Notes under the pieces: generated by a model
Databases searched by the model: none
The model's input: the letters and a program-made list of their open reading frames with translations, nothing else
What the model was told of the DNA's origin: nothing
Shown here: piece by piece, positions 1 to 64,000 of the stretch
Layout: the number at the start of each line of letters is the position of its first letter
How positions within the stretch are numbered: the first letter of the stretch is position 1
IMG/VR virus record: IMGVR_UViG_3300037258_000279
Coordinates: 29,665-93,664 of that record
From: a virus
Length of the DNA: 64,000 bases
Direction: 5' to 3' (one strand)
Made by a program: the position numbers and the translations under genes

Positions 1-28
1 CGCGCTCGCGGCGCGGGTGTCCCTCTGA
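1..28 (+). CDS. 3' end of an upstream gene (partial)
   Basis: An open frame enters from the left edge and stops at TGA 26-28. Its last A is the first base of the next ATG, a TGATG overlap typical of the coupled genes in this cluster. Only eight residues are visible, so no function can be given. Confidence 0.45.
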
Positions 29-306
29 TGGGGGCGCTCCGGGTCAAGATCGTCGGCGCCAAGCACCACGAGGGCGCCGAGGCGCTGATCGGGACGCTGA
101 TGCCGGGAACGCCGATCACCCTGGTGCGCGAACCCACGAACCCTTACGACAAAAGCTGCGTTGCCGTGCATATCGATGGCAGCATGGCGGGCTATGTGCC
201 GCGTTACCGCAATCGCGACCTCGCCATCGCGCTGGACACCGGCCGCGACGTGACGGCGGAAGCCACGGAAATCCCGGGCGAAATTCTGGTCAACTGGAAG
301 GATTGA
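28..306 (+). CDS. HIRAN-domain protein
   Basis: A 92-residue protein that is essentially one HIRAN domain. Visible family features are the EPTNPYDKSCVAV core (about residues 35-47), a glycine turn, then GYVPR (about 57-61) and a short helix ending in a charged strand. HIRAN domains bind DNA ends or single-stranded 3' ends in helicases such as HLTF, and stand-alone phage copies are known. Here it heads a cluster that also holds a RecT annealase, so a role in sensing DNA ends during recombination or repair is plausible inference. It starts in a TGATG overlap with the preceding frame. Confidence 0.75.
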   Translation: MGALRVKIVGAKHHEGAEALIGTLMPGTPITLVREPTNPYDKSCVAVHIDGSMAGYVPRYRNRDLAIALDTGRDVTAEATEIPGEILVNWKD

Positions 307-308
307 AG

Positions 309-713
309 ATGACGACTCGAGTCGACGAATTACGGGCGGTTCTGACTTCCCGTGCAGCCGAAACCCAAGGCGACGTGACGGCAGCGCGCGGAAGACTAGC
401 GGAGGCCGAGCGGGAAGCGCTTGTCTCCATTGCGGCGCTCAATGCCCATGACGCGGCCGTGGCGGCGATGGGCAGCGGAACTATGCCGAGTACCCAGGCT
501 GGTGCTGCCCTGCCTGGCCGCGCACCGCGGCGCAGCATGCCGGACGAGATCGAAAAGACCTTGCGCGCCTCGCCGACGCCGATGACGGTGAGCGACCTCG
601 TCAAAGCGATCGATGGCTTGCGCGTCGCGCCGGCGACCGCGGCCCTGACCAAGTTGCACAGTGAGGGCAAGGCCGTGGAGCGCGACAGCCGCTGGACGGT
701 CCCGGCCGGCTGA
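309..713 (+). CDS. Coiled-coil plus winged-helix-like protein
   Basis: A protein of about 134 residues. The first 50 residues are Ala/Glu/Arg rich and predicted helical. After a Pro/Arg linker the last 60 residues (MPDEIEKTL, then SDLVKAIDG, then TAALTKLHSEGKAVERD, then WTVPAG) have the helix-helix-strand pattern of a winged helix. A small DNA-binding or regulatory protein is the likeliest role; no specific family was recognised. A TTG six bases upstream is in frame, but the ATG at 309 was preferred. A second open frame on the opposite strand of this stretch is its shadow. Confidence 0.6.
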   Translation: MTTRVDELRAVLTSRAAETQGDVTAARGRLAEAEREALVSIAALNAHDAAVAAMGSGTMPSTQAGAALPGRAPRRSMPDEIEKTLRASPTPMTVSDLVKAIDGLRVAPATAALTKLHSEGKAVERDSRWTVPAG

Positions 714-717
714 TCCC

Positions 718-1191
718 ATGCCAGGAAGATACGCCCAGGAAACAACAGTCTCGTCGGAGCGGTCACGAGCGGAGATCGAAACCGTCCTGCGCAAGTATGG
801 TGCAGGCGGCTTTCTCTCCGGCTACGACGAGAATCGCGCGTTCATTGCCTTTAAGATGGCAGACCGGCAAGTCAAGTTCTTCATGGATCTTCCGTCGCCA
901 GCCGAAGCGCGTTTTACACACACGGCATCGAGGGGCAAACGCCGCAGTGCAGAAGATGTGCATCGAGGGTGGGAGCAAGCGTGCCGTCAGCAATGGCGCG
1001 CGCTGGCGCTCGTCATCAAAGCCAAGCTCGAGGCCGTGGCTGCCGGAATCACCATCTTCGAGGACGAATTCCTGGCACATATCGTTCTGCCCGATGGCAA
1101 GACGATAGCCGATCATGTGCGTCCTGCCCTCGTACGCGCATATGATTCGGGAAAAGTACCGCCGCTTTTGCCTAATTACAGTGACAAATGA
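718..1191 (+). CDS. Conserved phage protein of unknown function
   Basis: 157 residues from ATG 718, which lies five bases after the previous stop. A longer in-frame start at 661 would overlap the previous gene. It has mixed alpha/beta character: a MADRQVKFFMDLP strand pair, then a basic linker, then WEQACRQQWRALALVIKAKLEAV helices, and a C-terminal segment with a PDGKTIADHV turn. The last four bases overlap the next ATG. No domain was recognised; the position in a recombination and early cluster is the only functional hint. Confidence 0.65.
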   Translation: MPGRYAQETTVSSERSRAEIETVLRKYGAGGFLSGYDENRAFIAFKMADRQVKFFMDLPSPAEARFTHTASRGKRRSAEDVHRGWEQACRQQWRALALVIKAKLEAVAAGITIFEDEFLAHIVLPDGKTIADHVRPALVRAYDSGKVPPLLPNYSDK

Positions 1192-1574
1192 CTAGGCAGC
1201 CCTACGTCGCGCCGACGGCACTGGCCAGCATCGATATCACCGCGCCACCGGTGGGATGGTGGATGGTGCGCCTGTCATCGCAGGGAGCCGAGGTGCCGGC
1301 GTGCTGCTTCTGGTGCGACTACGAACCTGGCGAGCCGGAAAACAAACTCGATCGAAAACCGTATCTGGTGGCGGCGATCGCCGGTACGGAGGTCGATCCG
1401 CTCGAGTTCCGGTATATCGGCCGACCGATCGCGCAAGAAGAATATGACAAGGCATTGCAACGCCTGCGCTGGCTGCAAGATCACCAGCCCGATCACCCGG
1501 CATGCAATCCCTACAAGCCGGTCGACGTCGCGAGCCTTCCCCTTCCAACTTTTCCAACGGACGCCGATCTATGA
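1188..1574 (+). CDS. Conserved phage protein of unknown function
   Basis: 128 residues starting in an ATGA overlap with the preceding gene. It has a WWMVRLSS strand, a Cys pair in ACCFWCDYEPGEPEN, and a helical second half (EEYDKALQRLRWLQDHQ). The two nearby Cys (in CCFWC) might bind metal, but no partner Cys or His pair is evident. Its stop overlaps the ATG of the next gene at 1571, so the two are probably translationally coupled. Function unknown. Confidence 0.65.
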   Translation: MTRQPYVAPTALASIDITAPPVGWWMVRLSSQGAEVPACCFWCDYEPGEPENKLDRKPYLVAAIAGTEVDPLEFRYIGRPIAQEEYDKALQRLRWLQDHQPDHPACNPYKPVDVASLPLPTFPTDADL

Positions 1575-2395
1575 CCGAAGATAACCAACTCGTAACCGAC
1601 GAGACGCCCGGCATCGGCCACAATCAAGGTCCCGAGTTTCTTGAGGTGATCGACCTGCCGACACTCCTGGCGGACCTGCGCGAGGACCGCGCCCGCGGCG
1701 ATGATCTGGTCGCGACCTTCAACAAGGCGCTGATCGTCGATGGCCCGACCGCGACTAGCGCCACCCAGCTTGCCGCGCAGATCAAGGAACATGGCGAAAA
1801 GGTCGATGCTCGGCGCGTCGATCGCAAGAAACCCTTTCTCGAGCAGGAGCGCCTGATCGACGAGCAATACGGCTCGATCATCAAGCCGCTGGAAACCGCC
1901 TATGCGGCGTTGCGCAAGATGCTCAACACCTTCATCCAGCGCCAGGCGGCGGAAGCGGCAGCCGAGAAGGCCAGGGCGCTGGAAGAACAGCGCCAACGCC
2001 AGATCGATGCTGACCGTCTCCGCGAGGCGGCCGAGAAGGCAGCCGCCAACCCGGCCGGCGATACGGCGCGGCTTCAAGCGCTGAGAGCTCAAGAGGATGC
2101 CGACAGCGCCGCGCGGCGGGCCGAGGCGATCCGTCCGGAGCCCATCCGCAGCGATGCGGGTTCGGTCGGTAGCGTGCGTGTCAGGCAGTTCGAGATCACC
2201 GACCCCAAGGTCCTCCTTGCGGCGCTCTTCAAGACCGAGCGCGCGGCGTTGCTCGAAGCGATTGAGCCCATCGTCAAACGCAAACTGGATGGTTTTTCGT
2301 TCGAGAATATCGAGAAAAACCAGGGCGGCGCGCTTGATGGGTTGCCGGGCGTTCGCGCTTGGGTTGGTGCGCGCGCGGCGGTGCGCAGGCGTTAG
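1571..2395 (+). CDS. Coiled-coil phage protein with GIGHNQGP signature
   Basis: 274 residues starting at the ATGA overlap at 1571; an upstream in-frame start would run through the previous gene. The N-terminus carries PGIGHNQGP (about residues 14-22), a short signature seen in alphaproteobacterial phage proteins. Residues about 70-190 form a long Ala/Glu/Arg/Gln coiled coil, followed by a compact domain ending GVRAWVGARAAVRRR. Such proteins often sit next to RecT-type recombinases. A partner or structural role in recombination is inference from the neighbourhood. Confidence 0.65.
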   Translation: MTEDNQLVTDETPGIGHNQGPEFLEVIDLPTLLADLREDRARGDDLVATFNKALIVDGPTATSATQLAAQIKEHGEKVDARRVDRKKPFLEQERLIDEQYGSIIKPLETAYAALRKMLNTFIQRQAAEAAAEKARALEEQRQRQIDADRLREAAEKAAANPAGDTARLQALRAQEDADSAARRAEAIRPEPIRSDAGSVGSVRVRQFEITDPKVLLAALFKTERAALLEAIEPIVKRKLDGFSFENIEKNQGGALDGLPGVRAWVGARAAVRRR

Positions 2396-2683
2396 ATGCT
2401 TGAATCGCGCGAAATCACCGTGGCCCAGGCATTGGAGCTTCACGCCGAAGCCGCCGAGAGCGGAATCTTGCTCTTGTGGACCGTCACCGACGGCACCAAG
2501 GACTATGGCGATCAGTATGTGGCTCGGCCGCATCAGATCAACAAAGAGCGCTTTGGCCCCGCGCATATTCATCTGATCGCCGATTCGCTTGAGAACCTGC
2601 GCCTAAAACTGCGCGCGTTGCATCTGGTTCGCCTCGATCGCCATGTCAAAGACGAGCCGATCATCGTCGAGGTCTGGCTATGA
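2396..2683 (+). CDS. Small protein of unknown function
   Basis: 95 residues starting right after the preceding TAG. It opens with a helix (TVAQALELHAEAAESG), then strands with LLLWTVTDGTKDYG and a PAHIHLIADSLENLRLKLRAL segment. The stop overlaps a small ATGA frame at 2680. No family recognised. It lies just outside the inverted-repeat segment that carries the methyltransferase. Confidence 0.6.
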   Translation: MLESREITVAQALELHAEAAESGILLLWTVTDGTKDYGDQYVARPHQINKERFGPAHIHLIADSLENLRLKLRALHLVRLDRHVKDEPIIVEVWL

Positions 2684-2754
2684 ACGATTTGCCGGCGACG
2701 TCCTGTGTCTTCTGCATGCTTATCCGGTTGACATCCATGAGTGCTAAATCTTGA
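2680..2754 (+). CDS. Possible leader peptide (24 aa)
   Basis: A short frame starts in an ATGA overlap with the previous gene and stops at TGA 2752-2754, overlapping the TTG start of the methyltransferase. It reads through the left 15-bp inverted repeat. It could couple translation of the methyltransferase to the upstream gene. Nothing in the peptide itself supports a function, and it may be fortuitous. Confidence 0.3.
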   Translation: MNDLPATSCVFCMLIRLTSMSAKS

Positions 2755-3300
2755 TCGTCGCCGCGCACCGCTTCGATAACGCCAAGCGCCGCCGCTCGGA
2801 CGGTCATGCCCGCAATGCGATGCTCACGCCGGGCTATGTGCTTGAACCGATCCGGCTGTTACTTGGCGGTATTGGCCTCGATCCATGTACCGAACCGGAT
2901 AACCCGACCGGCGCGGATGAGTTTTACGCGCTTCCGCAGGACGGCGCGACGCTTCCGTGGTCGCAGCCGACCGTATTCTGTAATCCACCTTACGGCGAGG
3001 CGCGCAACCGCTGGGTAGACCGCTGTATTAGCGAGGGAAAATTGCGTGGCGTGGTACTTTTGATCCCATCGCATACCGAAACGAAGATATTCCAAGTAGC
3101 CCTTCGTGCTTGTCGCTCAGTTGTTTTTGTGAGCGCCCGTTTGCGGTTTGGCGTCTTGCGAGAAAATCGCCGACAAGAAGCGGCGTCACACGGATCGGCC
3201 ATCTTTGGCTTTGGTGTGGACGTTTCGCCGCTCGGCAATCTTGGCACACCGATGGTCGTCCCAATGAATGGTAGCGATGGGCGCTAACCGGATAAGCATG
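2715..3300. mobile_element. Candidate methyltransferase-only mobile cassette bounded by 15-bp inverted repeats
   Basis: CATGCTTATCCGGTT at 2715-2729 is repeated as its exact reverse complement, AACCGGATAAGCATG, at 3286-3300. Immediately outside the left arm is TCTTCTG (2708-2714), and the same heptamer in the same orientation lies one base outside the right arm (3302-3308). Terminal inverted repeats plus a short flanking direct repeat are what a transposition-type insertion leaves. The only sizeable gene inside is the methyltransferase; no transposase is present, so mobility would need one supplied in trans. Confidence 0.5.
2751..3287 (+). CDS. dam: DNA N6-adenine methyltransferase (phage Dam family)
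   Basis: 178 residues. It matches the phage DNA N-6-adenine methyltransferase family. The catalytic motif IV is CNPPYGE (about residues 77-83). The family pattern D-P-C (LDPCTEPDNPTGADEF) precedes it, with WVDRCISEGK and LLIPSHTETKIF after. It would transfer a methyl group from S-adenosylmethionine to adenine N6 in DNA, probably protecting phage DNA or altering gene control; no cognate restriction enzyme is nearby. The start is TTG 2751, in a TTGA overlap with a small upstream frame. An ATG at 2820 would discard part of the fold. The gene fills the inverted-repeat segment almost exactly. Confidence 0.8.
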   Translation: MIVAAHRFDNAKRRRSDGHARNAMLTPGYVLEPIRLLLGGIGLDPCTEPDNPTGADEFYALPQDGATLPWSQPTVFCNPPYGEARNRWVDRCISEGKLRGVVLLIPSHTETKIFQVALRACRSVVFVSARLRFGVLRENRRQEAASHGSAIFGFGVDVSPLGNLGTPMVVPMNGSDGR

Positions 3301-3353
3301 ATCTTCTGTAATCACTGGCATCATATCGAACGCGGCAACTTTGCGAGGAAACC

Positions 3354-4835
3354 ATGAACGACACGGAAACCAACCAGAACCAGCAAGTCGCGGCCACATC
3401 GGAGCCGCGCGGCAACGCCATGGAGGCGTTCCGTGAACAACTTGTACGAGTCGAACAGCAATTCGCTAGCGTGCTTCCAAGCACGGTGTCGATGGCCAAG
3501 TTCAAGGCGGTCCTTATGTCGGCCGTCAACCAGAACCCGGACCTGATCTTTTGCGATCGCCGCTCATTTTGGAGCTCATCCGTCAAATGCGCCGCTGACG
3601 GCTTAGTGCCCGATGGCCGCGAGGCAGTCCTTCTACCATTCAAGTCGAGGGTCAAGCGCCGCGATCCGGTTACGGGCATCGACCGGGAAATTTGGGTCGA
3701 TCTCGTGACCTATATCCCCATGATCGCCGGCGTCCGAAAGCGCATGCGCAACAGCGGCGAGGTCAACTCGGCTGTTGCTGAAGTCGTCTTTCGTGGCGAC
3801 AAGTTCAAGTATCGTCTCGGTGACGACGCCTTCATCGAGCATGAGCCGCCGCCCTTGGATCAGGACCGCGGCGATGCCGTGGGTGCCTATGCCGTCATCC
3901 GGCTTTCCAACGGCGAAGTGATTCGCGAGGTCATGTCGTTCAAGGAGATCGAGCGTATCCGCCTGTCGAGCAAAGCCAAGGACGGCCCCGCGTGGAAGAA
4001 CCATTGGGGCGAGATGGCGCGCAAGACCGTGATGAAGCGCGCGTCGAAGTCGGCGCCGATGTCCGCAGACCTTAACCGCCTGATGAGCCGCGAAGACGAG
4101 CCTGCGGAGATCCCGGACGACGCTCCGCATACGGTCGGCGATCAAGACGAGACAAGGATGCTGGCGACCGGCAATGGCGAGCCTATCCCGAACGACGATC
4201 GGCCGGTCTACGAGGTGACGTCATGCGACGGCGAGGTGATCGGGTTCCGCACGATCAAGACGGCCGAGGATGCCCTCGTCATCGTGGCTGAAGAAGCCGG
4301 GCGCCAGGGGATCGACATCCTGCGCGGCATGCTCGAGAGCAATCAAGCCGTGATCGCCCAGATCCACGCCACGGACGCCGGCGCCGCGAACCGCATCGCT
4401 GCCGCATTCAACGAGCAGCGTGTCCGCATCGAAGGCACGGCCCAGGCGCAGAAAACCGACGCACCGCAACAGCAGGAAAGCCGCTCAGCATCGGCGGCGC
4501 CGGTCCAGCAGGCCACCGTGGCGCAGTCCGAACAGACGCGCGGCACGCCCCCGCCGGCCGGCACGGCGGCGGAGAGCGTGTCCTGGTTCGACAACACGCA
4601 GCAGGGTGATTTGCTACTCGGGGTTCCCCAGCGCGGCGGCAAGCCCGACTACCGCTCGTGGATGGTGGCGCTGTTCATGCCGCGGCTGAGACAAGCCGTC
4701 ACGGCCGATCACATCACCTATCTGATGGGCGACAACGAGAAGAACTTGTCGGACTGGCGCATGCAGGCGACGGAGCAGCAACGTCGCGAATTCGACGATC
4801 TCCTGCTGATCGAGCAGCGCCGCGTCAAAAGATAA
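3354..4835 (+). CDS. recT: RecT-family single-strand annealing protein with long C-terminal extension
   Basis: 493 residues preceded by GAGGAAA. Residues about 30-260 show the RecT pattern: CAADGLVPDGREAVLLPF, VTYIPMIAGVRKRMRNSGEV, a GDAVGAYAVIRLSNGE strand, then WKNHWGEMARKTVMKRASK. RecT proteins anneal complementary single strands during phage replication and recombination. The usual length is about 270-350 residues. Here another 230 residues follow: a charged hinge, an Ala/Gln-rich stretch, and a C-terminal domain (GGKPDYRSWMVALFMPRLRQAV) of unknown role. The partner exonuclease is not in view and may lie beyond the left edge. Confidence 0.85.
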   Translation: MNDTETNQNQQVAATSEPRGNAMEAFREQLVRVEQQFASVLPSTVSMAKFKAVLMSAVNQNPDLIFCDRRSFWSSSVKCAADGLVPDGREAVLLPFKSRVKRRDPVTGIDREIWVDLVTYIPMIAGVRKRMRNSGEVNSAVAEVVFRGDKFKYRLGDDAFIEHEPPPLDQDRGDAVGAYAVIRLSNGEVIREVMSFKEIERIRLSSKAKDGPAWKNHWGEMARKTVMKRASKSAPMSADLNRLMSREDEPAEIPDDAPHTVGDQDETRMLATGNGEPIPNDDRPVYEVTSCDGEVIGFRTIKTAEDALVIVAEEAGRQGIDILRGMLESNQAVIAQIHATDAGAANRIAAAFNEQRVRIEGTAQAQKTDAPQQQESRSASAAPVQQATVAQSEQTRGTPPPAGTAAESVSWFDNTQQGDLLLGVPQRGGKPDYRSWMVALFMPRLRQAVTADHITYLMGDNEKNLSDWRMQATEQQRREFDDLLLIEQRRVKR

Positions 4836-4885
4836 GATGATCCCACGCGTCGAGCCCTGCCAGCGTTACTGAAAGGGAAGAAGTG

Positions 4886-5230
4886 ATGGCTGATGTACCG
4901 GAGGCGCTGCGAGACGCGGTGCGGGAAGCGTTAGACGCCGCGCTCGTTGAGGAAGGCGACGTAAAAGCCTGTGTCGAAATAGGTTGGAACGCCGCGCTCA
5001 ACGCGATGGCGGCTTGGAATCTAAGTCAGGCAGCCCCGCTCTCCGCACGCAAAAAAAAACCGCTAGCCCCGCCGAGCGCTGCGGAGCGCCTGCGTATATA
5101 CGCGGAAAAATTCGGGCTTCGGGACACTTTGCATATGGCTAAGATCGTCAGTGGGGACGCTCTTTTCGTAGAGTTTTCGCCCATTCTCCGTAAGCAGTTG
5201 AGGCTCATGAAGGTAAAGCCAAAACATTAG
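4886..5230 (+). CDS. Small protein of unknown function
   Basis: 114 residues from ATG 4886, spaced from AAGGGA by a few bases; an in-frame GTG directly precedes it. It begins with an acidic helix (DVPEALRDAVREALDAAL), then a Lys-rich turn and a Leu/Lys helix ending KPKH. It stops at TAG 5228-5230. The same frame continues open for a further 75 codons to TGA 5456-5458 (see findings). No family recognised. Confidence 0.55.
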   Translation: MADVPEALRDAVREALDAALVEEGDVKACVEIGWNAALNAMAAWNLSQAAPLSARKKKPLAPPSAAERLRIYAEKFGLRDTLHMAKIVSGDALFVEFSPILRKQLRLMKVKPKH

Positions 5231-5320
5231 TGCCGCTTCCTCATCGCTAGTCTTGTCGCCAATGCCTTCCAGCGCCACCAGGCAGCTACGACTTTGGCAC
5301 TGCTGTGCGGCCCACGTCTT

Positions 5321-5458
5321 ATGCATGAGGATAGATTCTTTAGCTACGCAACGAGCGCCGCGCCACTCGGGGGATGGATAGCCGGGCTACTGATCACGTC
5401 AGGATATGAAGACGGATTTTCCTTTGCCCTCGACAATGACTGCTCTCGAAAGGACTGA
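5321..5458 (+). CDS. Possible small hydrophobic protein (45 aa)
   Basis: An ATG frame of 45 codons in the same phase as the previous gene and four bases from the next. The middle (SAAPLGGWIAGLLITSG) could span a membrane. No Shine-Dalgarno sequence precedes the ATG. An alternative is that the whole stretch 5231-5458 is a readthrough extension of the upstream gene. Weakly supported. Confidence 0.3.
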   Translation: MHEDRFFSYATSAAPLGGWIAGLLITSGYEDGFSFALDNDCSRKD

Positions 5459-5461
5459 ACG

Positions 5462-5701
5462 ATGCCTCTTGATGATACGATTGGACTGCTCGACCCCAAG
5501 GTGAAGCCCGAAGTTTTCAGCGTCGAAGGGCTGCGAGATTGGCCGCAGACAATGCCGCCAAATGATTATTACGATTTCCTCGACCCCCAAGGCAAATGTC
5601 TATTCGGGCTTTTTTACGTCGAGCACGCCTGGACTTTCGGCGCTGCCCTTGCTCGTTGCGAGGCATATCTCTCGACTACCAGCGGCGACGGAAGGGATTG
5701 A
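5462..5701 (+). CDS. Small protein of unknown function
   Basis: 79 residues beginning ATG CCT, three bases after the TGA of the preceding frame. It is acidic and Trp/Tyr containing (LRDWPQTMPPNDYYDFLDPQ, then LFGLFYVEHAWTFGAALARC). The stop TGA 5699-5701 is directly followed by the next ATG at 5702. No family recognised. Confidence 0.5.
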   Translation: MPLDDTIGLLDPKVKPEVFSVEGLRDWPQTMPPNDYYDFLDPQGKCLFGLFYVEHAWTFGAALARCEAYLSTTSGDGRD

Positions 5702-5806
5702 ATGACCACCCTTCGCTTCCTCGCTCGTCTCGTCTTGTCGCCGGTTCTGGTGTGGCCATGGCTCAAGGGCGTGGCGCGCGACTACAGGCTCGATCCGCAT
5801 GGGTGA
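5702..5806 (+). CDS. Small membrane-type protein (34 aa)
   Basis: ATG 5702 follows the preceding stop without a gap, and the frame ends TGA 5804-5806. The product starts TTLRFLARLVLSPVLVWPWL, a basic-hydrophobic segment long enough to insert in a membrane. It is the last gene before the leftward terminator at 5.81 kb, where opposing transcription meets. Confidence 0.45.
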   Translation: MTTLRFLARLVLSPVLVWPWLKGVARDYRLDPHG

Positions 5807-5835
5807 AACAAAAAGGCCGCCCCGAAGGACGGCCT
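5807..5835 (-). terminator. Rho-independent terminator of the leftward patatin operon
   Basis: Read on the minus strand, AGGCCGTCC and GGGCGGCCT pair around a TTCG tetraloop (5814-5835), followed by TTTTTG. It lies 34 bases past the patatin stop and faces the plus-strand genes ending at 5806. On the plus strand only a three-T run follows, so it is mainly leftward. Confidence 0.85.
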
Positions 5836-5868
5836 GAGTTTGCGCGCCAGAGGTCAATCAGGCGCGGG

Positions 5869-6750
5869 TTACGCTAGAACGGCTCTTGCTCGATCCAGAT
5901 TTTCCGACGCCGCCATCGTCACGGCCGCAGTTTGAATAGCGGCAATGTTCTCAGCGCTCGCATCATCGAAGTCAGAATCAACGCCAGGCGGCAACGTGAT
6001 GGTGACGCGCTCGACCGCGGCGTTCGGCGACTCGGACGCCAGGCGCTCGACCGGGCTGACCTGGAACGCCATCATTGCCGATACGATGTTCGGCAGTACG
6101 CCGATGAACCCATCATCTCTCAGTGAAATCGGCTTGGTGCGCTGGCCGGTCCCGAGGGATAACACCGCCAATTCGTCGCCGGGCCAAAGATGCCGAGCGT
6201 CAAGGATCGCGGCCAGCGTCGGGTTGTTAAGGCCCATGCCGCCGTCCCAACAGTCAAACTGCTCGCCGGCGGCGCTCTTAATGGAGGCGTGGGGGAAGTA
6301 GGTCGGCGCCGCGCTGGTGGCTCGCGCCACGTCCTTTAGGGCGAAGTCGTGGGACGGCTTGGCCTTCGCGACCCAGGACTTAAAGAACATGACCGATACG
6401 GTGCCCAAGACGCACGTTGGCACGAGCAAGTTGGTACTGGCGCTGCTCAGCATGGCATCGCCGAAAGTCTGCGCCAGGAACGCTTCCAGAGGTTCGGCGC
6501 TGTAGCGCGCATCGAAGGGGCGCAGCACGTCGCGCTGTAGGCTCTTGGCGAAGATCGTGCCCCCGTCCTGCACCAGCATGTTCTCGATCGCGGCGGCCGC
6601 TACCCCATGGGCGAGCCCGCACGCGATGATGCCGCCGATCGAGGTGCCGGACACCAAATCCCAATCGACGGGACCGAGCGCAGCCAAAAAATGCGCCGGC
6701 AGGATGCCGAAGATCCCGCCACCATCGATCGAGAGAATCCGGCGCTTCAT
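5869..6750 (-). CDS. Patatin-like phospholipase
   Basis: 293 residues from ATG 6750, with GGAAG seven bases upstream; a TTG two codons earlier is in frame but badly spaced. All patatin motifs are present: the oxyanion loop DGGGIFG (about residues 9-15), the nucleophile elbow GTSIGG (Ser about 37), and the catalytic Asp in DGGMGLNNP (about 187-195). Patatins are Ser-Asp acyl hydrolases of membrane lipids. No signal peptide, so it would act from the cytoplasm on the inner membrane. It is downstream of a lipoprotein and other small proteins, so a role in host membrane damage or late lysis is possible. Unusual cargo for a phage. Confidence 0.85.
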   Translation of the reverse strand: MKRRILSIDGGGIFGILPAHFLAALGPVDWDLVSGTSIGGIIACGLAHGVAAAAIENMLVQDGGTIFAKSLQRDVLRPFDARYSAEPLEAFLAQTFGDAMLSSASTNLLVPTCVLGTVSVMFFKSWVAKAKPSHDFALKDVARATSAAPTYFPHASIKSAAGEQFDCWDGGMGLNNPTLAAILDARHLWPGDELAVLSLGTGQRTKPISLRDDGFIGVLPNIVSAMMAFQVSPVERLASESPNAAVERVTITLPPGVDSDFDDASAENIAAIQTAAVTMAASENLDRARAVLA

Positions 6751-6775
6751 CTTCAAGCTTCCGGTCGTCTTAAAC

Positions 6776-7324
6776 TCACGGAATCTTTGCCAGCGCGCTC
6801 ATCAGCGATGTCAGGTCGGCGACCGTCCGAACCTGATCCATCTGCACGTCGGCGATCAGCGGTCCGCATCCGTTGGCGAAAGTGGTACGCATCGCTGGCG
6901 TGATTACGCCGGCTTTGATCGTATCCGCCGCGTTGAGCGCGGCCTTGGCGATCAAGCGGGCCTCTTCGGCCTTATAGGCGAGCCCCGGTGTCACGCCGGC
7001 GGGAAGAGTCGGCTGGACGATGATCGGTGTCGGAATGATCGGCGTGAACGAACTGACGATCGAATAGAGCGCCGCCGAGCAGTTATAAGACTGAGTGTCC
7101 TTATTCGCTGTCGCCAGCGCTTCCGTGGCGAGCAAGTCGGACGAAGAATATCCGACCAAGCCAGTGCCAGCCGAGCCTGGCGTTGCGGCAACGGCGGCCG
7201 TTGTCGTGGTGACGCCGTTCACGGTGGTGGTACTGGCCGGGGTGCCGGCTGTTGGCAGTGTCGCTGGCGTGCCGCAAGCGGCGAGCACAAGCAACACGAT
7301 GAGCGCGGGGTAACGGTGTTTCAC
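6776..7324 (-). CDS. Small lipoprotein
   Basis: 182 residues starting GTG 7324 behind a strong AAGGAGG. The N-terminus is a classic lipoprotein signal: KHR, a hydrophobic run, then lipobox LAAC (Cys about 17). A Thr/Ala/Pro-rich linker follows, then a helical domain with two Cys (NCSAALYS, NGCGPL) that may form a disulfide. It is expected to be lipid-anchored on the periplasmic side. It has no recognised family; a superinfection-exclusion or lysis-accessory role is inference. It is transcribed just before the patatin. Confidence 0.7.
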   Translation of the reverse strand: MKHRYPALIVLLVLAACGTPATLPTAGTPASTTTVNGVTTTTAAVAATPGSAGTGLVGYSSSDLLATEALATANKDTQSYNCSAALYSIVSSFTPIIPTPIIVQPTLPAGVTPGLAYKAEEARLIAKAALNAADTIKAGVITPAMRTTFANGCGPLIADVQMDQVRTVADLTSLMSALAKIP

Positions 7325-7347
7325 GTGTGCCTCCTTTTATGCCGAAT

Positions 7348-7557
7348 TTATGCCGCGCTGGCCGCGACGTCGTCGTACAGCTTCTCGCCGTCGGCAACGT
7401 CTTTTTCGACCACGGCGATGTCGTCCGCCGTGACGACCGGCATCTGCCCGGCCTTGAGCGACGCGACCCACGCCTTGATGATCGGAACGGACTTGGCGAA
7501 ATCGGGAATATCACCCGATGCGTCGCCGGCGAATTTGATGAGTTGTGCAGCGTTCAC
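7348..7557 (-). CDS. Small acidic protein of unknown function
   Basis: 69 residues starting GTG 7557 with AAGGAG eight bases upstream. The sequence is all-helical and acidic (IPDFAKSVPIIKAWVASLKAG, then ADDIAVVEKDVADGEKLYDDV). It has no Cys and no membrane segment. It lies between a membrane protein and the lipoprotein and probably shares their transcript. Confidence 0.6.
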   Translation of the reverse strand: MNAAQLIKFAGDASGDIPDFAKSVPIIKAWVASLKAGQMPVVTADDIAVVEKDVADGEKLYDDVAASAA

Positions 7558-7601
7558 GGCTTGCTCCTTGACTGTCTTATTGGAATTGAGACAAGTAAAT
7601 C

Positions 7602-8051
7602 CTATACCATAGGTGGTGCTGGCACGCCCCCGTTTTTGTTCAATTCAATCACTTGCGCGAGCGCGGCAGTATGGACGTCGTCCGGCACCGCAGCGATTGC
7701 CGCGTGGGTCAGTTGATCGGGAGCGACGCCAGCGCGCTCAGCGGCTACGGCAACACGGGTGGCGGCAGCCCCTTCGTTCTTGACCTCAACGACCTGCTGT
7801 TCAGTCTTCTGTGCGGCCCAGCGCTGCATCAGACGCGACAGCACGACGCCCGCGATTCCGAATGCACCGATCGCTGCTGGTTCGGCAGCCCAATGCCACG
7901 CATTTAGGGTTGTCGCGTTGACCCCGAGGTGCGTTAGCGCGCTGAAGGCACCGCCCCACATAATGCGTGTGAGTTGCAGAATGATCGTTTCGCGATGATC
8001 GGCCGCCAGCTTCGTCAGCTTGCGCGCCCCAGACAACATGATCGCTTTCAT
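7602..8051 (-). CDS. Holin-like small membrane protein
   Basis: About 149 residues from ATG 8051; the frame is open further upstream to a TTG at 8168, but that part looks non-coding. Two hydrophobic segments (RIMWGGAFSALTHLGVN and PAAIGAFGIAGVVLSRLM) are followed by a charged helical tail. The topology fits a class II holin or similar pore or accessory membrane protein, but no family was recognised. The start is uncertain because no good Shine-Dalgarno sequence precedes it. Confidence 0.5.
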   Translation of the reverse strand: MKAIMLSGARKLTKLAADHRETIILQLTRIMWGGAFSALTHLGVNATTLNAWHWAAEPAAIGAFGIAGVVLSRLMQRWAAQKTEQQVVEVKNEGAAATRVAVAAERAGVAPDQLTHAAIAAVPDDVHTAALAQVIELNKNGGVPAPPMV

Positions 8052-8283
8052 GCGGTCAGCCCGGCGTGTCGCGTGCCGAGATTCGGAATCGCCATCGGAT
8101 CCGACTGCGCCAACCCCAATCCCCCAGCGGAAAGACGAGCCGGTTAGCCTGGAAGGTTCCCCACCCAACCTCCCCGGCTCAAGTTTAGGGAGGAAACGCC
8201 TAGAAGACGTACAGCATGATCATCGGGCGACGACCAAGCCGCGAACAATTTATACCGGATTTTGCGGTCGCTTGCTAGCGTGA
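8052..8283. other. Intergenic stretch, no gene seen
   Basis: 232 bases between the holin-like gene and the HNH gene. It contains GGGGAGG with no in-frame start at proper spacing, and a TTTATACC tract. No terminator or recognisable promoter pair was found. Confidence 0.4.
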
Positions 8284-8832
8284 TTAGCGCTCGAGCTCGG
8301 CCGACCAGTAAAGCCAATCGCCGAACGATTCTTTGACGTCATTCGGCAGCAGCTCGAGCCCGGCCCGCAGCAACTCGCTGTGGGTCGGCTGCCGCGGGAG
8401 CGATAGCGGCTTCATCAAGTCGCCGTCCCTCTTCGCCAGATTGCATGGCGAGCACGACGTCAGGATGTTGTCCCAGGTCGTCTTGCCACCCCTGGCGCGC
8501 GGGTTAAGGTGATCGAACGTCAGATCCTGGCGCTCGAACCGCTCGCCGCAATATTGGCACCGGTAGCGATCGCGCAGATAGACCGACGCGCGGCAGAACT
8601 TCGGCTTGCCATGCACCGGCGCGAACTCGCGCAGCATCACGACCTTCGGCACAGTGATCGTGGTCGACGGCGAGCGCAGTGCTTCCGGTCATTCGTCGAT
8701 CGCGACGACGCGGTCCATGTAGATGGCGTGTACGGCGTCCTCGGCCGACCAGATGCTCAAGGGCCAGGTCGAGAGAGGTCTGGCGTCCGAATTGAGGACG
8801 AGACAGCGTCTTTGTAGGCCGGCGTTCATGTC
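8284..8832 (-). pseudogene. HNH endonuclease interrupted by one in-frame TGA
   Basis: Two open frames in the same phase join across TGA 8689-8691. The N-terminal half (from ATG 8832) has LVLNSDARPLSTWPLSIWSAEDAVHAI and ends RVVAIDE. After the stop the phase continues PEALRSPS, then the zinc-binding HNH core CQYCG, LTFDHLNPRARGGKTTW and CSPCN. This order is that of the common HNH family, which normally has Trp before PE at this point, so one TGG-to-TGA change explains the break. It may be dead, read through, or a sequence error. It lies just downstream of the tRNA array. Confidence 0.75.
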
Positions 8833-8855
8833 GAAGGCGTCCTTGGTGATGATGA

Positions 8856-8930
8856 TGGAGCCGGCGGAGGGAATCGAACCCGTCGTTGGGACGTTACGAA
8901 TGTCCTGTCCTGCCACTGAACGACGCCGGC
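8856..8930 (-). tRNA. tRNA-Thr(CGT)
   Basis: Acceptor GCCGGCG/CGCCGGC, encoded CCA. Anticodon arm GGACA-TTCGTAA-CGTCC, with an A31-C39 mismatch. T loop normal. Last gene of the array in transcription order. Confidence 0.9.
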
Positions 8931-8935
8931 GATGG

Positions 8936-9009
8936 TGGTGGGCCTGCTCGGAATTGAACCGAGATCAACGCCTTAAAAGGGCGCAGCTTGACCTTCCAGC
9001 TACAGACCC
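8936..9009 (-). tRNA. tRNA-Lys(TTT)
   Basis: Acceptor GGGTCTG/CAGGCCC, encoded CCA. Anticodon arm GCGCC-CTTTTAA-GGCGT. The T loop reads TTCAATT. Confidence 0.92.
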
Positions 9010-9013
9010 GAAT

Positions 9014-9090
9014 TGGTGCGTCGCCTCGGATTCGAACCGAGACTTGCCGGGATTTGAAGCCGGTGCTTCTGCCAATTGAGCGAGCGACGC
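9014..9090 (-). tRNA. tRNA with Leu(CAA) anticodon in a class I body
   Basis: Acceptor GCGTCGC/GCGACGC, encoded CCA. Anticodon arm CCGGC-TTCAAAT-CCCGG (C31-C39 mismatch) gives CAA, which reads UUG. The variable loop is only CAAGT, whereas bacterial tRNA-Leu normally has a long variable arm. The D region has one extra base. Isotype therefore uncertain. Confidence 0.75.
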
Positions 9091-9094
9091 GAAA

Positions 9095-9169
9095 TGGTGG
9101 TCCCGCAAGGAATCGAACCTTGATCCCGAGATTCGGATTCTCGGATGCTATCCGTTGCACTACGGAACC
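9095..9169 (-). tRNA. tRNA-Arg(CCG)
   Basis: Acceptor GGTTCCG/CGGGACC, encoded CCA. Anticodon arm CGAGA-ATCCGAA-TCTCG. Its 5' end abuts the 3' end of the next gene in the array. Confidence 0.92.
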
Positions 9170-9171
9170 GG

Positions 9172-9246
9172 CACCGGTGACAGGAGTCGAACCTGCATCG
9201 TCCAGTTATGCACCGACCGCTTAGAAGGCGAGGCCAATACACCGGC
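9172..9246 (-). tRNA. Divergent tRNA, best read as CAT (Met or Ile2)
   Basis: Acceptor GCCGGTG/CACCGGT and a normal T arm (GCAGG-TTCGACT-CCTGT). CCA is not encoded: the adjoining bases read CCG and overlap tRNA-Arg(CCG). The anticodon arm is best aligned as GTCGG-TGCATAA-CTGGA, giving CAT with G at position 33. The D arm is odd (TTGG/CTAA stem, no GG in the loop). An alternative fold gives TCT with an oversized variable loop. Confidence 0.5.
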
Positions 9247-9254
9247 AAAAAGTC

Positions 9255-9331
9255 TGGCGCACCCGGAGGGATTCGAACCCCCAACCTCTCGATCCGTAGT
9301 CGAGCGCTCGGTCCAGTCGAGCTGCGGGTGC
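9255..9331 (-). tRNA. tRNA-Arg(ACG)
   Basis: Acceptor GCACCCG/CGGGTGC, encoded CCA. Anticodon arm CTCGA-CTACGGA-TCGAG. Confidence 0.93.
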
Positions 9332-9335
9332 AATC

Positions 9336-9411
9336 TGGCGCCTCGTAGCGGATTCGAACCGCTGTCTCCGGAGTGAAGGTCCGGCCACCTAGCCGCTAGT
9401 AAGAACGAGGC
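9336..9411 (-). tRNA. tRNA-Glu(TTC)
   Basis: Acceptor GCCTCGT/ACGAGGC, encoded CCA. Anticodon arm CCGGA-CCTTCAC-TCCGG. Position 33 is C instead of U. Confidence 0.88.
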
Positions 9412-9415
9412 AATC

Positions 9416-9490
9416 TGGTAGGCGCGGGCGGGGTTGAACCGCCGACCTCCTGCGTGTCGAGCAAGCGATCTACCGCTGATCTACGCGCCC
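9416..9490 (-). tRNA. tRNA-Val(GAC)
   Basis: Acceptor GGGCGCG/CGCGCCT, encoded CCA. Anticodon arm CTTGC-TCGACAC-GCAGG. Position 33 is C. Confidence 0.85.
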
Positions 9491-9494
9491 AAGC

Positions 9495-9569
9495 TGGTAC
9501 CCCGCGACGGGATCGAACCGCCGACATCCTCGGTGTAAACGAAGCGCTCTACCTCTGAGCTAGCGGGGC
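9495..9569 (-). tRNA. tRNA-Val(TAC)
   Basis: Acceptor GCCCCGC/GCGGGGT, encoded CCA. Anticodon arm CTTCG-TTTACAC-CGAGG. Confidence 0.92.
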
Positions 9570-9574
9570 ATGTT

Positions 9575-9651
9575 TGGTCGGAGTGAGTGGATTCGAACCA
9601 CCGGCCCCAGCGTCCCGAACGCTGTGCTCTGCCATGCTGAGCTACACTCCG
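9575..9651 (-). tRNA. tRNA-Pro(CGG)
   Basis: Acceptor CGGAGTG/CACTCCG, encoded CCA. Anticodon arm CAGCG-TTCGGGA-CGCTG. Confidence 0.93.
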
Positions 9652-9656
9652 TCATC

Positions 9657-9732
9657 TGGCGCTCTTGGTGAGGCTCGAACTCACAACCCCCGAACTAGGA
9701 TTTCGGTGCTCGTCCGATCGAGCTGCAAGAGC
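9657..9732 (-). tRNA. tRNA-Arg(CCT)
   Basis: Acceptor GCTCTTG/CAAGAGC, encoded CCA. Anticodon arm CCGAA-ATCCTAG-TTCGG. Confidence 0.93.
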
Positions 9733-9736
9733 AAAT

Positions 9737-9814
9737 TGGTGCGGGCGACAGGATTCGAACCTGCGACTTCCCGGTCCCAAACCGGGCGCTCTGGCCTGAC
9801 TGAGCTACACCCAC
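9737..9814 (-). tRNA. tRNA-Pro(TGG)
   Basis: Acceptor GTGGGTG/CGCCCGC (two G-T pairs), encoded CCA. Anticodon arm CCCGG-TTTGGGA-CCGGG. Confidence 0.92.
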
Positions 9815-9823
9815 GAACGAAAC

Positions 9824-9897
9824 TGGCGCTTCCAGTCGGGATCGAACCGGCGTTGACGGCGTGACAAGCCGCTCTCCTACCATTGGAGGATGGAAGC
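9824..9897 (-). tRNA. tRNA-Asp(GTC)
   Basis: Acceptor GCTTCCA/TGGAAGC, encoded CCA. Anticodon arm GCGGC-TTGTCAC-GCCGT. Confidence 0.93.
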
Positions 9898-9906
9898 AAA
9901 CGAATT

Positions 9907-9981
9907 TGGTGGGCTGCCAGGGACTCGAACCCTGAACCTACGGATTAAGAGTCCGCTGCGCTACCATTGCGCCAGCAACCC
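9907..9981 (-). tRNA. tRNA-Lys(CTT)
   Basis: Acceptor GGGTTGC/GCAGCCC, encoded CCA. Anticodon arm GCGGA-CTCTTAA-TCCGT. Confidence 0.92.
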
Positions 9982-9984
9982 GAT

Positions 9985-10060
9985 TGGTGGGCCAGTACGG
10001 GGTCGAACCGTCATCGGACGCTTATCAAGCGTCTGCTCGCAGCCGTTGAGCTACAGGCCC
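9985..10060 (-). tRNA. tRNA-Ile(GAT)
   Basis: Acceptor GGGCCTG/CTGGCCC, encoded CCA. Anticodon arm GACGC-TTGATAA-GCGTC. Confidence 0.93.
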
Positions 10061-10061
10061 G

Positions 10062-10146
10062 TGGTGGGTCGGCGTGGTGTCGATCCACTCCCCCGCAGGG
10101 ACGGGTTTTACAGACCCGCTGCCGGATCCGCCGGCTTTGCCTTCCC
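10062..10146 (-). tRNA. tRNA-Tyr(GTA)
   Basis: Class II tRNA: anticodon arm CGGGT-CTGTAAA-ACCCG and a long variable arm (TCCCTGCGGGGGA). The acceptor GGGAAGG/CCGACCC has two central mismatches. The T loop reads ATCGACA rather than TTCGANN. CCA encoded. Possibly weakened. Confidence 0.85.
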
Positions 10147-10152
10147 GTGATC

Positions 10153-10227
10153 TGGTGCCCGGTGACGGATTTGAACCGCCGGCCTCTCCCTTACCGAGGG
10201 ATTGCACTGCCGCTGTGCTAACCGGGC
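10153..10227 (-). tRNA. tRNA-Thr(GGT)
   Basis: Acceptor GCCCGGT/ACCGGGC, encoded CCA. Anticodon arm ATCCC-TCGGTAA-GGGAG. Position 33 is C, and the outer stem pair is mismatched. Confidence 0.87.
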
Positions 10228-10232
10228 ATACC

Positions 10233-10324
10233 TGGCGGTGCCGGAGGGATTCGAACCCTCGGGCCGGCTTTCACCGGCCAACGGTTTAGCAAACCGCCGC
10301 CTTCGGCCACTCGGCCACAGCACC
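10233..10324 (-). tRNA. tRNA-Ser(GCT)
   Basis: Class II with a long variable arm (GGCCGG...CCGGCC). Acceptor GGTGCTG/CGGCACC, encoded CCA. Anticodon arm GCGGT-TTGCTAA-ACCGT. Confidence 0.93.
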
Positions 10325-10328
10325 ATGT

Positions 10329-10418
10329 TGGAGGAACGTGATGGCATCGAACCATCAGCCGCTCGCGCGGCGCCCCGGGTTTCAGAGCCGGTGAAGGAGC
10401 CAACCTTCGGCACGTTCC
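10329..10418 (-). tRNA. tRNA-Ser(TGA)
   Basis: Class II with a long variable arm. Acceptor GGAACGT/ACGTTCC, encoded CCA. Anticodon arm CCGGC-TCTGAAA-CCCGG: position 33 is C and 31-39 is C-C. Confidence 0.87.
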
Positions 10419-10421
10419 AAT

Positions 10422-10509
10422 TGGCGGTTGGGGTGAGATTCGAACTCACGGTGCCCGTAGGCACTCCGGGTTTCGGGTCCGGCGCAATCGGCCACTCTGC
10501 CACCCAACC
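10422..10509 (-). tRNA. tRNA-Ser(CGA)
   Basis: Class II. Acceptor GGTTGGG/CCCAACC, encoded CCA. Anticodon arm CCGGA-CCCGAAA-CCCGG: position 33 is C and 31-39 is A-C. Confidence 0.87.
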
Positions 10510-10518
10510 AAACGAATC

Positions 10519-10608
10519 TGGCGGACGGTGAAGGATTCGAACCTTCGGTGCCCAGAACGGGCACGCCGCGATTCCAACGCGGTGCAATCGCCACTCTGCC
10601 AACCGTCC
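10519..10608 (-). tRNA. tRNA-Ser(GGA)
   Basis: Class II. Acceptor GGACGGT/ACCGTCC, encoded CCA. Anticodon arm CCGCG-TTGGAAT-CGCGG. Confidence 0.93.
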
Positions 10609-10612
10609 GAAC

Positions 10613-10696
10613 TGGTGTCCCCGGGGAGAGTCGAACTCCCACGCCGCGAGGCACAGGCACCTCAAGCCTGCGCGTCTACCATTCCGCCACGAGGAC
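10613..10696 (-). tRNA. tRNA-Leu(GAG)
   Basis: Class II. Acceptor GTCCTCG/CGGGGAC, encoded CCA. Anticodon arm CAGGC-TTGAGGT-GCCTG. Confidence 0.92.
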
Positions 10697-10701
10697 AATT
10701 T

Positions 10702-10786
10702 TGGTGCGAGCCGGGAGAGTCGAACTCCCATGTCTTGCGACACTCGGTCCTGAGCCGAGCGCGTCTGCCTATTCCGCCAGGCTCGC
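10702..10786 (-). tRNA. tRNA-Leu(CAG)
   Basis: Class II with variable arm TGTCGCAAGACA. Acceptor GCGAGCC/GGCTCGC, encoded CCA. Anticodon arm CTCGG-CTCAGGA-CCGAG. Confidence 0.93.
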
Positions 10787-10792
10787 GTGATC

Positions 10793-10868
10793 TGGTGCGG
10801 GCATCGGGAGTCGAACCCAATGGAAGCCAGGGTTTAGGCCCGGCCGCGTCACCGTGCGCCATGCCCGC
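10793..10868 (-). tRNA. tRNA with Leu(TAA) anticodon in a class I body
   Basis: Acceptor GCGGGCA/TGCCCGC, encoded CCA. Anticodon arm CCGGG-CCTAAAC-CCTGG gives TAA (reads UUA) with C33. The variable loop is CTTCCA, far shorter than in normal tRNA-Leu. Isotype uncertain. Confidence 0.75.
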
Positions 10869-10872
10869 ATAT

Positions 10873-10948
10873 TGGCGTCCCGCGGGGGAATTGAACCCGC
10901 CGTTTCCCGAGTGAGAGTCGGGGTTCCTGACCGCTAGAAGAGCGGGAC
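10873..10948 (-). tRNA. tRNA-Glu(CTC)
   Basis: Acceptor GTCCCGC/GCGGGAC, encoded CCA. Anticodon arm CCCGA-CTCTCAC-TCGGG. Confidence 0.92.
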
Positions 10949-10953
10949 ATGGT

Positions 10954-11029
10954 TGGCTGCGGCGGAACGGATTCGAACCTTCGACCTGCGCGCTCAAAAC
11001 GCGCTGCTCTACCGCTGAGCTACGCCGCA
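10954..11029 (-). tRNA. tRNA-Gln(TTG)
   Basis: Acceptor TGCGGCG/CGCCGCA, encoded CCA. Anticodon arm GCGCG-TTTTGAG-CGCGC. Confidence 0.93.
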
Positions 11030-11035
11030 ACAAAT

Positions 11036-11109
11036 TGGCAGGGCGGCTCGGATTCGAACCGAGGCGAACGGAGTCAGAGTCCGTTATGCTGCCGTTACAT
11101 CACCGCCCA
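11036..11109 (-). tRNA. tRNA-Gln(CTG)
   Basis: Acceptor TGGGCGG/CCGCCCT with a T-T first pair, encoded CCA. Anticodon arm ACGGA-CTCTGAC-TCCGT. Confidence 0.9.
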
Positions 11110-11116
11110 TCAAAAC

Positions 11117-11191
11117 TGGTGCCGGTAGAGAGGATTGAACTCCCGACCTTCGCATTACAAATGCACTGCTCTGCCGCTGAGCTATACCGGC
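11117..11191 (-). tRNA. tRNA-Thr(TGT)
   Basis: Acceptor GCCGGTA/TACCGGC, encoded CCA. Anticodon arm GTGCA-TTTGTAA-TGCGA, outer pair mismatched. It abuts tRNA-His with no gap. Confidence 0.9.
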
Positions 11192-11267
11192 TGGGGTGAG
11201 TAGTGGGGATCGAACCCACGAATGATCGGTTCACAGCCGACCGCGTTAGCCACTTCGCCATACCCAC
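11192..11267 (-). tRNA. tRNA-His(GTG)
   Basis: Acceptor GTGGGTA/TACTCAC, discriminator C73, and a G immediately upstream that would give the G-1:C73 pair diagnostic of tRNA-His. Anticodon arm GTCGG-CTGTGAA-CCGAT. Encoded CCA. Confidence 0.93.
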
Positions 11268-11279
11268 CACGAAAATGCT

Positions 11280-11351
11280 ACCCGGTGGTCTTGCCTTGAA
11301 ACGACGCCCCACGCGTGAGACGGACAGGTATCGAAACCTGCATCACCGGGT
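11280..11351 (-). ncRNA. tRNA-like fold without a normal T arm
   Basis: In the gap between tRNA-Cys and tRNA-His an 8-bp closing stem (ACCCGGTG/CACCGGGT) encloses a 5-bp hairpin CAGGT-TTCGAT-ACCTG and a 6-bp hairpin CGTCTC-ACGCGT-GGGGCG, 72 bases in all. Size and layout resemble a cloverleaf, but there is no T-loop consensus, no U33 and no CCA. It could be a decayed tRNA or a tRNA mimic. Confidence 0.35.
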
Positions 11352-11356
11352 TCTTT

Positions 11357-11430
11357 TGGAGGTGCGCCGCGGAGTCGAACCGCGATTGCGGGATTTGCAG
11401 TCCCGAGCCTAGCCGTTCGGCCAGCGCACC
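11357..11430 (-). tRNA. tRNA-Cys(GCA)
   Basis: Acceptor GGTGCGC/GCGCACC, encoded CCA. Anticodon arm CGGGA-CTGCAAA-TCCCG. Confidence 0.93.
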
Positions 11431-11434
11431 AATC

Positions 11435-11510
11435 TGGCACCGGGGGAGGGATTCGAACTCTCGACACGCGGTTTTGGAGACCGCTGCTCTAGCCACTGAG
11501 CTACCCCGGT
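11435..11510 (-). tRNA. tRNA-Trp(CCA)
   Basis: Acceptor ACCGGGG/CCCCGGT, encoded CCA. Anticodon arm GCGGT-CTCCAAA-ACCGC. It reads UGG only, so it gives no sign of UGA recoding. Confidence 0.93.
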
Positions 11511-11513
11511 AGA

Positions 11514-12107
11514 TCAATAAACTCCGTTCCTGCTGTCGGTGCGAAGCCATTTTCTGACGGCCGCTTCTGATACGCCATATCTCGCGGCGACTTTGACTCG
11601 AGATGCCCGCACCACCATTTCCCGAAGCCGCTTTCCTTCGGGTCTGTCCGGGACCTTAGCTTTAGCCTGAGACCGACATCGATTGCTGCAAAACTTTAAG
11701 CCGGCTCGCAAAGGGGCGCCGCACTTTTCGCATGCTGCCCCATCGTCACGCGGGAGGGTCGCAATGTTCCTTCTCGTGACGCGACCATTACGCATAGATA
11801 GCGGGATTGTTGCCTCGTCAAAGCGCCGAATATTGTCTGGGATTCTGGTGCTCCCCTCATGCACCTCGTCGTGGCAGTTGTGACATAGCATCACACATTT
11901 TCTTGCCTCGTCCGCGACCCGCTTCCATGATCGCGGGACACCGTTGGACGCCATGCTAAATTTTTTCTGCGCCGGCTCGACGTGATGGAACGTCAAGGCG
12001 CGCATCGACTTCGCGTAACCGCAAATTCCACAACGGCCGCCGAACGCGACGACGAGCTTTTCTTTCATTCGTTGCCGCCAACGAACGACCGCAGCGCCAC
12101 CGCTCAT
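11514..12107 (-). CDS. HNH endonuclease inside the tRNA array
   Basis: 197 residues from ATG 12107, three bases past tRNA-Asn; the longer open frame runs through tRNA genes and is not coding. Residues about 22-80 form an HNH nuclease: CGICG, then LTFHHVEPAQKKF, then CHNCHDEVH. A four-Cys zinc finger follows (CEKCG...CSNRC, about 125-147), then a C-terminal helix-turn-helix (VAARYGVSEAAVRKWL). Nuclease plus DNA-binding tail is the design of a homing endonuclease, which would cut arrays lacking the insert and spread by repair. It splits tRNA-Asn from tRNA-Trp without damaging either. Confidence 0.85.
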   Translation of the reverse strand: MSGGAAVVRWRQRMKEKLVVAFGGRCGICGYAKSMRALTFHHVEPAQKKFSMASNGVPRSWKRVADEARKCVMLCHNCHDEVHEGSTRIPDNIRRFDEATIPLSMRNGRVTRRNIATLPRDDGAACEKCGAPLRAGLKFCSNRCRSQAKAKVPDRPEGKRLREMVVRASRVKVAARYGVSEAAVRKWLRTDSRNGVY

Positions 12108-12109
12108 TT

Positions 12110-12184
12110 TGGCTCCCCGAGCTGGACTCGAACCAGCGACCTGCCGCTTAACAGGCGGTTGTTCTACCACTGAACTACCGGGGA
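12110..12184 (-). tRNA. tRNA-Asn(GTT)
   Basis: Acceptor TCCCCGG/TCGGGGA, encoded CCA. Anticodon arm ACCGC-CTGTTAA-GCGGC, outer pair mismatched. Confidence 0.92.
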
Positions 12185-12293
12185 AAAAACTGAAAGAGAG
12201 TTGCCGAAGCTCCCACTGCCCGGGCTTTTCCGCGCGGGTTCGCCACACGATTTCTCGCTGGCGTGGCCCCGACGGACGGCTGCCCGTGTCGGA

Positions 12294-12368
12294 TGGAGCG
12301 GGCGACGAGAATCGAACTCGCGACATTCTGCTTGGAAGGCAGAAGCTCTACCCCTGAGCTACACCCGC
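12294..12368 (-). tRNA. tRNA-Gly(TCC)
   Basis: Acceptor GCGGGTG/CGCCCGC, encoded CCA. Anticodon arm TCTGC-CTTCCAA-GCAGA. The 109-base gap to tRNA-Asn holds several GC-rich hairpins but no T-loop consensus. Confidence 0.93.
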
Positions 12369-12442
12369 AATCTTGTGCTCGCCCCGGTCGGCGCTGTCGT
12401 GAACAGCATGGAGTGACTTGGCCACAACCGACCGGGACGAAT

Positions 12443-12518
12443 TGGTGCCGAAGAGTGGAATCGAACCACTGACACCCACGCCTTCAACGTAGTGCTCTAC
12501 CTGCTGAGCTACTTCGGC
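12443..12518 (-). tRNA. tRNA-Phe(GAA)
   Basis: Acceptor GCCGAAG/CTTCGGC, encoded CCA. Anticodon arm CTACG-TTGAAGG-CGTGG. Confidence 0.93.
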
Positions 12519-12610
12519 AAATTTCTCGGGGCTGGATTTGTCATTCCTCCGTTCCTTGCTAGCAGGGGGAGTCGCAGATACCAGCATACAGGATTGCGGC
12601 ACAGCCACCT

Positions 12611-12727
12611 TTAGGCTGGCGCTACCAGCCGCTGCGTCCTTGGTGTTTGGACGACCCGAGAATCTTCCGGCGACCGGACCAAGTTCTCATGCAGGAGATC
12701 CCGCCAAGGTCCGAACATTTGCATCAT
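12611..12727 (-). CDS. Possible small protein inside the tRNA array (38 aa)
   Basis: The 236-base gap between tRNA-Phe and tRNA-fMet holds an ATG frame with TAAGG five bases upstream. The product begins MMQMFGPWRDLLHENLV and ends VAPA. The helical N-terminus and good Shine-Dalgarno spacing argue for a real gene; the short length argues against. No family recognised. Confidence 0.35.
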   Translation of the reverse strand: MMQMFGPWRDLLHENLVRSPEDSRVVQTPRTQRLVAPA

Positions 12728-12754
12728 TGACGCCTTAGGGGCGTACCGCCGAGT

Positions 12755-12831
12755 TGGTTGCGCTGGCCGGCAATCGAAGCCGGCGACCTTCGGGTTATGG
12801 ACCCGACGAGCTACCTCTGCTCCACAGCGCG
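12755..12831 (-). tRNA. Initiator tRNA-fMet(CAT)
   Basis: Initiator hallmarks are present: C1-A72 mismatch (CGCGCTG/CAGCGCA) and three G-C pairs closing the anticodon stem (TCGGG...CCCGA). The D-arm sequence GGAGCAG...GGTAGCTCGTCGGG matches initiators. The loop is TCCATAA, so position 33 is C where canonical CTCATAA has U. CCA encoded. Confidence 0.9.
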
Positions 12832-12836
12832 TCAAA

Positions 12837-12912
12837 TGGTGGCAGGGGTGGGAGTCGAACCCGACGACCTGAGCGTTATGAGCGCACCGATCTACCGCTG
12901 ATCTACCCTGCT
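12837..12912 (-). tRNA. tRNA-Met(CAT), elongator or Ile2
   Basis: Acceptor AGCAGGG/CCCTGCC with an A-C first pair, encoded CCA. Anticodon arm GTGCG-CTCATAA-CGCTC with one T-T pair. Elongator Met, or Ile if the C34 is modified to lysidine. Confidence 0.88.
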
Positions 12913-12919
12913 ATCGAAT

Positions 12920-12994
12920 TGGAGCGGGCAATGGGAGTCGAACCCACGACCTCAACCTTGGCAAGGTTGCGCTCTGCCCCTGAGCTATGCCCGC
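12920..12994 (-). tRNA. tRNA-Gly(GCC)
   Basis: Acceptor GCGGGCA/TGCCCGC, encoded CCA. Anticodon arm CAACC-TTGCCAA-GGTTG. Confidence 0.93.
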
Positions 12995-12998
12995 AAAT

Positions 12999-13074
12999 TG
13001 GTGGAGGTAGAGGGACTCGAACCCACGACATCCTGCTTGCAAAACAGGCGCTCTCCCAACTGAGCTATACCCCC
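12999..13074 (-). tRNA. tRNA-Ala(TGC)
   Basis: Acceptor GGGGGTA/TACCTCC, encoded CCA. Anticodon arm CCTGT-TTTGCAA-GCAGG. First gene of the array in transcription order. Confidence 0.93.
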
Positions 13075-13249
13075 GGAAAAAATCTGGCGCATCTGGCTTT
13101 CAAGGGACCACCGGATCGCCCGGCCGTCTTCCTAGTGGTGTGGCCCGGCGCACGCGGCGCCAGTTGTCCCGATGCAGAGCCGGGGAAGGTCGAACCAGAC
13201 CTTGCTTGCCGGTGGTCTACAACCCCTACGCCTTCGACAAACCAATAAC
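13075..13249. other. Leader region of the tRNA array, no gene seen
   Basis: 175 bases upstream of tRNA-Ala. On the minus strand TTGAAA (13098-13103) is followed by a T-rich tract at -10 distance, a weak promoter candidate. A GGTTCGACC segment resembles a T loop, but no acceptor or anticodon arm surrounds it. Confidence 0.3.
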
Positions 13250-13280
13250 GAAAAAACCTCCCGCGGTTTCCCGGGGAGGC
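13250..13280 (-). terminator. Rho-independent terminator at the end of the late operon
   Basis: Minus-strand reading gives CCTCCC...GGGAGG with a short inner loop (13257-13279), then TTTTTTCG. It separates the lysis genes from the tRNA array, which therefore needs its own promoter or antitermination. Confidence 0.8.
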
Positions 13281-13309
13281 TCTTCGATCTTTCGATCTGA
13301 TCCGAGTAT

Positions 13310-13447
13310 TTATTTCTCGGACGAAGCCTCCCTGCGGGCGGGTTGCCGCTGCGCGCTATTACCCATCGGGTGATGGATAAAGGACGTGCGCGACCACCCG
13401 AATGTTTCGGATAGTTTCGCTCGCAGATTTGAGGCCGTTAAGAGCAT
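13310..13447 (-). CDS. Possible small leaderless gene (45 aa)
   Basis: ATG 13447 to TAA 13310-13312. The product is basic (TFGWSRTSFIHHPMGN, then QRQPARREASSEK). A promoter-like pair ends eight bases before the ATG, so transcription would start at or beside the A of ATG. A terminator lies 31 bases past the stop. No family recognised; there is no Shine-Dalgarno sequence. Confidence 0.3.
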   Translation of the reverse strand: MLLTASNLRAKLSETFGWSRTSFIHHPMGNSAQRQPARREASSEK

Positions 13448-13454
13448 GGCGGGA

Positions 13455-13483
13455 AACCTAGTGTCTACCGACCGACTTGTAAA
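13455..13483 (-). promoter_or_regulatory. Candidate sigma70-type promoter
   Basis: On the minus strand TTTACA (13478-13483) and TAGGTT (13455-13460) are separated by exactly 17 bases, downstream of the lysin gene. It would drive the small frame starting at 13447. Confidence 0.4.
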
Positions 13484-13511
13484 GGGGGTTTCTCGCGATA
13501 TTTTTTACGAA

Positions 13512-13937
13512 CTATTTCACGTTGGCGAAAAACATGGTGCTGCCTTGTTTCCCCGTCATTGTGGCACCTTGCGTCCATGCCGGCGCCGCGATGGTATCGG
13601 CGTAGAAATTGACGGCACCGCCGGTCGGATCCCCCTCGCCCGCCACCACCGCCGCCAAGACTTCATCGTAGGCTGCGAGCGCGTCGAGGATCACCGGATC
13701 GTCGGGTGCTTTCGCGGCCACGCGTTCGAGATTGGCATTGTCTGCCGAATCCGCGTTCCATTCGCTGAACTGCATGCGCTTCAGACACACCGCCGCTGGC
13801 GTCGAGCCATAGCGCGCCGGATTGATCTGAGCACGATTGAAGATCACCCAGACGATCCAGCGCCGTGCCGTTGGGTCATTCTCTTCGCATGCCGCCGTGA
13901 TGGCGCACACGATGCGATCGGCAAAGCCCGTGTTCAT
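13512..13937 (-). CDS. SleB-type cell wall hydrolase (endolysin)
   Basis: 141 residues matching the Hydrolase_2/SleB family: an N-terminal helix (FADRIVCAITAACEEN), WIVWVIFNRAQINPARYG, then the signature CLKRMQFSEW and a C-terminal VVAGEGDPTGGAVNFYAD segment. The family cleaves peptidoglycan glycan strands or linkages, with an acidic catalytic residue. It has no signal peptide, so release would rely on the adjacent membrane protein. Its start overlaps the end of that gene by four bases, the usual lysis-pair layout. It is the last sizeable gene of the late operon. Confidence 0.85.
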   Translation of the reverse strand: MNTGFADRIVCAITAACEENDPTARRWIVWVIFNRAQINPARYGSTPAAVCLKRMQFSEWNADSADNANLERVAAKAPDDPVILDALAAYDEVLAAVVAGEGDPTGGAVNFYADTIAAPAWTQGATMTGKQGSTMFFANVK

Positions 13938-14314
13938 ATGCGTGCCGGCCTGTTCTGGCCGAGGTCGGTATTCTTGAGCGCCAGAACCAGAATCTCGTCG
14001 AAGCGCTCGCGCAGGGCGTTCAGCGCCACCGTCTGGTCGCGCATGCCGAACTCAAGGCGAGTGATATCGCCATCGAGATCGTCCCGGCGCACGTAGTTGT
14101 CTTTCACGGCCGATATCTCGTTGCGGGCGATGTTGAATTTGCCGTCAAGAGAGGTCGCTACTCCTTCGATCTTCTCGAGCAATATTTGTTCGCCCTTTTC
14201 GCGGCGTTCGTCAACGCGGTTGATGTACGCGATGAGACGCCACGCCACCGTTCCAAGCGTACCGGCACCAGTCCCGACCAGCGCCACAAGCGCTATGATT
14301 TCGCCGGCTCCCAT
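13934..14314 (-). CDS. Membrane-anchored lysis-associated protein (holin or spanin-like)
   Basis: 126 residues. One N-terminal membrane segment (IIALVALVGTGAGTLGTVAW) is followed by a long charged coiled coil (VDERREKGEQILLEKIEGV... and a second half to LKNTDLGQ). The topology fits a class III holin or a spanin inner-membrane component. It overlaps the endolysin by four bases, which supports a lysis role. No specific family was recognised. Confidence 0.6.
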   Translation of the reverse strand: MGAGEIIALVALVGTGAGTLGTVAWRLIAYINRVDERREKGEQILLEKIEGVATSLDGKFNIARNEISAVKDNYVRRDDLDGDITRLEFGMRDQTVALNALRERFDEILVLALKNTDLGQNRPARI

Positions 14315-14350
14315 CTCTTATTCTCCCAATCGATGGTTCGGGCCCAATAA

Positions 14351-14376
14351 GCAGGTGAGGCGATTAAGCCCCACCT
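14351..14376 (-). other. RNA hairpin upstream of the lysis pair
   Basis: CAGGTGGGGC and GCCTCACCTG pair around a six-base loop on the minus-strand transcript (one G-U pair). No T run follows, so it is more likely a processing or stability element than a terminator. Confidence 0.45.
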
Positions 14377-14401
14377 GTTCTCGGCGATCAGACTGGAAGT
14401 G

Positions 14402-14902
14402 TTAGGGTGCGAAGTAGGCCGCGACGCGGATGCACTCGATCAGGTGGTTTTCCTGAGCCGATGGAACGAACGTCACGGCAACGCCGGCCGCCGCGCTTTT
14501 GAGAGGCGTGGCGTAGGTTTCCGCGAGCTGGCGGAAGGTGCCGTTGGCACCGGCCGTCGGAACCAGCGTCGCCAACGACCAGAACGGGGCGCCGGTGATG
14601 TTGGTGGTCGACAGCGTCGAAACCTGCGTGACGCCGGTGACATCCGCGGTCAGATCGATATAGACGCCGGTGATGTAGACATACTGTCCGCCAGGCGGCG
14701 TGATGGTGACGGTAGCGTTGGCCGCCGTGGTATTGACGGTCGCGCAGGTGGTGGCGCCGCCGAGCGGCCCATAGAGGCCGGTTGCCGCATCGGCGCGTGT
14801 GCCGGTTTGCTGGACGGCGGGCGCCTGTTGTGCACTTGCAAAGCCGATTGCCGAGATCGCCAGGAGCCCGGCAAGGGCCAGAGACTTGAAGAACCGAGTC
14901 AT
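14402..14902 (-). CDS. Secreted beta-rich protein of unknown function
   Basis: 166 residues. A clear Sec signal (TRFFKSLALAGLLAISAIGFASAQ, cleavage after ASA about 24) precedes a Thr/Ala/Val-rich region with GGQYVYITGVYIDLTADVTG strands and a C-terminal LIECIRVAAYF strand containing Cys; another Cys lies in TTCATVNTT, so one disulfide is possible. Such all-beta modules look like virion or fibre decoration domains. It shares its class of signal with several other late proteins. Confidence 0.6.
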   Translation of the reverse strand: MTRFFKSLALAGLLAISAIGFASAQQAPAVQQTGTRADAATGLYGPLGGATTCATVNTTAANATVTITPPGGQYVYITGVYIDLTADVTGVTQVSTLSTTNITGAPFWSLATLVPTAGANGTFRQLAETYATPLKSAAAGVAVTFVPSAQENHLIECIRVAAYFAP

Positions 14903-14990
14903 CTCTTAGTCCTCATTGACGCGCCGGGCTGTTTTGGCATCGCCGCGTCGATCCGACGCGCAATCTCGTCGCAGCGATGTTCATGACGGG

Positions 14991-15635
14991 TCAGCAAATC
15001 GGTATCAGACCGGGCTGCCCGTAATAGTCCTTAATCAGCAACCATCTTCCTCCCACTGTCGGCGCCTTCGTGACATTGACAGGAATGGTTGGTGCCCCCA
15101 CGCACGCGGCGAACGGATAGGCGCCGGAAATAACCGATGCCGGGGCCGTGAATTGCAAAATGCCGGGAGGCAAGAAAAACGTGGCGCTGTTCGATGCGAA
15201 TGTGCCGGGCACGACACCCAGATTGGGATTGGACGCGGGCGCTTGGGTCGGCGATCCGACGGTCCAATAATTGTTACCGTCGCTGACCAGATTGACCGTC
15301 TCGCCCTGCACCAATGCCGCCGTCGCGCGGCCATTGACGAGTCCGGCCGCCGTGGTGATCGTCACCCCGCCGGGGCCTCCCGGAATCAACGTCACGAAAT
15401 AGCCCTGCGGCGTGTTTATTGCCGCCGGCGCCGACACGATCGTGCCGGTCAGATTGACGAAAACGAAGACATTGCAGCCGTTTTGTGACGTGAGTTGGAG
15501 GGTGGCGGCGGTGATGATCTTCGGCGTCATCGACGCGATCGGGCAGGCAGCACCGCCACCTTGCGCCCAGGACGTCCCCTGGAACAACATCCCGGCAAGT
15601 GCGGCAATGCCGATCAGTCTCAAGAGCTGGCGCAC
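14991..15635 (-). CDS. Secreted beta-rich protein of unknown function
   Basis: About 214 residues starting GTG 15635, chosen because GGGGGAGG stands eight bases upstream; an ATG further out lacks a ribosome site. The signal peptide RQLLRLIGIAALAGMLFQ ends at SWAQ. The mature part is beta rich with Cys in ACPIAS, NGCNVFVF and ACVGAP, and a TNLGVVPGTF-like loop region before FFLPPGILQF. It probably folds in the periplasm. It may be a fibre-like or receptor-masking protein; function unknown. Confidence 0.6.
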   Translation of the reverse strand: MRQLLRLIGIAALAGMLFQGTSWAQGGGAACPIASMTPKIITAATLQLTSQNGCNVFVFVNLTGTIVSAPAAINTPQGYFVTLIPGGPGGVTITTAAGLVNGRATAALVQGETVNLVSDGNNYWTVGSPTQAPASNPNLGVVPGTFASNSATFFLPPGILQFTAPASVISGAYPFAACVGAPTIPVNVTKAPTVGGRWLLIKDYYGQPGLIPIC

Positions 15636-15755
15636 TGCAATGTCCTCCCCCGCCCGGATTAACGGCGCTGGCCGATAGTACACCGCGCTCGCTGTAAATT
15701 GAAGCCCGATATTTTAGGGGTTCGCGGACAATCCCTCGGCGCGCCGCAACAGCGA

Positions 15756-18700
15756 TTATGGATAAGGGTTCTGCGTGATCCCTTGAGCTTTTTGGGTCTT
15801 TTTCATTTCATAAGCGCGCGGGTCACTCATCTGCTCAACAGATTTTCTGATGGCCTCGATGATGTCAGAGGGCTTCTTAGCAAGCCCGGGATTCGCAATA
15901 ACGAGACGCTTTGCTTGATCTGTCAGCTCGGCTGCCTCGTTGGCATCGCCGGCAATGCGCGCGCGGGCTGCTCGCGTGATAAGCAATGCCGCATCGCGCT
16001 CGACACGCTGACGCAGTTCATCGTTTTGATGTTCAAGCCGATAGGCGTAGTCGGACTGTGCGTATTCCTGTTCCTGTTGGAGCGGTTGGAAGCCAAGCGC
16101 CTGCTTGGCTATATCCGCGCCCGGCATGTCGGCAGGACGGTCGAGCATAGTACCTTTTTGCGAAATTCGGCCTTGGTCGGATTCAAGCAATGCACGAGCC
16201 GGATTGCGAAGCGCCGATGGCAGAAGCTCCGCTGCGGCCGCGCCAGCACCCTGGGTCTGATCGCGCGTATAAGCGGCCTGCAACCGCTGATACAGCATCG
16301 AGGGAATGGTGCCAATGACATTGGTTGGGTCCATTTCTCTGGAGATGACATCGCCGAAACCGATTCGGCTCGAGAGATTTACACCTGCGAGCGAGGCGAT
16401 TGGGCCACGTAGCATGACGTCGGCCCCGGCCTTTGAAAATCCGGCATCAGACATCATCTCGCGCAGATGGGCGTCCGTCATCGGATCGCTGCCCCCATTT
16501 AGCATGCGCCCCAGGGCATCAGCGGCGGACTCGGCGTCTTGCGTGAATGGAAGTCCATAGGCGCCAGCGCCGAGCATCAGAGTCCCCATCATCCAAGCAA
16601 ACGCCGTCTTGCCTTCCGGGCCCATGTTTTTCATCAAACGAAAAGCCGTCGAGAGATAGCGCGTCTGAAAGCCGTGCAGCGAGAACAGGAGCGTTCCCAT
16701 CGGGCCGCGCATTACGGGAGAACGGTTTTCGCTACCCCACTCGTAGGCACCTTCCGACAGCATGAACCGGGAGAAATTCTCCGGCGTCAAACCATCACGC
16801 TCAACCATATCGCGGAACAAGGCACTGTGTTCGGCGAGCGGCTTCGCCATCGCCGCCAGCGTTTTTGGATTGCTGGCGAGCCGGTAAGAAGACAGTGCGA
16901 CAGCGGCACGATTGGCTTGGTCGACGATGCCGATATTCGAGGTGGCAATATCCATGGCACGGCGAAACCGCCCCGCCGCATCGCCAAACGTCGAGGCTTG
17001 CCGTTCGCTCAACGCACGCAGATCGTCGGCACCGAGCGCACGCAAGCGCCCCTCATTAGCGAGAGATGAGATGAGGGCTTTTTCGTCGGGCGTGCGTCCC
17101 ATTCGATCGAGATTGATGAAGAATCCATTCTTACGGTCAGCACCGGCGTGCCCATAAGCCTCGCGCAGCGCGCCAGCTAATGCGGCGCCGGCGCGCACCA
17201 TGCCAATGCCGGTCGAGAGTACGGGAGCCGCTGCCATCGGGGTATGCAGCGCGATTACCAGAGTCGACGATGGATTCATGGCGAGCGCGTAGGAAAACCC
17301 GATCTGAGCAGCATGCGTCGAGGCGCGCGAGAGAATGCCTTTTTGGTCTTCCTGCGCCCCACGCCACTTTTGCCAATAGTCGCGCACGCTTTGATGCGGA
17401 TGATTGTCTTGGATGTTATCGTAGGCTTCCTCCACGGCGTTATGATGCACCATGTTGGCCGCGTTGTGCGATACCTGCCAGATATGCGTGCCGATCGCGC
17501 GATCAAAATCCTGCGAATAACCCGGTGTGAGGTCGGCTCGGCGTTTGAAGCCAGCAGTCAGCGCCTCGTAGATCGAGTCCAGCAACGCTTCTTTCGCGGC
17601 ACCCGTTGTTGCCCGATAGCGGTCCAATGCCTCGCCGCCGACGAGGCGTCCGGATTTATCGTATTGAGCAGCTTCGCCTTTCGCCTGCTTGGTTTGCGTT
17701 CGGGTAAGACCCTCCGGCGGAGTCTTTTCCTGCATGATCTGCGAAATCATTTTGCCAGTGGCATCGCGTTCCATGAGCGCGAACAGTTTTTCGAGCGCCG
17801 GCATATCGATTTCGCGCAGGATGTCCGGCTTGCGGCGCAAATCTCCCGTTTCAATTATATGTGTCGGCGATTCCCATCGTCCCGGTCCGACGCGCTGGAA
17901 AGCACCAAATGCCGGCGCCCCTGTGTTATCTGGCATTGTGCCAAGTGCGGCGATACGGTTTTTGACTGCGGCAATATCGTCGGCGTTCCGCCGCGTGGTG
18001 CCGAGCCAGTCTTCCATCGAGCTTTTCTCAACGGTTTCGAACCATTTCACCTCGGGATAACCGCCGAGCGATTCAGGGTCTTGACCTTGTTTCGGCCGCA
18101 CGGCGACATAATAATCGCCAAAGCGCATGGCCGGAAAATAAGGGCGGTCCAACGCCCGCTGAGCCTCATGGAGCGCTGTCGCGAGGCGTGCCAGTCGATG
18201 GCCCTCCGGTGTACCGATACCTGCCTCGCGAGCCCCAGCGCTCACGGCGGCAGCAGTTAGATCGCCATTCCAGCCTTCGCGTTTCGCCATCGCCGACATG
18301 ATGGTGCGCCAGCCTTCGTCACCTAGCCGCAAGCTATCGTGAAACGCCTTTGTCTCTTGCGGTGATAGGAGATAGTCGTCACCAGGTTTTGACATGCGCG
18401 CTTGCCAGAACGACGTATTGTGCACGCGGATCGGCGCGCCATCATCGGGAGGGCGCCAGTTCCATTTTCGGGCAAGTTCGAGCGCCGCATAGACGCGATT
18501 TCGCGACGGCGAATCGAGGCTCACCAGCGAATCAGCGACAATTTTCCGTAGATTATTGCCATTTCGTGCCGCCTCATCGTCACGGGCGCGCCACGCATTC
18601 CAAAAGCGTGCCGACATATCATCCAGCGTTGCGAGCGTTCGCGGGAAGATCGAGAATCGCTCTACCGGATTAAGATTTTTGATCTGTCGCGTACCACGTC

Positions 18701-21700
18701 GAGCAAGTTCCGGAAGTGCCCGTTCCTCGGTCGTCGGTCCTTTACCGGAAGGTGCTCCGGGTGATCCCGATACTGAATCGATCAGTCCGGAAACCGCGTC
18801 GCGGTGGAGAGCCTCTTCCGGTGTCAGCCGTTGTTCTGGCGAAGTATTTCGTTCCGCTGCAAAATCGGGGCGGTCTTCGGCTAGACCGGCGACTGCTCCT
18901 TGCGCTTCGCCAGTTCCTGCTCGGCTCTCGATCGTTCCCGCTTCACGTCCGGATCGTCCTGCGGCAGGTTGTCTAATTCCTTCAGAAAGTCTTGCCATGC
19001 TTTCGTCGGGGCGAATGGTGTCGGCGGATCGATCAGACCGTGCATTGGCATCCTCTCTAGGCTTAGCATCAAAAAATGTCTGGGCAGCTCGCTGCACCCT
19101 GTCAGCTGCCTCCCGAATGATGTCACGAGCACCCGGCACGTCGGCCAGATCGCGTGACGACATGTAATCAATCACACCGCCGGAATCCAGTGCCCGATTA
19201 ATCAGGTCGGAATAAATGGAGTCCGCGTGTTCTTGTGTAATCTCCGCCGAATTAACAAGACGGTCTAGCCCACGAAAGACGGCATTTTCCGCAGTGGCAT
19301 AGAGGCCGCCGATTGCTCGCTCGGCGTCCCCCTGACTTCCCAACCATTCCTTGGCTTCCGGCGTCAACTGGGCGACATAGGTGTTTCCATCATGGCCGTG
19401 AGCAACGATAGTTCGAAGGCCCGGAAAGGCCAGCTGTCGCATGTCCTGTTCACTCAGGGAATTACCCAACGGGTGGTTGTGATGGACCACCATCGTACTG
19501 GACTGATCCTCAAGGCGCCCCACGAGGTCTGGTGTAAAAGCGACGTATTTCGGCGATGCCATCGTGTAGGCATGAGTCAGTTCACCGCGGTCCTGATCGA
19601 TCGCAGCCAAATGTTCATGGCCAGAGTTTTGTCCGTGATAGATGGTCCAGTTGCGCGCGGCGGTATGCGGATCGCCGGTCTGAGCGAAATCATCACGCAG
19701 GTCTGTGATGGCCGCACCGACGGGTGCCTCTTTGTCGTTGCCCTCGAACAGCGCCTGCCCTCGCATGACGCTTTCGCGCATCTTCGGGGTGATCTCGACG
19801 GAGTGGACCAATTTATTCGCTGGACCAGAAGCAAAATCTCGTGCGCCTCTTTCCGTGTTAAATTCCCGATAATCATACTGGTCGCCCGGCATGTATGCGA
19901 TCCATGTACCTTCTGAGTCCTGCGTAACTTTATACGGGCGCTGCTGCGCATTGATTTCGGAATCCTCGGCCTTCGCGCCCCACTTCTTGCTAAGGCTGTT
20001 CACGATCTGCGGCAATTGACGATCATAGAACGCCACCATGCCAGCACTGCCAACCTTCAGATCATCACCGCGCAGCGTTCCAGCGCCTTCCGGCTCGCCG
20101 TGGTCGCGGCCAACATTATCGACGATCTTTTTGGCGGCATCCTTGCCGACGATGTCCTCAAGCTGTTGCGGCGTGAGATCGCGGCGACCGAGCACTTCCT
20201 CGAAATCACCGGAGCGAGGACTGCCGCGCTTCCTGGCGCTGATCGTGTAGCGTCCGTCATCTTGCTTCGCGTATCTGATCTCGTCGATTTGTTTGCTCAG
20301 GTCGTACCGGTCCGCGTTCGTCGCGCCGGTATCCCAGGACAATTTTTGGTAGCCGTTTTCGGCGGCGTATCTGAGCAAACGCTTAACCGCAAGCTCCGGC
20401 CATGAGGTTTTGAAGGGAGCGTCCGGGACTAGATCGCCAGCCTCTGCCGCGTAGGCTGCATTGCGTTCACGTTGCAGCTCCTGGTTCCTCGCCAGCAGAT
20501 CTGGGTGCCTCTGCCAGGACGCCATTAGCGCAGCATCGCTGTGAAGGTATTTCGCCTCGGCGCGGATTTTCGCTTCGTCTTCGTTCGCGGCATCTACTTC
20601 GTAGCGATGTCCGGTGCGGGCATCCGTAACAACCCACTCTCCAAGCTCGTAGCCGTGAGTTTTGTTGACCCCAACCTTTTCTGCCAAAAGCTGCGGCGCG
20701 TCGCGGCGTTCAAGTTCCATCAAGACGCCATCCATATCATCGTCAATTTCGCTGACTGAGCGCCCTTTGTGTTGCCCCCGATACCCGCGCTTTCTTCCGG
20801 CCTGATGGAGATCGCTCTGAATCTCCGCGACGTGCAGCACCCTCTCGCCGTTCGGCCCAGTGCGATCGTCAAAACGGACATGCGCCAGGACGTTCGGCTC
20901 TTGCCAGTGACCTGAGCGGTAATCCTGCCGTTCAGCACCGCGCCGATTGCGCGCGAGCATCTGCGCTGTGTTGGCGATAACGGCCTCGTCGTCCGAAACG
21001 GAGTCATGCGTGATGGCGACGACCTCACCCTTCGCGTCCAGCACCTCGGCGCCATCCGGCCCCTTGTCACGGACCGTCCAGCCGGTTGTATCAATTTTTG
21101 GCTCGCGCTGCGGCATCGTGAGTAGAAGTTCGCGGTAATTCTCGCCACCAGGAAGACGGTAGTGGCCGTACTTTGCCGGGGCGCCGCTGAGTCCTTGGCG
21201 CGCCATTGTCTCGTCAACCATGCGACCGTGTAGCGCTTCGCGCTCTGCTGAAAGGCGGCCGCCCTCGTGGCGCAGGTCAGATGCGCGCTGCGTATCGTTG
21301 GCGTAGTGTGCGCTGCGCTCTTCGGTATCGACATCGTGAATGCGGCGGTTCAAATCCTCAAACGCTGCGGCATGTTCTTGTTGCGCCCGCGCATCTGGCA
21401 CGGTTTCGTCTCGCACTGGGCCGTGCATCACCTCCTGCACTTGGACATTGTTCTCGCGAACGGCTTGGAGCAGATCAGCCTTCGTCACCGCGCCCTTTTT
21501 GCTGTCCAAGAAATCGTTCACGCCCGTCCAATCGACTTCCTCTTTTTTGATCCCCGGCATGTTGCGGATCATGCCCTTCCAGGATTCAGGCGAGGCTTTG
21601 TCTAGCTTGGCGTTCTCGATGCCGCGTTCAAGCGCCGAGTAAAAGATTGGCGATGCTTCGGCCAATCCGCGCCGTGTTGGCGGCTCTCCAAAAGGCAATT

Positions 21701-24700
21701 CCGCCGTATTGTCTATGGGCTTGAACAATCCCTCATCGGCGTCTTTTTGCTGAACACGGGACCGGATGCGCCCACGCCCTTCCGCTTCGCGCGATGAGGC
21801 CGCCTGGCGCGCCGATTGTTCGGCGCCAGGAAGGACTACTTGTTCTCCGGCTGCGGTTGATTCTGTTGCCGGCTCGCGCCCAATGCCTTCACCGCGGACT
21901 TGATCGCCGCGAGTTGCGATCGCACCAGATTCTTCACGACGCGTCTGCGCTGCTGATTGAGCGGCTGATTCTGCAAATCGCGGAGTCGTTTCAGGCGCTC
22001 GCGACTGTGGTTCAGGTGTTGCTGAGCTTCGTTCATCGTCACCAATCCAGGGAATATCTTCTGCCGCAGCCACGGCGTCAATATCGCGCTCAATCTGGGC
22101 TCGGACTGTATCCGAATGAGCACCATCCGCGATGATTGCCTCACGCTCATGAATCATGGCGAGAAGATCGTCATTATGGGGATGGCTGGCCGGATCGATG
22201 CCCAGCGCTGAAGCGCGCGCTTCTAACTCGTTGTGATAAGGATTGCCCTCGTAGGCGCGTTTATGGTCTTCCCAATCCCGTAGTGCGCCAACATCGTCGG
22301 CGGAATAGCGCGCATTGCCGCGGAGCGTGTCATCGATCGCACTGTAGAGATCGCTAATGGTCGAATCGCTGGGCCGATTTGGATTATCGCGCGGGAGATA
22401 CCCGGCTTCCTGGGCGATTTCGCGCGCGTGGTCGTCGTTCATTCCGCGCCCGTCTTTGCGCACCAGCATGCCGTATCCCGGAATGAATTTCTTATGTGCA
22501 TCCATCGCGCGCAATTCGCCGGAAGGGTTAAGACCGCCGCGCGACGCCAGAAACTCCACGATGTTCATGGGACGCCGGGGGGCGTTCTCTCTTGAAGAAG
22601 GTGGCGTTGTTGCTGTCTCGGCAGCAACCGGTTTGGTGGTGTCGCCCTCTTTCAGCCAGGTCTTCAGCTCATCGAGCGACATCGGCGTGACATTCCCGAT
22701 GCGCTGTTCGCCTTTGCCATCGGAAAATGCCCCGACATAAGCTTGGTGCGCGCCCTGCCAGTCATTGAAGCCAAGCATAACTTTAGCTTCGTCGTAAGCG
22801 CCTGACGCCGGATCGATTTGGTCTATAACAAAAGCGCGCTGGCTATCATGGTTCGGCCCCATATAGGCATCCACATGTTCGCCGTCGGCAGCTTCGGTTT
22901 TTGATATGTAGCCGTAGTCGCTTGGAAGCTGTGCTGTCCAAGGTTGACCATCGGCACCGACACCATGACGTACTGAGCCTTCCGGGTTTTCCATGACGAA
23001 CGGAATCCCATGAAATGAGACGCGGCCCTTGGAATAATTCCCAGAATCAATTTGTCCTGGCGTGGGATTTGTTTCGGTTGTCGCGCGCGCCTGATCGATC
23101 TGCTGCGCGATTTCTTCCGGCGTGCGAGTACCGCGCGTCAGGGGTAGTTCGCCTTCAGGTCCAGGAGGCGACGGGGAAGGGGCCGCACCCCCCACCGGTA
23201 ACGGCGCCGACTTGTCCGGTGCCTCCTGGATTGCTGGCGGCTGGTTGATTTTTAAGTCAACCGGTGATGCCACAATAGGTTGATCCGGCGCCGCCGCTTG
23301 CGCTGGCTGGGGCTCTACCGGTTGTGCCTGACGGCGCGCCGCGATTTGATTCAGATCTTCGGCATATTGCCCGGCCGCTTCGGGTGTCGGGACGATCTGG
23401 CCAGGGTGAGTCGTCTTCGTCGCTTCCGCCTGCTGGATGATATCCTGTGGCGTGACCGGCGGCTGTGGTTGGGCCTGCGCCTCGAGTTGCGCCTTCGCCG
23501 CAGTCAGGCGTGCCTCAACCGGGGCGGCTGGCTGCCCGCGCGCGGCGGCCGCCGCGCTGGTCGCCTCGCCCTTAAGCGCGTCGAGCGCCGGGGATTGAGG
23601 CTTCGGTATCGGTATTGGTACCAATGGGGCAGGCCCGCTCGGCGGACCGCTTTCTGGAGAACCTCGATACCTTGAGACGGCATAGGCATTAATGCTGTAC
23701 TGGTTGCCGCTTGGATCGCCCAATATCACATCGTGCGCGGGGGTAAATCCCTGCACCTGCATCGGGATAACGTCATTACCGACCGGCATCGGGATCATTT
23801 CGCCAATCTTAGGCGTTCCTAGACCACCACGGACAGATGGTGCGGGCTGCGATTCCGCGGCGATGGCGGGCGGCGGCGGCGCTGGTGGTGGCGGATTAAC
23901 GCTCGCTGCCGCTGCTTCTGGGGTCGGATGTCGAGCATCTGTCACGATCCCGTCGGGGCCGCGTAATCCCCAAAGTCCCGTGGCCGGATCAAGCGCCACA
24001 TCCGGTTTTTCAGTCGGCGCTGTTTCGGGAGGGCCATGCGCGCGGTCCGATCCTGGAATATTGCCTGGTGGTGGAGGCCCAGGTGTCGATCTCAATGCGT
24101 GCGCGATACCGGCATGGACAATTGCGGGCGCGGCAGTCCCAACCACCGCGCCCGGAACGCCTGACAAGACGTCTTGGCCGATCGGCTTGCCTTCGGCGAC
24201 ATTCTCGACCGCTTTCTGACCGACTGCCACGGCAGGCTGCAACCCGAACGCCTGAAAGACGGCGTCTTTCAGCACATTCTTGAACGGTGCGAAACCGAAT
24301 AATCCATAGGACACGCCAGCGGCGCCGGATTCGATGCCGGTGCGCTTCAAGGCCAAACTCCATGCCGCTTCGTTGTCGCCCTTGGTTTCCTGCAATGCCT
24401 GGCCGAAATTCACGCCAAGACTCTGAATCGTGTTACCTGCCGCAGCGCCAGCCGCGGTGCCGGCGATGCCTGTCGCCCACGAAATCGGGTCTTCAGGGCC
24501 ACCACCCAGAGCAATACCGGCCAACCCGCCGCCGTAAGCCGCTGCCGCCGTCGGCGCCGCGGCGGCAAACTGATAGAGCGTCTTTTTCAGCAACGTAAGC
24601 GGCTTCCACAGATCACTCCCCTCGATCGGCTGCGCGGCCAGAAGATCTGGCTCCTGCACGTCCGGTTTTCCCCCCGTCACGGCTTGGCCGGTTTGCATGA

Positions 24701-25190
24701 CGCTCCGGCCAGCCTGAAAAAGACCGGCGATGGGGGCGCCCAGCAAGCCCGTGTCGCGCAGCGCTGGCTGAAGACCCGCCGCGGTATAGTCGATCGGCGG
24801 CGGGGCGGTCTGTCCGGTCTTCGTTTCTTTCGTCTCGACCGCCGGCGCTTCCTTGGTGCGCATCAGACCGTTCGGCGTCTGGACGAAACTTCCCGGCGCT
24901 AATGCGCCGATCTGGGCAGCATAATCTTCCTGCGAAAGTCCCTGGGTTGGAACAAAGGGTTTATCTCGCGTCCATTGCGCCGGCGTAGGTGGTTCATCCA
25001 AGAATTTAGCACCCGAAGGCAGCGGTGGAAGTCCGGGCGTTGCCGCTTGCGGTTCAATGAAACTTGCGCCTTTGGGAAGCGGTGGGAGAGTTGGTTCCTG
25101 ATCGGCAACCGGAATGGCACCTGCTGGCAGCGGCGGAAGGTCGCCTGATCCAGAATCAGGTATAGACGAATTGTCAAGCGGCGCTGCCAT
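15756..25190 (-). CDS. Giant polyvalent DNA-ejection protein (3,144 aa)
   Basis: The N-terminus has three copies of a PPLPxGA motif, then a Gly/Ala-rich membrane-like region (about residues 215-370). Residues about 720-845 match the pyrophosphatase-fold domain of phage polyvalent proteins (ENPEGSVRHG, YGYI, GEHVDAYMGP, KVMLGF). About 1370-1800 form another polyvalent-protein domain (HVAEIQSDLHQ, WPELAVKRLL, GMVAFYD, ITPKMRE). About 1850-1960 hold a JAB/RadC-like motif HHNHPLGNSLSEQD, a possible zinc peptidase. From about 2165 to the end is a long helical part with a hydrophobic stretch near 2630. Such proteins are packaged and ejected with DNA. ATG follows GGAGCG; it is the longest gene here. 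Confidence 0.8.
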   Translation of the reverse strand: MAAPLDNSSIPDSGSGDLPPLPAGAIPVADQEPTLPPLPKGASFIEPQAATPGLPPLPSGAKFLDEPPTPAQWTRDKPFVPTQGLSQEDYAAQIGALAPGSFVQTPNGLMRTKEAPAVETKETKTGQTAPPPIDYTAAGLQPALRDTGLLGAPIAGLFQAGRSVMQTGQAVTGGKPDVQEPDLLAAQPIEGSDLWKPLTLLKKTLYQFAAAAPTAAAAYGGGLAGIALGGGPEDPISWATGIAGTAAGAAAGNTIQSLGVNFGQALQETKGDNEAAWSLALKRTGIESGAAGVSYGLFGFAPFKNVLKDAVFQAFGLQPAVAVGQKAVENVAEGKPIGQDVLSGVPGAVVGTAAPAIVHAGIAHALRSTPGPPPPGNIPGSDRAHGPPETAPTEKPDVALDPATGLWGLRGPDGIVTDARHPTPEAAAASVNPPPPAPPPPAIAAESQPAPSVRGGLGTPKIGEMIPMPVGNDVIPMQVQGFTPAHDVILGDPSGNQYSINAYAVSRYRGSPESGPPSGPAPLVPIPIPKPQSPALDALKGEATSAAAAARGQPAAPVEARLTAAKAQLEAQAQPQPPVTPQDIIQQAEATKTTHPGQIVPTPEAAGQYAEDLNQIAARRQAQPVEPQPAQAAAPDQPIVASPVDLKINQPPAIQEAPDKSAPLPVGGAAPSPSPPGPEGELPLTRGTRTPEEIAQQIDQARATTETNPTPGQIDSGNYSKGRVSFHGIPFVMENPEGSVRHGVGADGQPWTAQLPSDYGYISKTEAADGEHVDAYMGPNHDSQRAFVIDQIDPASGAYDEAKVMLGFNDWQGAHQAYVGAFSDGKGEQRIGNVTPMSLDELKTWLKEGDTTKPVAAETATTPPSSRENAPRRPMNIVEFLASRGGLNPSGELRAMDAHKKFIPGYGMLVRKDGRGMNDDHAREIAQEAGYLPRDNPNRPSDSTISDLYSAIDDTLRGNARYSADDVGALRDWEDHKRAYEGNPYHNELEARASALGIDPASHPHNDDLLAMIHEREAIIADGAHSDTVRAQIERDIDAVAAAEDIPWIGDDERSSATPEPQSRAPETTPRFAESAAQSAAQTRREESGAIATRGDQVRGEGIGREPATESTAAGEQVVLPGAEQSARQAASSREAEGRGRIRSRVQQKDADEGLFKPIDNTAELPFGEPPTRRGLAEASPIFYSALERGIENAKLDKASPESWKGMIRNMPGIKKEEVDWTGVNDFLDSKKGAVTKADLLQAVRENNVQVQEVMHGPVRDETVPDARAQQEHAAAFEDLNRRIHDVDTEERSAHYANDTQRASDLRHEGGRLSAEREALHGRMVDETMARQGLSGAPAKYGHYRLPGGENYRELLLTMPQREPKIDTTGWTVRDKGPDGAEVLDAKGEVVAITHDSVSDDEAVIANTAQMLARNRRGAERQDYRSGHWQEPNVLAHVRFDDRTGPNGERVLHVAEIQSDLHQAGRKRGYRGQHKGRSVSEIDDDMDGVLMELERRDAPQLLAEKVGVNKTHGYELGEWVVTDARTGHRYEVDAANEDEAKIRAEAKYLHSDAALMASWQRHPDLLARNQELQRERNAAYAAEAGDLVPDAPFKTSWPELAVKRLLRYAAENGYQKLSWDTGATNADRYDLSKQIDEIRYAKQDDGRYTISARKRGSPRSGDFEEVLGRRDLTPQQLEDIVGKDAAKKIVDNVGRDHGEPEGAGTLRGDDLKVGSAGMVAFYDRQLPQIVNSLSKKWGAKAEDSEINAQQRPYKVTQDSEGTWIAYMPGDQYDYREFNTERGARDFASGPANKLVHSVEITPKMRESVMRGQALFEGNDKEAPVGAAITDLRDDFAQTGDPHTAARNWTIYHGQNSGHEHLAAIDQDRGELTHAYTMASPKYVAFTPDLVGRLEDQSSTMVVHHNHPLGNSLSEQDMRQLAFPGLRTIVAHGHDGNTYVAQLTPEAKEWLGSQGDAERAIGGLYATAENAVFRGLDRLVNSAEITQEHADSIYSDLINRALDSGGVIDYMSSRDLADVPGARDIIREAADRVQRAAQTFFDAKPREDANARSDRSADTIRPDESMARLSEGIRQPAAGRSGREAGTIESRAGTGEAQGAVAGLAEDRPDFAAERNTSPEQRLTPEEALHRDAVSGLIDSVSGSPGAPSGKGPTTEERALPELARRGTRQIKNLNPVERFSIFPRTLATLDDMSARFWNAWRARDDEAARNGNNLRKIVADSLVSLDSPSRNRVYAALELARKWNWRPPDDGAPIRVHNTSFWQARMSKPGDDYLLSPQETKAFHDSLRLGDEGWRTIMSAMAKREGWNGDLTAAAVSAGAREAGIGTPEGHRLARLATALHEAQRALDRPYFPAMRFGDYYVAVRPKQGQDPESLGGYPEVKWFETVEKSSMEDWLGTTRRNADDIAAVKNRIAALGTMPDNTGAPAFGAFQRVGPGRWESPTHIIETGDLRRKPDILREIDMPALEKLFALMERDATGKMISQIMQEKTPPEGLTRTQTKQAKGEAAQYDKSGRLVGGEALDRYRATTGAAKEALLDSIYEALTAGFKRRADLTPGYSQDFDRAIGTHIWQVSHNAANMVHHNAVEEAYDNIQDNHPHQSVRDYWQKWRGAQEDQKGILSRASTHAAQIGFSYALAMNPSSTLVIALHTPMAAAPVLSTGIGMVRAGAALAGALREAYGHAGADRKNGFFINLDRMGRTPDEKALISSLANEGRLRALGADDLRALSERQASTFGDAAGRFRRAMDIATSNIGIVDQANRAAVALSSYRLASNPKTLAAMAKPLAEHSALFRDMVERDGLTPENFSRFMLSEGAYEWGSENRSPVMRGPMGTLLFSLHGFQTRYLSTAFRLMKNMGPEGKTAFAWMMGTLMLGAGAYGLPFTQDAESAADALGRMLNGGSDPMTDAHLREMMSDAGFSKAGADVMLRGPIASLAGVNLSSRIGFGDVISREMDPTNVIGTIPSMLYQRLQAAYTRDQTQGAGAAAAELLPSALRNPARALLESDQGRISQKGTMLDRPADMPGADIAKQALGFQPLQQEQEYAQSDYAYRLEHQNDELRQRVERDAALLITRAARARIAGDANEAAELTDQAKRLVIANPGLAKKPSDIIEAIRKSVEQMSDPRAYEMKKTQKAQGITQNPYP

Positions 25191-25199
25191 TTCGCTCCG

Positions 25200-28100
25200 T
25201 TATTGCACGGGCGTATGATTGGCGTCGTACCAGCCCTTGCCATCACTGTAGATAATCTGGCCGTTCGGCATGGCGGCTGCTTTGCCAATGGCCCACGAAG
25301 GAGGTGCTGCCGCTTTCTGCGGCGACTGACTCTTAGGTGCAGTCCCTGGCGTTGTGATCTTGGGGGCAGTAGCAGACGTTTCTCCCAGCATCGTCTGCAC
25401 ATTCTTTTGCGCCATAGCCGAAATCTCGGTTGGCGATTTTCCGATGTTTCCAACGTTGCCTTGGAGTGTTTTTTCTTCGGCCTGCACAAGCCGCGTGTAT
25501 TCCGCGCTGTGTTGGAACCCTGTCGGGTCTTTCTGGTACGCCGCACGCTTCTGGTCGGCGTCGGCAAGATCGGTAGCTTCGCCTTTTGCAACCATCTCCT
25601 GCAAAACGGCGTTGGCGCCGGTGGCTGGTTTTGCCGTGCCGACGTTGGGGAAAAACTTCGCGCCGCCGTTGGGTTCGTTTGGACTGGGGAATTTCAGCGA
25701 ATACCAGAGGCCGTTGGTCTTTTGACCGGGATGATCTGGATCGTCACCGGGGCCATAGACCGGCGGATTGTATTCCCCGAGTTGCACTTTGATCCCGGCG
25801 AGTTGGAGATTTGCCGCCGTCGCTTCCGCCTTTGACTGCGCCGCGGCTTGGCGATCGGCGAGTTCGGCGGTGCCATGCGCCATCTTCCACTCAAGATCAG
25901 CATTGCGCTGCTGATAAAGCCTGTCAGCGGCCGTTGCTTGATCTGCGACACGTTGCGCTTGGATGTTCAGGCGCCCTTCGGTATTTGCAGAACGCTCTGC
26001 ATTCATCTGCCCCATCATCTGGGTTCGATTCTCGCTTGCTTCTGCGCGTTCTTGCCCTTGAAAATAGGGAGACGCCGCGCGGAAACCTTCGGCCACTGCG
26101 TTCGGCGAACGCGAACCCAAGGCGGAAAGGCCCGCCACCATCAGCGGCATCCAATTGTTGGACAACGAGAAACCGCGTCGCGCGCTGTCCGGATAATCGC
26201 TGGGGCCGAATCCTTGCCCTTGCGTCATCATGCCCATGCGCCGGCCCATGCCAGGCTCCGTCGCCTGTGCTGTGTCGGGGACGCCGGCCGCGGCGGGCAA
26301 GAGACTGAGGCGCGTGTTGCGCGGCGCCGCCGTGTTGCTGCCGGCCAGTGACGGCCACTCGCTGCTGAGCGCCTGGCGGATCTGATCGGTTTTCCCGGCC
26401 TTGAAATCGTCCACCAGGTTGCCGCCGGTGACATCGTTGTAGCGCTTCTCGGCCCAGGACAGTCCCGCCTTGACCTGCGAGGGCGCGCTGAAATCGTTAA
26501 CGCCAGCGAGCGCAGCCGCTTGGTGCCACGTTCCGGGCTCGAGTTGTGGGATTCCCGCAGCGTGCGTCGGCTTTCCATCTGGGCCAACACCGCCTTGCCA
26601 GCCAGCATCAGCCGGATGCTGCCTCATGTCGCTGAAAGTGCCTCCGCCATAAAGCGTGTTCGCCTTGGCGCCCTCGCCTTTCCACAGGAAGTTGGCGAGC
26701 GCCGTCTGAGTCGGATCAAATCCCGCCGCTTTGGCAAGATCCGGCGACACCGGACCTCCGACGGCACCGCTGCTCGATGCTGGCGGCTGGGCTGCTATCG
26801 GCGGCATGGCCGATGCCGGTTCGGAAGACCGCGCCGCCGGAGGTGCCGCAGGCGTTGCCGCGGGCGTAGTTGGCGGTGGGCTGGCTCCCATGCCGGCTGC
26901 TGGGGGTGCCGCTGTGGGCGGTGCTGCCGATGCGGTGGCTACCGCGCCGCGCATTGCCGGGGCTGCGCCCATGCCCATCACCCCAACGCCAGCGTCAGGA
27001 CCGGCGGCGTCGCGGGCCTTGAGCGACTCATGACTGCCTTCCCACGGTGTTTCAGCCGAAGATCCAGCACTTCCGGTCCAATCGGCGCCATGCGGCCGCG
27101 ACGTGAAGGAACTTGGCTCGGCCGGTGCCGGAACTGCGTCCGGCGACGGCGAATCTTGTGTCAGTCCCGACTCATACCATTGCACCAACGGGCCGTTGAA
27201 GATTTCCGATGGTGACGCATCTCCCGGATTTGGTGCGGCGACATCACCGCCATCGTCGAAATGAGCGCGCCCACCACGGTGGTAAAAGTTACCATAGCTC
27301 AGTGGTATCCCGTTCATAAATGAATCTGATGCTGGACTGCTTGGAGCGCCATTACTGCCTGCACCGCCTGCCCAAGTCGGGATCGATGCGCCCGGGCTGA
27401 GCGCACTGATAACCCCGGCCATCTGTGGCTCAGAAGCGATGGTATTCGCGCCGGTCGCGCCCTGTTGTGGCAGAGGGACATCCCAATTGCCTAGACCTTC
27501 GCCCGGTACTGCATTGGGCGGCGCGTAGAGTGAATTGCTGAGTTGCGGTAGCGCGACGCCGTTGCCGGTCGGAAGACTCGTCACAAAAGGCGTGGCGCCG
27601 GGACCTCCACTTTCGCCCGATGACGTACCAAGAAGCGGCGCATTATCCGCCGGGCCAGCCGGTGCCGACGTCGCGCCAGGCTTAGTTGTCCATTGGCCGC
27701 TCGAGAAGGATGCCTCGGGATAAAGTCCCGCGGCGCCTCCCGCTGCGTAACCCGAGCGTTTCAGCGTCGGCAATCCGAGATCCAGCACCGTGCCTTCGGA
27801 TGGGTAGCGCACCTTCACCGTATCGCCGGAATGATCGACGATCGGGTGAGGGTCGAGCTCGCTCTCTGTGACGTAGCCAGGTGTGGTATCTCCACCCGTC
27901 GCGAGACTTGCTCCCGGAACCGGTTGCGACATCGCTACCTGCGCTGTTCCGCCGGATGCCGGCGGGGCCGCCGTTGCACCCGACGCGCTGGCACCAAGGG
28001 CGCCGATCCCGGCATAGCTCGGCGACACCGGCGCGGTTTGCCCCATGCCCATCTGCTTCGATTTGAGCGCGCGCTGGATGTATTGGCCCTGCGGGCTTGT

Positions 28101-29699
28101 CGGCGGGACCGCACTCGCCAACTCCTGGAGTTTTTCCGTCGGCATCGTCATAAGCTGCTGATAATAGCCCTGGGCATTCGGCGAACCGCCCATGACACCG
28201 GTAGCCGCCGCAATATCCGCGGTGCCTCCATCTTGCAGACGAATCGCACCACCGCGCTTGTCACCCGACAGAAGACCCGATTTTTTTAGCTGCTCGGCAC
28301 CCTGCAAGAATTGCGTGCCGTTCTGCGTTCCGAATCCCTGATTGGCGGCGCTTGCTGGCATCTGTGGAGCCTTGGGCGGCCCACTGCCTTTGACGGCCGG
28401 TCCTGGCGCCGAGATGTAGTCGAGGCTGAGCCTCGGCACAGTCGGCAATTGTCCGTTGGTCGCTTGCGGTGCCGGCGCCGAGCCCATGCCGATCGAGCCG
28501 CCACCATCGAAGTGGATGCGGCCACCGCTCTTGATGAACTTTGCGGCAAGACCCGCGAGACTTAAGAGATCGCCAAGCCCACCACCGCCGCTGCTCTGAG
28601 TCTGAGTCACGTCGGGCTGGAACGGGCTAAGACCCGATTTGGTGGAAATGCCGCCCGGTGCGCCTTGCGGGATGTAGGAGAGATTGATTTCCGGCACGCT
28701 GTTTCCCATGCCAGGCACGATCGGCAAACTCAGGCCACCACCACCAGCGCGATGGATACGGCCACCCTGTTTCGCGAGGCCATTATAGGCATCGACAGCG
28801 TCTGTACCGATAGAGCCGACAGCGTTGCTGGCACCCGACAAATTGTTATAAAGCCCATATGCGCCCAGCCCCGTCAGGCCGAGGCCCGTGAGCTGCGACA
28901 AGGCGCTTTGGCCTGGCGTCGTCGTCGATCCCGTGCCGCCGGAAAGCGAGCCGGTGCCCTCGACGATCGGCGCCAAGAAACCAAGCTGCTGATAGGGATA
29001 TGCCTGCTGCTGGACAAACTGCTCGTAGGGAATGTTGAGATTTTCCTGCGCGAGCTGCTGCTCCAAGCCACCGGCTTGAAGTTCGGCTGAAGCGCCGGTG
29101 AGCGCCTGGTTCTGCGCCTGCGTGCCCAGGCCCGCCACGCCAAATCCTGCCTGCGACGAAAGCCAATCCTGCGCTTCGTTCGCGCCAAGCGCTGTTTGGT
29201 AGCCCTGCTGCAAGGTGTTCGCCATCGTCGGCGCTTCGGCCAAGCCTTGCTGTTGCGCCGTGAGCGCCTGCGCGACGGCTTCGCGATCGCCGCCATATGC
29301 GTTTGCGAGAGTGGCGTTGCCGGCGACTTGCTCGAGTTGTTGCGCGTTCTGTTGGTTAAAGAGATTGCCGAGCGAGCTTGTGACGGCGCTCGTGTATGGG
29401 CTCTCGTAGTTACCAACGGTATTGTAGAGCGGTGCGGTCGCGGCGCCGAATTCCTGCGCCGCCGAGTTGATGTAGGGTGTCCCGATGCCCTGTGAATTAC
29501 CGATCGTGCCGAAGGCTTGCTGTTGCGCCGGCGTGAAACCGGCAACCATCGGACCGCCATACTGCGACAATGGCTGCTCGGCAACATTGGTCGCCGCGCC
29601 GGTCAGTCCTTGATATGCCTGAAGGACTTGGGGCGGCGGTCCGCTCGTGGTCGTTGCCGTGTTTGTGCCGGCGGTCAAGCGCCATCCCCCGAATTTCAC
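25200..29699 (-). CDS. Internal virion protein with transglycosylase domain (1,499 aa)
   Basis: The N-terminal 270 residues are Gln/Ala/Gly rich, with YGGDREAVAQALTAQQQG typical of phage ejection or tail-knob proteins. Four Gly/Arg motifs follow: GGRIHRAGGG (about 317), GGRIHFDGGG (about 398), RGGAIRLQDGG (about 487) and RGGRAHFDDGG (about 815). Residues about 1000-1120 resemble lambda R/GH104 lytic transglycosylases: FLWKGEGAKANTLYGGG with the likely catalytic Glu, HAAGIPQLEPGTWHQ, and LSSEWPSLAG. It would cut peptidoglycan for DNA entry. The GTG start at 29699 lacks a clear ribosome site. Confidence 0.75.
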   Translation of the reverse strand: MKFGGWRLTAGTNTATTTSGPPPQVLQAYQGLTGAATNVAEQPLSQYGGPMVAGFTPAQQQAFGTIGNSQGIGTPYINSAAQEFGAATAPLYNTVGNYESPYTSAVTSSLGNLFNQQNAQQLEQVAGNATLANAYGGDREAVAQALTAQQQGLAEAPTMANTLQQGYQTALGANEAQDWLSSQAGFGVAGLGTQAQNQALTGASAELQAGGLEQQLAQENLNIPYEQFVQQQAYPYQQLGFLAPIVEGTGSLSGGTGSTTTPGQSALSQLTGLGLTGLGAYGLYNNLSGASNAVGSIGTDAVDAYNGLAKQGGRIHRAGGGGLSLPIVPGMGNSVPEINLSYIPQGAPGGISTKSGLSPFQPDVTQTQSSGGGGLGDLLSLAGLAAKFIKSGGRIHFDGGGSIGMGSAPAPQATNGQLPTVPRLSLDYISAPGPAVKGSGPPKAPQMPASAANQGFGTQNGTQFLQGAEQLKKSGLLSGDKRGGAIRLQDGGTADIAAATGVMGGSPNAQGYYQQLMTMPTEKLQELASAVPPTSPQGQYIQRALKSKQMGMGQTAPVSPSYAGIGALGASASGATAAPPASGGTAQVAMSQPVPGASLATGGDTTPGYVTESELDPHPIVDHSGDTVKVRYPSEGTVLDLGLPTLKRSGYAAGGAAGLYPEASFSSGQWTTKPGATSAPAGPADNAPLLGTSSGESGGPGATPFVTSLPTGNGVALPQLSNSLYAPPNAVPGEGLGNWDVPLPQQGATGANTIASEPQMAGVISALSPGASIPTWAGGAGSNGAPSSPASDSFMNGIPLSYGNFYHRGGRAHFDDGGDVAAPNPGDASPSEIFNGPLVQWYESGLTQDSPSPDAVPAPAEPSSFTSRPHGADWTGSAGSSAETPWEGSHESLKARDAAGPDAGVGVMGMGAAPAMRGAVATASAAPPTAAPPAAGMGASPPPTTPAATPAAPPAARSSEPASAMPPIAAQPPASSSGAVGGPVSPDLAKAAGFDPTQTALANFLWKGEGAKANTLYGGGTFSDMRQHPADAGWQGGVGPDGKPTHAAGIPQLEPGTWHQAAALAGVNDFSAPSQVKAGLSWAEKRYNDVTGGNLVDDFKAGKTDQIRQALSSEWPSLAGSNTAAPRNTRLSLLPAAAGVPDTAQATEPGMGRRMGMMTQGQGFGPSDYPDSARRGFSLSNNWMPLMVAGLSALGSRSPNAVAEGFRAASPYFQGQERAEASENRTQMMGQMNAERSANTEGRLNIQAQRVADQATAADRLYQQRNADLEWKMAHGTAELADRQAAAQSKAEATAANLQLAGIKVQLGEYNPPVYGPGDDPDHPGQKTNGLWYSLKFPSPNEPNGGAKFFPNVGTAKPATGANAVLQEMVAKGEATDLADADQKRAAYQKDPTGFQHSAEYTRLVQAEEKTLQGNVGNIGKSPTEISAMAQKNVQTMLGETSATAPKITTPGTAPKSQSPQKAAAPPSWAIGKAAAMPNGQIIYSDGKGWYDANHTPVQ

Positions 29700-29733
29700 A
29701 GAACCGGGGCGTACTTTACCCGAATGACGACGC

Positions 29734-30276
29734 TCAATCCACTCTGAACAAGGCTCCTACCTGCCGACCGCCCCATCGGCGCCAAAGCCGGAGCATCCCC
29801 TCGAAGTGCTCGCCTTGGTGGACAAACCCGGTGAATAGCGGAAACGGCAGTTTGTAATTCTGCTTCTCGAGATCGGCCCTCATCGAATCGTGCGCCCAAT
29901 GCGCGAAGGCGCGAAGGTCGGCTTCGTGATTCTCCCGTGCTTCAGGCCGGAGAAATACCCACAACTCCGTCAGACTTGTTCCAGGGTCGGTGAACCACAT
30001 CGCGGGCTCGAGGAAGAGGCCGATACTGCCGACCAGGCGCCCGTCTTTGCCGTCGATGATCCCGACGATGCCCATGCGCTCGTCACTCGGCGTCGTCCGT
30101 GTCGCCAGATTTTGCCTGGTTGCCGTCTCGATCCGCGCGAGCACGATCTCGGGACGAAACGGAAATCCCCAACCATTCTCGTTATTTTTCCACATATCGA
30201 CAAGCAGCGCGTAGAGCGCGCTCTCGTCGGCCATACCGGCTACGCGGACGCTTTCAGGCTTCGGTGTGAGCACCAC
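29734..30276 (-). CDS. GNAT-like N-acetyltransferase-fold protein
   Basis: 180 residues. It has the GNAT order: an N-terminal SVRVAGMADESALYALL helix, a MGIVGIIDGKDGRLVGSIGLFLEPAMWF beta pair, TELWVFLRPEAR leading into a helix where acetyl-CoA would bind, and a C-terminal QGEHFEGMLRLWRRWG region. The Q/RxxGxG loop is degenerate. GNAT-fold proteins recur in late operons of such phages with unproven targets. The start GTG overlaps the preceding TAG by one base. Confidence 0.65.
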   Translation of the reverse strand: MVLTPKPESVRVAGMADESALYALLVDMWKNNENGWGFPFRPEIVLARIETATRQNLATRTTPSDERMGIVGIIDGKDGRLVGSIGLFLEPAMWFTDPGTSLTELWVFLRPEARENHEADLRAFAHWAHDSMRADLEKQNYKLPFPLFTGFVHQGEHFEGMLRLWRRWGGRQVGALFRVD

Positions 30277-31229
30277 TACTTCTTCGGCGGCGGCGCGTTT
30301 TTCAGGAATTTTTTGGTGTGATCGCGGACACGCTTAATCATGTCGTCTATCGTTGCATGGCCTTTCTTGAAGTCGCCGTTGCCGAACGATCGCACGCCGC
30401 GGTGCAGGTAGAGCTTGCCGTCTTCGGGGTCGCGCGCCACCCAATTCTCCGGCGGCCAGACGAATTCGCCGCCCGCCGCCAAGATGCCAACCCGACCCGG
30501 ATAGCCGCCGCGCGCCATCATGGTAGCTTGCTCGGACGGCGGCCGCGGAATGGTGTGGCCGTGATCCTCACGCGGGAGCGCCGTACCCCAGGGACCGATG
30601 CGCGATGCGAGCGTCAGGATGCGCGCGCCGGCGAGCGTGTTGCCCTGGCCGACGCCGCTCACGACATCGGCGGGCGCCACATGCGCTTCCGTGCCGACCG
30701 CGAGCGGCAAGCGATCGGTGCGGCCGGCGATCGAAGAGTCGATCAATCCCCCATGGAAGGGGATATCAGCTTGGCGCGCCTCGCTGCGCTCCCACCAGGG
30801 ATTGTCCTGGCCGAAGGACGGCTGGCCGCCGCTGTCGAAATGGGCTCGAGTCCCCATACCGACGTCGCCGCCGGTATAGAATCCCGTATGCGCTCCGCCG
30901 GCCATGCCGCGCGCTTCCGATCGCTCCCACCAGGGCGATGCTTGGCTCGGACTGATAGCTTTACCGCCGCCACCGCCCATGCCTCCGGCGCCCCCAGCAC
31001 CGGTCATCTTGACCGTGCCAGGCGCCTCAAGGTGAAATGCCGGCGCATGGTGCATGCCGGGAATACCGCCAGCGGCAAGCCCCTTCGTCGCGGCGAATTC
31101 CCGGATTTTGGCAAGGCTCATCGAGTCGGAAAGTTTTCGCACCTCGGCGCTGGCATGAGCCAAGTGGCCGCGCTTATAGGCATCGGCCATCCCGAATAGA
31201 TGTTGTTGGGCCGCGCTAACCGCCGGCAT
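30276..31229 (-). CDS. DUF3008-like N-terminus with Gly/Arg/His motif region
   Basis: 317 residues. The first 50 (PAVSAAQQHLFGMADAYKRG, then SMSLAKIREFAATKG) follow the DUF3008 pattern of small phage and bacterial proteins. The rest is Gly/His rich with a WWERSEAR repeat (twice) and GTRAHFDSGG, related to motifs in the neighbouring 1,499-aa protein. The C-terminus is basic (RVRDHTKKFLKNAPPPKK). It is probably a minor virion or ejection component, an inference from shared motifs and position. Confidence 0.65.
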   Translation of the reverse strand: MPAVSAAQQHLFGMADAYKRGHLAHASAEVRKLSDSMSLAKIREFAATKGLAAGGIPGMHHAPAFHLEAPGTVKMTGAGGAGGMGGGGGKAISPSQASPWWERSEARGMAGGAHTGFYTGGDVGMGTRAHFDSGGQPSFGQDNPWWERSEARQADIPFHGGLIDSSIAGRTDRLPLAVGTEAHVAPADVVSGVGQGNTLAGARILTLASRIGPWGTALPREDHGHTIPRPPSEQATMMARGGYPGRVGILAAGGEFVWPPENWVARDPEDGKLYLHRGVRSFGNGDFKKGHATIDDMIKRVRDHTKKFLKNAPPPKK

Positions 31230-31506
31230 CTTGGTTCTCTTGTTCGGTGCCTACAGGTCCAGAAATTCCGGGATACGGCGGCTTCAGCGGCGCGATGAAC
31301 TCGACCCAGCCCTGCACCTGCACGTCCATGCCCGTCGCGCGCGACAACGCATCCCGAACTTCGATCGCCATGCGGAACGGCGTTGGGCGAAGAATCACGA
31401 CATTGCCGCCCTCGGATGCATCTCTCCCCTGTTGTACAGCGATCAACACCGCTTCGACAGCTTTCGCGAACGCATGGCGCTCGATATAGACCGTACCGTT
31501 GCTCAC
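31216..31506 (-). CDS. Small protein of unknown function
   Basis: 96 residues overlapping both neighbours by a few bases. An alpha/beta N-terminal half (VYIERHAFAKAVEAVLIAVQQG, VVILRPTPFRMAIEVRDAL) is followed by a Pro-rich tail (APLKPPYPGISGPVG). No family recognised; it is part of the late operon. Confidence 0.6.
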   Translation of the reverse strand: MSNGTVYIERHAFAKAVEAVLIAVQQGRDASEGGNVVILRPTPFRMAIEVRDALSRATGMDVQVQGWVEFIAPLKPPYPGISGPVGTEQENQDAGG

Positions 31507-31802
31507 GAACCCCTCGCGATCTGGCGCGTAATGTCCATGATGTCGGGCTTTGGCGACTCTTGCGCAAAGCGACCCGGAAAACTAGCGAACATTCCTGCGT
31601 CAATGAGGACACAAAGCGTATCCATAAGTTCTCGTGACGGCCCTTTGTAGGGCAGCGTGTCCATCACGGTTTTAGCGCCAATGCCCTGTAATCCATGGGC
31701 ATAGGCTTTTACCCATTGATCGCGCGCGACAGCTTCCTCTTTGCACTGTTTGCACGTGTCAAAAAAGATCCTGCCGTGTGGACAGCGGTTGAAGAGTGTC
31801 AT
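31503..31802 (-). CDS. Small protein with a Cys/His zinc-knuckle-like start
   Basis: 99 residues. The N-terminus FNRCPHGRIFFDTCKQCKEE carries three Cys and one His in the spacing of a small zinc knuckle. The rest is helical (RELMDTLCVLIDAGMFASFPG). It overlaps both neighbours by one to four bases. Function unknown. Confidence 0.6.
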   Translation of the reverse strand: MTLFNRCPHGRIFFDTCKQCKEEAVARDQWVKAYAHGLQGIGAKTVMDTLPYKGPSRELMDTLCVLIDAGMFASFPGRFAQESPKPDIMDITRQIARGS

Positions 31803-32293
31803 CAGGCGCTCCGGCTGATATGGCTCCGGCGCGGCCCGAGCACGCGGCGATGATCACCTTCGCCGACAGGTACGTCCATCAAGGCCGGCGCCGGTGTACC
31901 AATCTCGGTGCCGACAGGCGCCAGCGGAGCGGCTTCGGGCTCTGCGCGCGCGGCATCCGGACCGGATTTGCCCGATGCCTTCATCGCGCGCTCGCGCTGT
32001 TCCTGTTCCGCCACTTCGCGATCGCTGACGGGAATCCATTCCTCGGTCAGCTCATTTTTCTGGGACCGGCGCACCGCAACCAGATCGCCGGTCTTTTGCG
32101 TAGCACCGCCCTTACCCAGGACGACACCTAGGATCTTGACCATCACAACATCGCGTCCGAATGTTTCGATGACTTCCGAGCGCACCATCTCGCCGGGGAG
32201 CGTGACGGTCAAAAAACCGCCGACCTCCGGAGTGAACTCGCCGCGGCGCGCATGAACGGGCCGGACAGGATCAAGATATGTGGGATTGGGCAT
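31802..32293 (-). CDS. Conserved late protein of unknown function
   Basis: 163 residues. A beta-rich first half (GEFTPEVGGFLTVTLPGEMV, DVVMVKILGVVLGKGG, KTGDLVAVRR) could be a small barrel. A charged helix (VSDREVAEQEQRERAMKA) and a Pro/Ala tail follow. It starts ATG at 32293, with a 69-base gap behind it. No family recognised. Confidence 0.6.
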   Translation of the reverse strand: MPNPTYLDPVRPVHARRGEFTPEVGGFLTVTLPGEMVRSEVIETFGRDVVMVKILGVVLGKGGATQKTGDLVAVRRSQKNELTEEWIPVSDREVAEQEQRERAMKASGKSGPDAARAEPEAAPLAPVGTEIGTPAPALMDVPVGEGDHRRVLGPRRSHISRSA

Positions 32294-32362
32294 CGGCTTT
32301 CCTGTGCGTTAATTCGCGTAAGAAATTTAGTACAAAACCGCCCATCGTGTCGAGAACCAATG

Positions 32363-33454
32363 CTACGCGCTGGTGCCTCCTAACATAGTTTGCCACTGGC
32401 CGGTGGTCAGACAGAACACGAAAATCCTCTTGCCATTGGTCAGAGCGACTCCTACCGATCCCGCAATCCCGTCGATCGTATCTGTGCCATTGCCGAAAAT
32501 CTGCGCGGCTGCGGCGCCATCATTGATGACCACACGGAAATCCGTGGCCACAGCCGCCGGCAAGACGGCGCTGTTTGCCGCTGTCGCGCACACGGCGATC
32601 CTGTTCATCTGCGCGGCCAGTACCGGCGCGCCAGGTCGGCCGCCACCGACAAGCGCCGTGATGCCGTCGAGCGCCGACGGCATGATCTCGCCCGTCGCCG
32701 AGAGATTGGCAAATCCGGCCGTTCCGGTGAATGTCGGCGAGGCCGACAAGGCAACGTCGCCGGTGCCGGTGACGGCAATCTCGGATGGCGGCGCGGGTCC
32801 CCCGGTCAGGTTGCCGAGGATCTTTGCGGAACTGACATTCTGGATGAGCGGGTAGGTGATATTGGCAAGCGAGATGTCGGCCGTAACGATCGGGCCGAAA
32901 CTCGGCATTCCGCCGACATTGCCGTGGAGCACGGTCGTTGTGGCTCCAAGACTGCCCAGCGTAAATGGCGCCACCCCTGCGCCGCCGCCCAGCATGATCT
33001 GGTTTGCTTGCAACAGACCGGAAGAGCCGATTTGCTCCACCCCGGTAAAGGCCAGGACGCCGCCGGATGTCCCGCTCGTCAGGCCGGTGCCGCCCTGCAA
33101 TACCGGCAGTGCCGCAGCGAGGTGCACGGACTGCACGAACGGATTCGGATAATCGCCGCTCAAGTCGCCACCGGCCGCCCCTGAGGGCTGGCCAAACGCG
33201 TTGCCGGTGCCGCCCTGCGTCAGGGGCAGCGGGAGCGCCAAGTGCGTAGCGACGACGAATATCGGCCCTGGATAGATTCCCGACAGATCTCCCGATGCTT
33301 TCGCGCCAAGGTTCGATTCGATGACCTGCGCCTGTGCATTCGTGGCGTTGACGAGGTCCTGTAGCGTTTGCAGAAAGAGTGCCCATGGCGGACCGCCAGG
33401 ACCAGGCTGGACCGGTGGCGGACCGATCGGCGGGGCGCCAGAAGGTTCGGCCAT
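32363..33454 (-). CDS. Tail-fibre protein with GDLSGxYPxP repeats
   Basis: 363 residues. After a Pro/Gly N-terminus come repeats of the fibre type: GDLSGIYPGP then LPLTQGGTGNAFG, and GDLSGDYPNP then LPVLQGGTGLTSG. These alternating motifs are widespread in trimeric phage fibres. Beta-rich modules follow and the C-terminus (VTNG-type VALTNGKRIFVFCLTTGQW) resembles fibre-tip domains that compute a flat beta sheet. It lies just downstream of the connector and knob genes. Confidence 0.75.
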   Translation of the reverse strand: MAEPSGAPPIGPPPVQPGPGGPPWALFLQTLQDLVNATNAQAQVIESNLGAKASGDLSGIYPGPIFVVATHLALPLPLTQGGTGNAFGQPSGAAGGDLSGDYPNPFVQSVHLAAALPVLQGGTGLTSGTSGGVLAFTGVEQIGSSGLLQANQIMLGGGAGVAPFTLGSLGATTTVLHGNVGGMPSFGPIVTADISLANITYPLIQNVSSAKILGNLTGGPAPPSEIAVTGTGDVALSASPTFTGTAGFANLSATGEIMPSALDGITALVGGGRPGAPVLAAQMNRIAVCATAANSAVLPAAVATDFRVVINDGAAAAQIFGNGTDTIDGIAGSVGVALTNGKRIFVFCLTTGQWQTMLGGTSA

Positions 33455-33457
33455 AGC

Positions 33458-35326
33458 CTATAGTTTCCCGTCCGGCTGAACTCTGACGCGTGGCGTGCCG
33501 AAACGCGCCCATGATCCGAGTGCGCTGAAATCGAGTCTGAGCGCCATCTCGCGCGCCCTGATGCCCATGATCGGATAGGGCACAAGGCGCCCGATACCGA
33601 CGAGCTGCGTCGTCGGCGTGATATTGAAGGGACCCACCTCCGTTGGCGCCTCGCCGGGAAAATTCCGGAAGAGGAAATTCACGTTGAGATTTGGCGTCTC
33701 TCCCTCCCACAAAAAATCCGGAATGAATCGATTCGCCAGAACGATCTCGCCGCCGCTTGAGATATCCGTGTACCCCGACTGCACGAACGAACCCGCCATC
33801 GCTACGCCATCGGCGTCAAAGCCGGTGTCCTGCTGCTGGATTAAATTGTTGAGGTCCACACTCAATGGAGGGCCAGGCTGGTTGAAGTCGGTCCACGCCG
33901 TGCGCGCCAGGGGCCCGCTTCCCTTGTCCCAGGTATTTTCGGCAACGTTGTATTTGACGTAGGAATCGATCTCTCCTGTCCCTCCCGATTTCGAGGGAAA
34001 GAAGAACATGACTTCGGAATAATGATAGTCGGTCGCGGCGACGCATTTGTCTTGGTTGGCTTGGTCCAGATCCTTGAAGACGAAATCCCAAACCGTGCAC
34101 GGGATCTGTTCGGCACCGCTTGAGCCCATGCGGAAAAAGCCGTGGTCACTCATCCAATACGGCACCGAGCCCAGAACTGTCACGGCATTTTGCGCAATCG
34201 CGCCGCAGTTCGATCCGATCTCGACGAACGAAAACACCAGCGGGAAGCCGATGTATTGCATTGCCCAAACATCAATGTCCGTCCAGATGAAGGCCCCGAG
34301 CGGCGTCTGAATTCCGGCATTGATTCGGCTGCCGCGCGGTAGCCGAAAACTGCCTGCCTGGTTCGTGGTCGACGGCGTCCACACCTGATAATTCGATTGA
34401 TCGCTCCACCGGATTGTCATCGGGTCCTGGGTCGTCATCCCAAGCGGCGTGCTGCCGAATACGACCAGGATCTGTGCCGGCATCGCCACAAATCCGCCTT
34501 GGTTGATCGCTGGCGCTTGACTGCCTTGTGCCAGATTTTCCGCGGCGCCCGGCGTCCAGCCGATAGTGGTCGAAATGTCCGTGCCGGTGAGCGGCGGCGT
34601 CGCATAGGAAAGAGTCGCGGCCGAACCGATGAGTACAGTCTGCGCGATAAGTTGCCAGTTGCCGTCGGTCAAGACACTGCCGGCAACGGTCACGCCAGGA
34701 AGCGCCGCCTGGATGATCGCGGCGACGTCCGCTACGGTCCCCACCGCGGAAAAATTCAGTCCTGCGGCATTCACCACGGCGCCGTTGACCGTCATGGTGA
34801 ACCCACCGTTGTTGATGGCCTGCCATACCGCCAGGTCTGAAGTGATTTCGCCGCCGGTGAGAATTGCCGGATTCGCTGTGACCAATGTGGCTGGCGCGGG
34901 TACGTTGGACGGAACCCATGCGTAGATTGGGCCGCCCGACGGTATCGCGATAAGGTTCTCGCCGAAATTATCGAGCGACCAGATGCGCAGACTGAACGGC
35001 TTTGGGCCGCTCGACACCAATCCAGGAACATAGCCAACCGGCGTTATATCGACGAGCTGCGGGACTTGGTTGATGTTCTGCACGATCTCCAGGTTTGAGG
35101 TCGTGCCTGCGGCAAGCCACGGATTCCCGGTAAGATCGCTCCAATAATGCAAGCACCGGCAGAGGCCCGTCAGGGTGGCCGGCAGGACATGCTCCCAGCC
35201 CATCTGCTTTTCCGGCATACCCTCGCGCCACCGGATAAGATTGCAGTCGGACCAGCCGCCCCGATTCGCTGTCTGGGAAAGTTCTAGGTCGATGCCTGGC
35301 TTATAGACGAGACGCGTCTCCGGCAT
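33458..35326 (-). CDS. Tail-knob or DNA-stabilisation beta-propeller protein
   Basis: 622 residues, beta rich throughout. The start VYKPGIDLELSQTANRGGWSD leads to CNLIRWREGMPEKQMGW, the opening of a family of podovirus knob and stabilisation proteins. Blocks around QILVVFGSTPLGMTTQDPM, TIRWSDQSNYQVWTPS and VGSVPYWMSDHGFFRMG look like propeller blades. It would plug or extend the portal to hold packaged DNA. It abuts the connector-type gene upstream. The function is inferred from pattern and position. Confidence 0.6.
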   Translation of the reverse strand: MPETRLVYKPGIDLELSQTANRGGWSDCNLIRWREGMPEKQMGWEHVLPATLTGLCRCLHYWSDLTGNPWLAAGTTSNLEIVQNINQVPQLVDITPVGYVPGLVSSGPKPFSLRIWSLDNFGENLIAIPSGGPIYAWVPSNVPAPATLVTANPAILTGGEITSDLAVWQAINNGGFTMTVNGAVVNAAGLNFSAVGTVADVAAIIQAALPGVTVAGSVLTDGNWQLIAQTVLIGSAATLSYATPPLTGTDISTTIGWTPGAAENLAQGSQAPAINQGGFVAMPAQILVVFGSTPLGMTTQDPMTIRWSDQSNYQVWTPSTTNQAGSFRLPRGSRINAGIQTPLGAFIWTDIDVWAMQYIGFPLVFSFVEIGSNCGAIAQNAVTVLGSVPYWMSDHGFFRMGSSGAEQIPCTVWDFVFKDLDQANQDKCVAATDYHYSEVMFFFPSKSGGTGEIDSYVKYNVAENTWDKGSGPLARTAWTDFNQPGPPLSVDLNNLIQQQDTGFDADGVAMAGSFVQSGYTDISSGGEIVLANRFIPDFLWEGETPNLNVNFLFRNFPGEAPTEVGPFNITPTTQLVGIGRLVPYPIMGIRAREMALRLDFSALGSWARFGTPRVRVQPDGKL

Positions 35327-36142
35327 TTAACGCGCCTGTGCCTGGGCCATTTGCGCCAGCATCGCCGGGTTAGGCATCGTCGGATTGGGCGGATAAGGCG
35401 ACGCGCCATCCACCTTAGCCTTTTTGCGAATTTCCTCGATCGACGCGTCTTTCTTGAGCGTCTGATAGAGCGTTCGCCAGCTCATGGCTTGCCGTGGATC
35501 GTCCGCCTGTGCGCCAAAATTATGCAGGAGCGCGCCGGTCGCATATTCCATCGCCTTCGCCAGGTACAGATCCGGCAGATACAGGGTCAGAAAGTTCGTC
35601 GAGTTGGCGGCCGACAATTCGGCGGGGCGATTGGTTCCGGTGAATTCGGTGATGTAGGCGTTGTCAGGCGTGGGCGCCACCAGGATCGAACTTGGGAGTG
35701 CCGTCGATTCGTCGATCTCGGCCCCCTGTGCCGCTCCCTGCTCTTCGTTGAACAACGCGAAATAGCCGCCCACCAGCGGATCCGGCGTCTGGACCTGGCT
35801 TTCCGTCGGCCAGATCAAATCGATGAACTGACGCGTGGTGCGCAGCAAGGGGATGCGCATGGCGCCAGCAACCCACGGCGCGGTATTTGCCGGCATGATA
35901 AGACTCACACCCTCGATCACGATGAAGGCCGACGGAATCGGAACCGCGCGGCTGCCATTGGTGGTGATCTGGCTCACGTCCGAGATGCGCGTCACCAGAA
36001 AATCGAAATCCGGATCGCGATACATCGCATTCTCGACATAGGTAATAATCGCCGGTGTAAGCGACACCAGCATCGCTTGGCTCGTCGCATCCAACAGCAC
36101 CAGCAATTGATTCAGGTACTGGATGAATTGCGTGTAGGTCAC
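35327..36142 (-). CDS. Head-tail connector/adaptor-type protein
   Basis: About 271 residues starting GTG 36142, with AGAGG eight bases upstream; the longer frame to 36286 is in the 3' end of the spike gene. Helical start (YTQFIQYLNQLLVLL), a beta core (VSLIMPANTAPWVAGAM), TRQFIDLIWP, and a helical end (LYLPDLYLAKAMEYATGALL) typical of ring-forming connectors. Position between spike and knob genes fits a neck adaptor. No exact family assigned. Confidence 0.6.
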   Translation of the reverse strand: MTYTQFIQYLNQLLVLLDATSQAMLVSLTPAIITYVENAMYRDPDFDFLVTRISDVSQITTNGSRAVPIPSAFIVIEGVSLIMPANTAPWVAGAMRIPLLRTTRQFIDLIWPTESQVQTPDPLVGGYFALFNEEQGAAQGAEIDESTALPSSILVAPTPDNAYITEFTGTNRPAELSAANSTNFLTLYLPDLYLAKAMEYATGALLHNFGAQADDPRQAMSWRTLYQTLKKDASIEEIRKKAKVDGASPYPPNPTMPNPAMLAQMAQAQAR

Positions 36143-36158
36143 GCGATTCGACCTCTCG

Positions 36159-39100
36159 TCACCAAGCGTCGTAGTTACAGGTGAACCCGAATTGGATCGT
36201 CCCCGACAGCGCGCCGACCGCAAGACCGGCGATGGCTTCGTTGATGCCCGCTTGGAGGACCGAGATTGAGGTCGCTCCCGCTCCAAGATTGAGCAACGGA
36301 AACGTATAGCCGGATGTCAGTGCGGTGATTCCCTCAAACGAGGTGATGGAGCACTGCCCTACGTCAATGCTCTCATTCGCCGTCGGATAAGGTAATGGCG
36401 TGATAATAATGTTGCCGGAAGCACCGGAGAGTGTCCCCGTGATAGTGCCCCTAAGCGTCACGCGCCGGCCATCGATTTCGTATGACGCCTCGTTGCCTGC
36501 TGCTGTGAAAGTGCCCGCCGTCACTGAACCGGCGAGGACCATGTTAAACGTGCGACCTTCTTGTGGACCAACGTTGTTCGTGCGCGCCGTATCGCTGTCG
36601 ATGACAAGCGTTGTGACGGTGCCGTGCTGATAGGTGAATGTACCGTTGTTATAGGTGGTGCTGGCGCCTAGATTGACACCCGTGTTGACCGATGCAAGGG
36701 TGCCCCCAACCTGATTGTAGCTAGCCGAGCCGCTCAGCGAGATGCCGATTGAACCCGTGTCGACCGGGTCGGTGCCCGTAATCCGCGCATGGAAAAGCGA
36801 AGCCGAACCGTTGCTATCGCTGATTCCCGTAAAGTGCGTCACGCCATCATAACCCGCCTGCGTGAACGCGCCCTGGATATTCATGGCATTGCATTTGTCG
36901 GCATCGAGGCCGCCATGCCATGAGAAGAAATTGCTTCCCGCGTTTACAGTCAAACCGGAACATTTGGCACCGCCAACCGGCGTGATTCCAGAATTTATTT
37001 CGATGCCGATGTTCGAGAGAACATCAGTCATGTCGTTGATGATTGTGCCTTCGCTATAGGCCGAAAAATAGATCGGTTCGTCGGCATAGATCGAGATGGC
37101 ACGTGAAACCGTCGCACCATAATTATTGTTGCCGCCAAATTCGATGGCGTGGGTTCCAGTGACCGGCGTAATCGGGGGGCCGCCAGTGAACGGGCCATTG
37201 TACCAAATATCCTCTAGGTCCGCGTACCAAGTCCCGCCGACTAGAAGCCCCTCCGTGAATGAATTCGGATACGGCGTAGTTACCAAACCAGAACTTAGAC
37301 AGTAAATCTTGTTCGCCATCAGCGTAGGGTGAGCGAAACTTCCGATGCTCGGAAATGTCACTTCTATGCACCCACTAGCCGCACTTGCGTTGTTGGCCGT
37401 GAACCAAGCTGGCCCCCTTAGATTCACCGGATTCGTGACTGCTGATTGCGGGAAGTCATACCCCCACCCGGTTGTCTTAACCGTCACCGATGAATTATTG
37501 AAATCGATGTTGATGGGGCCACCGCCGCCAGTGACAGTGCTGCTGATGACGTACTTCCCGCCGGCGGGATAAACGATCTGTAGACCAAGTGCTTCGCTGC
37601 CGTCGCGGATCGCGGTCTGCAAGCACGACGAAATATCCGTGGAATTGTTGAACGCGCAACCCCACTCGCGCACATCGGCGCGGTTTTGGTAGAAGTGCGC
37701 GATCCACGAATTTCCGTCGCCGGCCGTGGTGTTGGCGCATGAGCCGCCGTCGCTGATATACCCATTCGCCGCGCAGGTGCCGGTTTGCGGCGTATAGAAC
37801 AGCGGCGGCGCGCCGAAGCCAGCCGAAAAATCATCGCGCCAGACCCCGTTGGGGAATATTGCGGTCGCTATTGCGACTAGGGCCGCTTCGGTCGCGACAT
37901 GCGGCGCGAGATAGCTGACGAGGCCCGGCGCGCTCGTGATATTGTCCGCGAGGATGGTACCCGTCAGCGCGTTCGACGCATTCACTGCGCCAGCCAAATG
38001 CCAACCCAGATTGCCAGCCGACCCGCCGATGGCAGTGTCGTAGCTCAACACATAGCGATTGTATTGTTGAATCTCGCCGCCAACGAGCGCGACCGGTCCT
38101 GCCGTACTGTCCTGATAGACGGGTTCGGGAGTCGAACTGTTGAAACTGAAAGTAGCGGCGGCGGTATTGGTGAAACCGGCAATGACTTGCACCGACGTTC
38201 CCTGCAACGGTGCTGGTGCACCAGAGACGGCGGCAATCTGCGCGTTGGCCGATCCCGTTGTGACGGGCAAACTCTGTATTGATACGCCGCCACTGGCGCG
38301 CTGATATGCCGTAACGATCCAATTTCCAGAGCCAAGCGCCTGCGCCATGGCCGTGTCGCCAGCGCCGGTGACAATACTCGCGACGCCTGGCACGATCATC
38401 GACGTGGCGTTGTAGGTCAGCGTTAGCGCGCTTTGGAATGTCAGATATTTGACCGTGCCAGCCGCGGCCGAGGATCCGAACGAAGCGATCGTCGCTGTGC
38501 CCGTGATCGTGATGAGATTTTGCGGCACCGAGCCAAGGTCGACCGTCGTGGCGCTGGCAAGCGTCGCCACACCGATGATCGTGCCGGAACCTGATGCGCG
38601 CTGGTAAACCAACACGATCCAGTTGCCGCTCCCGAGATATTGGACGATGGCGGTGTCATTCGCGGCCACCGAGATGTTGGCCGCACCCGGAAGGATCATC
38701 GACGTGGCGTTGTAGACCAGCGATGACGCACCCGAAAACGTCAGGAACTTGATCGTGCCGACGGCTGCGGATGTGCCGAAGGACGAGATCGCATTCGTGC
38801 CGGAGATAGCGACGCCTGCTTGAGGCACCGAGCCAAGGTCGACCGTACCAGCACTGGCAAGCGTCGTGACCGCGCCGCCGCCGACTGGCGGCGTCCATAT
38901 GCCATTGGCCGTATCGAGCGCGCCGATCGTCGCCCAGGTCGACCCAAGATATTCTTGAAGCAGCGGCGGCGATTTGCTGGTGTTGATCCAGAGTTGATAT
39001 TGGAATGGGCTCGACGGCGCTGTCGAACTCACGATCGGCTGCCCGATGCGCAAGCTCGGCGAATTCGACGTCGTGCACGGCGCTGTGTTGGTCGGGCATC

Positions 39101-39248
39101 CTGTGCCCTGGTCGAGCGGCACGAAGTCCGGGACATTGCCCAGCGGCTGCGATGCCGGCGGCAAGCCGCTGAAGGTGCCCTGCGCCAGGACCGGCGCCGC
39201 AAGTCCTGCGACGATCAGCAACGCAGCCACAAATTTAACGAATCGCAT
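36159..39248 (-). CDS. Tail spike with Sec signal and beta-helix domain (1,029 aa)
   Basis: Residues 1-23 are a textbook signal peptide (RFVKFVAALLIVAGLAAPVLAQ), odd for a virion part. Residues about 85-110 resemble the FQYQLWINTS fibre module. Residues about 126-322 are two tandem copies of a module beginning TLAS-x-TVDLGSVPQ. A pectate-lyase-like beta-helix starts with DVREWGCAFNNSTDISSCLQ (about 530) and continues through Gly/Asn-rich coils. The C-terminus is a small beta domain with two Cys. Beta-helix spikes bind and often cut surface polysaccharide. Confidence 0.75.
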   Translation of the reverse strand: MRFVKFVAALLIVAGLAAPVLAQGTFSGLPPASQPLGNVPDFVPLDQGTGCPTNTAPCTTSNSPSLRIGQPIVSSTAPSSPFQYQLWINTSKSPPLLQEYLGSTWATIGALDTANGIWTPPVGGGAVTTLASAGTVDLGSVPQAGVAISGTNAISSFGTSAAVGTIKFLTFSGASSLVYNATSMILPGAANISVAANDTAIVQYLGSGNWIVLVYQRASGSGTIIGVATLASATTVDLGSVPQNLITITGTATIASFGSSAAAGTVKYLTFQSALTLTYNATSMIVPGVASIVTGAGDTAMAQALGSGNWIVTAYQRASGGVSIQSLPVTTGSANAQIAAVSGAPAPLQGTSVQVIAGFTNTAAATFSFNSSTPEPVYQDSTAGPVALVGGEIQQYNRYVLSYDTAIGGSAGNLGWHLAGAVNASNALTGTILADNITSAPGLVSYLAPHVATEAALVAIATAIFPNGVWRDDFSAGFGAPPLFYTPQTGTCAANGYISDGGSCANTTAGDGNSWIAHFYQNRADVREWGCAFNNSTDISSCLQTAIRDGSEALGLQIVYPAGGKYVISSTVTGGGGPINIDFNNSSVTVKTTGWGYDFPQSAVTNPVNLRGPAWFTANNASAASGCIEVTFPSIGSFAHPTLMANKIYCLSSGLVTTPYPNSFTEGLLVGGTWYADLEDIWYNGPFTGGPPITPVTGTHAIEFGGNNNYGATVSRAISIYADEPIYFSAYSEGTIINDMTDVLSNIGIEINSGITPVGGAKCSGLTVNAGSNFFSWHGGLDADKCNAMNIQGAFTQAGYDGVTHFTGISDSNGSASLFHARITGTDPVDTGSIGISLSGSASYNQVGGTLASVNTGVNLGASTTYNNGTFTYQHGTVTTLVIDSDTARTNNVGPQEGRTFNMVLAGSVTAGTFTAAGNEASYEIDGRRVTLRGTITGTLSGASGNIIITPLPYPTANESIDVGQCSITSFEGITALTSGYTFPLLNLGAGATSISVLQAGINEAIAGLAVGALSGTIQFGFTCNYDAW
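38285..38875 (-). repeat. Two tandem copies of a 300-base module within the spike gene
   Basis: The same segment (for example GATCATCGACGTGGCGTTGTA near 38395 and 38695) recurs with a 300-base period. Each copy encodes one module with TVDLGSVPQ at its start and WIVxxYQRASG at its end. The copies differ at many third positions, so the duplication is not recent. Confidence 0.8.
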
Positions 39249-39281
39249 CGCATTCCCCCGCCAAGTCTCGACGAGGCAATA

Positions 39282-39304
39282 CTACATTAATTCAGGTGTG
39301 ATTT
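39282..39304 (-). promoter_or_regulatory. Shared upstream motif AAATCACACC-N8-TGTAG
   Basis: On the minus strand AAATCACACC (39295-39304) is followed after eight bases by TGTAG (39282-39286), 34 bases ahead of the spike start. The same motif with the same spacing occurs at 51175-51197. A phage-specific promoter or operator is possible. Confidence 0.4.
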
Positions 39305-39316
39305 ACCAGAACGGCG

Positions 39317-39637
39317 CTAAGTCTCGAGCGCTTCGGCCAGCGGGAAGTTCGGCAGCACCGGGAGTTGCTTGCCCGAGGGCGACGCCGCTTCCTGCTGGTA
39401 GGACCAGGGACGTGGATCGCGGACAACACCCTCGGGGCCCGTTATGATGATAGGAGCCAGGAACCAGGCTGGGGAATCGTAATCTTCCGGGCGCACGCGC
39501 AAGTGGAGATTCTGCAAAGATGCGCCTCTAACGTCCCACTGCCATGAGAGGTCGGAGAGGTCGCGTAAAAAGCCAGACCTGTCGCAGATGCCGGTAGGTC
39601 GGAAGTCAAGCGGATTGGCTTGCTTATGCGGCCACAT
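39317..39637 (-). CDS. Protein of unknown function
   Basis: 106 residues; its ATG lies inside the end of the homing endonuclease gene (14-base overlap). The sequence is Trp/Arg/Pro rich (SDLSWQWDVRGASLQNLHL, then YDSPAWFLAPIIITGPEG) and predicted beta. It may be a small virion component; no family recognised. The overlap suggests the endonuclease inserted directly upstream and replaced its ribosome site. Confidence 0.55.
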   Translation of the reverse strand: MWPHKQANPLDFRPTGICDRSGFLRDLSDLSWQWDVRGASLQNLHLRVRPEDYDSPAWFLAPIIITGPEGVVRDPRPWSYQQEAASPSGKQLPVLPNFPLAEALET

Positions 39638-40478
39638 ATCCGTATGTCCTTCCTGTCCTAATCATCCGAACGGTTCTCGGAGTCACTTTGTACCGCTTTG
39701 CCAGCGACCTGTCACTTGCACCTTTGCTGATCGCCAGTTTTATCACGGCAACCGACTCGAGTTTTAGCGCGAAGGGACCGCCCCTCGCACGGCCACGCGC
39801 TGATCTATCTTCCATGTTCTGTTTTTGGGTGCCGTAATACAGATTGGTCGCTATTGCATTGGTCCTATTGTCATCCTTGTGAAGGACGCTCAAGCCAGTC
39901 GGGCGCGGACCTATAAACGCTTCTGCCACGGCCTGATGTACGGCAACGCTCTTCGAGCCTGCCTCCCCTACTGGGTTAATCCACAGATACCCATCACTAT
40001 TTTTGCTTCTTTTTAAGATCATGGCCCTTTTATATTTCAGGTTGCCGTTATGTAGATAACGACGCGCAAGCCTTCGCGCTCTGCCAAATGAGGAAATTTC
40101 ATAGTGCCCGTCATGCCTTGGGAGGGGCCGCCATTCTTCGCCCGGCAAACACCAGGCATCGGGCTTTGGGAATATCTTTTGCCTTTGCGTTTTGTTAAAT
40201 CTTTCGCGCTTCCTCCTAACATTAAATTCCGGCTTGAGCAGCGCAATCAGCCGCACCTCTTCATCTAGGATTTCATCAAAAGACACGCGCTCAACCAGCA
40301 CCCTGTACCGAAACATTCTCGGACCGTGTTTTCTGATTGCTAAGTGAAATGGATTTCGGCGCGCGCCAGTTGCAGCAGCTCTTCGCTGATTACGTATCCG
40401 AACTGAGATTGGCCAGGTGGTGCGACCGATATAGCGCTTACCATCAACGAGATCAGTGGCCTGATAGATAACAAACAT
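39624..40478 (-). CDS. Chimeric homing endonuclease: GIY-YIG + NUMOD4 + HNH + HTH
   Basis: 284 residues with four modules in order. Residues 1-90: GIY-YIG nuclease (IYQ at 4-6, YIG at 16-18, FRYRVLVERV, then DEEVRLIALLKPEFNV). Residues 112-140: NUMOD4 DNA-binding repeat (GEEWRPLP...YEISSFGRARR). Residues 165-230: HNH motif (VHQAVAEAFIGPRP, VLHKDDNRTNAIATNL, then NMEDRSARGR). Residues 245-276: helix-turn-helix (LAKRYKVTPRTVRMI). Each module is common in free-standing homing enzymes; both nuclease types together in one chain are rare. It sits between connector and spike genes in the late operon. Confidence 0.85.
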   Translation of the reverse strand: MFVIYQATDLVDGKRYIGRTTWPISVRIRNQRRAAATGARRNPFHLAIRKHGPRMFRYRVLVERVSFDEILDEEVRLIALLKPEFNVRRKRERFNKTQRQKIFPKPDAWCLPGEEWRPLPRHDGHYEISSFGRARRLARRYLHNGNLKYKRAMILKRSKNSDGYLWINPVGEAGSKSVAVHQAVAEAFIGPRPTGLSVLHKDDNRTNAIATNLYYGTQKQNMEDRSARGRARGGPFALKLESVAVIKLAISKGASDRSLAKRYKVTPRTVRMIRTGRTYGYVAA

Positions 40479-40503
40479 CGCAACATTTTACGCGATATTG
40501 TTT

Positions 40504-41850
40504 TTAGTTGAAATACCCGCTCATATCACCTGCCCAATAACTTGAAACTTTCTCGCGATCTTCCGACGCCGCCTCTTCCCACGCCGCTTCCGCCAACGCC
40601 AGTTTCGTCGCATGCTGGGCTGGCTTATATTTTTCCGCCAAGTCGGCCGCCAGGTATGAAACGAACACATTGTAGAACCGTTCCGGCATGTCGAGGATCT
40701 GCCCCCCAATCGGATTGGCATTCTGAATCCGCTTGAGCCGGAAAGCGATGAAAGCGAACCAGGGACCGGTCATCGAGCCGGGTGATGTCGGCGGCAGCAC
40801 GATCGTGCCGTTGGTGGTTGTCGGCATCGGACATACCGGCCAGGTGATGAGCCGCGGCGGCAGCACGCGATTGAACCAATATTGAGTCGGTCGGCCGGGC
40901 TCGAGTTTATTCGGCAGCATCGCGAAGTCGTTGCGGGATAGGGGCCATAGAAAAACGTCCGTGTATTGAGTGCCTGGCATTTGCGCCACGACGTTGGCTT
41001 GGCCGCCGTTTTCGAAAGCGCATTTTGTGACGCCTGCTATCCCGCTCGCCTGAATGGTGAATTCGTAGGAATTCTGTACCGATTGAATCGTGTAGATACC
41101 GGAGAGCGTAAGACCGCCGACATTGACCGGAATGCCGACCGGAAAAGGCGCCCCGACAGCCAGACCGTGCCCGGTCAGCACCACGGTGACGAGATCCGAC
41201 CCTGCTGTCGTTGTGAACAGTGGCGTGCCGCCACCGTTGGTCTGTGTCTCGAGCGCCGGCGTCGGCAACATAAATTGAAGATGAGAGGAATCGATCACGT
41301 TCGAAACGATGCTGAAACCGTTCGTCACCGACACGCCGCCAAGCCCTATCGGACAGCCCCAGAAGAGTGGATTGCCGGCGACCTGTCCGTGCGCGGGCCA
41401 ATACATCGTCGCCACCGAAGATCCCGCCACGGTGGAGAACACGTTGCCGGGTTGGATCACCAGGGGATCGCCATAGGGTTGAGCCACCAACGGCTTGCCG
41501 TTTTGCCCCACCAGCGCCGTCAGGACATTACCGACATTGGCGCCGGTCCCTCCCGCCGGCGTGTAGGTGCGCAGGTACGAATCAAGCAGGTCGACCGTGT
41601 CGGCTGGAAGGAGGTATTCCTGCACCCCCGGAATGAGCGGGATCATAATGTCCGGGTCGCCGACCTTCCACAGGTTGACGCCGCGGTTGGCAAAGGTCGA
41701 TGAAAGCCGATAATTCATCGAGCGGCGCGCGCTGATGACATGGCGCGTCTCAATCGATGGCCCCTCGATCTGGATGCGCTCGAAGGCATCCAGCATATGC
41801 TCGGAAAGAGCCGGGGTCCAATTCGCCACACCAGATGGGCCTTGCGCCAT
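40504..41850 (-). CDS. Head-tail connector / tail adaptor protein
   Basis: 448 residues, with GGAG seven bases before ATG. The ends match the podovirus adaptor family: an N-terminal helix (WTPALSEHMLDAFERIQI), then IPLIPGVQEYLLPADTVDLLD, and late in the chain DFAMLPNKLEPGRPTQYWF, LITWPVCP, and ILDMPERFYNVFVSYLAADLAEKYKP. A beta-rich insert of about 200 residues lies between, larger than in short homologues. It would ring the portal exit. Confidence 0.65.
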   Translation of the reverse strand: MAQGPSGVANWTPALSEHMLDAFERIQIEGPSIETRHVISARRSMNYRLSSTFANRGVNLWKVGDPDIMIPLIPGVQEYLLPADTVDLLDSYLRTYTPAGGTGANVGNVLTALVGQNGKPLVAQPYGDPLVIQPGNVFSTVAGSSVATMYWPAHGQVAGNPLFWGCPIGLGGVSVTNGFSIVSNVIDSSHLQFMLPTPALETQTNGGGTPLFTTTAGSDLVTVVLTGHGLAVGAPFPVGIPVNVGGLTLSGIYTIQSVQNSYEFTIQASGIAGVTKCAFENGGQANVVAQMPGTQYTDVFLWPLSRNDFAMLPNKLEPGRPTQYWFNRVLPPRLITWPVCPMPTTTNGTIVLPPTSPGSMTGPWFAFIAFRLKRIQNANPIGGQILDMPERFYNVFVSYLAADLAEKYKPAQHATKLALAEAAWEEAASEDREKVSSYWAGDMSGYFN

Positions 41851-41895
41851 TCCTGCGCTCCTGTCAGGCCGGCGATTCGGAAGAGAACCGGCGAT

Positions 41896-42117
41896 TTAAC
41901 CTTTCGGCCCGGTGTGCTTCCACTTCTTCATCGTCTCGGCGCGCTTGGCGTCCCGCGCCTTTTCCGGATCGCTCGAGCGCGTCGCGGCGCGCAGTTTGTC
42001 GGCCGGGATCTTTTCCCCTTCCGGAATTCCCATCTCGCGGTGAAGTTTTCCTTTTTCACCGCCCGGATGGAAATTTGGCGTCCGACCGCCCCGCTTGAAG
42101 CCGCCGGCGAGGCCCAT
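41896..42117 (-). CDS. Small basic protein with GGFKRGGR motif
   Basis: 73 residues. The N-terminus GLAGGFKRGGRTPNFHPGG carries the Gly/Arg/His motif found in other late proteins of this phage. The rest is a charged helix (DPEKARDAKRAETMKKWKH). It may bind nucleic acid or assemble with the other motif proteins. A second frame in the same place is a shadow. Confidence 0.6.
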   Translation of the reverse strand: MGLAGGFKRGGRTPNFHPGGEKGKLHREMGIPEGEKIPADKLRAATRSSDPEKARDAKRAETMKKWKHTGPKG

Positions 42118-42173
42118 GTCTCCATGAGCTGCGCCGCGGCTGACCTCCGTTACTGACCGTGCGTCACCACCAC

Positions 42174-42593
42174 CTAGTCCGGTTCCGCGGGCACTTTCTG
42201 GCCCTCGTGACCGTCATTGCCGCCGCCCATGGTGATCGTGCGACCGCTCGAATAGGGCGAGTGACTTCCGGCACGGCCGCCAGCCTTGCGCATCTCGTGC
42301 CCCCGGCCGCGCTTCGCCATATCGTGGCGTTTCATGCCACGCTCGCCGCGAGCCTCGCCGCCGGCCTTGCGCTCCTTGTGACGGGCGCCGCCCTTCTTGA
42401 AGCCCGGCTCTTCGTCGTCGGCCTCGCGGACCTCCGGCGAGCCCTGAGCATTGTACTCGTTGATTTTCTTCTCGTCCTTCGCGGCACCACCCCGGGCACG
42501 GCGCTCATGGCGACCATGGCGCATTGCGCCACCCTTTTTGGCGGTGGTTCCCTCGGTGTGCATTTCCATTGCCATAGCCGACGATCCCCTCAT
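42174..42593 (-). CDS. Basic Gly/Arg/Lys/His-rich protein
   Basis: 139 residues, strongly basic and low in hydrophobics. It repeats the motif family: AKKGGAMRHGRHERRARGG, GFKKGGARHKERKAGGE, MRKAGGRAGSHSP. It is almost certainly disordered and may bind DNA or RNA. It lies between connector and secreted-protein genes. Confidence 0.65.
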   Translation of the reverse strand: MRGSSAMAMEMHTEGTTAKKGGAMRHGRHERRARGGAAKDEKKINEYNAQGSPEVREADDEEPGFKKGGARHKERKAGGEARGERGMKRHDMAKRGRGHEMRKAGGRAGSHSPYSSGRTITMGGGNDGHEGQKVPAEPD

Positions 42594-42702
42594 GCGGAAA
42601 GCGATTGTGGTCGTGATTATAGGCGTATTTTACAGCGCCGTCTCGTAAAAATTGGCGCCCTATTTCAGTGTCGGCGCCGGTGGTCGTCGAGAACGTCGAG
42701 CA

Positions 42703-43212
42703 TCAGTCTTTCAGGATCGGTTCCAAAGCCGCAAGAAAGCCCGCCGGGATCGGGTTCTTCTTGAGATCGGCGGTCAGTTCTTTGCGGCTCAACAGAACGA
42801 TGCGGTAATACGCCTTGGTCTGATCGTCTATCGCGACCTCAGCATTGACTCTTGCGGCGGCGCCATCTGTCATCTTCTCCGCGCCTTTATAAGCAGCGGC
42901 GATTTTACTGTTCACGGCAACTTGACGCTCACGCTGCGCCTCGGTCAGAACGAATTGGTCACGCGCCATGTCGCGCATCAGGCCGAGGCCGAAATCATAT
43001 CGCTCGGTGATCTGCTTCTTGGTACTGCCGTCCGCCACCGCATCCTGGTAAGTGCCGGTGCCAAGAACATTGAGCGCCCCGAGGGCGGTCATGGCGTCGT
43101 TGAGCGTCATCTTCACGCCCTCGGCATCGGGCTTCGGCGGGGCTTGCCCGAACGCCAGCGCGGGAAAAAGAACGAGCGCCGAAATATAGAGTCCAAATAT
43201 TGAATACTTCAC
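42703..43212 (-). CDS. Secreted helical protein of unknown function
   Basis: About 169 residues from GTG 43212, with GAGGAG eight bases upstream. Signal peptide KYSIFGLYISALVLFPALAFGQ, then a helical mature part with a repeated charged pattern (RYDFGLGLMRDMARDQFVL, then AYKGAEKMTDGAAARVNAEV). It is probably periplasmic during infection. No family recognised. The 109-base gap downstream has a TATAAT-like box on the minus strand. Confidence 0.6.
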   Translation of the reverse strand: MKYSIFGLYISALVLFPALAFGQAPPKPDAEGVKMTLNDAMTALGALNVLGTGTYQDAVADGSTKKQITERYDFGLGLMRDMARDQFVLTEAQRERQVAVNSKIAAAYKGAEKMTDGAAARVNAEVAIDDQTKAYYRIVLLSRKELTADLKKNPIPAGFLAALEPILKD

Positions 43213-43257
43213 TTGCCGTTCTCCTCGATTTCGTGCTGCGGATGCCACCGGGGTTGA

Positions 43258-44238
43258 TCAAAACGCCGGGATATACCGGGTATTCGTGCCGTCCGAGACG
43301 GTGAACCATTCTTGCACCGTCGCGTGCGCGCCAGCTGGCCCGACATTCGACAGCGCCAGCACCGTCGAGCCGTTGGCGGTAAAACCGCCGGAAAAGGTTA
43401 GACTGGCGGTCGCGATAAAAGGCGTCTCGATTGTGACGCCGGCGCTCTTGGTCCATTTCATCATTTCGCCAGCGGAGCCAGCGTTGTCGTACATCCTGAT
43501 ATAGGGCGTGGCGGCCGCCACCAACTGCAATAGAAAATCCGGCGTCCCGGTGCCGCTCGTTTTTAGTTCCAGTGCTTGGTTGCCCGTGCCACTGATCAGG
43601 ATCGAATTAGCCGTCGTTAAGCCGCTGCTGGAATATGTCCCGCTATCGGCGAATGTAACAGTTCCGGTCGCCTGGATCGTGGTGCCTTTGATCGCAAGCG
43701 GCGTGGTGACCCCGAGACTCATATTGTCGATCGTGCTCGCGGCTGTCGGATTGATCGTCAGCGCGCCCGCTGGAGAAATGGTGACGGTGCCAGAGCCAGT
43801 GGGACTCAACACCACATTGGCGCTCGCCGGACTTAACGCCACTGCGCCATTGGCGGTAAAAGCCGCCGTGATCGTCCCCGCGCCAGTTATCGAATGACCA
43901 CCCATGGCGATGTTACCCGCCATCGTCCCGCCGGCAAGGAGCAGATAACCCCCTAAATCGCTCTCAAGCGCGAAACCGCCCGAACCGCCGGCCGTGTTGC
44001 CGAGAGCGGATGCCACACCCGTGCCGACCGGAAGCTCCCCGAGTACGCTAGCGTTATCGTAGAGGATGCGGCCCGACGTTCCGTTCGCGATGGCCGTGGT
44101 GCCGACCGTCAGGCCGCCGCCATCCCCGGAACTACCGATGGCACTGCTAGGCCCGAGCGGCGGCCCCTGAAACTGCGCGTGCGCGGTTCCCGCGAACAGA
44201 AGCGCTGCTAAGAGGGTAAACCCAATTCGACGAATCAT
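43258..44238 (-). CDS. Secreted fibre-like protein
   Basis: 326 residues. The Sec signal IRRIGFTLLAALLFAGTAHAQ is followed by fibre-type blocks: GGGLTVGTTAIANGTSGRIL, LLLAGGTMAGNIAMGGHSI, SPTGSGTVTISPAGALTINP. Such T/S/G-rich beta modules are usual in phage tail fibres with intramolecular or adhesin tips. A signal peptide is not usual. It overlaps none of its neighbours. Confidence 0.65.
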   Translation of the reverse strand: MIRRIGFTLLAALLFAGTAHAQFQGPPLGPSSAIGSSGDGGGLTVGTTAIANGTSGRILYDNASVLGELPVGTGVASALGNTAGGSGGFALESDLGGYLLLAGGTMAGNIAMGGHSITGAGTITAAFTANGAVALSPASANVVLSPTGSGTVTISPAGALTINPTAASTIDNMSLGVTTPLAIKGTTIQATGTVTFADSGTYSSSGLTTANSILISGTGNQALELKTSGTGTPDFLLQLVAAATPYIRMYDNAGSAGEMMKWTKSAGVTIETPFIATASLTFSGGFTANGSTVLALSNVGPAGAHATVQEWFTVSDGTNTRYIPAF

Positions 44239-44247
44239 GGGTCCAAC

Positions 44248-44625
44248 CTATTTGTAATAATCGATGTCGAGCGGCCCGGCACCGGCCGCCTGCTGGATAA
44301 ACTGAAGTGCTGCCAGCGGCCCGGAATAGGCGAAACAAAATGGAGCGGTGACACTGCCGGCCGCGACTGGAACGCCGACACTCGCGGTCGGCGCCGTACC
44401 ATCGTCGCGATACCGTACCGCGCCGCCTTCGTTGCAGATCTCCGCGATCGTGGCACCGGCTGGAACCGTGAGCAGCGCAGCGGTGCCCGAGATCGTGAGT
44501 TGCTGGAAGCCGAGAATAACCGTGTAGCGGTACGGCGCCACCGACACCGGGGGCGCCTGCGCAAATGCGCCCCACGTCAACATCGTCACATAAGCGATCG
44601 ATGCTAGGCCGAAACGGATCTTCAA
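44248..44625 (-). CDS. Small secreted beta protein
   Basis: About 125 residues from TTG 44625, which overlaps the previous TGA (TTGA). The signal peptide KIRFGLASIAYVTMLTWGAF ends at AFAQ. The mature part is beta rich (YRYTVILGFQQLTISGTAALL, then PFCFAYSGPLAALQFIQQ) with Cys in EICNEGG and FCF. Function unknown; it is the third of three signal-bearing late genes in a row. Confidence 0.55.
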   Translation of the reverse strand: MKIRFGLASIAYVTMLTWGAFAQAPPVSVAPYRYTVILGFQQLTISGTAALLTVPAGATIAEICNEGGAVRYRDDGTAPTASVGVPVAAGSVTAPFCFAYSGPLAALQFIQQAAGAGPLDIDYYK

Positions 44626-45290
44626 TTTCTGATCCCCGATTGCCGCAAGATCAACTCGCCCTGTCCCGCGCCGAGCGTGATCGTGAGCCGAATACCGGAT
44701 ACCGCGCGATTCACCACACCTTGCGCCGGGCCCACCATGTTTCCCAATCCCAGCCACGAATACGGATTAGGAATCGGCGGCGCCTGGCTATAGCCGGGCT
44801 GGTAGATCGGCAGTGGCGCCAAAACCGATTCGTCGCAAACCTCGACGCTGGCCGTCACGGCACCCGAAAGAAGCTCGAATGCCGCCGACACTTCGAACGG
44901 CGTGATGTTGTAGTTGGGAACCCACCACCGCGTGCTGCCGGTCGTGTTGGTGCCGACCTCCACCGTCGTTGCGACGGCGCCTGATGCCGCCACCTGCGTG
45001 ACGGTAAGGAAATCCTGCTGTGTCGCCACCGCTCCGGCATTGGCTCCGGCTAGTGTCTCGGAGATCGGAACGCCAGCATCGTTCGTACCGGTGACGGTGA
45101 ACTTGATACCGGAATCGTTTCCACCGCTGGTGATGAGCACGCGGCGTTGCGTGTCGAGAATCGCGACGCCGGCCACCGCATCGGCGCCGTTGATAAGCAG
45201 ATTGCCGGCGGCACCGAGCGGTTGCGATGCGCAAATGGCAGTCGCACTGGCCGCGGCGAGCTGCTTGGTGAGCGTCGTCGATTGGCCCAT
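44622..45290 (-). CDS. Virion beta-domain protein, paralogue of its upstream neighbour
   Basis: 222 residues. The central block GIKFTVTGTNDAGVPISETL, then GAVATQQDFLTVTQV and VEVGTNTTG matches a block in the 326-aa protein encoded just upstream. Beta-rich ends. Ends IRLTITLGAGQGELILRQSG. Probably a structural protein; no signal peptide. Confidence 0.6.
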   Translation of the reverse strand: MGQSTTLTKQLAAASATAICASQPLGAAGNLLINGADAVAGVAILDTQRRVLITSGGNDSGIKFTVTGTNDAGVPISETLAGANAGAVATQQDFLTVTQVAASGAVATTVEVGTNTTGSTRWWVPNYNITPFEVSAAFELLSGAVTASVEVCDESVLAPLPIYQPGYSQAPPIPNPYSWLGLGNMVGPAQGVVNRAVSGIRLTITLGAGQGELILRQSGIRN

Positions 45291-45315
45291 CTTTCTCCGC
45301 CCCGATCAGGGGAAA

Positions 45316-46296
45316 TCAGACCTGCGGAACGCCGAAAAGTCCCTGCAAGAAATTGGCGTAGAGGGGACCGATAACATTGGCGAGTGACATGCGCACGGCG
45401 ATCTGAAGGCTCTTCGCGCCATCGCTCGCGCTTTGCGTCGCGTAGGTCCCGCGCACGTCGCCCGTGAGCGCCGTCGCCGGGCTCGTCGTGTCGGCCGCGG
45501 TGAAACCCGTGCTCGACGAAATCCCGGCGCTGTTCCAGACCAGCGTATCGAGATAAGCGATCTCGTTGACTTGGAGGTTGAAGCCGTAAATGTCGCTGGT
45601 GCCGATCGACACCAAGTTGGCGCTGGCCGCATTCGGCGTAACCGAAGCGACCCATTTGAAAGCCTTCTTGGTATTGACCGTGTTGTTGTTCGGCCCCGCC
45701 AAGGTCTGCGTCATCGGATTGCCGTAGATGTCATAACCCTTGACGGTGTAATTGATGCCCGACAGGTTTGACACCGACGTCAATGAGACGCAGCGCGCAA
45801 GTCCCTTGGTCGGATCGAACCAGGAGAACGCCCCGACCGGTCCCGCGCCAGCCCAATTCGGATTGCCGTCGATCGCAAGCGATCCCGCAGGTACGACCAA
45901 GCCGGTCGGCAACACTGTGAAGGGAGTCGCCAACAGCGTGATACCCGCGCCGGATACCGCCACAAGATTGAGTGGCGTGTTCATGACGGAAGCCTGCGCT
46001 GCCGCGATGTTCACGTTCGAAATCGTGGACGGCACTGCGTCCGTCACCATCGGATCGGGGCCATAGAAGCCGACGTCCTGGTTCGGATAGCCGCCCGCAA
46101 CGTTGGCGCCGGCGCCGATGCGCTGCAAATACCGAATGTCGCGCAGACCGATGCCCATGAAATACAGGGACGGACCTGCATCCTGATTGAGATTGCTCAC
46201 CAATGCGGCGCCACCACCGATATATGGCATCGGGCCATTCAGGGGCGGCTTCAGGCCCTCAACGGAAGTCGGGCCGGGCTGACCACTCGCGCTCAT
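45316..46296 (-). CDS. Virion beta-domain protein
   Basis: 326 residues, beta rich. The middle (GINYTVKGYDIYGNPMTQTL, then NTVNTKKAFKWVASV, then VSIGTSDIYG) is shared with the adjacent 222-aa protein, implying duplication of a structural module. The end (RMSLANVIGPLYANFLQGLFGVPQV) is hydrophobic. It lies close behind the capsid genes, so head fibre or neck roles are plausible. Overlaps the upstream gene by four bases. Confidence 0.6.
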   Translation of the reverse strand: MSASGQPGPTSVEGLKPPLNGPMPYIGGGAALVSNLNQDAGPSLYFMGIGLRDIRYLQRIGAGANVAGGYPNQDVGFYGPDPMVTDAVPSTISNVNIAAAQASVMNTPLNLVAVSGAGITLLATPFTVLPTGLVVPAGSLAIDGNPNWAGAGPVGAFSWFDPTKGLARCVSLTSVSNLSGINYTVKGYDIYGNPMTQTLAGPNNNTVNTKKAFKWVASVTPNAASANLVSIGTSDIYGFNLQVNEIAYLDTLVWNSAGISSSTGFTAADTTSPATALTGDVRGTYATQSASDGAKSLQIAVRMSLANVIGPLYANFLQGLFGVPQV

Positions 46297-46589
46297 GCGG
46301 CCTTCTCCTTGTCGGCAACCGCGGGCAGACCTGCCGCCCGCATGAAGATGTTCTTGGCACGCCCCGCCAACAAAGGCTCATAACCGCCAGAATCGAGCTC
46401 CGCCCCCGTCACGAGCACATCGGTGTGACGGTTTCCACCGCCCTGGCCCGTCAATTCGATGCCACGGGTCGTCACAACGAGTTCGTGCTCGACGCCATGC
46501 TCCCTCGCCAACGACTCAGCCAGCGGGTGAAGCATCTGCGCGATGGCGTCGTGGCGCCGGCGGTGTGGCGTGTGCTGGGCGGCCGTCAT
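46293..46589 (-). CDS. Small protein of unknown function
   Basis: 98 residues starting ATG 46589 in an ATGA overlap with the endonuclease gene. It has a His-rich start (TAAQHTPHRRRHDAIAQM), ELVVTTRGIELTG, and TDVLVTGAELDSGG. No family recognised. The longer frame upstream is a shadow of the endonuclease. Confidence 0.55.
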   Translation of the reverse strand: MTAAQHTPHRRRHDAIAQMLHPLAESLAREHGVEHELVVTTRGIELTGQGGGNRHTDVLVTGAELDSGGYEPLLAGRAKNIFMRAAGLPAVADKEKAA

Positions 46590-47248
46590 GCCGACTCCTT
46601 GCGCGCAACGAGCGGCACGACATTCGACGACGGATCCGCGGCGTGCTGCTCGAGATAAGATGCCGTCAGACGAAGCGTCTGCACGTTCTCGCGCGAGTGT
46701 CCGATCATCAGATTGCAGCCGTTGCACACCAAACCGCGCACGGCGCCAGTATCGTGATTGTGGTCAACGGCCAGCGCCCGCACGCGCCCACGGTAAGTGG
46801 ACGTCTCGGACTTGCCGCAGCAGGCGCAGACGCCGCCTTGCGCCACGAGCATCGCCTCGTATTGCTCGCGTGTCAGACCGAAATCGCGCTTGATCTGGTG
46901 CCAACGAAAGCGTTCTGGATTGCGCTCTCGGGCAGCGCGATCATACGCATTGCGACCTTCACGCTTGGCGTAATGAAATTCGCCGTACGTCAGGTTCTCG
47001 ATCCGGCAATCCTGTCCATCGCCGTTCTTGAACCGCAGGATGCGCTCCGGCCACTCGCCATGGACGTAGAACCACGCGACACGTTGCGCCGGATACTTCT
47101 TTCGGTCGAGCATGATCAGCCGATAGCCCATGTCGCGGTTGAAACCCGCGACCTTGCCACTGACTCGCCAATAGAACATGCCCGTGGCCCGATCGTACTC
47201 GACCAGTTCCAGGAGCCGCTCATGCGTGATCAAACTCTTTTGTGTCAC
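46586..47248 (-). CDS. Endonuclease VII-type homing nuclease
   Basis: 220 residues. Residues 1-90 look like a degenerate HNH_3 module (ITHERLLELVEYD, GYRLIMLDRKKYPAQRVAWFY, ILRFKNGDGQDCRIENL), with F where the catalytic His is expected. Residues 115-205 match recombination endonuclease VII: FGLTREQYEAMLVAQGG, zinc ligands CACC (141/144) and CNGC (175/178), the catalytic VDHNHDTGAVRG (161-172), and a C-terminal ASYLEQH helix. The type resolves or cuts branched DNA in T4; small copies like this spread as homing elements. It lies directly behind the capsid gene. Confidence 0.85.
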   Translation of the reverse strand: MTQKSLITHERLLELVEYDRATGMFYWRVSGKVAGFNRDMGYRLIMLDRKKYPAQRVAWFYVHGEWPERILRFKNGDGQDCRIENLTYGEFHYAKREGRNAYDRAARERNPERFRWHQIKRDFGLTREQYEAMLVAQGGVCACCGKSETSTYRGRVRALAVDHNHDTGAVRGLVCNGCNLMIGHSRENVQTLRLTASYLEQHAADPSSNVVPLVARKESA

Positions 47249-47273
47249 TTCCGATAGCCGTCTTTTTTCCTAA

Positions 47274-47295
47274 TGTGTTAGATTAAGATAACACA
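47274..47295 (-). other. RNA hairpin directly after the capsid stop codon
   Basis: TGTGTTA and TAACACA pair perfectly around eight bases, starting at the base after the capsid TAG. An A run, not a T run, follows. It may protect the abundant capsid message or limit readthrough into the endonuclease gene. Confidence 0.5.
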
Positions 47296-48204
47296 CTATG
47301 CGGTTGGAGCAGAAATCCAAATTCCCCTCGGATTTTTCCATGCGACGCCGTAGCGCTGATAGCCCACAATCAGCAAGTTTCCTGTGACGGGGTCGACCTG
47401 CATGTCGAGCTCGAACGGAATGCGCTCGTAGGACACCAAGCCCTTGATGGTCGACAGCACGCACCAGAGGTACGACGAGGTGAGGTAGTCCATCACCTGG
47501 TAGGCTTCCGGCAGCGCGCCCGCCGAAATGAAGGCGGTGATGTCGTTGGTGTTGGTGCCCGGCCGAAGCTCGGCGTTGGTCAGGCGCTCGGCGGTGTATT
47601 GGAGCGAAATCGGCACGACAAGTTTGCGCGAGCGCGCGAGCAACCGATTGCCGGCTTGGTCGGGAAACACGCGGATCTGCTGCGTCGCGTATTCGATCGC
47701 CGCTTCGTTGAGGTCGAGGTCGGGCGACGGCCGGTTGGCGTAGACGCCGTTGTCGATCGGATGCTGCGTCGATGCCAAGGGCTGCGCGTCGCCGATGACC
47801 GTTGGGTTCACCGAAGTCGAGGTGTTGATGACGTTGGCGTGCACGATTTCTTCGGTTTGAGCGAACGACTCGGCCAAGCCGATCGTCATCGGGCCGAAAT
47901 GATCCTTGTAGAGGTTGTCGTCCAATGCCTCGCGGGTCAGGGCCGTGCCGAGACCGTAGGCGTTGTGTTCGATCTGCCAGATGAAGCGTTCACCGGGCGC
48001 GTTATCGAAGGTGGTGGCGCCGCCCTCCATCTTGAGCTGCGCGAGGCCCGTGTAGCGCATTTCGGCGATGCGCTCCATGGCCATCTTCGAGAAGCCGCGG
48101 AAGAAGACACCGGGCCACTGGCGCTGGATTTGTGGATACTTGCCTTCCACACCGGCAAGGCCCGGGAGCAATAAATCTCTCTCACTTCCGCGAGTTATGG
48201 CCAC
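47296..48204 (-). CDS. Major capsid protein (HK97 fold)
   Basis: 302 residues from GTG 48204, with AAGGAGG nine bases upstream. The pattern of a Mu gpT-like major capsid is visible: YPQIQRQWPGVFF, FIWQIEHNAYGLGTALTREALDDNLY, LAESFAQTEEIVHANVINTST, and HPIDNG. The C-terminal half has LLARSRKLVVPISLQYTAERL, VMDYLTSSYLWCVLS and FELDMQVDPVTGNLLIVGYQRYGVAW, the usual final core strands. It lies between scaffold and decoration genes. It is expected to be the most abundant virion protein. Confidence 0.85.
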   Translation of the reverse strand: MAITRGSERDLLLPGLAGVEGKYPQIQRQWPGVFFRGFSKMAMERIAEMRYTGLAQLKMEGGATTFDNAPGERFIWQIEHNAYGLGTALTREALDDNLYKDHFGPMTIGLAESFAQTEEIVHANVINTSTSVNPTVIGDAQPLASTQHPIDNGVYANRPSPDLDLNEAAIEYATQQIRVFPDQAGNRLLARSRKLVVPISLQYTAERLTNAELRPGTNTNDITAFISAGALPEAYQVMDYLTSSYLWCVLSTIKGLVSYERIPFELDMQVDPVTGNLLIVGYQRYGVAWKNPRGIWISAPTA

Positions 48205-48207
48205 CTG

Positions 48208-48327
48208 TCACGCCCTCCTTGCGAATTCGCCGAGATGTTCTCGATCGAACATCTCTGTCAGCGCTTCCCACGTCAGGAAGCTCTCGAAGTCTGTCGGGTT
48301 GCCCCGGTTTGATCCGTCCTTGGCCAT
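48208..48327 (-). CDS. Small protein between capsid and decoration genes (39 aa)
   Basis: ATG 48327 to TGA 48208-48210, filling the gap between two capsid-region genes. The product has an amphipathic helix (FESFLTWEALTEMFDREHLG). The ribosome site is weak. It could be a minor capsid or assembly peptide. Confidence 0.45.
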   Translation of the reverse strand: MAKDGSNRGNPTDFESFLTWEALTEMFDREHLGEFARRA

Positions 48328-48338
48328 CTTCTGCCGGC

Positions 48339-48926
48339 TTACGGGGAGACGAGATTGTTGAACATGACCTCGATCATGTCGTAGAGCGAGGTCGGATCGC
48401 TTGGTGGATTCGGCACGATTCCGGTGATCCGGAACGGCAGACTCGCGCCTGCGCCCATGTCGGCGCAATCGGCCGAATAGGTCGAGATCTGGTTGTTGCC
48501 CGGCGTGGCACCACGAGCGAAGTTGATGTTCGAGCCGATATTGGTTTGCCCGATAATCACACCGCCGGCGCCGTTGGTACGCACCCGGAATTTCGCCTGC
48601 GAATTGATGACGACTTTGCAGATGATCGAGCCGCCAGCCACGACGTCGGCCGTGTTACCAAGCCACGCACGGCCGCGATAGGTACCGCCGAACGAAATGC
48701 TCTGCCAGACGAAATCTGGTAGGAACACGCCACCGATCTGGGCGCCTCCGCCAACTTCCGCGGCATAATCGTAGTAGCCGCCCGCAAGCACCGCCGCGAC
48801 ATCGCCGCCGAAGATCGAGTGGGCATTGTTGACCGCGATCTGTCCGGTATAGACGCCGAAATTCGGCGAAATGCCGTCGAGCAGACCGGTTTCGGCGAAG
48901 CCAAACGGCGTGGATGGATTCGACAT
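48339..48926 (-). CDS. Probable capsid decoration protein
   Basis: 195 residues, beta and Gly rich (GFAETGLLDG, FGVYTGQIAVNNAHSIFGGDV, GGYYDYAAEVGGGAQIGGVF, KFRVRTNGAGGVIIGQTNIG). Small all-beta proteins encoded right before the major capsid are commonly head decoration or cement proteins. The assignment rests on position and composition. Confidence 0.6.
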   Translation of the reverse strand: MSNPSTPFGFAETGLLDGISPNFGVYTGQIAVNNAHSIFGGDVAAVLAGGYYDYAAEVGGGAQIGGVFLPDFVWQSISFGGTYRGRAWLGNTADVVAGGSIICKVVINSQAKFRVRTNGAGGVIIGQTNIGSNINFARGATPGNNQISTYSADCADMGAGASLPFRITGIVPNPPSDPTSLYDMIEVMFNNLVSP

Positions 48927-48928
48927 CG

Positions 48929-49534
48929 TTAAGCCTCCACCTCGACGTCATCGTCGTCGGGAACGAGGTTCGCTCCGCGTTCGACGTGACGGGAAATTTG
49001 CGTCTTATCGCCGATCGCTCGCTTCGAGCTGGAGCGAAGCCGATTCATCTGATCATCGACCTGGCGGTTCGCCTTTGTCTCTTCTTCCCGGCGTGCCACG
49101 TCGCTGAGCGTGTTGGGACGCACCAGGAGCATCAAGTCGCGATCGACGATCGGATCGTCGTCTTGCACCTTCTTCAGGTAGCCGAGTTCGATGAGGCGCG
49201 GATCGGCCGTGTTGCGCAGGCCGCTCAGGTCCGGAAAATCCGCCGCACGAACGATCTGCCATCCGGCACGCAGAAATTCCGTGAAGCGCGGATTGGGCTG
49301 CCCCTTGATTTTCACAGCGCCCCAGAAATAATCCATGCCCTTCTGGCGGGCGCTCTTCTCGATCCCGTAGCGCTCGTGGTCTTCACGGGGCCGCATGCGC
49401 GTGAAACCCGCTTCCGCGCGCGCATCCATGCGGCCGCGATCACGGCCATCGTCGGCGGACGGCGCGGGTGGCCGCGCGACGGCTGCCGGTGGGACGACGG
49501 CGGGTTCGGAAGCGGCTGCGTGTCCGTTGGCCAT
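48929..49534 (-). CDS. Conserved capsid-region protein of unknown function
   Basis: 201 residues. A disordered Ala/Pro start is followed by RYGIEKSARQKGMDYFWGAVKIKGQ, ADFPDLSGL, then VDRDLMLLVRPNTLSDVARREEE and a charged tail ending DDDDVEVEA. It is probably cytoplasmic, and the acidic tail may contact capsid or scaffold. No family recognised. Confidence 0.6.
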   Translation of the reverse strand: MANGHAAASEPAVVPPAAVARPPAPSADDGRDRGRMDARAEAGFTRMRPREDHERYGIEKSARQKGMDYFWGAVKIKGQPNPRFTEFLRAGWQIVRAADFPDLSGLRNTADPRLIELGYLKKVQDDDPIVDRDLMLLVRPNTLSDVARREEETKANRQVDDQMNRLRSSSKRAIGDKTQISRHVERGANLVPDDDDVEVEA

Positions 49535-49539
49535 GATGT

Positions 49540-50640
49540 TTACCCCACGACCGCATCGCGCGCCCAGGCGCGGCGACGGGTCGATCCATGTGTCGGGCTG
49601 TGCGCCAGCGCGTGATACCAGCGAATGATCGTCTCGTCGGTGCGATCGGTGGCGTTGGGCTCGATCGACTCATAGAGCGAGCGCGCCGTCTCGAGTTCCA
49701 TCATGGTGGGCTCGATCCGGCCGTTGCGCGTCTGTGATGCGGAACGCTGCGATGCCTCGACGATTCGGCGCGACGGTGGCGCCGCAACCGCGCGCATGCC
49801 ATCGCCGCCCTTACCGACGGCCCGCGTTTGCTGTTGTTGCTGTTGATCCGCCGGCACCGCATCGATGCGCATGACGGGCGCGTCGCGAGTGTTGCCCACG
49901 GGTGCCGCCTCCAAAGTGTGCTGCTGTTGCATCGGCGTCACGACCGGCGGTGCATCGCCCGCATGGGCATCCGGATCGGCGCCGGAGAACGGCGAATCGC
50001 CACCGTCGCTACCTTCCACTTGAGCGGCAGCGCGCGCCGCCGCTTGCGCGGCGGCATCGCCACCGGCCGGCGGTGCCCGGTCCGGGTAAACGGCCTTTTC
50101 GATTTCGGCGAAATACTCGGGCGTGTCCTGGGCCAATCCCCTGACATCGCGCGCATAGGCGGCGGCGGCATTGGCCTTTTTCTGGAAAGCCGGGTCTGCC
50201 GTATAGGCCGGATTGCGCGCAATCCAAGTCTGCTCGGCAGCGGTGTAGGTGGTCTGCGCCGGCGCTGGCGGCGCCGCGGCTTGGCGATCGGCGATCTGGC
50301 GCTGCTCGCCCACCCATGCCTTCCGGTCGCGCAGGCTCTGCAAGCGCGCTGAAGCGTCCGACATCTTCGCCATGGCATCGGCGGCTTTATCGAACTCGCC
50401 ATCCTTCTGCAAGGTCGCCCATTGCGACTTGTAGGCATTCACCTCGCCGTCTGTCTGGGTAATGGCACCGTCGATCTGCGATTCCTGCGATGCCCACTGT
50501 TTGCCGGTTTCGACGCGAAGCTGTTGCTGAAGCTGGGTCGCTCCTTGCACCGCTACCTGTTCGCGCCGTGTCGCCGCGGCGAGTGCCGCGCGGAGCGCTT
50601 CGGTTTCGGCGTTGGGAGTGGCTGCTGCGGGTTCGGCCAT
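49540..50640 (-). CDS. Scaffold-like protein
   Basis: 366 residues. Ala/Gln/Glu-rich coiled coil in the first 140 residues (EALRAALAAATRREQVAV, QATLQKDGEF-type segments, AKMSDASARLQSLRDRKAW), then a flexible Pro/Ala middle and a C-terminal SLYESIEPNATDRTDETIIRWYHALAHSP helix that could dock on the capsid. Low-complexity helical proteins encoded just ahead of the capsid are normally assembly scaffolds. A Gln run lies near residue 270. Confidence 0.65.
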   Translation of the reverse strand: MAEPAAATPNAETEALRAALAAATRREQVAVQGATQLQQQLRVETGKQWASQESQIDGAITQTDGEVNAYKSQWATLQKDGEFDKAADAMAKMSDASARLQSLRDRKAWVGEQRQIADRQAAAPPAPAQTTYTAAEQTWIARNPAYTADPAFQKKANAAAAYARDVRGLAQDTPEYFAEIEKAVYPDRAPPAGGDAAAQAAARAAAQVEGSDGGDSPFSGADPDAHAGDAPPVVTPMQQQHTLEAAPVGNTRDAPVMRIDAVPADQQQQQQTRAVGKGGDGMRAVAAPPSRRIVEASQRSASQTRNGRIEPTMMELETARSLYESIEPNATDRTDETIIRWYHALAHSPTHGSTRRRAWARDAVVG

Positions 50641-50655
50641 GGTGTGAGGCTCCGA

Positions 50656-51087
50656 TCAGGCAACCAAGTCGGGGCGGGAAATCTTCGCCAGAATGTACTG
50701 GCACCCGACGAACCGACAGGGTTGCGTATCCAGGAAGAACGGGTGGGACGTCTTGACGTCGAACATCACCCAATCGCCGGCCTTCGGCGGCGCCGGATTG
50801 CCGTCCTTGTCGGCGAACCATCCGGTGGTCTTTTCGGTGTTGTAGGCAAATGGGCCAACTTTCATCACCAAGCCGGTGACGCCCTGCCACCGATATTCAT
50901 TGCGCGAGCCGTCCGGCATGATGATGCCGCCCGCGGTCTTCGCGTCCTTTGGCGGCTCGTACACCGCGACAAGAACGTCCTGACCGCCGACCTCGATATG
51001 ATCCAACAGAGGGTTGACGCGAAGACGAATCGCTATTGCAGGATCGTCACCGGTAATCCTGAGTGCTCTGCTGATAAGCTCGGACAC
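50656..51087 (-). CDS. GroES-like co-chaperonin
   Basis: 143 residues. Residues about 27-140 follow the GroES/Cpn10 pattern: IEVGGQDVLVAVYEPPKDAK, the mobile-loop signature KTAGGIIMPDGS, GVTGLVMKVGPFAY, then GDWVMFD and a final strand YILAKI. A 25-residue N-terminal extension is unusual. A GroES-like protein would cap host GroEL; T4 gp31 does this to fold its capsid protein. Being the first gene of the scaffold and capsid cluster, behind a promoter-like pair, supports a capsid-folding role. Confidence 0.8.
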   Translation of the reverse strand: MSELISRALRITGDDPAIAIRLRVNPLLDHIEVGGQDVLVAVYEPPKDAKTAGGIIMPDGSRNEYRWQGVTGLVMKVGPFAYNTEKTTGWFADKDGNPAPPKAGDWVMFDVKTSHPFFLDTQPCRFVGCQYILAKISRPDLVA

Positions 51088-51138
51088 GTAATCCCCACCC
51101 CCGCGCTTCCGACACCAAACTACATTTCGATTGTGGAA

Positions 51139-51167
51139 AATATCACGGAATCGGGGGGTTGCGTCAA
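51139..51167 (-). promoter_or_regulatory. Candidate promoter of the GroES-scaffold-capsid cluster
   Basis: On the minus strand TTGACG (51162-51167) and GATATT (51139-51144) are separated by 17 bases, about 50 bases ahead of the GroES-like start. The surrounding gap of 117 bases is one of the largest within the late operon. Confidence 0.5.
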
Positions 51168-51174
51168 GGACGAT

Positions 51175-51197
51175 CTACAGCATCGACGGTGTGATTT
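51175..51197 (-). promoter_or_regulatory. Second copy of AAATCACACC-N8-TGTAG
   Basis: Exact copy (10 + 5 bases, same eight-base spacing) of the motif at 39282-39304. It lies directly upstream of the TTGACG/GATATT pair, so it may be an activator site or part of a phage promoter. Confidence 0.4.
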
Positions 51198-51204
51198 GTA
51201 ATTC

Positions 51205-51444
51205 TCAGTCTTCGACGTTCGGCAGCGGGCGCGATTCCGGCTTCTTCCGGTCGATGCCTTTGCGGATATCGATGCACAGCGCGATCACGTCTTCGATCTC
51301 ATTCACCCGGCCACACAAGGCCGCATATTCGTAGGGGTCTAAACTCCCCGACAGGATTCTTTTCGCGTACCCTTCGTGCTCTTCCCGTAGGTGTTTCAGC
51401 AGTCGGCCAAGTTCGCTCGACGTTTCGATTTCCATATCAGCCAT
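51205..51444 (-). CDS. Small helical protein of unknown function
   Basis: 79 residues, acidic and helical (SSELGRLLKHLREEHEGYAKR, then YEYAALCGRVNEIEDVIALC). It overlaps the upstream gene by eight bases. Small coiled-coil proteins like this occur between portal and capsid genes in many phages. No family recognised. Confidence 0.6.
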   Translation of the reverse strand: MADMEIETSSELGRLLKHLREEHEGYAKRILSGSLDPYEYAALCGRVNEIEDVIALCIDIRKGIDRKKPESRPLPNVED

Positions 51445-51847
51445 CGGTTTCTTCCTCGGATTCCGGTGACTCTATTTCCTTTGGTGGACGATCCATCCCC
51501 GCGGCAACGAGAAGTCCACGCTTGATCTGCGCCATGTCTCGCGATCCGAGCGCGTTCAACCCAGCGACCGATTCATTGCGCGCGACTCGCCGCGCCAGTT
51601 CGCGCAAGCCCGGTGCTTTGACTTCGTCTTTTTCGATTTCGCCGGCGAGCCAGTCGAGCAATTCACGCTGGCGCGCGTAGGCTTCGCCCAGGATCATTTG
51701 AAGCCGCATCTCGGGATCACCAGCAACGACACGCAGCCCCGTGTCCACTGCATGAGAGATCCGGCGCCGCCGCTCTTCCGGCGACGTACCGGCCGTCTCG
51801 ACAGTGATTTGAACGCCGCCGCGGCGCGGAGCCGGCGCCTTCGACAT
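51437..51847 (-). CDS. Conserved late protein of unknown function
   Basis: 136 residues from ATG 51847, whose A-T bases share the preceding TAA (TAATG). An N-terminal beta segment (GGVQITVETAG) is followed by helices (MRLQMILGEAYARQRELLDWL, then LRELARRVARNESVAG). Acidic C-terminus. No family recognised. Confidence 0.6.
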   Translation of the reverse strand: MSKAPAPRRGGVQITVETAGTSPEERRRRISHAVDTGLRVVAGDPEMRLQMILGEAYARQRELLDWLAGEIEKDEVKAPGLRELARRVARNESVAGLNALGSRDMAQIKRGLLVAAGMDRPPKEIESPESEEETDG

Positions 51848-52059
51848 TAAGGATTGCGCTCTTCGCGCTCCTTGATGGTGAGGCCGCGCGCCGCCAGTTC
51901 CATTTCCTGACGGATCCATTCTTTCATCGCGGCAGGATCGCCAGCGGCTGCGGCGCTTTCCTTGAACTTCGCGTCGACTGCCGCGCTGATGATCTGCTTG
52001 ATTTCGTCGGCAGTGAGCGCCGGTGGGGCTGGCGGTGTCGCCGCTTCGTCGGGTGCCAT
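51847..52059 (-). CDS. Small helical protein of unknown function
   Basis: 70 residues. A Pro/Ala start is followed by one long amphipathic helix (TADEIKQIISAAVDAKFKES, then MKEWIRQEMELAARGLTIKE). It is coupled by a TAATG overlap to the next gene. It could be a minor assembly factor; nothing specific. Confidence 0.55.
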   Translation of the reverse strand: MAPDEAATPPAPPALTADEIKQIISAAVDAKFKESAAAAGDPAAMKEWIRQEMELAARGLTIKEREERNP

Positions 52060-52091
52060 GTCGCTGTCCTCAATTTGCTTTCAGAAAAAAA

Positions 52092-52907
52092 TCAGTAGGG
52101 AAGCGCTTTCGTCTTCTCGAGGCGCCCTTCGCCCGAGAGCGAGCCCGCCGTCATCTTGGGACGACCGGCGCGGCCTCCTTCGGCACGTTTCGCGCGGCCG
52201 CCTGACTTCGTCATCGGCGGTGCGCCCATGCCGCCAGGGGCTACGCCTGGCTGGCCTTGCGCCATTTGGGCCATCTTCATCTGCTGGATCTGCTGCGGCG
52301 TAACCGCTGTTCCGCCGTCTGGTCCCGGCATGCCGCCACCCATATCCCGATGGGGATGGCGTTCCTTTTTCTCGCCCGCGCGGCCGCCAGCCTTGCGCAT
52401 CATCGGCATGGCACCCGCAGCGCCCGGCGGCATTCCAACGCCCGGCGGCGGCATCGGCGGCCGCATTCCAGCACCCGGCGGCATGGCGCCTGCCGGCGGC
52501 GGAGGCGGGGCGGCCGGGACAGGCCGCGGCGGAGGCATCGGCATGGCGCCGCCCATCGGCGGTCCGGCCGGAGGCATGGCACCATGGCCTGGGGCCATGA
52601 TAATGTTGATCTTGGTTTTGGCGTCCTTGCCCCTGCCGCGTGCGCCCTTATCCGCGCGCCGTGGCCCAGCATCGCCACCGGCCGAGCCGCCATCGGCAAG
52701 GCGGATGCGTTCGTGCTTGCCGCCGTGTTCGGCGTTTTCGTGTTGGCGCAGCGCGGATTTAATCATCCGCGCGTCTTCGCCCTTGTCGTCATCGTGCGAG
52801 CGGCCACCGGTGCGCATGTGACCGCCGGCCTTGCCGAGATGATGTCCGGTGCGAGCGATGAGTTCCCGGGCCTTTTTTCGACCTTCGCGCTCGTGATGGA
52901 ATGCCAT
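52092..52907 (-). CDS. Gly/Pro/Met-rich protein with GGR motifs
   Basis: 271 residues, largely disordered. It has a His/Lys start (FHHEREGRKKARELIARTGHH), motif copies MRTGGRSH, MRKAGGRAG and MTKSGGRAKRAEGGRAG, and a central Pro/Met/Gly stretch with repeated PPGA/GAMP units. The motif family links it to the 1,499-aa and other late proteins. Function unknown; possible nucleic-acid or membrane contact. Confidence 0.6.
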   Translation of the reverse strand: MAFHHEREGRKKARELIARTGHHLGKAGGHMRTGGRSHDDDKGEDARMIKSALRQHENAEHGGKHERIRLADGGSAGGDAGPRRADKGARGRGKDAKTKINIIMAPGHGAMPPAGPPMGGAMPMPPPRPVPAAPPPPPAGAMPPGAGMRPPMPPPGVGMPPGAAGAMPMMRKAGGRAGEKKERHPHRDMGGGMPGPDGGTAVTPQQIQQMKMAQMAQGQPGVAPGGMGAPPMTKSGGRAKRAEGGRAGRPKMTAGSLSGEGRLEKTKALPY

Positions 52908-52965
52908 GGGATAACCCCCGCCTGTCGAGAATCCGCTTACACCATATCACGCGTGCCCGACATCG

Positions 52966-53313
52966 TCACGCCGGTTCGTCGGGCGCCGACTCCAACCCAA
53001 GCCGACGATATACCGCACGAGTGGTCCACCGCTCGGTGATCTCCGAGGAAATTCTTGTTCTTATAAAATCCGGCACGGAGTCCGATGGCATTTTAGAGCG
53101 TGGAGTAACCGCCAAGCCGACTGTGCTCCCGCCATCAACACCCCAAACGACCATCGCCATGCCGGCGATATCTTTCCCCTGGATTCGCATAACGTCCGCC
53201 ATTTCCCGCTCAATCATCCGGCGCGCGTCTTCGGGACCGCGCAACTTGAGGTTCCGAATTTCGCCGCCGCCCTTGAATCGCACCGAGCGAAGTTTCAGGT
53301 AGGATTGCTTCAT
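52966..53313 (-). CDS. Conserved late protein of unknown function
   Basis: 115 residues: SYLKLRSVRFKGGGEIRNLKL strands, a helix (PEDARRMIEREMADVMRI), AGMAMVVWGVDGGSTVGLAV strands and a C-terminal helix. A compact alpha/beta fold. It overlaps the next gene by four bases. No family recognised. Confidence 0.6.
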   Translation of the reverse strand: MKQSYLKLRSVRFKGGGEIRNLKLRGPEDARRMIEREMADVMRIQGKDIAGMAMVVWGVDGGSTVGLAVTPRSKMPSDSVPDFIRTRISSEITERWTTRAVYRRLGLESAPDEPA

Positions 53314-53495
53314 GCTTCGGCTGCCATGCTCCGATAGATTTCGCTCAGAAATTTCGTCAGATCTTGGTCGAAATAATCATGGAGATCCGACAGCGTCGAT
53401 CGTCGACGCAGGAACGCGACCTTGCCGGCGGCAAGCATCGCCGGCGACACCTTGATAGTAGATTTGGTCGGCTGTTCGGCCGTGGCTGTCGACAC
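53310..53495 (-). CDS. Small protein of unknown function
   Basis: 61 residues with a Thr/Ser N-terminus and a C-terminal helix (LHDYFDQDLTKFLSEIYRSM). Its stop overlaps the next ATG. It lies between the KTSC gene and the preceding late gene. Confidence 0.55.
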   Translation of the reverse strand: MSTATAEQPTKSTIKVSPAMLAAGKVAFLRRRSTLSDLHDYFDQDLTKFLSEIYRSMAAEA

Positions 53496-53504
53496 CGGGC
53501 CCCG

Positions 53505-53720
53505 TTATTGCTTGGTGTATTTGTATTTGCCGATGATGTTGGTACGATGGTGCTTGCCTTTCGAATCGGCCGCCATGAACGCCGCGTGATCGGCCGCTGG
53601 CACGTCGTGATAGATGTACTGGCTGCCCCCACGAAAATGCACATGGAGTTCGTTCTTCTCGGGATCATGTCCGATCTTGTCGATGTTGGACGATTCGACG
53701 TCGACCATGCGTACGGCCAT
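53505..53720 (-). CDS. KTSC-domain protein
   Basis: 71 residues matching the KTSC domain: an N-terminal SSNIDKIGHDPEKNELHVHF hairpin, GGSQYIYHDVPA, a short helix (ADHAAFMAADSKGKHHRTN) and a final basic IIGKYKY. The usual K-T-S-C signature near the end is changed to KHHRTN. KTSC domains occur alone in phages or fused to nucleases; the biochemical role is not known. Immediately downstream of the portal gene. Confidence 0.8.
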   Translation of the reverse strand: MAVRMVDVESSNIDKIGHDPEKNELHVHFRGGSQYIYHDVPAADHAAFMAADSKGKHHRTNIIGKYKYTKQ

Positions 53721-56075
53721 CTATTCGCCTCCTGGCAATGGGGTTTTCTGGGCTGTGGCGATCGCGTCGTGTCCCGCCTGTTGCGCCGTCTGTGATGAAT
53801 CATGCCCGGCCTTTTGCGCAGCGAGCGCGGCATCGACATTTCCCTGGCGCGTGATCTGCTCGAGGGACGCCGCTCGATCGTTGTTGGCCTGCGTACTGGC
53901 TTTGGCGACATCGCCGGCCGTCTTGGTCTGCTGCAACTGGCGCTGCGTCTCGTTGTCCGCGGCCGCGGCGGCGGTGTCGGCCGCCAGCTTGTCGCGCTCG
54001 AGCCCGATCTTCTGCGTTTGGACTTGCGCGTTGATGAGCGTGTCCTGCTGCTTCTGCTGCGCCTGAATGGTCGCGGCCGTGACTTTTGGGTCGGGCGCGG
54101 GCGGCGCCGCGGCTTGCTGGTCGGGCTGCACGATGTAGCGATCGGGATCGGCGCCGATGACGCTGAGCGCGCTCGAGAGCACTTCGCGCATGTCCATGAG
54201 TTGCGGGACCTGCTGGGCGAGCATGACCAGAACGTTCGCCAGCATGATCGAATGCGTGCGCGACGGCGCGTTCGGATCCGAGGCCGGCACCAAGTTGAGG
54301 TCGGTGAACTCTTCGGCCTTGGCCCAGAGCCGCGCGTCGCGATCGGGTGCGCGCGGGCGATCGCGGCAGAGTCGGTTAAGCTGTTCCGGGTCTTCGGCGA
54401 AAAGTTCGCGGATCTTGCGCAACTCTTCCTTCTGGGCGCGATGGTTGCGCTTATGGACCGCGGCCATGACCTGGATTTGCTGCTCGATCATCGCGAGCAC
54501 GGTGCCGACCGGCATATTGGCGCGGCCCTCGCCCACCTCGAGCTGCACGGTCGAGCCCAGCCGCATCGCGTCGTTCTTGATGATCTCGATCAACTGCACG
54601 AACGCCTGGCTCGGCTCCTTGTAGGGCATCGCCATGGCGAGCTTGCGGATGTCGGCGTTCGGGCCGAGACCCTTGATGTCGATATCGACCCACTCGCCAG
54701 GCCGCGGCGCGATTTCGTTGGTCGACGTGCGCACGCCGGCGAGTTTGATTCCGCCAGGAAAGTTCGAGAACATTCCGGCGTCGATCAGCAGCCGCCAGCA
54801 TGAGCGCAGCGCCCGGGTCTGGTTGCCGAGAAGCTGCAAGAATCCCCAATTGTGATAACCGAGCCCCGGCACGAGCCCGAACTTCACGTACATATTCCGG
54901 TTTTTATACATCTGGTCTTCGGGGCGCCAATTGCGCCAGATGCCGAGGACCTGCTTCGACTGCCGGTCGATTGTGATCTTGTAGGGAAGCGGCATTCCCC
55001 AGGGCGAATCTTTCTCGTAGTGGCCGATCAGTTTGTAATCGTCGACGTCGATCTCGGTATCGGTTTCCCAAATCTCGTAGGGCTGGTCCTGGGGCCGCGT
55101 CGCCGATTCGGTTATCCCGACGGAGAGATTGATCGCGCGCTGTGCCTGCCGGCCGATGCCGTAGCTGCCGGTAGGCATGCCGAGATCGATCTTGCGGTAC
55201 TGGCCGACAAGTTGCATGCGCGCGAGTTGGCCGCGCATCATCTGGATGCTGTGGGTGCGCCGCAGCGCGCTGTCGAGATCGGTTGCCTCTTCCGAGACGA
55301 TCATGTCGGGCGCGAGGATCGATTCGCTGGTCGGGCGCTGGCGGATCGGGTCCTTGTAGATTTTCTTGTAACCGAGTCCGCAATAACCCTGGTTCATCAG
55401 CATGCCCGAGGTATCAGGGTAATACTCCGTCATCACCTCGGTCAGCAGATAGTTCATATCGTCGGCGAAGTCGCTGGCGCGCAATTCCTCATTGACGGAA
55501 ACGCGGCCGATTGTTGACACTTTTGCTGGACCCGCCGCGGGGAGCATTTCGCCTTCGGCCGAGGCGCCATACTTGACCATCGCTTCGATCAGGAGCGGAT
55601 GCCCCACCCGCGATATGCCGCGCTGGCCGACACCGGACTGCCCCGGTTCTTCGTTCCTGAGCGAAAGAAGATCGATGCCTTTGGTATATTGCTCGGTCCA
55701 ACCGGACCGCGATTGGATGTCGGACTCGACGCCGTCGGACACGTCCGATGCCAGACGCGCCAGGTCTGCGTCGCCCATTGTGATCGCGAGGTTCTCGCCG
55801 AAATCCTTGCTTTCGTCTTGGGTGCCAGTGCCGTGCACGGCCGGCGCCAGCATCGTTACGGAGCCATCATCCCCAATCTCAAGATCGGGATCGATGCCGT
55901 CTCCGATGTCGATGACGATTTCCGGACCTTCGCCGTTGCCCTTGATGATGGGCATATCGGACAGCCGGGCCCGAAGTGGCACACCGAGTTTTGTCGCCAT
56001 GCCGGCTTCATTGCCCAGAATAGTCGGGCGCTGACTCGGCAGGACGACAGTGGCGTCACTCGGCGGCATGGCCAC
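53721..56075 (-). CDS. Portal protein (P22-like)
   Basis: 784 residues, in the size range of P22-type portals. The N-terminal 100 residues are acidic and variable. The core has SRSGWTEQYTKGIDLLSLR, HPLLIEAMVKYGASAEGEML, DFADDMNYLLTEVMTEYYPD, GLGYKKIYKDP and later GFLQLLGNQTRALRSCWRLL and LGSTVQLEVGEGRANMPVG. The C-terminal 170 residues are a long Gln/Ala coiled coil, the likely barrel. It forms the dodecameric ring through which DNA is packaged, and lies between terminase and capsid genes as expected. Confidence 0.85.
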   Translation of the reverse strand: MAMPPSDATVVLPSQRPTILGNEAGMATKLGVPLRARLSDMPIIKGNGEGPEIVIDIGDGIDPDLEIGDDGSVTMLAPAVHGTGTQDESKDFGENLAITMGDADLARLASDVSDGVESDIQSRSGWTEQYTKGIDLLSLRNEEPGQSGVGQRGISRVGHPLLIEAMVKYGASAEGEMLPAAGPAKVSTIGRVSVNEELRASDFADDMNYLLTEVMTEYYPDTSGMLMNQGYCGLGYKKIYKDPIRQRPTSESILAPDMIVSEEATDLDSALRRTHSIQMMRGQLARMQLVGQYRKIDLGMPTGSYGIGRQAQRAINLSVGITESATRPQDQPYEIWETDTEIDVDDYKLIGHYEKDSPWGMPLPYKITIDRQSKQVLGIWRNWRPEDQMYKNRNMYVKFGLVPGLGYHNWGFLQLLGNQTRALRSCWRLLIDAGMFSNFPGGIKLAGVRTSTNEIAPRPGEWVDIDIKGLGPNADIRKLAMAMPYKEPSQAFVQLIEIIKNDAMRLGSTVQLEVGEGRANMPVGTVLAMIEQQIQVMAAVHKRNHRAQKEELRKIRELFAEDPEQLNRLCRDRPRAPDRDARLWAKAEEFTDLNLVPASDPNAPSRTHSIMLANVLVMLAQQVPQLMDMREVLSSALSVIGADPDRYIVQPDQQAAAPPAPDPKVTAATIQAQQKQQDTLINAQVQTQKIGLERDKLAADTAAAAADNETQRQLQQTKTAGDVAKASTQANNDRAASLEQITRQGNVDAALAAQKAGHDSSQTAQQAGHDAIATAQKTPLPGGE

Positions 56076-56079
56076 TTAT

Positions 56080-56646
56080 TTATCCCAATTTCTCCGCGAT
56101 GGGTAGTCCAGCGTCGACAGCACCATCATCTCGCTCGAGCGTCAGGAGTGCCGCAATGACGATCGCCGTCGGCACGTTAATGGTGGTTTTGACGTAGATC
56201 TGGTGTTCGGGTGCGTAGCCGGATGCGATCTCGGCAAAAGGTCCCTCCCCGGCAACACCGAACCGCCACAGATGGTAGGCTTTCGGTATCAGGCTTATCG
56301 CCGCGTCGAAGGAGGCGCGGAAAAGTAAGAGATGGCCTGACCACGGCATCGCTGGATTTTCGGGCTGCGGGTTGGCGGCTTCGAACTCGGCGAACTGGCG
56401 TCGTGTGGGATTGGTCAGGCGCAAGGTGCGGCGCTTGGTTTCGTATTCCTTGTGCGCTGGCGTGGTCCAATCCCCTAAGAATTTATCAGTGTCGGGTGGC
56501 AGGCCAGCATAGGGCAGATGACCATTGCCCCATTCGGCATCCGACGGGATCACGACAAGCCGCTTTGCGACCTCCATGTCGAGGTCGCGCGAGAACACGT
56601 CCTTGTCGAGACGAATTCGGGCGATGAGGTCGTCAAGGTCGCTCAC
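56080..56646 (-). CDS. Conserved late protein of unknown function
   Basis: 188 residues starting GTG 56646 in a GTGA overlap. It contains DLDDLIARIRLDKDVFSRDL, WTTPAHKEYETKRRTLRLTNP and PWSGHLLLFRASFDAAISLIPKAYH in mixed alpha/beta order. It lies between terminase-side genes and the portal. No family recognised. Confidence 0.6.
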   Translation of the reverse strand: MSDLDDLIARIRLDKDVFSRDLDMEVAKRLVVIPSDAEWGNGHLPYAGLPPDTDKFLGDWTTPAHKEYETKRRTLRLTNPTRRQFAEFEAANPQPENPAMPWSGHLLLFRASFDAAISLIPKAYHLWRFGVAGEGPFAEIASGYAPEHQIYVKTTINVPTAIVIAALLTLERDDGAVDAGLPIAEKLG

Positions 56647-56957
56647 GACGTGCCGCCGGCGCGCGCCAGGTCGAGTTTGTCGACGGCCGAGAAATCCATG
56701 GTGTGCATAGCGAACCAACGGCTAAATTCCGGGTGTTCGCCGCACCAGCGTTCATTCATCGTCGGCGGCCATTGCGACTGCACTTGCAAGGTCATCTGTC
56801 CACGAATCGCCCCCGGCGCCGGAACCATCAGCGCCGTCGGCGGGTAGCGGCGGCAAAGACCGCTCTTATCGTCGGTCGGCAAGAAATGAACGCAACTTTT
56901 GCATTTCGGCCGGCTTGCCGCCTGCTTCGCCGTCTCGTTGGTGTCCGCTTCACTCAT
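56643..56957 (-). CDS. Small Cys-rich protein
   Basis: 104 residues from ATG 56957 at a TGATG-type overlap. Four Cys (CKSCVHF, GLCRRYPP, WCGEHPEF) in a pattern suggesting one structural zinc or two disulfides. It resembles small phage proteins with a CxxC...C...C layout. Function unknown. Confidence 0.6.
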   Translation of the reverse strand: MSEADTNETAKQAASRPKCKSCVHFLPTDDKSGLCRRYPPTALMVPAPGAIRGQMTLQVQSQWPPTMNERWCGEHPEFSRWFAMHTMDFSAVDKLDLARAGGTS

Positions 56958-57400
56958 CAGTGCTCTCCGCCCTTGAGCCATTGCAGGAAGGCGCCGGCGA
57001 ATCGAGTGATCGCGTCGACACCCGGCGCCTCGCCTTCCTTATGCGGCACGGCCTTGATCGCAAGGTCGAGGGCCGTCGCGCGGGTATGGCGCTCAAGCTG
57101 CAATTCCGCGACGCCGCGCTGCTGTGAAAACTGCGCGAACGCTAGGTGCAACTGTTGTTGGTTTTGACCAAGCTGCGTGACCGACGCGATGAGTTGCGTC
57201 GCTTCCGGCATCCTGGCCTCAAGCGCCGCGACGCGAGCGATCAATTCTTCGCCGGCCAAGCCGGCCCTCCTGCGTGGCGCCGCTGTCTCCGCGCGAACCG
57301 GTTCCGCTGGCGGTGCGTCGGTCTGGGCCGCGGCCGGGACTGCGGCCGGTGGCAAGAGCTCACCGCTCTCGGGTGTAGATTCGCGCGCCGACATTGCCAT
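56957..57400 (-). CDS. Helical protein of unknown function
   Basis: 147 residues from ATG 57400, with GGAAGG nine bases upstream. An Ala/Pro linker is followed by a coiled coil (EELIARVAALEARMPEATQL, QLGQNQQQLHLAFAQFSQQ). It overlaps the next ATG by one base. No family recognised. Confidence 0.55.
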   Translation of the reverse strand: MAMSARESTPESGELLPPAAVPAAAQTDAPPAEPVRAETAAPRRRAGLAGEELIARVAALEARMPEATQLIASVTQLGQNQQQLHLAFAQFSQQRGVAELQLERHTRATALDLAIKAVPHKEGEAPGVDAITRFAGAFLQWLKGGEH

Positions 57401-57404
57401 GCTG

Positions 57405-57620
57405 TTACCTTCCCTTGCGCCGCTTGAACATATCGAGCGCGACATCCGCGGCTGGATCGAAGTGGTAGCGATAGGGTGTCGTGGTCGGATCGAGCGGTGT
57501 GCGCATGATGTGCCGCATATCGGCTCTGACCCGAGCTTTCATTTCTTCGAGGGTGAACGGCCGTGTGGTTGCTTGGGCCAGCCCGAATGCGTCTTTATCG
57601 GGTGCGCGCGTTGTGCTCAT
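57405..57620 (-). CDS. Small basic protein of unknown function
   Basis: 71 residues: FTLEEMKARVRADMRHIM helix, a PTTTPYRYHFDPAAD turn, and basic MFKRRKGR end. It overlaps the next gene upstream by four bases. No family recognised. Confidence 0.55.
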   Translation of the reverse strand: MSTTRAPDKDAFGLAQATTRPFTLEEMKARVRADMRHIMRTPLDPTTTPYRYHFDPAADVALDMFKRRKGR

Positions 57621-58087
57621 TTGGATCCGACCGCCGGCCGATAATCCTCCTGCTCCGAGATTTGCCGCGCAAAGATGTTCTTCCAGGAATCGTGCCAGTG
57701 CCCGGCAAAACAGTGCAGCAGTTCGTGCGCGATCGTCTCGGTGTCATCATCATCCATCATCGCGTGACCGGTTCTGGGATGCCCCATGATCCGGATGGTT
57801 GTCGGTAAGACCACCACGCAGCGCTCGCCTTGGTGTTCCTCATACGCGACCACTTCAACATTCGGACCGCTTGATTCCACTGCGGCGCGGATTTGCTCCG
57901 GCACCTCGAATCGCAGAACGATATCGCCGGGCGTAACCACGCGTTCGATATAATTCTGGTGAATTTCGGCAGCGGTGATCTGGACTTCGCGCGGCGCCAT
58001 CATCGCGTGTTCGTCGAATCCTATGCCTATTACAACGCCGAGGACAAACGCCCCGCCGATAGGGATAAGCCAGCGCAATTCTTGCAT
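57617..58087 (-). CDS. Membrane-anchored zincin-like metalloprotease
   Basis: 156 residues from ATG 58087 (TGATG overlap). The N-terminus LRWLIPIGGAFVLGVVIGIG is a single membrane anchor. About residues 120-135 carry HELLHCFAGHWHD, an HExxH zinc-protease motif with a following GHWHD as possible third ligand. A small alpha/beta domain lies between. The class predicts a zinc peptidase facing the periplasm. It lies in the packaging and head region, so it may process head proteins or attack the envelope; no family was recognised and the activity is inferred. Confidence 0.55.
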   Translation of the reverse strand: MQELRWLIPIGGAFVLGVVIGIGFDEHAMMAPREVQITAAEIHQNYIERVVTPGDIVLRFEVPEQIRAAVESSGPNVEVVAYEEHQGERCVVVLPTTIRIMGHPRTGHAMMDDDDTETIAHELLHCFAGHWHDSWKNIFARQISEQEDYRPAVGSK

Positions 58088-58353
58088 CAGTGCCCGCTCG
58101 TCACGCCGCGCGCGACCAGTTGCTCGCGCGCCTTGGCCGCAAGTTGGGTCGCGACCACCAGCGCGGTGTCGGGATCCCAATGGCAATGCGCGAAGATGGT
58201 GTCTTTGCGGTCGAGCAAGTTGATGCCGATGCAGTTATCGCCGCAAGTCACGACCTCGGCGCTCGATGCGTTGAGGGTGCCGTCGTCGCTGACGGAGAAA
58301 TCACCCTCTAGCACCTTGGCGGTCATGTTACGCATCCGCACTGTTGGTAGCAT
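58087..58353 (-). CDS. Small protein of unknown function
   Basis: 88 residues: short strands (VLEGDFSVSDDGTLNAS), a Cys pair CGDNC, DTIFAHCHW and a terminal helix (ALVVATQLAAKAREQL). The CGDNC and CHW could hold a metal. Coupled to the zincin gene by a TGATG overlap. Confidence 0.55.
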   Translation of the reverse strand: MLPTVRMRNMTAKVLEGDFSVSDDGTLNASSAEVVTCGDNCIGINLLDRKDTIFAHCHWDPDTALVVATQLAAKAREQLVARGVTSGH

Positions 58354-58380
58354 TGCGCCCGATCTATTGCACGAACAATT

Positions 58381-58572
58381 TTACCGGCTTTCTTGCCGCT
58401 TGGCGAAATTCATGTGGCGTACGTGTTCCTCGTGCATGTCGAGGTGCGCAAGCCAGTCCGCGATCGATTTGCATTTGCGGGCAAACTGTCCGTAGAGGCC
58501 GAGAATGGCCGACTCGTCGCCGTCGACAGCGACCGGCTCGAAGCAAAGGGCGATCTTGGGGCCGCGCTTCAC
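58381..58572 (-). CDS. Small protein of unknown function
   Basis: 63 residues starting four bases inside the end of the large terminase gene. Helical with His/Lys/Glu (GQFARKCKSIADWLAHLDMH). The other frame in the same position is a shadow. Confidence 0.5.
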   Translation of the reverse strand: MKRGPKIALCFEPVAVDGDESAILGLYGQFARKCKSIADWLAHLDMHEEHVRHMNFAKRQESR

Positions 58573-60305
58573 GTCCCTTCGTACATCTCACGCACAGTCG
58601 ACCGGTCGGTGCGCCCTTTGAAGAGAAGCGATCGCCGCTGCTCGCGCCGGTATTCGTCGCCCAGGCTCAGGATGCCCTGCCGGCGCATCCAAATAAGCGC
58701 CGAGCTCATCGTGTCGCTCAGGTCCGAGAACTGCGCCCGGGGCTGCGCCGCCACTTCCGAGATGACTTGGTCCGCCCAGATCTTGTCCGGCGCCCAGACG
58801 CGATCGTTGGTGAAGAGCGGCACGCATGCCTCAAGCCGGATTTCCTTCGAGCCGGCTGGCTCGAAATAGACGAGGTTGTAGGGCCACTCTGCCATCTGGC
58901 GCTCGAGCTCCTGATAGAGATCGGTGCCGCGGGTCTTGTGCTCGATCAGGATGGTATCAACCTGGCGGGTGCTGGCGATCTCGTGGATCGTCTCGACCAA
59001 GCCCTTCTTTTCCTTCGGGTTCTTCGACTCCGGCATACCGCGTAGGCGCGGACGCCCGCGCCAGGCGTGCATCAGCATGGCCCGCGGCGCGTCTTCTTTG
59101 TCGTGCCACACGCCCCAGCACGTTGCGGCCGACCACGAATTGTCCTGCTTTTCGCCATAGGCGGTATCCACGGAGAGCAGCCGATACGAGAATTCCGGGA
59201 AGGCGATGTGCCGATTGGCCACCGAATCGCAGGACGGACACTCGATCGTCTCGTCGTCGGTATCGGGTTTCCTGCCGTGCCAGCCACACATCGTACACTG
59301 GTAAATCGCGTCGACCAGGTCGGCTTCGGGGAAATCGCCCGGCCACAGGCGCCACATGGCGCGCTTGATGATCTCGCCGCCCTTGGTAGTCGGGCTCTGC
59401 TGGAGCTGCCCGGCCACGCCGTACTCGGTCAACTCCTTCTCTTCCTGCTCGACGATCTCTTCGTTCCAGACTTCGGGCCACAGCAGCTCGCCCTCTTCGG
59501 TGCGTGGATCCTCGGGGACGGCCCGGCGCACTTCATAGCGCATCGGGAACATCAGGTGCTTCACGACGCCCCAATTCTCCAACGCATAGTTCGTGGCGTC
59601 GTCGAGATGGAGCCGCTGCATCACCAAGATTCGCGCCGACCTTCTGGGATCGGTGACGCGAGTGACGAGCGAGCGCATCGCATCAATGGTGGCGCGCCGC
59701 TGGATGTCCGACTCGGCTCCTTCCAAGTTATGTGGGTCGTCGACGATCTGGATGTCGCCGCCGCGGCCGAGCAAGCCACCTTCGATCGAACTCGACAGCC
59801 GCTCGCCGCCGAGCATGTTGGCGAAGTTATTGCGGTTCGACTGATCGTCACGGATCTCGACCTGGTGGCCCCAATGGGACTGGTACCAATACCCCTGAAT
59901 GAGCCGGCGCGCCTTCACTGCGATTTCCTCGGCGAGCTTGGCGCCGTAGGAGACGCACAGAAACTTCACATGTGGCCCCATCAGCGGGGCCCAGCGTTCG
60001 GGCGGCTGGCACCAGATCCACGCCTGGAAACAGATCGAAACGAGGCTGGTCTTGGTCGTGCGCGGCGGCTGGTTGTCGATGAGGTTGCGGATCTCGCCGC
60101 GGGCCACTGCCTCGAGATGTCCCGCGATCACTTGGTGATGCCAGTTGATATCTGGATCGCCAGGCTCGCCCATATGTGGCCACGCGCAGACCAGGAAATC
60201 GAGCAGGGAGTCCTCACATCGCTCGCGTTCGACCCGCCTCTCGTACGCCGATAAAGCTTTCAGCAACGTCTTTCGGGATGTCAGCGTCGATAAGTTTTTG
60301 GACAA
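58569..60305 (-). CDS. terL: Terminase large subunit with zinc-ribbon insert
   Basis: 578 residues. ATPase part: Walker A variant PPRTTKTSL (80-88), FLCVSYGAKLAEEIAV, Walker B IQIVDDPHN (186-193), coupling-motif region ARILVMQRLHLDD (224-236). Nuclease part: SVDTAYGEKQDNSW (379-392, first acidic D380) and DTILIEHKTRGTDLY. Between them CTMC (337/340) and CPSC (356/359) form a four-Cys zinc ribbon not usual in large terminases. It pumps DNA into the head. The start is TTG 60305, overlapping the small subunit by 92 bases; a TTG at 60266 is an alternative. Confidence 0.85.
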   Translation of the reverse strand: MSKNLSTLTSRKTLLKALSAYERRVERERCEDSLLDFLVCAWPHMGEPGDPDINWHHQVIAGHLEAVARGEIRNLIDNQPPRTTKTSLVSICFQAWIWCQPPERWAPLMGPHVKFLCVSYGAKLAEEIAVKARRLIQGYWYQSHWGHQVEIRDDQSNRNNFANMLGGERLSSSIEGGLLGRGGDIQIVDDPHNLEGAESDIQRRATIDAMRSLVTRVTDPRRSARILVMQRLHLDDATNYALENWGVVKHLMFPMRYEVRRAVPEDPRTEEGELLWPEVWNEEIVEQEEKELTEYGVAGQLQQSPTTKGGEIIKRAMWRLWPGDFPEADLVDAIYQCTMCGWHGRKPDTDDETIECPSCDSVANRHIAFPEFSYRLLSVDTAYGEKQDNSWSAATCWGVWHDKEDAPRAMLMHAWRGRPRLRGMPESKNPKEKKGLVETIHEIASTRQVDTILIEHKTRGTDLYQELERQMAEWPYNLVYFEPAGSKEIRLEACVPLFTNDRVWAPDKIWADQVISEVAAQPRAQFSDLSDTMSSALIWMRRQGILSLGDEYRREQRRSLLFKGRTDRSTVREMYEGT

Positions 60306-61077
60306 GGACTTCTCTCAACTGCTCGCTGGTCATGTGCTCGAACTCACCCGGTTTACCGGTTTCCTTGCGCTCGATCAACATGCCGAGGTGCTTGGCAATC
60401 TGTTGAAGCGCCTGGTCCTGGTTGCGCGTCAGGATCTCCATCGAGCCTGACGACGTCTGCTTCACGCCGGCATAGAGGCGCCGCGCGCCGGGCGACAGAT
60501 ACCGCGTGTCCTTGAAGAGCGCCTTGCTCACGCCTTCGCCGTGGCACTCCGGACATTCGCGATTGGGCGGCTTGTGCGGATTGAAGCCGACGCCGCCCTG
60601 CGTCTCGAAGCGCGGGATCGCCTTCTTGGTATTGGGGTGATCCTGATTGTGCTGAAGCACCCGCTGATATTCGATCTGGTAGGCCGCCTTGTCGCGACGC
60701 TGTTCCTCTGGCGTCCGCTGATAGCGAAACCCTTTTCCGTAGCAAAATCGACAGCAATCGCGGCGGTGCTCGACCAATTCGTTGACGTCGGTGGCATGAA
60801 TGCTCCACCAGTTGAGCAGTACCTTTTCGGGCGTGACTTCCGCGCCTTCGACATCATCGTCGGTCAGCACCATCTCGTGGAAGCATTGCAGAATCTTCGG
60901 CTTGCGCATCATGCGCGTGGCGAGCTGTGCCGCACTCTTGGCGCTATAGCCGGCCGCTTTGGCGGCAAGTTCCGGGTTCTGCGGCGCCCCGGCGTGCGCT
61001 TGCAGTTTGAGTTGCCGGACGAACTCGACTTGGTTTGCCTTCAGTCCAGCGAACGAATGGACGTGGGGCGAGGTCAA
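60214..61077 (-). CDS. terS: Terminase small subunit with zinc-binding insert
   Basis: 287 residues from TTG 61077 in a TTGA overlap. The N-terminal 60 residues are a Terminase_2-type helix-turn-helix (LKANQVEFVRQLKLQ, then PELAAKAAGYSAKSAAQLATRMM). Residues about 105-190 carry CCRFCYGKGFRYQRT and CPECHGEGV, a four-Cys DnaJ-like zinc site known in this small-terminase family. The C-terminus (DIPKDVAESFIGVREAG) probably contacts the ring. It recognises packaging sites on the genome and loads the large subunit. Confidence 0.8.
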   Translation of the reverse strand: MTSPHVHSFAGLKANQVEFVRQLKLQAHAGAPQNPELAAKAAGYSAKSAAQLATRMMRKPKILQCFHEMVLTDDDVEGAEVTPEKVLLNWWSIHATDVNELVEHRRDCCRFCYGKGFRYQRTPEEQRRDKAAYQIEYQRVLQHNQDHPNTKKAIPRFETQGGVGFNPHKPPNRECPECHGEGVSKALFKDTRYLSPGARRLYAGVKQTSSGSMEILTRNQDQALQQIAKHLGMLIERKETGKPGEFEHMTSEQLREVLVQKLIDADIPKDVAESFIGVREAGRTRAM

Positions 61078-61355
61078 TCGCGGGTCTTTACGGGCATCGT
61101 GATTTCCTCGCGCATGCGCCAAATCGCATTGCCGCAACGAGTCGCGGTAAGCGTCACCAGCGCGGCAATCTCCTTGGCGCTGTAATATCGGCCTTTCGGT
61201 GTGCCGGGAAGTTCCTCAGCGAGCCGATCGCACAGCGCCGCGGCATCAGACATGCCGCACCGCATGGCGGCGCGCTCATCTACCGTCCGGTATATCTTCA
61301 TGGCGACTTCCGCCATCTTTACCGCCGAGGGATGGGCCACATGATCCACAGCCAT
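61074..61355 (-). CDS. Small protein of unknown function
   Basis: 93 residues from ATG 61355 (TGATG). A helix (HPSAVKMAEVAMKIYRTV), CGMSDAAALCDRLAEEL and SAKEIAALVTLTATRCGNAIWR. The last half resembles a small winged-helix; its overlap with the small terminase suggests coupling. No family recognised. Confidence 0.55.
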   Translation of the reverse strand: MAVDHVAHPSAVKMAEVAMKIYRTVDERAAMRCGMSDAAALCDRLAEELPGTPKGRYYSAKEIAALVTLTATRCGNAIWRMREEITMPVKTRD

Positions 61356-61567
61356 CACTTCCCTCCCTTGGTGGTGCCGGGGGCGATGGATATTCCGCGA
61401 CGCGGGCATAGTGGCGCTTCGCATGTCGCATTCGCTCCGGGCGGACAAATGCAGCCCATTGGCTTCGGCGGTTGCTGGTTGCACCATGCGCATGCTTGCC
61501 ACGGCGTTACGCCGTGCTGACAGCGAAGATCGACACCCGGACCTCCTGATGTGTCTGTAATCGTCAT
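61355..61567 (-). CDS. Small Cys-rich protein
   Basis: 70 residues from ATG 61567 (ATGA). Seven Cys: CQHG...CAWC, CICPP...CEAPLC. The spacing suggests two small zinc sites. It belongs to a run of five tightly coupled short genes. Function unknown. Confidence 0.55.
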   Translation of the reverse strand: MTITDTSGGPGVDLRCQHGVTPWQACAWCNQQPPKPMGCICPPGANATCEAPLCPRRGISIAPGTTKGGK

Positions 61568-61899
61568 TCCGGTTTCCTCGTCTGTGCCGGGGTTTTCGGG
61601 ATGGCGTTGAGCGCGTCGCTCAGAGCGACATAGCATTCCTCGACGCGCCTAAATCGCTTGCCGATCTCCGGCGCGGCATCGCGGATTTCAGCCAACAGGC
61701 TTTGCGCCTCGCTGGCCGCGTCGTAGAGCCGCCTGTCCGCAAATAGATTTCCGAACGGCGACACGAAGGGATCAACTCGTCGTGGCGAAGCGCATCGGCA
61801 AATCGCATCAGGGTTAATCCCCCACGGTCCCTCACCAAGGATCGCCTTGTGGCAGTTCGCGCACGTCCAGCTTTCGCCGTATCCGGGTCTATCGCTCAT
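61564..61899 (-). CDS. Small protein with N-terminal Cys cluster
   Basis: 111 residues. CANCHKAIL and ICRCASPRR form a four-Cys zinc-type start, followed by helices (LYDAASEAQSLLAEIRDAAPEI, RRVEECYVALSDALNAI). It overlaps neighbours by four bases on each side. Confidence 0.55.
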   Translation of the reverse strand: MSDRPGYGESWTCANCHKAILGEGPWGINPDAICRCASPRRVDPFVSPFGNLFADRRLYDAASEAQSLLAEIRDAAPEIGKRFRRVEECYVALSDALNAIPKTPAQTRKPE

Positions 61900-62108
61900 T
61901 CATTCCTCGTCTGTGGGACGGTGGCGGCGGGCTTAGCGTAGAGCGCGAATCGCCAGAGCGGCGTGTAGCTGACCAGATTATTGTTGCCCGGAACGCGCCA
62001 CTGCACTGTCGGCGAGCCATCCCGCGATGTCTCTGCTTCGATAGCGGAGACGATGCAAATGCGCCGCCGAAAGACATACCGCTCTCCGACCTTAACCGGA
62101 GCGTCGCT
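61896..62108 (-). CDS. Small beta protein of unknown function
   Basis: 70 residues from GTG 62108 (GTGA overlap). Beta pattern VGERYVFRRRICIVSAIEAE, TVQWRVPGNNNLVSYTPLW resembles a small barrel. No family recognised. Confidence 0.55.
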   Translation of the reverse strand, partial: SDAPVKVGERYVFRRRICIVSAIEAETSRDGSPTVQWRVPGNNNLVSYTPLWRFALYAKPAATVPQTRNE

Positions 62109-62305
62109 CACCCTTGTTCTCCCCTCTCGGCTCGGTCTTTTTCGCGCGCTGTCCATGCGAGCATCGCCACTTCTTGCAGAAGCTCACCAATTAACTTGCT
62201 CGCTGTGTCATTGTAGAAGCCACGATCTTTGAGAGACGATACTAGGCGCGCGGCCATCTCAAGGCATTCCGATACATATTCCGGTCGGCTATCTCTATCG
62301 CTCAT
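62108..62305 (-). CDS. Small helical protein of unknown function
   Basis: 65 residues, helical (VSECLEMAARLVSSLKDRG, then LIGELLQEVAMLAWTAREKD). Overlaps its neighbours by one to four bases. No family recognised. Confidence 0.55.
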   Translation of the reverse strand: MSDRDSRPEYVSECLEMAARLVSSLKDRGFYNDTASKLIGELLQEVAMLAWTAREKDRAERGEQG

Positions 62306-62649
62306 ACAGCGTCACCCCTCTCAGCGGCGGCGACCAATGATCGCGCCCATTCCATGTCGGCCTCAGTCGGCTTCTCAATTCCAAGACCACTCGCGATGAA
62401 AAAGAATATCAGTGCACCCTCGGTATTGGGGTATCGTTTCACCGCCTCAGCAAACGCCTCTTTGGCGAACGCGCGCTCGACCACGACCATCCCCGCCTCG
62501 GCTCTAGCAGCGTCGAGGGCGGCGAGGGCGATTTCTGCTTGTTTGATGCAGCGCGGTTCTTTCTGGCAGCACGAGTTCAACGGCGACGGGCCGTTAGGGT
62601 AATGACACAGCGCCATCGCGACCTTCTCGACAATGGACGGATCAGTCAT
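62302..62649 (-). CDS. Small protein of unknown function
   Basis: 115 residues from ATG 62649 (ATGA overlap). Helical start (PSIVEKVAMALCHYPNGPSP), a Cys pair SCCQKEPRC, then VVVERAFAKEAFAEAVKRYPNT. No family recognised. Confidence 0.55.
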   Translation of the reverse strand: MTDPSIVEKVAMALCHYPNGPSPLNSCCQKEPRCIKQAEIALAALDAARAEAGMVVVERAFAKEAFAEAVKRYPNTEGALIFFFIASGLGIEKPTEADMEWARSLVAAAERGDAV

Positions 62650-63191
62650 GCTGGCACCCATTGCGTGAGCGTCGCGGCATCCGGCAACCGAGCCTTGCCG
62701 CGCGCCATCGGGTGTTTCGGTGCGCCGCCGTTAGTAAACCCGAACGCGTAGAGCGGAAAGTCAGTCCCAAGTGCCCGCCAGAATGTCTTAATCCAGTCAT
62801 CTTCGAGATAACAATTGCCCGACGCAGCAACGACAGTATCAGCCTCGCGACAGATTTCGCGCGCGATCGTGAGCGACCATTCGCGGTAAGCGTGGCGCTC
62901 CTCAAGTCCGAGGTCGTCGTACCATTTATAAAGCGCAGACGGCTGGGATGCGCGGAACGGGTGCGGATTGAAAGCGATGTATCGCCCGTAGCCAAGGTGC
63001 CGGAGAAACGTGTTGAGCCGCAGGATGGTCGGATCGTTCTTACCGCCGGCGTCTGATTCTGCCGTTGACGAGTTCTGCATCCCGACCGCTGCCACGCGGG
63101 GATTGACAGGATCGATGATGCGGTCGAGCCGAACGCGAAATAGCGGTTCGCTGAATACAAATTGGCGCTCGACGATGGGCGAGGAGGTCAT
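62646..63191 (-). CDS. DUF1643-family protein
   Basis: 181 residues. The DUF1643 pattern is visible: FRVRLDRI, then AVGMQNSSTAES...KNDPTILRLNTFLRHLGYG in place of the usual NPSxADxxxDDPT, then IAFNPHPFRAS, and at the end GFTNGGAPKHPM. The family is widespread in phages and bacteria, with no established activity. Coupled to both neighbours by four-base overlaps. Confidence 0.7.
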   Translation of the reverse strand: MTSSPIVERQFVFSEPLFRVRLDRIIDPVNPRVAAVGMQNSSTAESDAGGKNDPTILRLNTFLRHLGYGRYIAFNPHPFRASQPSALYKWYDDLGLEERHAYREWSLTIAREICREADTVVAASGNCYLEDDWIKTFWRALGTDFPLYAFGFTNGGAPKHPMARGKARLPDAATLTQWVPA

Positions 63192-63463
63192 GCGCGAGCT
63201 TCCTCCGTGAAATCGACGGCGATCCAGTTCTCATCAAGATCGCTGATTTGCTCATTCCAACCGGCGAAGGTCGCCAGTGAGATCACATCCTCGCGTAGAT
63301 CGGCCATGATCGTTTCCGAGAATGGCGCATTGCGCGCCCGCATCTTGCCGTAGAGTTGCCCAAGCGCGAATCCTCGTGCAAACGATGGGGATTGGTCGCG
63401 AAATTTGAACGCCAGTCGCCAACTTTCATGCTCATGATCGTCGCTCATTTTCTTTGCCATCAT
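63188..63463 (-). CDS. Small protein of unknown function
   Basis: 91 residues. Two ATGs in a row (63463, 63460) follow GGAGG; the second has the better spacing, the first makes an ATGA overlap. It contains WRLAFKFRDQSPSFARGFALG and AGWNEQISDLDENWIAVDF. No family recognised. Confidence 0.55.
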   Translation of the reverse strand: MMAKKMSDDHEHESWRLAFKFRDQSPSFARGFALGQLYGKMRARNAPFSETIMADLREDVISLATFAGWNEQISDLDENWIAVDFTEEARA

Positions 63464-63873
63464 CGTCCCTCCTTCCGGGCGCGCAGGCAGCACTGAACAA
63501 ATGCGAGAATCACATTCCCGTCTTTGCGCTGCCATACTTCCGATGCTTGGGCGCCGCCGTTGAGAGGCAGTTCGACCGTTGCGGTCCCATAAAGTGTGCT
63601 GATTGAATACTCTGCGCCATCCGGTCGCAAGGTCAGCGCCGCGTCCAGCGATGTGGTGTATAGCGGTGGATCATAAACGACGCGTGCGTCTATCGTCGTC
63701 TGTCGCATGACACACCATCGGGAATTAAATGAATTGTCATCGCCGTCGATCAACTGCACGACAATGGCCCTACTAGGCCAGTGCAACGCATAGATGAGGC
63801 AGTCCAGTTCCCGGCTTCCCTCCGTCGCCTGTTCCAATTTCGCAATCAGCACATCGAGTGCGTCAGACATCAT
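63460..63873 (-). CDS. Small protein of unknown function
   Basis: About 137 residues. ATG 63873 and 63870 are both in frame, just inside the upstream partial gene. It has a helix (DALDVLIAKLEQATEG), a beta region (ALHWPSRAIVVQLIDGDDN), and LTLRPDGAEYSISTLYGTATV. No family recognised. Confidence 0.55.
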   Translation of the reverse strand: MMSDALDVLIAKLEQATEGSRELDCLIYALHWPSRAIVVQLIDGDDNSFNSRWCVMRQTTIDARVVYDPPLYTTSLDAALTLRPDGAEYSISTLYGTATVELPLNGGAQASEVWQRKDGNVILAFVQCCLRARKEGR

Positions 63874-64000
63874 GAGGCTCCGACATGTCAATGCCGTGAG
63901 CCTCGGGCGCGAACGGCATGTCTTTGTTTGGTGCGGCGAAATGCGAATAGCCGCTGAATATGGCGCTCGCTTGGGCTATCAATTCGGCTGCGGAACGCGC
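63863..64000 (-). CDS. 3' end of a gene running off the right edge (partial)
   Basis: An open frame enters from the right edge and stops at TGA 63863-63865. The last residues read FAPEAHGIDMSEPHDV. It overlaps the next start by eleven bases. Too little is visible to assign a function. Confidence 0.5.
   Translation of the reverse strand, partial: ARSAAELIAQASAIFSGYSHFAAPNKDMPFAPEAHGIDMSEPHDV

Follow-up and report, generated by a model that had tools for sequence, protein, structure and literature searches.

I-HmuI, MobA, MobE and I-PfoP3I nick one strand of DNA (PMC2988022; PMC3428280), and a review covering mobile elements of T4-related phages lists as an outstanding question how the single-strand nick of HNH homing enzymes starts recombination (PMC2988022). 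GIY-YIG homing enzymes use a single active site to place two nicks one after the other, which results in a double-strand break (PMC3161791). In I-TevI, I-BmoI and the T4 Seg proteins, an N-terminal GIY-YIG catalytic domain is followed by a linker and a C-terminal part (NUMOD1, NUMOD3, helix-turn-helix) that only binds DNA. The engineered MegaTev and TevCas9 (PMC5751168, PMC4117789) carry an I-TevI-like GIY-YIG domain fused N-terminally, in a single chain, to a second sequence-specific nuclease, namely a LAGLIDADG meganuclease or Cas9. Natural chains with GIY-YIG and a second unrelated catalytic domain are found in UvrC and in a Methanococcales fusion with endonuclease III (PMC1564403). As far as consulted, a survey from 2006 on the architectures of GIY-YIG proteins describes fusions with NUMOD1-3, helix-turn-helix, helicase and other domains in addition to the GIY-YIG/endonuclease III fusion, with no HNH fusion among them (PMC1564403). 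In the literature searched, there was no natural GIY-YIG and HNH homing enzyme, only the engineered MegaTev and TevCas9 (PMC5751168); the architecture may exist unremarked in UniProt and InterPro.

The homing protein encoded in the window, by which we mean the whole 64,000-nucleotide stretch analysed, taken from a virus record of 93,664 bases that belongs to an uncultured phage, shares features with each of these systems. It most closely resembles the I-HmuI-type NUMOD4-HNH_3 phage enzymes (PHROG 59/1492; PDB 1u3e), its best PDB match by sequence and fold, with the same order of NUMOD4, HNH_3 and helix-turn-helix over residues 109-284. Compared to I-HmuI, which is intron-encoded and has no GIY-YIG domain, the window gene is free-standing and its product has an extra nuclease joined at the N-terminus. 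That N-terminal part, followed by a linker and DNA-binding modules, resembles I-TevI, I-BmoI and the Seg proteins, the last of which are likewise free-standing; however, the C-terminal part here contains a second nuclease fold. The arrangement is also that of MegaTev and TevCas9, except that it is natural, has an I-HmuI-like HNH partner and is only a putative two-site cutter. UvrC and the Methanococcales fusion, by contrast, are DNA repair enzymes with other partner domains, devoid of NUMOD and HNH, and are not homing genes.

The initial annotation gave the coordinates of the gene exactly; it lies on the minus strand and starts with an ATG at 40478, before which there is no clear Shine-Dalgarno site. 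The gene belongs to a tailed-phage module with PHROG matches to terminase, portal, major head protein, DNA ejection protein and a DUF3383-type virion protein, and its G+C content of 0.51 is lower than that of its neighbours (0.59-0.61). It had been placed between connector and spike, which holds on the connector side, whereas the direct downstream neighbour is a 106-residue small gene and the long spike-like gene (36159-39248) comes only after it. Relatives of the small protein have CDxCGF-like Cys motifs. A scan for HNH/NUMOD4 relatives yielded an orthologue, termed L098, on IMG/VR contig IMGVR_UViG_3300010361_000015 (52.7 kb). No near relatives were found in viral_contigs by terminase, by the adaptor alone or by the small protein alone. 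The hairpin across the start codon (Table 1) may tentatively be taken as a translational control that could limit translation of the nuclease; it has no significant counterpart in L098. Elsewhere in the window, 35 tRNA genes covering nearly all amino acids form a one-strand array (8856-13074, minus), and a 3,144-residue ORF (15756-25190, minus), by its position a putative giant virion protein, is related over the stretch ~470-860 to phage proteins annotated as DarB-like antirestriction, minor head and endolysin.

Table 1. Features of the homing gene and its surroundings (window coordinates)
Feature	Coordinates	Strand	Evidence and remarks
Small gene, 106 aa, CDRSGF motif	39317..39637	minus	directly downstream of homing gene; adjoins adaptor gene in relatives free of the homing gene
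Homing endonuclease gene, 284 aa (GIY-YIG, NUMOD4, HNH_3, helix-turn-helix)	39624..40478	minus	ORF, Pfam, PHROG, structure model, orthologue
14-base overlap with downstream gene (ATGTGGCCGCATAA; L098: ATGTGGCCTCATGA)	39624..39637	minus	same length in both phages
GGAAGG, Shine-Dalgarno-like site of downstream gene, inside homing gene	39648..39653	minus	same sequence and 10-base spacing to ATG in L098
C-terminal helix-turn-helix, residues ~240-275	39654..39761	minus	HTH_28 16.7 bits, below cut-off 25; three helices in model; common to HNH relatives
HNH_3 nuclease core, residues 179-222	39813..39944	minus	H181, H200, N212, N221 kept; L199 where I-HmuI has D74
NUMOD4 DNA-binding motif, residues 112-166 (Pfam 114-166)	39981..40145	minus	Pfam 32.8 bits, cut-off 23.4
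Linker, residues 89-111	40146..40214	minus	largely low-confidence in model, fast-evolving
GIY-YIG nuclease domain, residues 1-88	40215..40478	minus	Y5, Y16, G18, R27, E74, N86 kept; Q31 where I-BmoI has H31
Hairpin across start codon of homing gene	40474..40499	minus	z -2.2; 9/200 shuffles fold equally well
Tail-adaptor (head-tail connector) gene, 448 aa	40504..41850	minus	upstream of homing gene

The Pfam GIY-YIG profile (PF01541) matches residues 2-51 with 17.2 bits, below its cut-off of 22.6. PHROG homing endonucleases match residues 1-79 (E 7.6e-9), and the homing protein scores 66 bits with a profile made from eight other phage GIY-YIG enzymes. Moreover, in a Foldseek search of the predicted structure against the PDB, second and third place went to the I-TevI catalytic domain (probability 1.00, TM 0.71-0.73 of target, rmsd 2.0-2.4). 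Altogether, these matches, the fold and an orthologue above the Pfam cut-off indicate that the GIY-YIG domain is real despite the sub-cut-off score. Every residue that is invariant across nine GIY-YIG proteins is retained, Y5, Y16, G18, R27, E74 and N86 among them; in I-BmoI, the counterparts of Y5, Y16, R27, E74 and N86 are Y6, Y17, R27, E74 and N87 (PMC3161791). Judged by sequence and predicted fold, the domain thus has the fold of the GIY-YIG superfamily as well as its catalytic Tyr, Tyr, Arg, Glu and Asn. The position of I-BmoI H31 is occupied by Gln in the window copy and by His in L098. Since His is present in 14 of the 21 homologues with a residue at this position and missing from the other seven, it is not a strict requirement.

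In the C-terminal half, NUMOD4 is followed by HNH_3, both above their Pfam cut-offs (for HNH_3, 37 bits against 24.8), which is the architecture of I-HmuI-like enzymes, and PHROG HNH endonucleases match residues 109-282 (1.7e-35). The HNH residues H200, N212 and N221 (H75, N87 and N96 of I-HmuI) are kept, as is H181. In contrast, I-HmuI Asp74, named as a catalytic residue (PMC12724721), is replaced by Leu in both copies (L199 in the window copy). Of the HNH relatives retrieved, 30 have Leu at this position, 30 have Asn and 9 have Asp, with the reservation that one of the retrieval patterns included VLHKDD.

The AlphaFold2 model of the whole protein (17-row alignment, mean pLDDT 83.5, pTM 0.54) has well-predicted parts on both sides of a low-confidence stretch at residues 84-102, and Foldseek search with it against the PDB returned I-HmuI first (E 3e-7). 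Sequence and predicted structure together establish two nuclease folds in a single chain, in the order first read from the sequence: GIY-YIG and HNH around NUMOD4, with a terminal helix-turn-helix that scores below the Pfam cut-off. The initial annotation had also said that both motifs look complete, which is true of Y5, Y16, G18, R27, E74, N86, H181, H200, N212 and N221 but not of the I-BmoI H31 and I-HmuI D74 positions, where Q31 and L199 stand. Separate translation of the HNH half was considered and rejected, as residues 80-117 contain neither ATG nor GTG and only a TTG at residue 111.

The L098 protein is 47% identical over its whole length, with the same four-part order, and its GIY-YIG (31.0 bits), NUMOD4 (45.4 bits) and HNH_3 (50.8 bits) domains all exceed the Pfam cut-offs. 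Between the two copies, for which silent sites are saturated or nearly so, dN is 0.51 in GIY-YIG, 0.53 in NUMOD4, 0.40 in HNH and 0.50 in the helix-turn-helix, compared to 0.97 in the linker. The similar values in both nuclease domains and the roughly twofold faster linker argue that neither nuclease is being lost, and the pattern indicates that both domains are constrained; profile searches for the loss of one nuclease, which would have refuted the initial annotation, likewise gave no sign of it. The phage of L098 has a second homing gene (L158 952-1974, minus) with GIY-YIG, NUMOD3 and a weak AP2 match; encoded on the opposite strand, it is flanked by a tail gene and the DUF3383-type gene.

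We propose, at about an even chance, that the window gene is a free-standing homing gene encoding an I-HmuI-like NUMOD4-HNH-helix-turn-helix enzyme with an N-terminal I-TevI-like GIY-YIG domain, and that both nucleases cut the uninterrupted junction. The main rival, somewhat doubtful yet of real weight, is a homing endonuclease in which one nuclease cuts and the other domain, either the HNH without its Asp metal ligand or the GIY-YIG weakened by Q31, serves as a DNA-binding or positioning module. Q31 and L199 may leave room for one weak or inactive nuclease: the Leu at the I-HmuI D74 position is common to both copies, and H108F of Eco29kI, the Phe mutant of the equivalent active-site His, is dead (PMC1952068), which raises doubt about the GIY-YIG activity of the window copy. 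However, His200, Asn212, Asn221, Tyr5, Arg27, Glu74 and Asn86 are kept in both copies, dN is even across the domains, and substitutions of both the Q31 and the L199 type occur in other family members, all of which speak against this rival.

The initial annotation had described the gene as overlapping the next one by 14 bases and as fitted to its insertion site. The overlap is exact and recurs in L098, where the homing gene is again flanked by the adaptor and the small gene. In five relatives without the homing gene (L039, L089, L090, L186, L187), found by DUF3383 and adaptor scans, the adaptor is followed directly by the small gene at gaps of -26 to +14 bases, and the small proteins lack the MWPH start; L186 and L187 share their small protein and have almost identical adaptors, and so do not count as independent. 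The adjacency of the two genes in these relatives marks the homing gene as a free-standing insertion, and the shared insertion point and overlap bear out the fit to the site. An intron-borne gene was rejected, since no Rfam match was found in the 36-45 kb region at E up to 1, and the flanking genes are separate and adjoin in the relatives without the homing gene. The adaptor (40504-41850) is about twice as long as in these relatives (448 versus ~220 residues) because of an inserted domain, which in the window has a weak match to an endosialidase beta-barrel; in several relatives (L018, L074, L053, L072, L021 and others), the DUF3383-type virion protein shows a match to a similar domain.

The 3' end of the homing gene appears to supply the ribosome-binding site and first codons of the next gene, so that the homing gene would be hard to lose cleanly. 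Similar to T4 segC, segF, mobA, mobC and mobE, it is inserted between conserved genes, with a gene overlap and likely translational coupling (PMC2988022). However, the T4 genes encode a single nuclease each, and segC, segF, mobA and mobC each overlap the ORF upstream of them (PMC2988022), whereas the window gene overlaps the downstream one. Between the two phages, the homing gene (47% identity) is about as diverged as the genes beside it (41-43%), which suggests old residence at the site, fits this better than recent mobility and counts against the proposal. Such divergence, together with the overlap and the GGAAGG site that two diverged phages have in common, would also agree with a resident gene that no longer homes and is kept for driving translation of the small gene, cutting rival phage DNA or regulating its neighbours. 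We regard this as improbable: coupling by itself would not keep two active sites intact, and the relatives without the homing gene manage without it.

Among 94 distinct HNH-type proteins collected, GIY-YIG is present in only two, the window copy and L098, both at the same site, and a Pfam scan of the nearest GIY-YIG proteins from phages showed an HNH domain in none of them. The homing protein matches 815 phage records and the orthologue 1,462, of which only MT835606 reaches at least 80% coverage (tblastn, 88% of the orthologue); it was rejected as a dual member, having HNH only. L012 and L152 were also rejected, as their apparent second domains are not HNH by Pfam, and all matches in plasmids, genome_contigs and 398 bacterial genomes had a single nuclease. 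In Enterococcus phage EH802P1 (L011 608-2738), two ORFs that are both annotated as terminase large subunit flank a gene with GIY-YIG and NUMOD3, an arrangement that resembles an intron or an interruption of the terminase gene. Each half of the fusion alone is common in phages, as would suit a recent accident or an assembly artefact joining two homing genes, but the same fusion at the same site on a separate contig with 47% protein identity makes this a negligible prospect, refuted for practical purposes.

Returning to the proposed two-nuclease homing enzyme, NUMOD4, HNH and the helix-turn-helix would most likely bind the uninterrupted junction of adaptor and small gene in a co-infecting phage without the gene, where a conserved EDRE-like stretch near the C-terminus of the adaptor is a candidate target. 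On the simplest reading, the HNH domain would nick one strand at the junction, and the GIY-YIG domain, tethered by a flexible linker of ~20 residues, would cut nearby within reach of the linker, so that the nick becomes either a double-strand break or a short cut at two sites. Recombination repair would then copy the homing gene across, as in known homing. A further proposal, which we hold to be possible at slightly less than even chance, is that an HNH nickase gained a GIY-YIG domain and thereby became the natural counterpart of MegaTev, with two nucleases in a single chain that makes its own double-strand break or short two-site cut.

The same gene at the same spot in a distant second phage suggests a natural version of the two-cut enzymes so far built by engineers. 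If this is true, the protein would be a natural, compact and already linked dual nuclease of the MegaTev sort, only 284 residues long. The overlap with the next gene, common to both phages, shows how a homing gene could become hard to delete. Finally, an HNH enzyme with two nucleases makes the question of how a nick leads to recombination testable, and, if the proposal holds, it would show one natural way in which HNH enzymes that nick can bring about homing.
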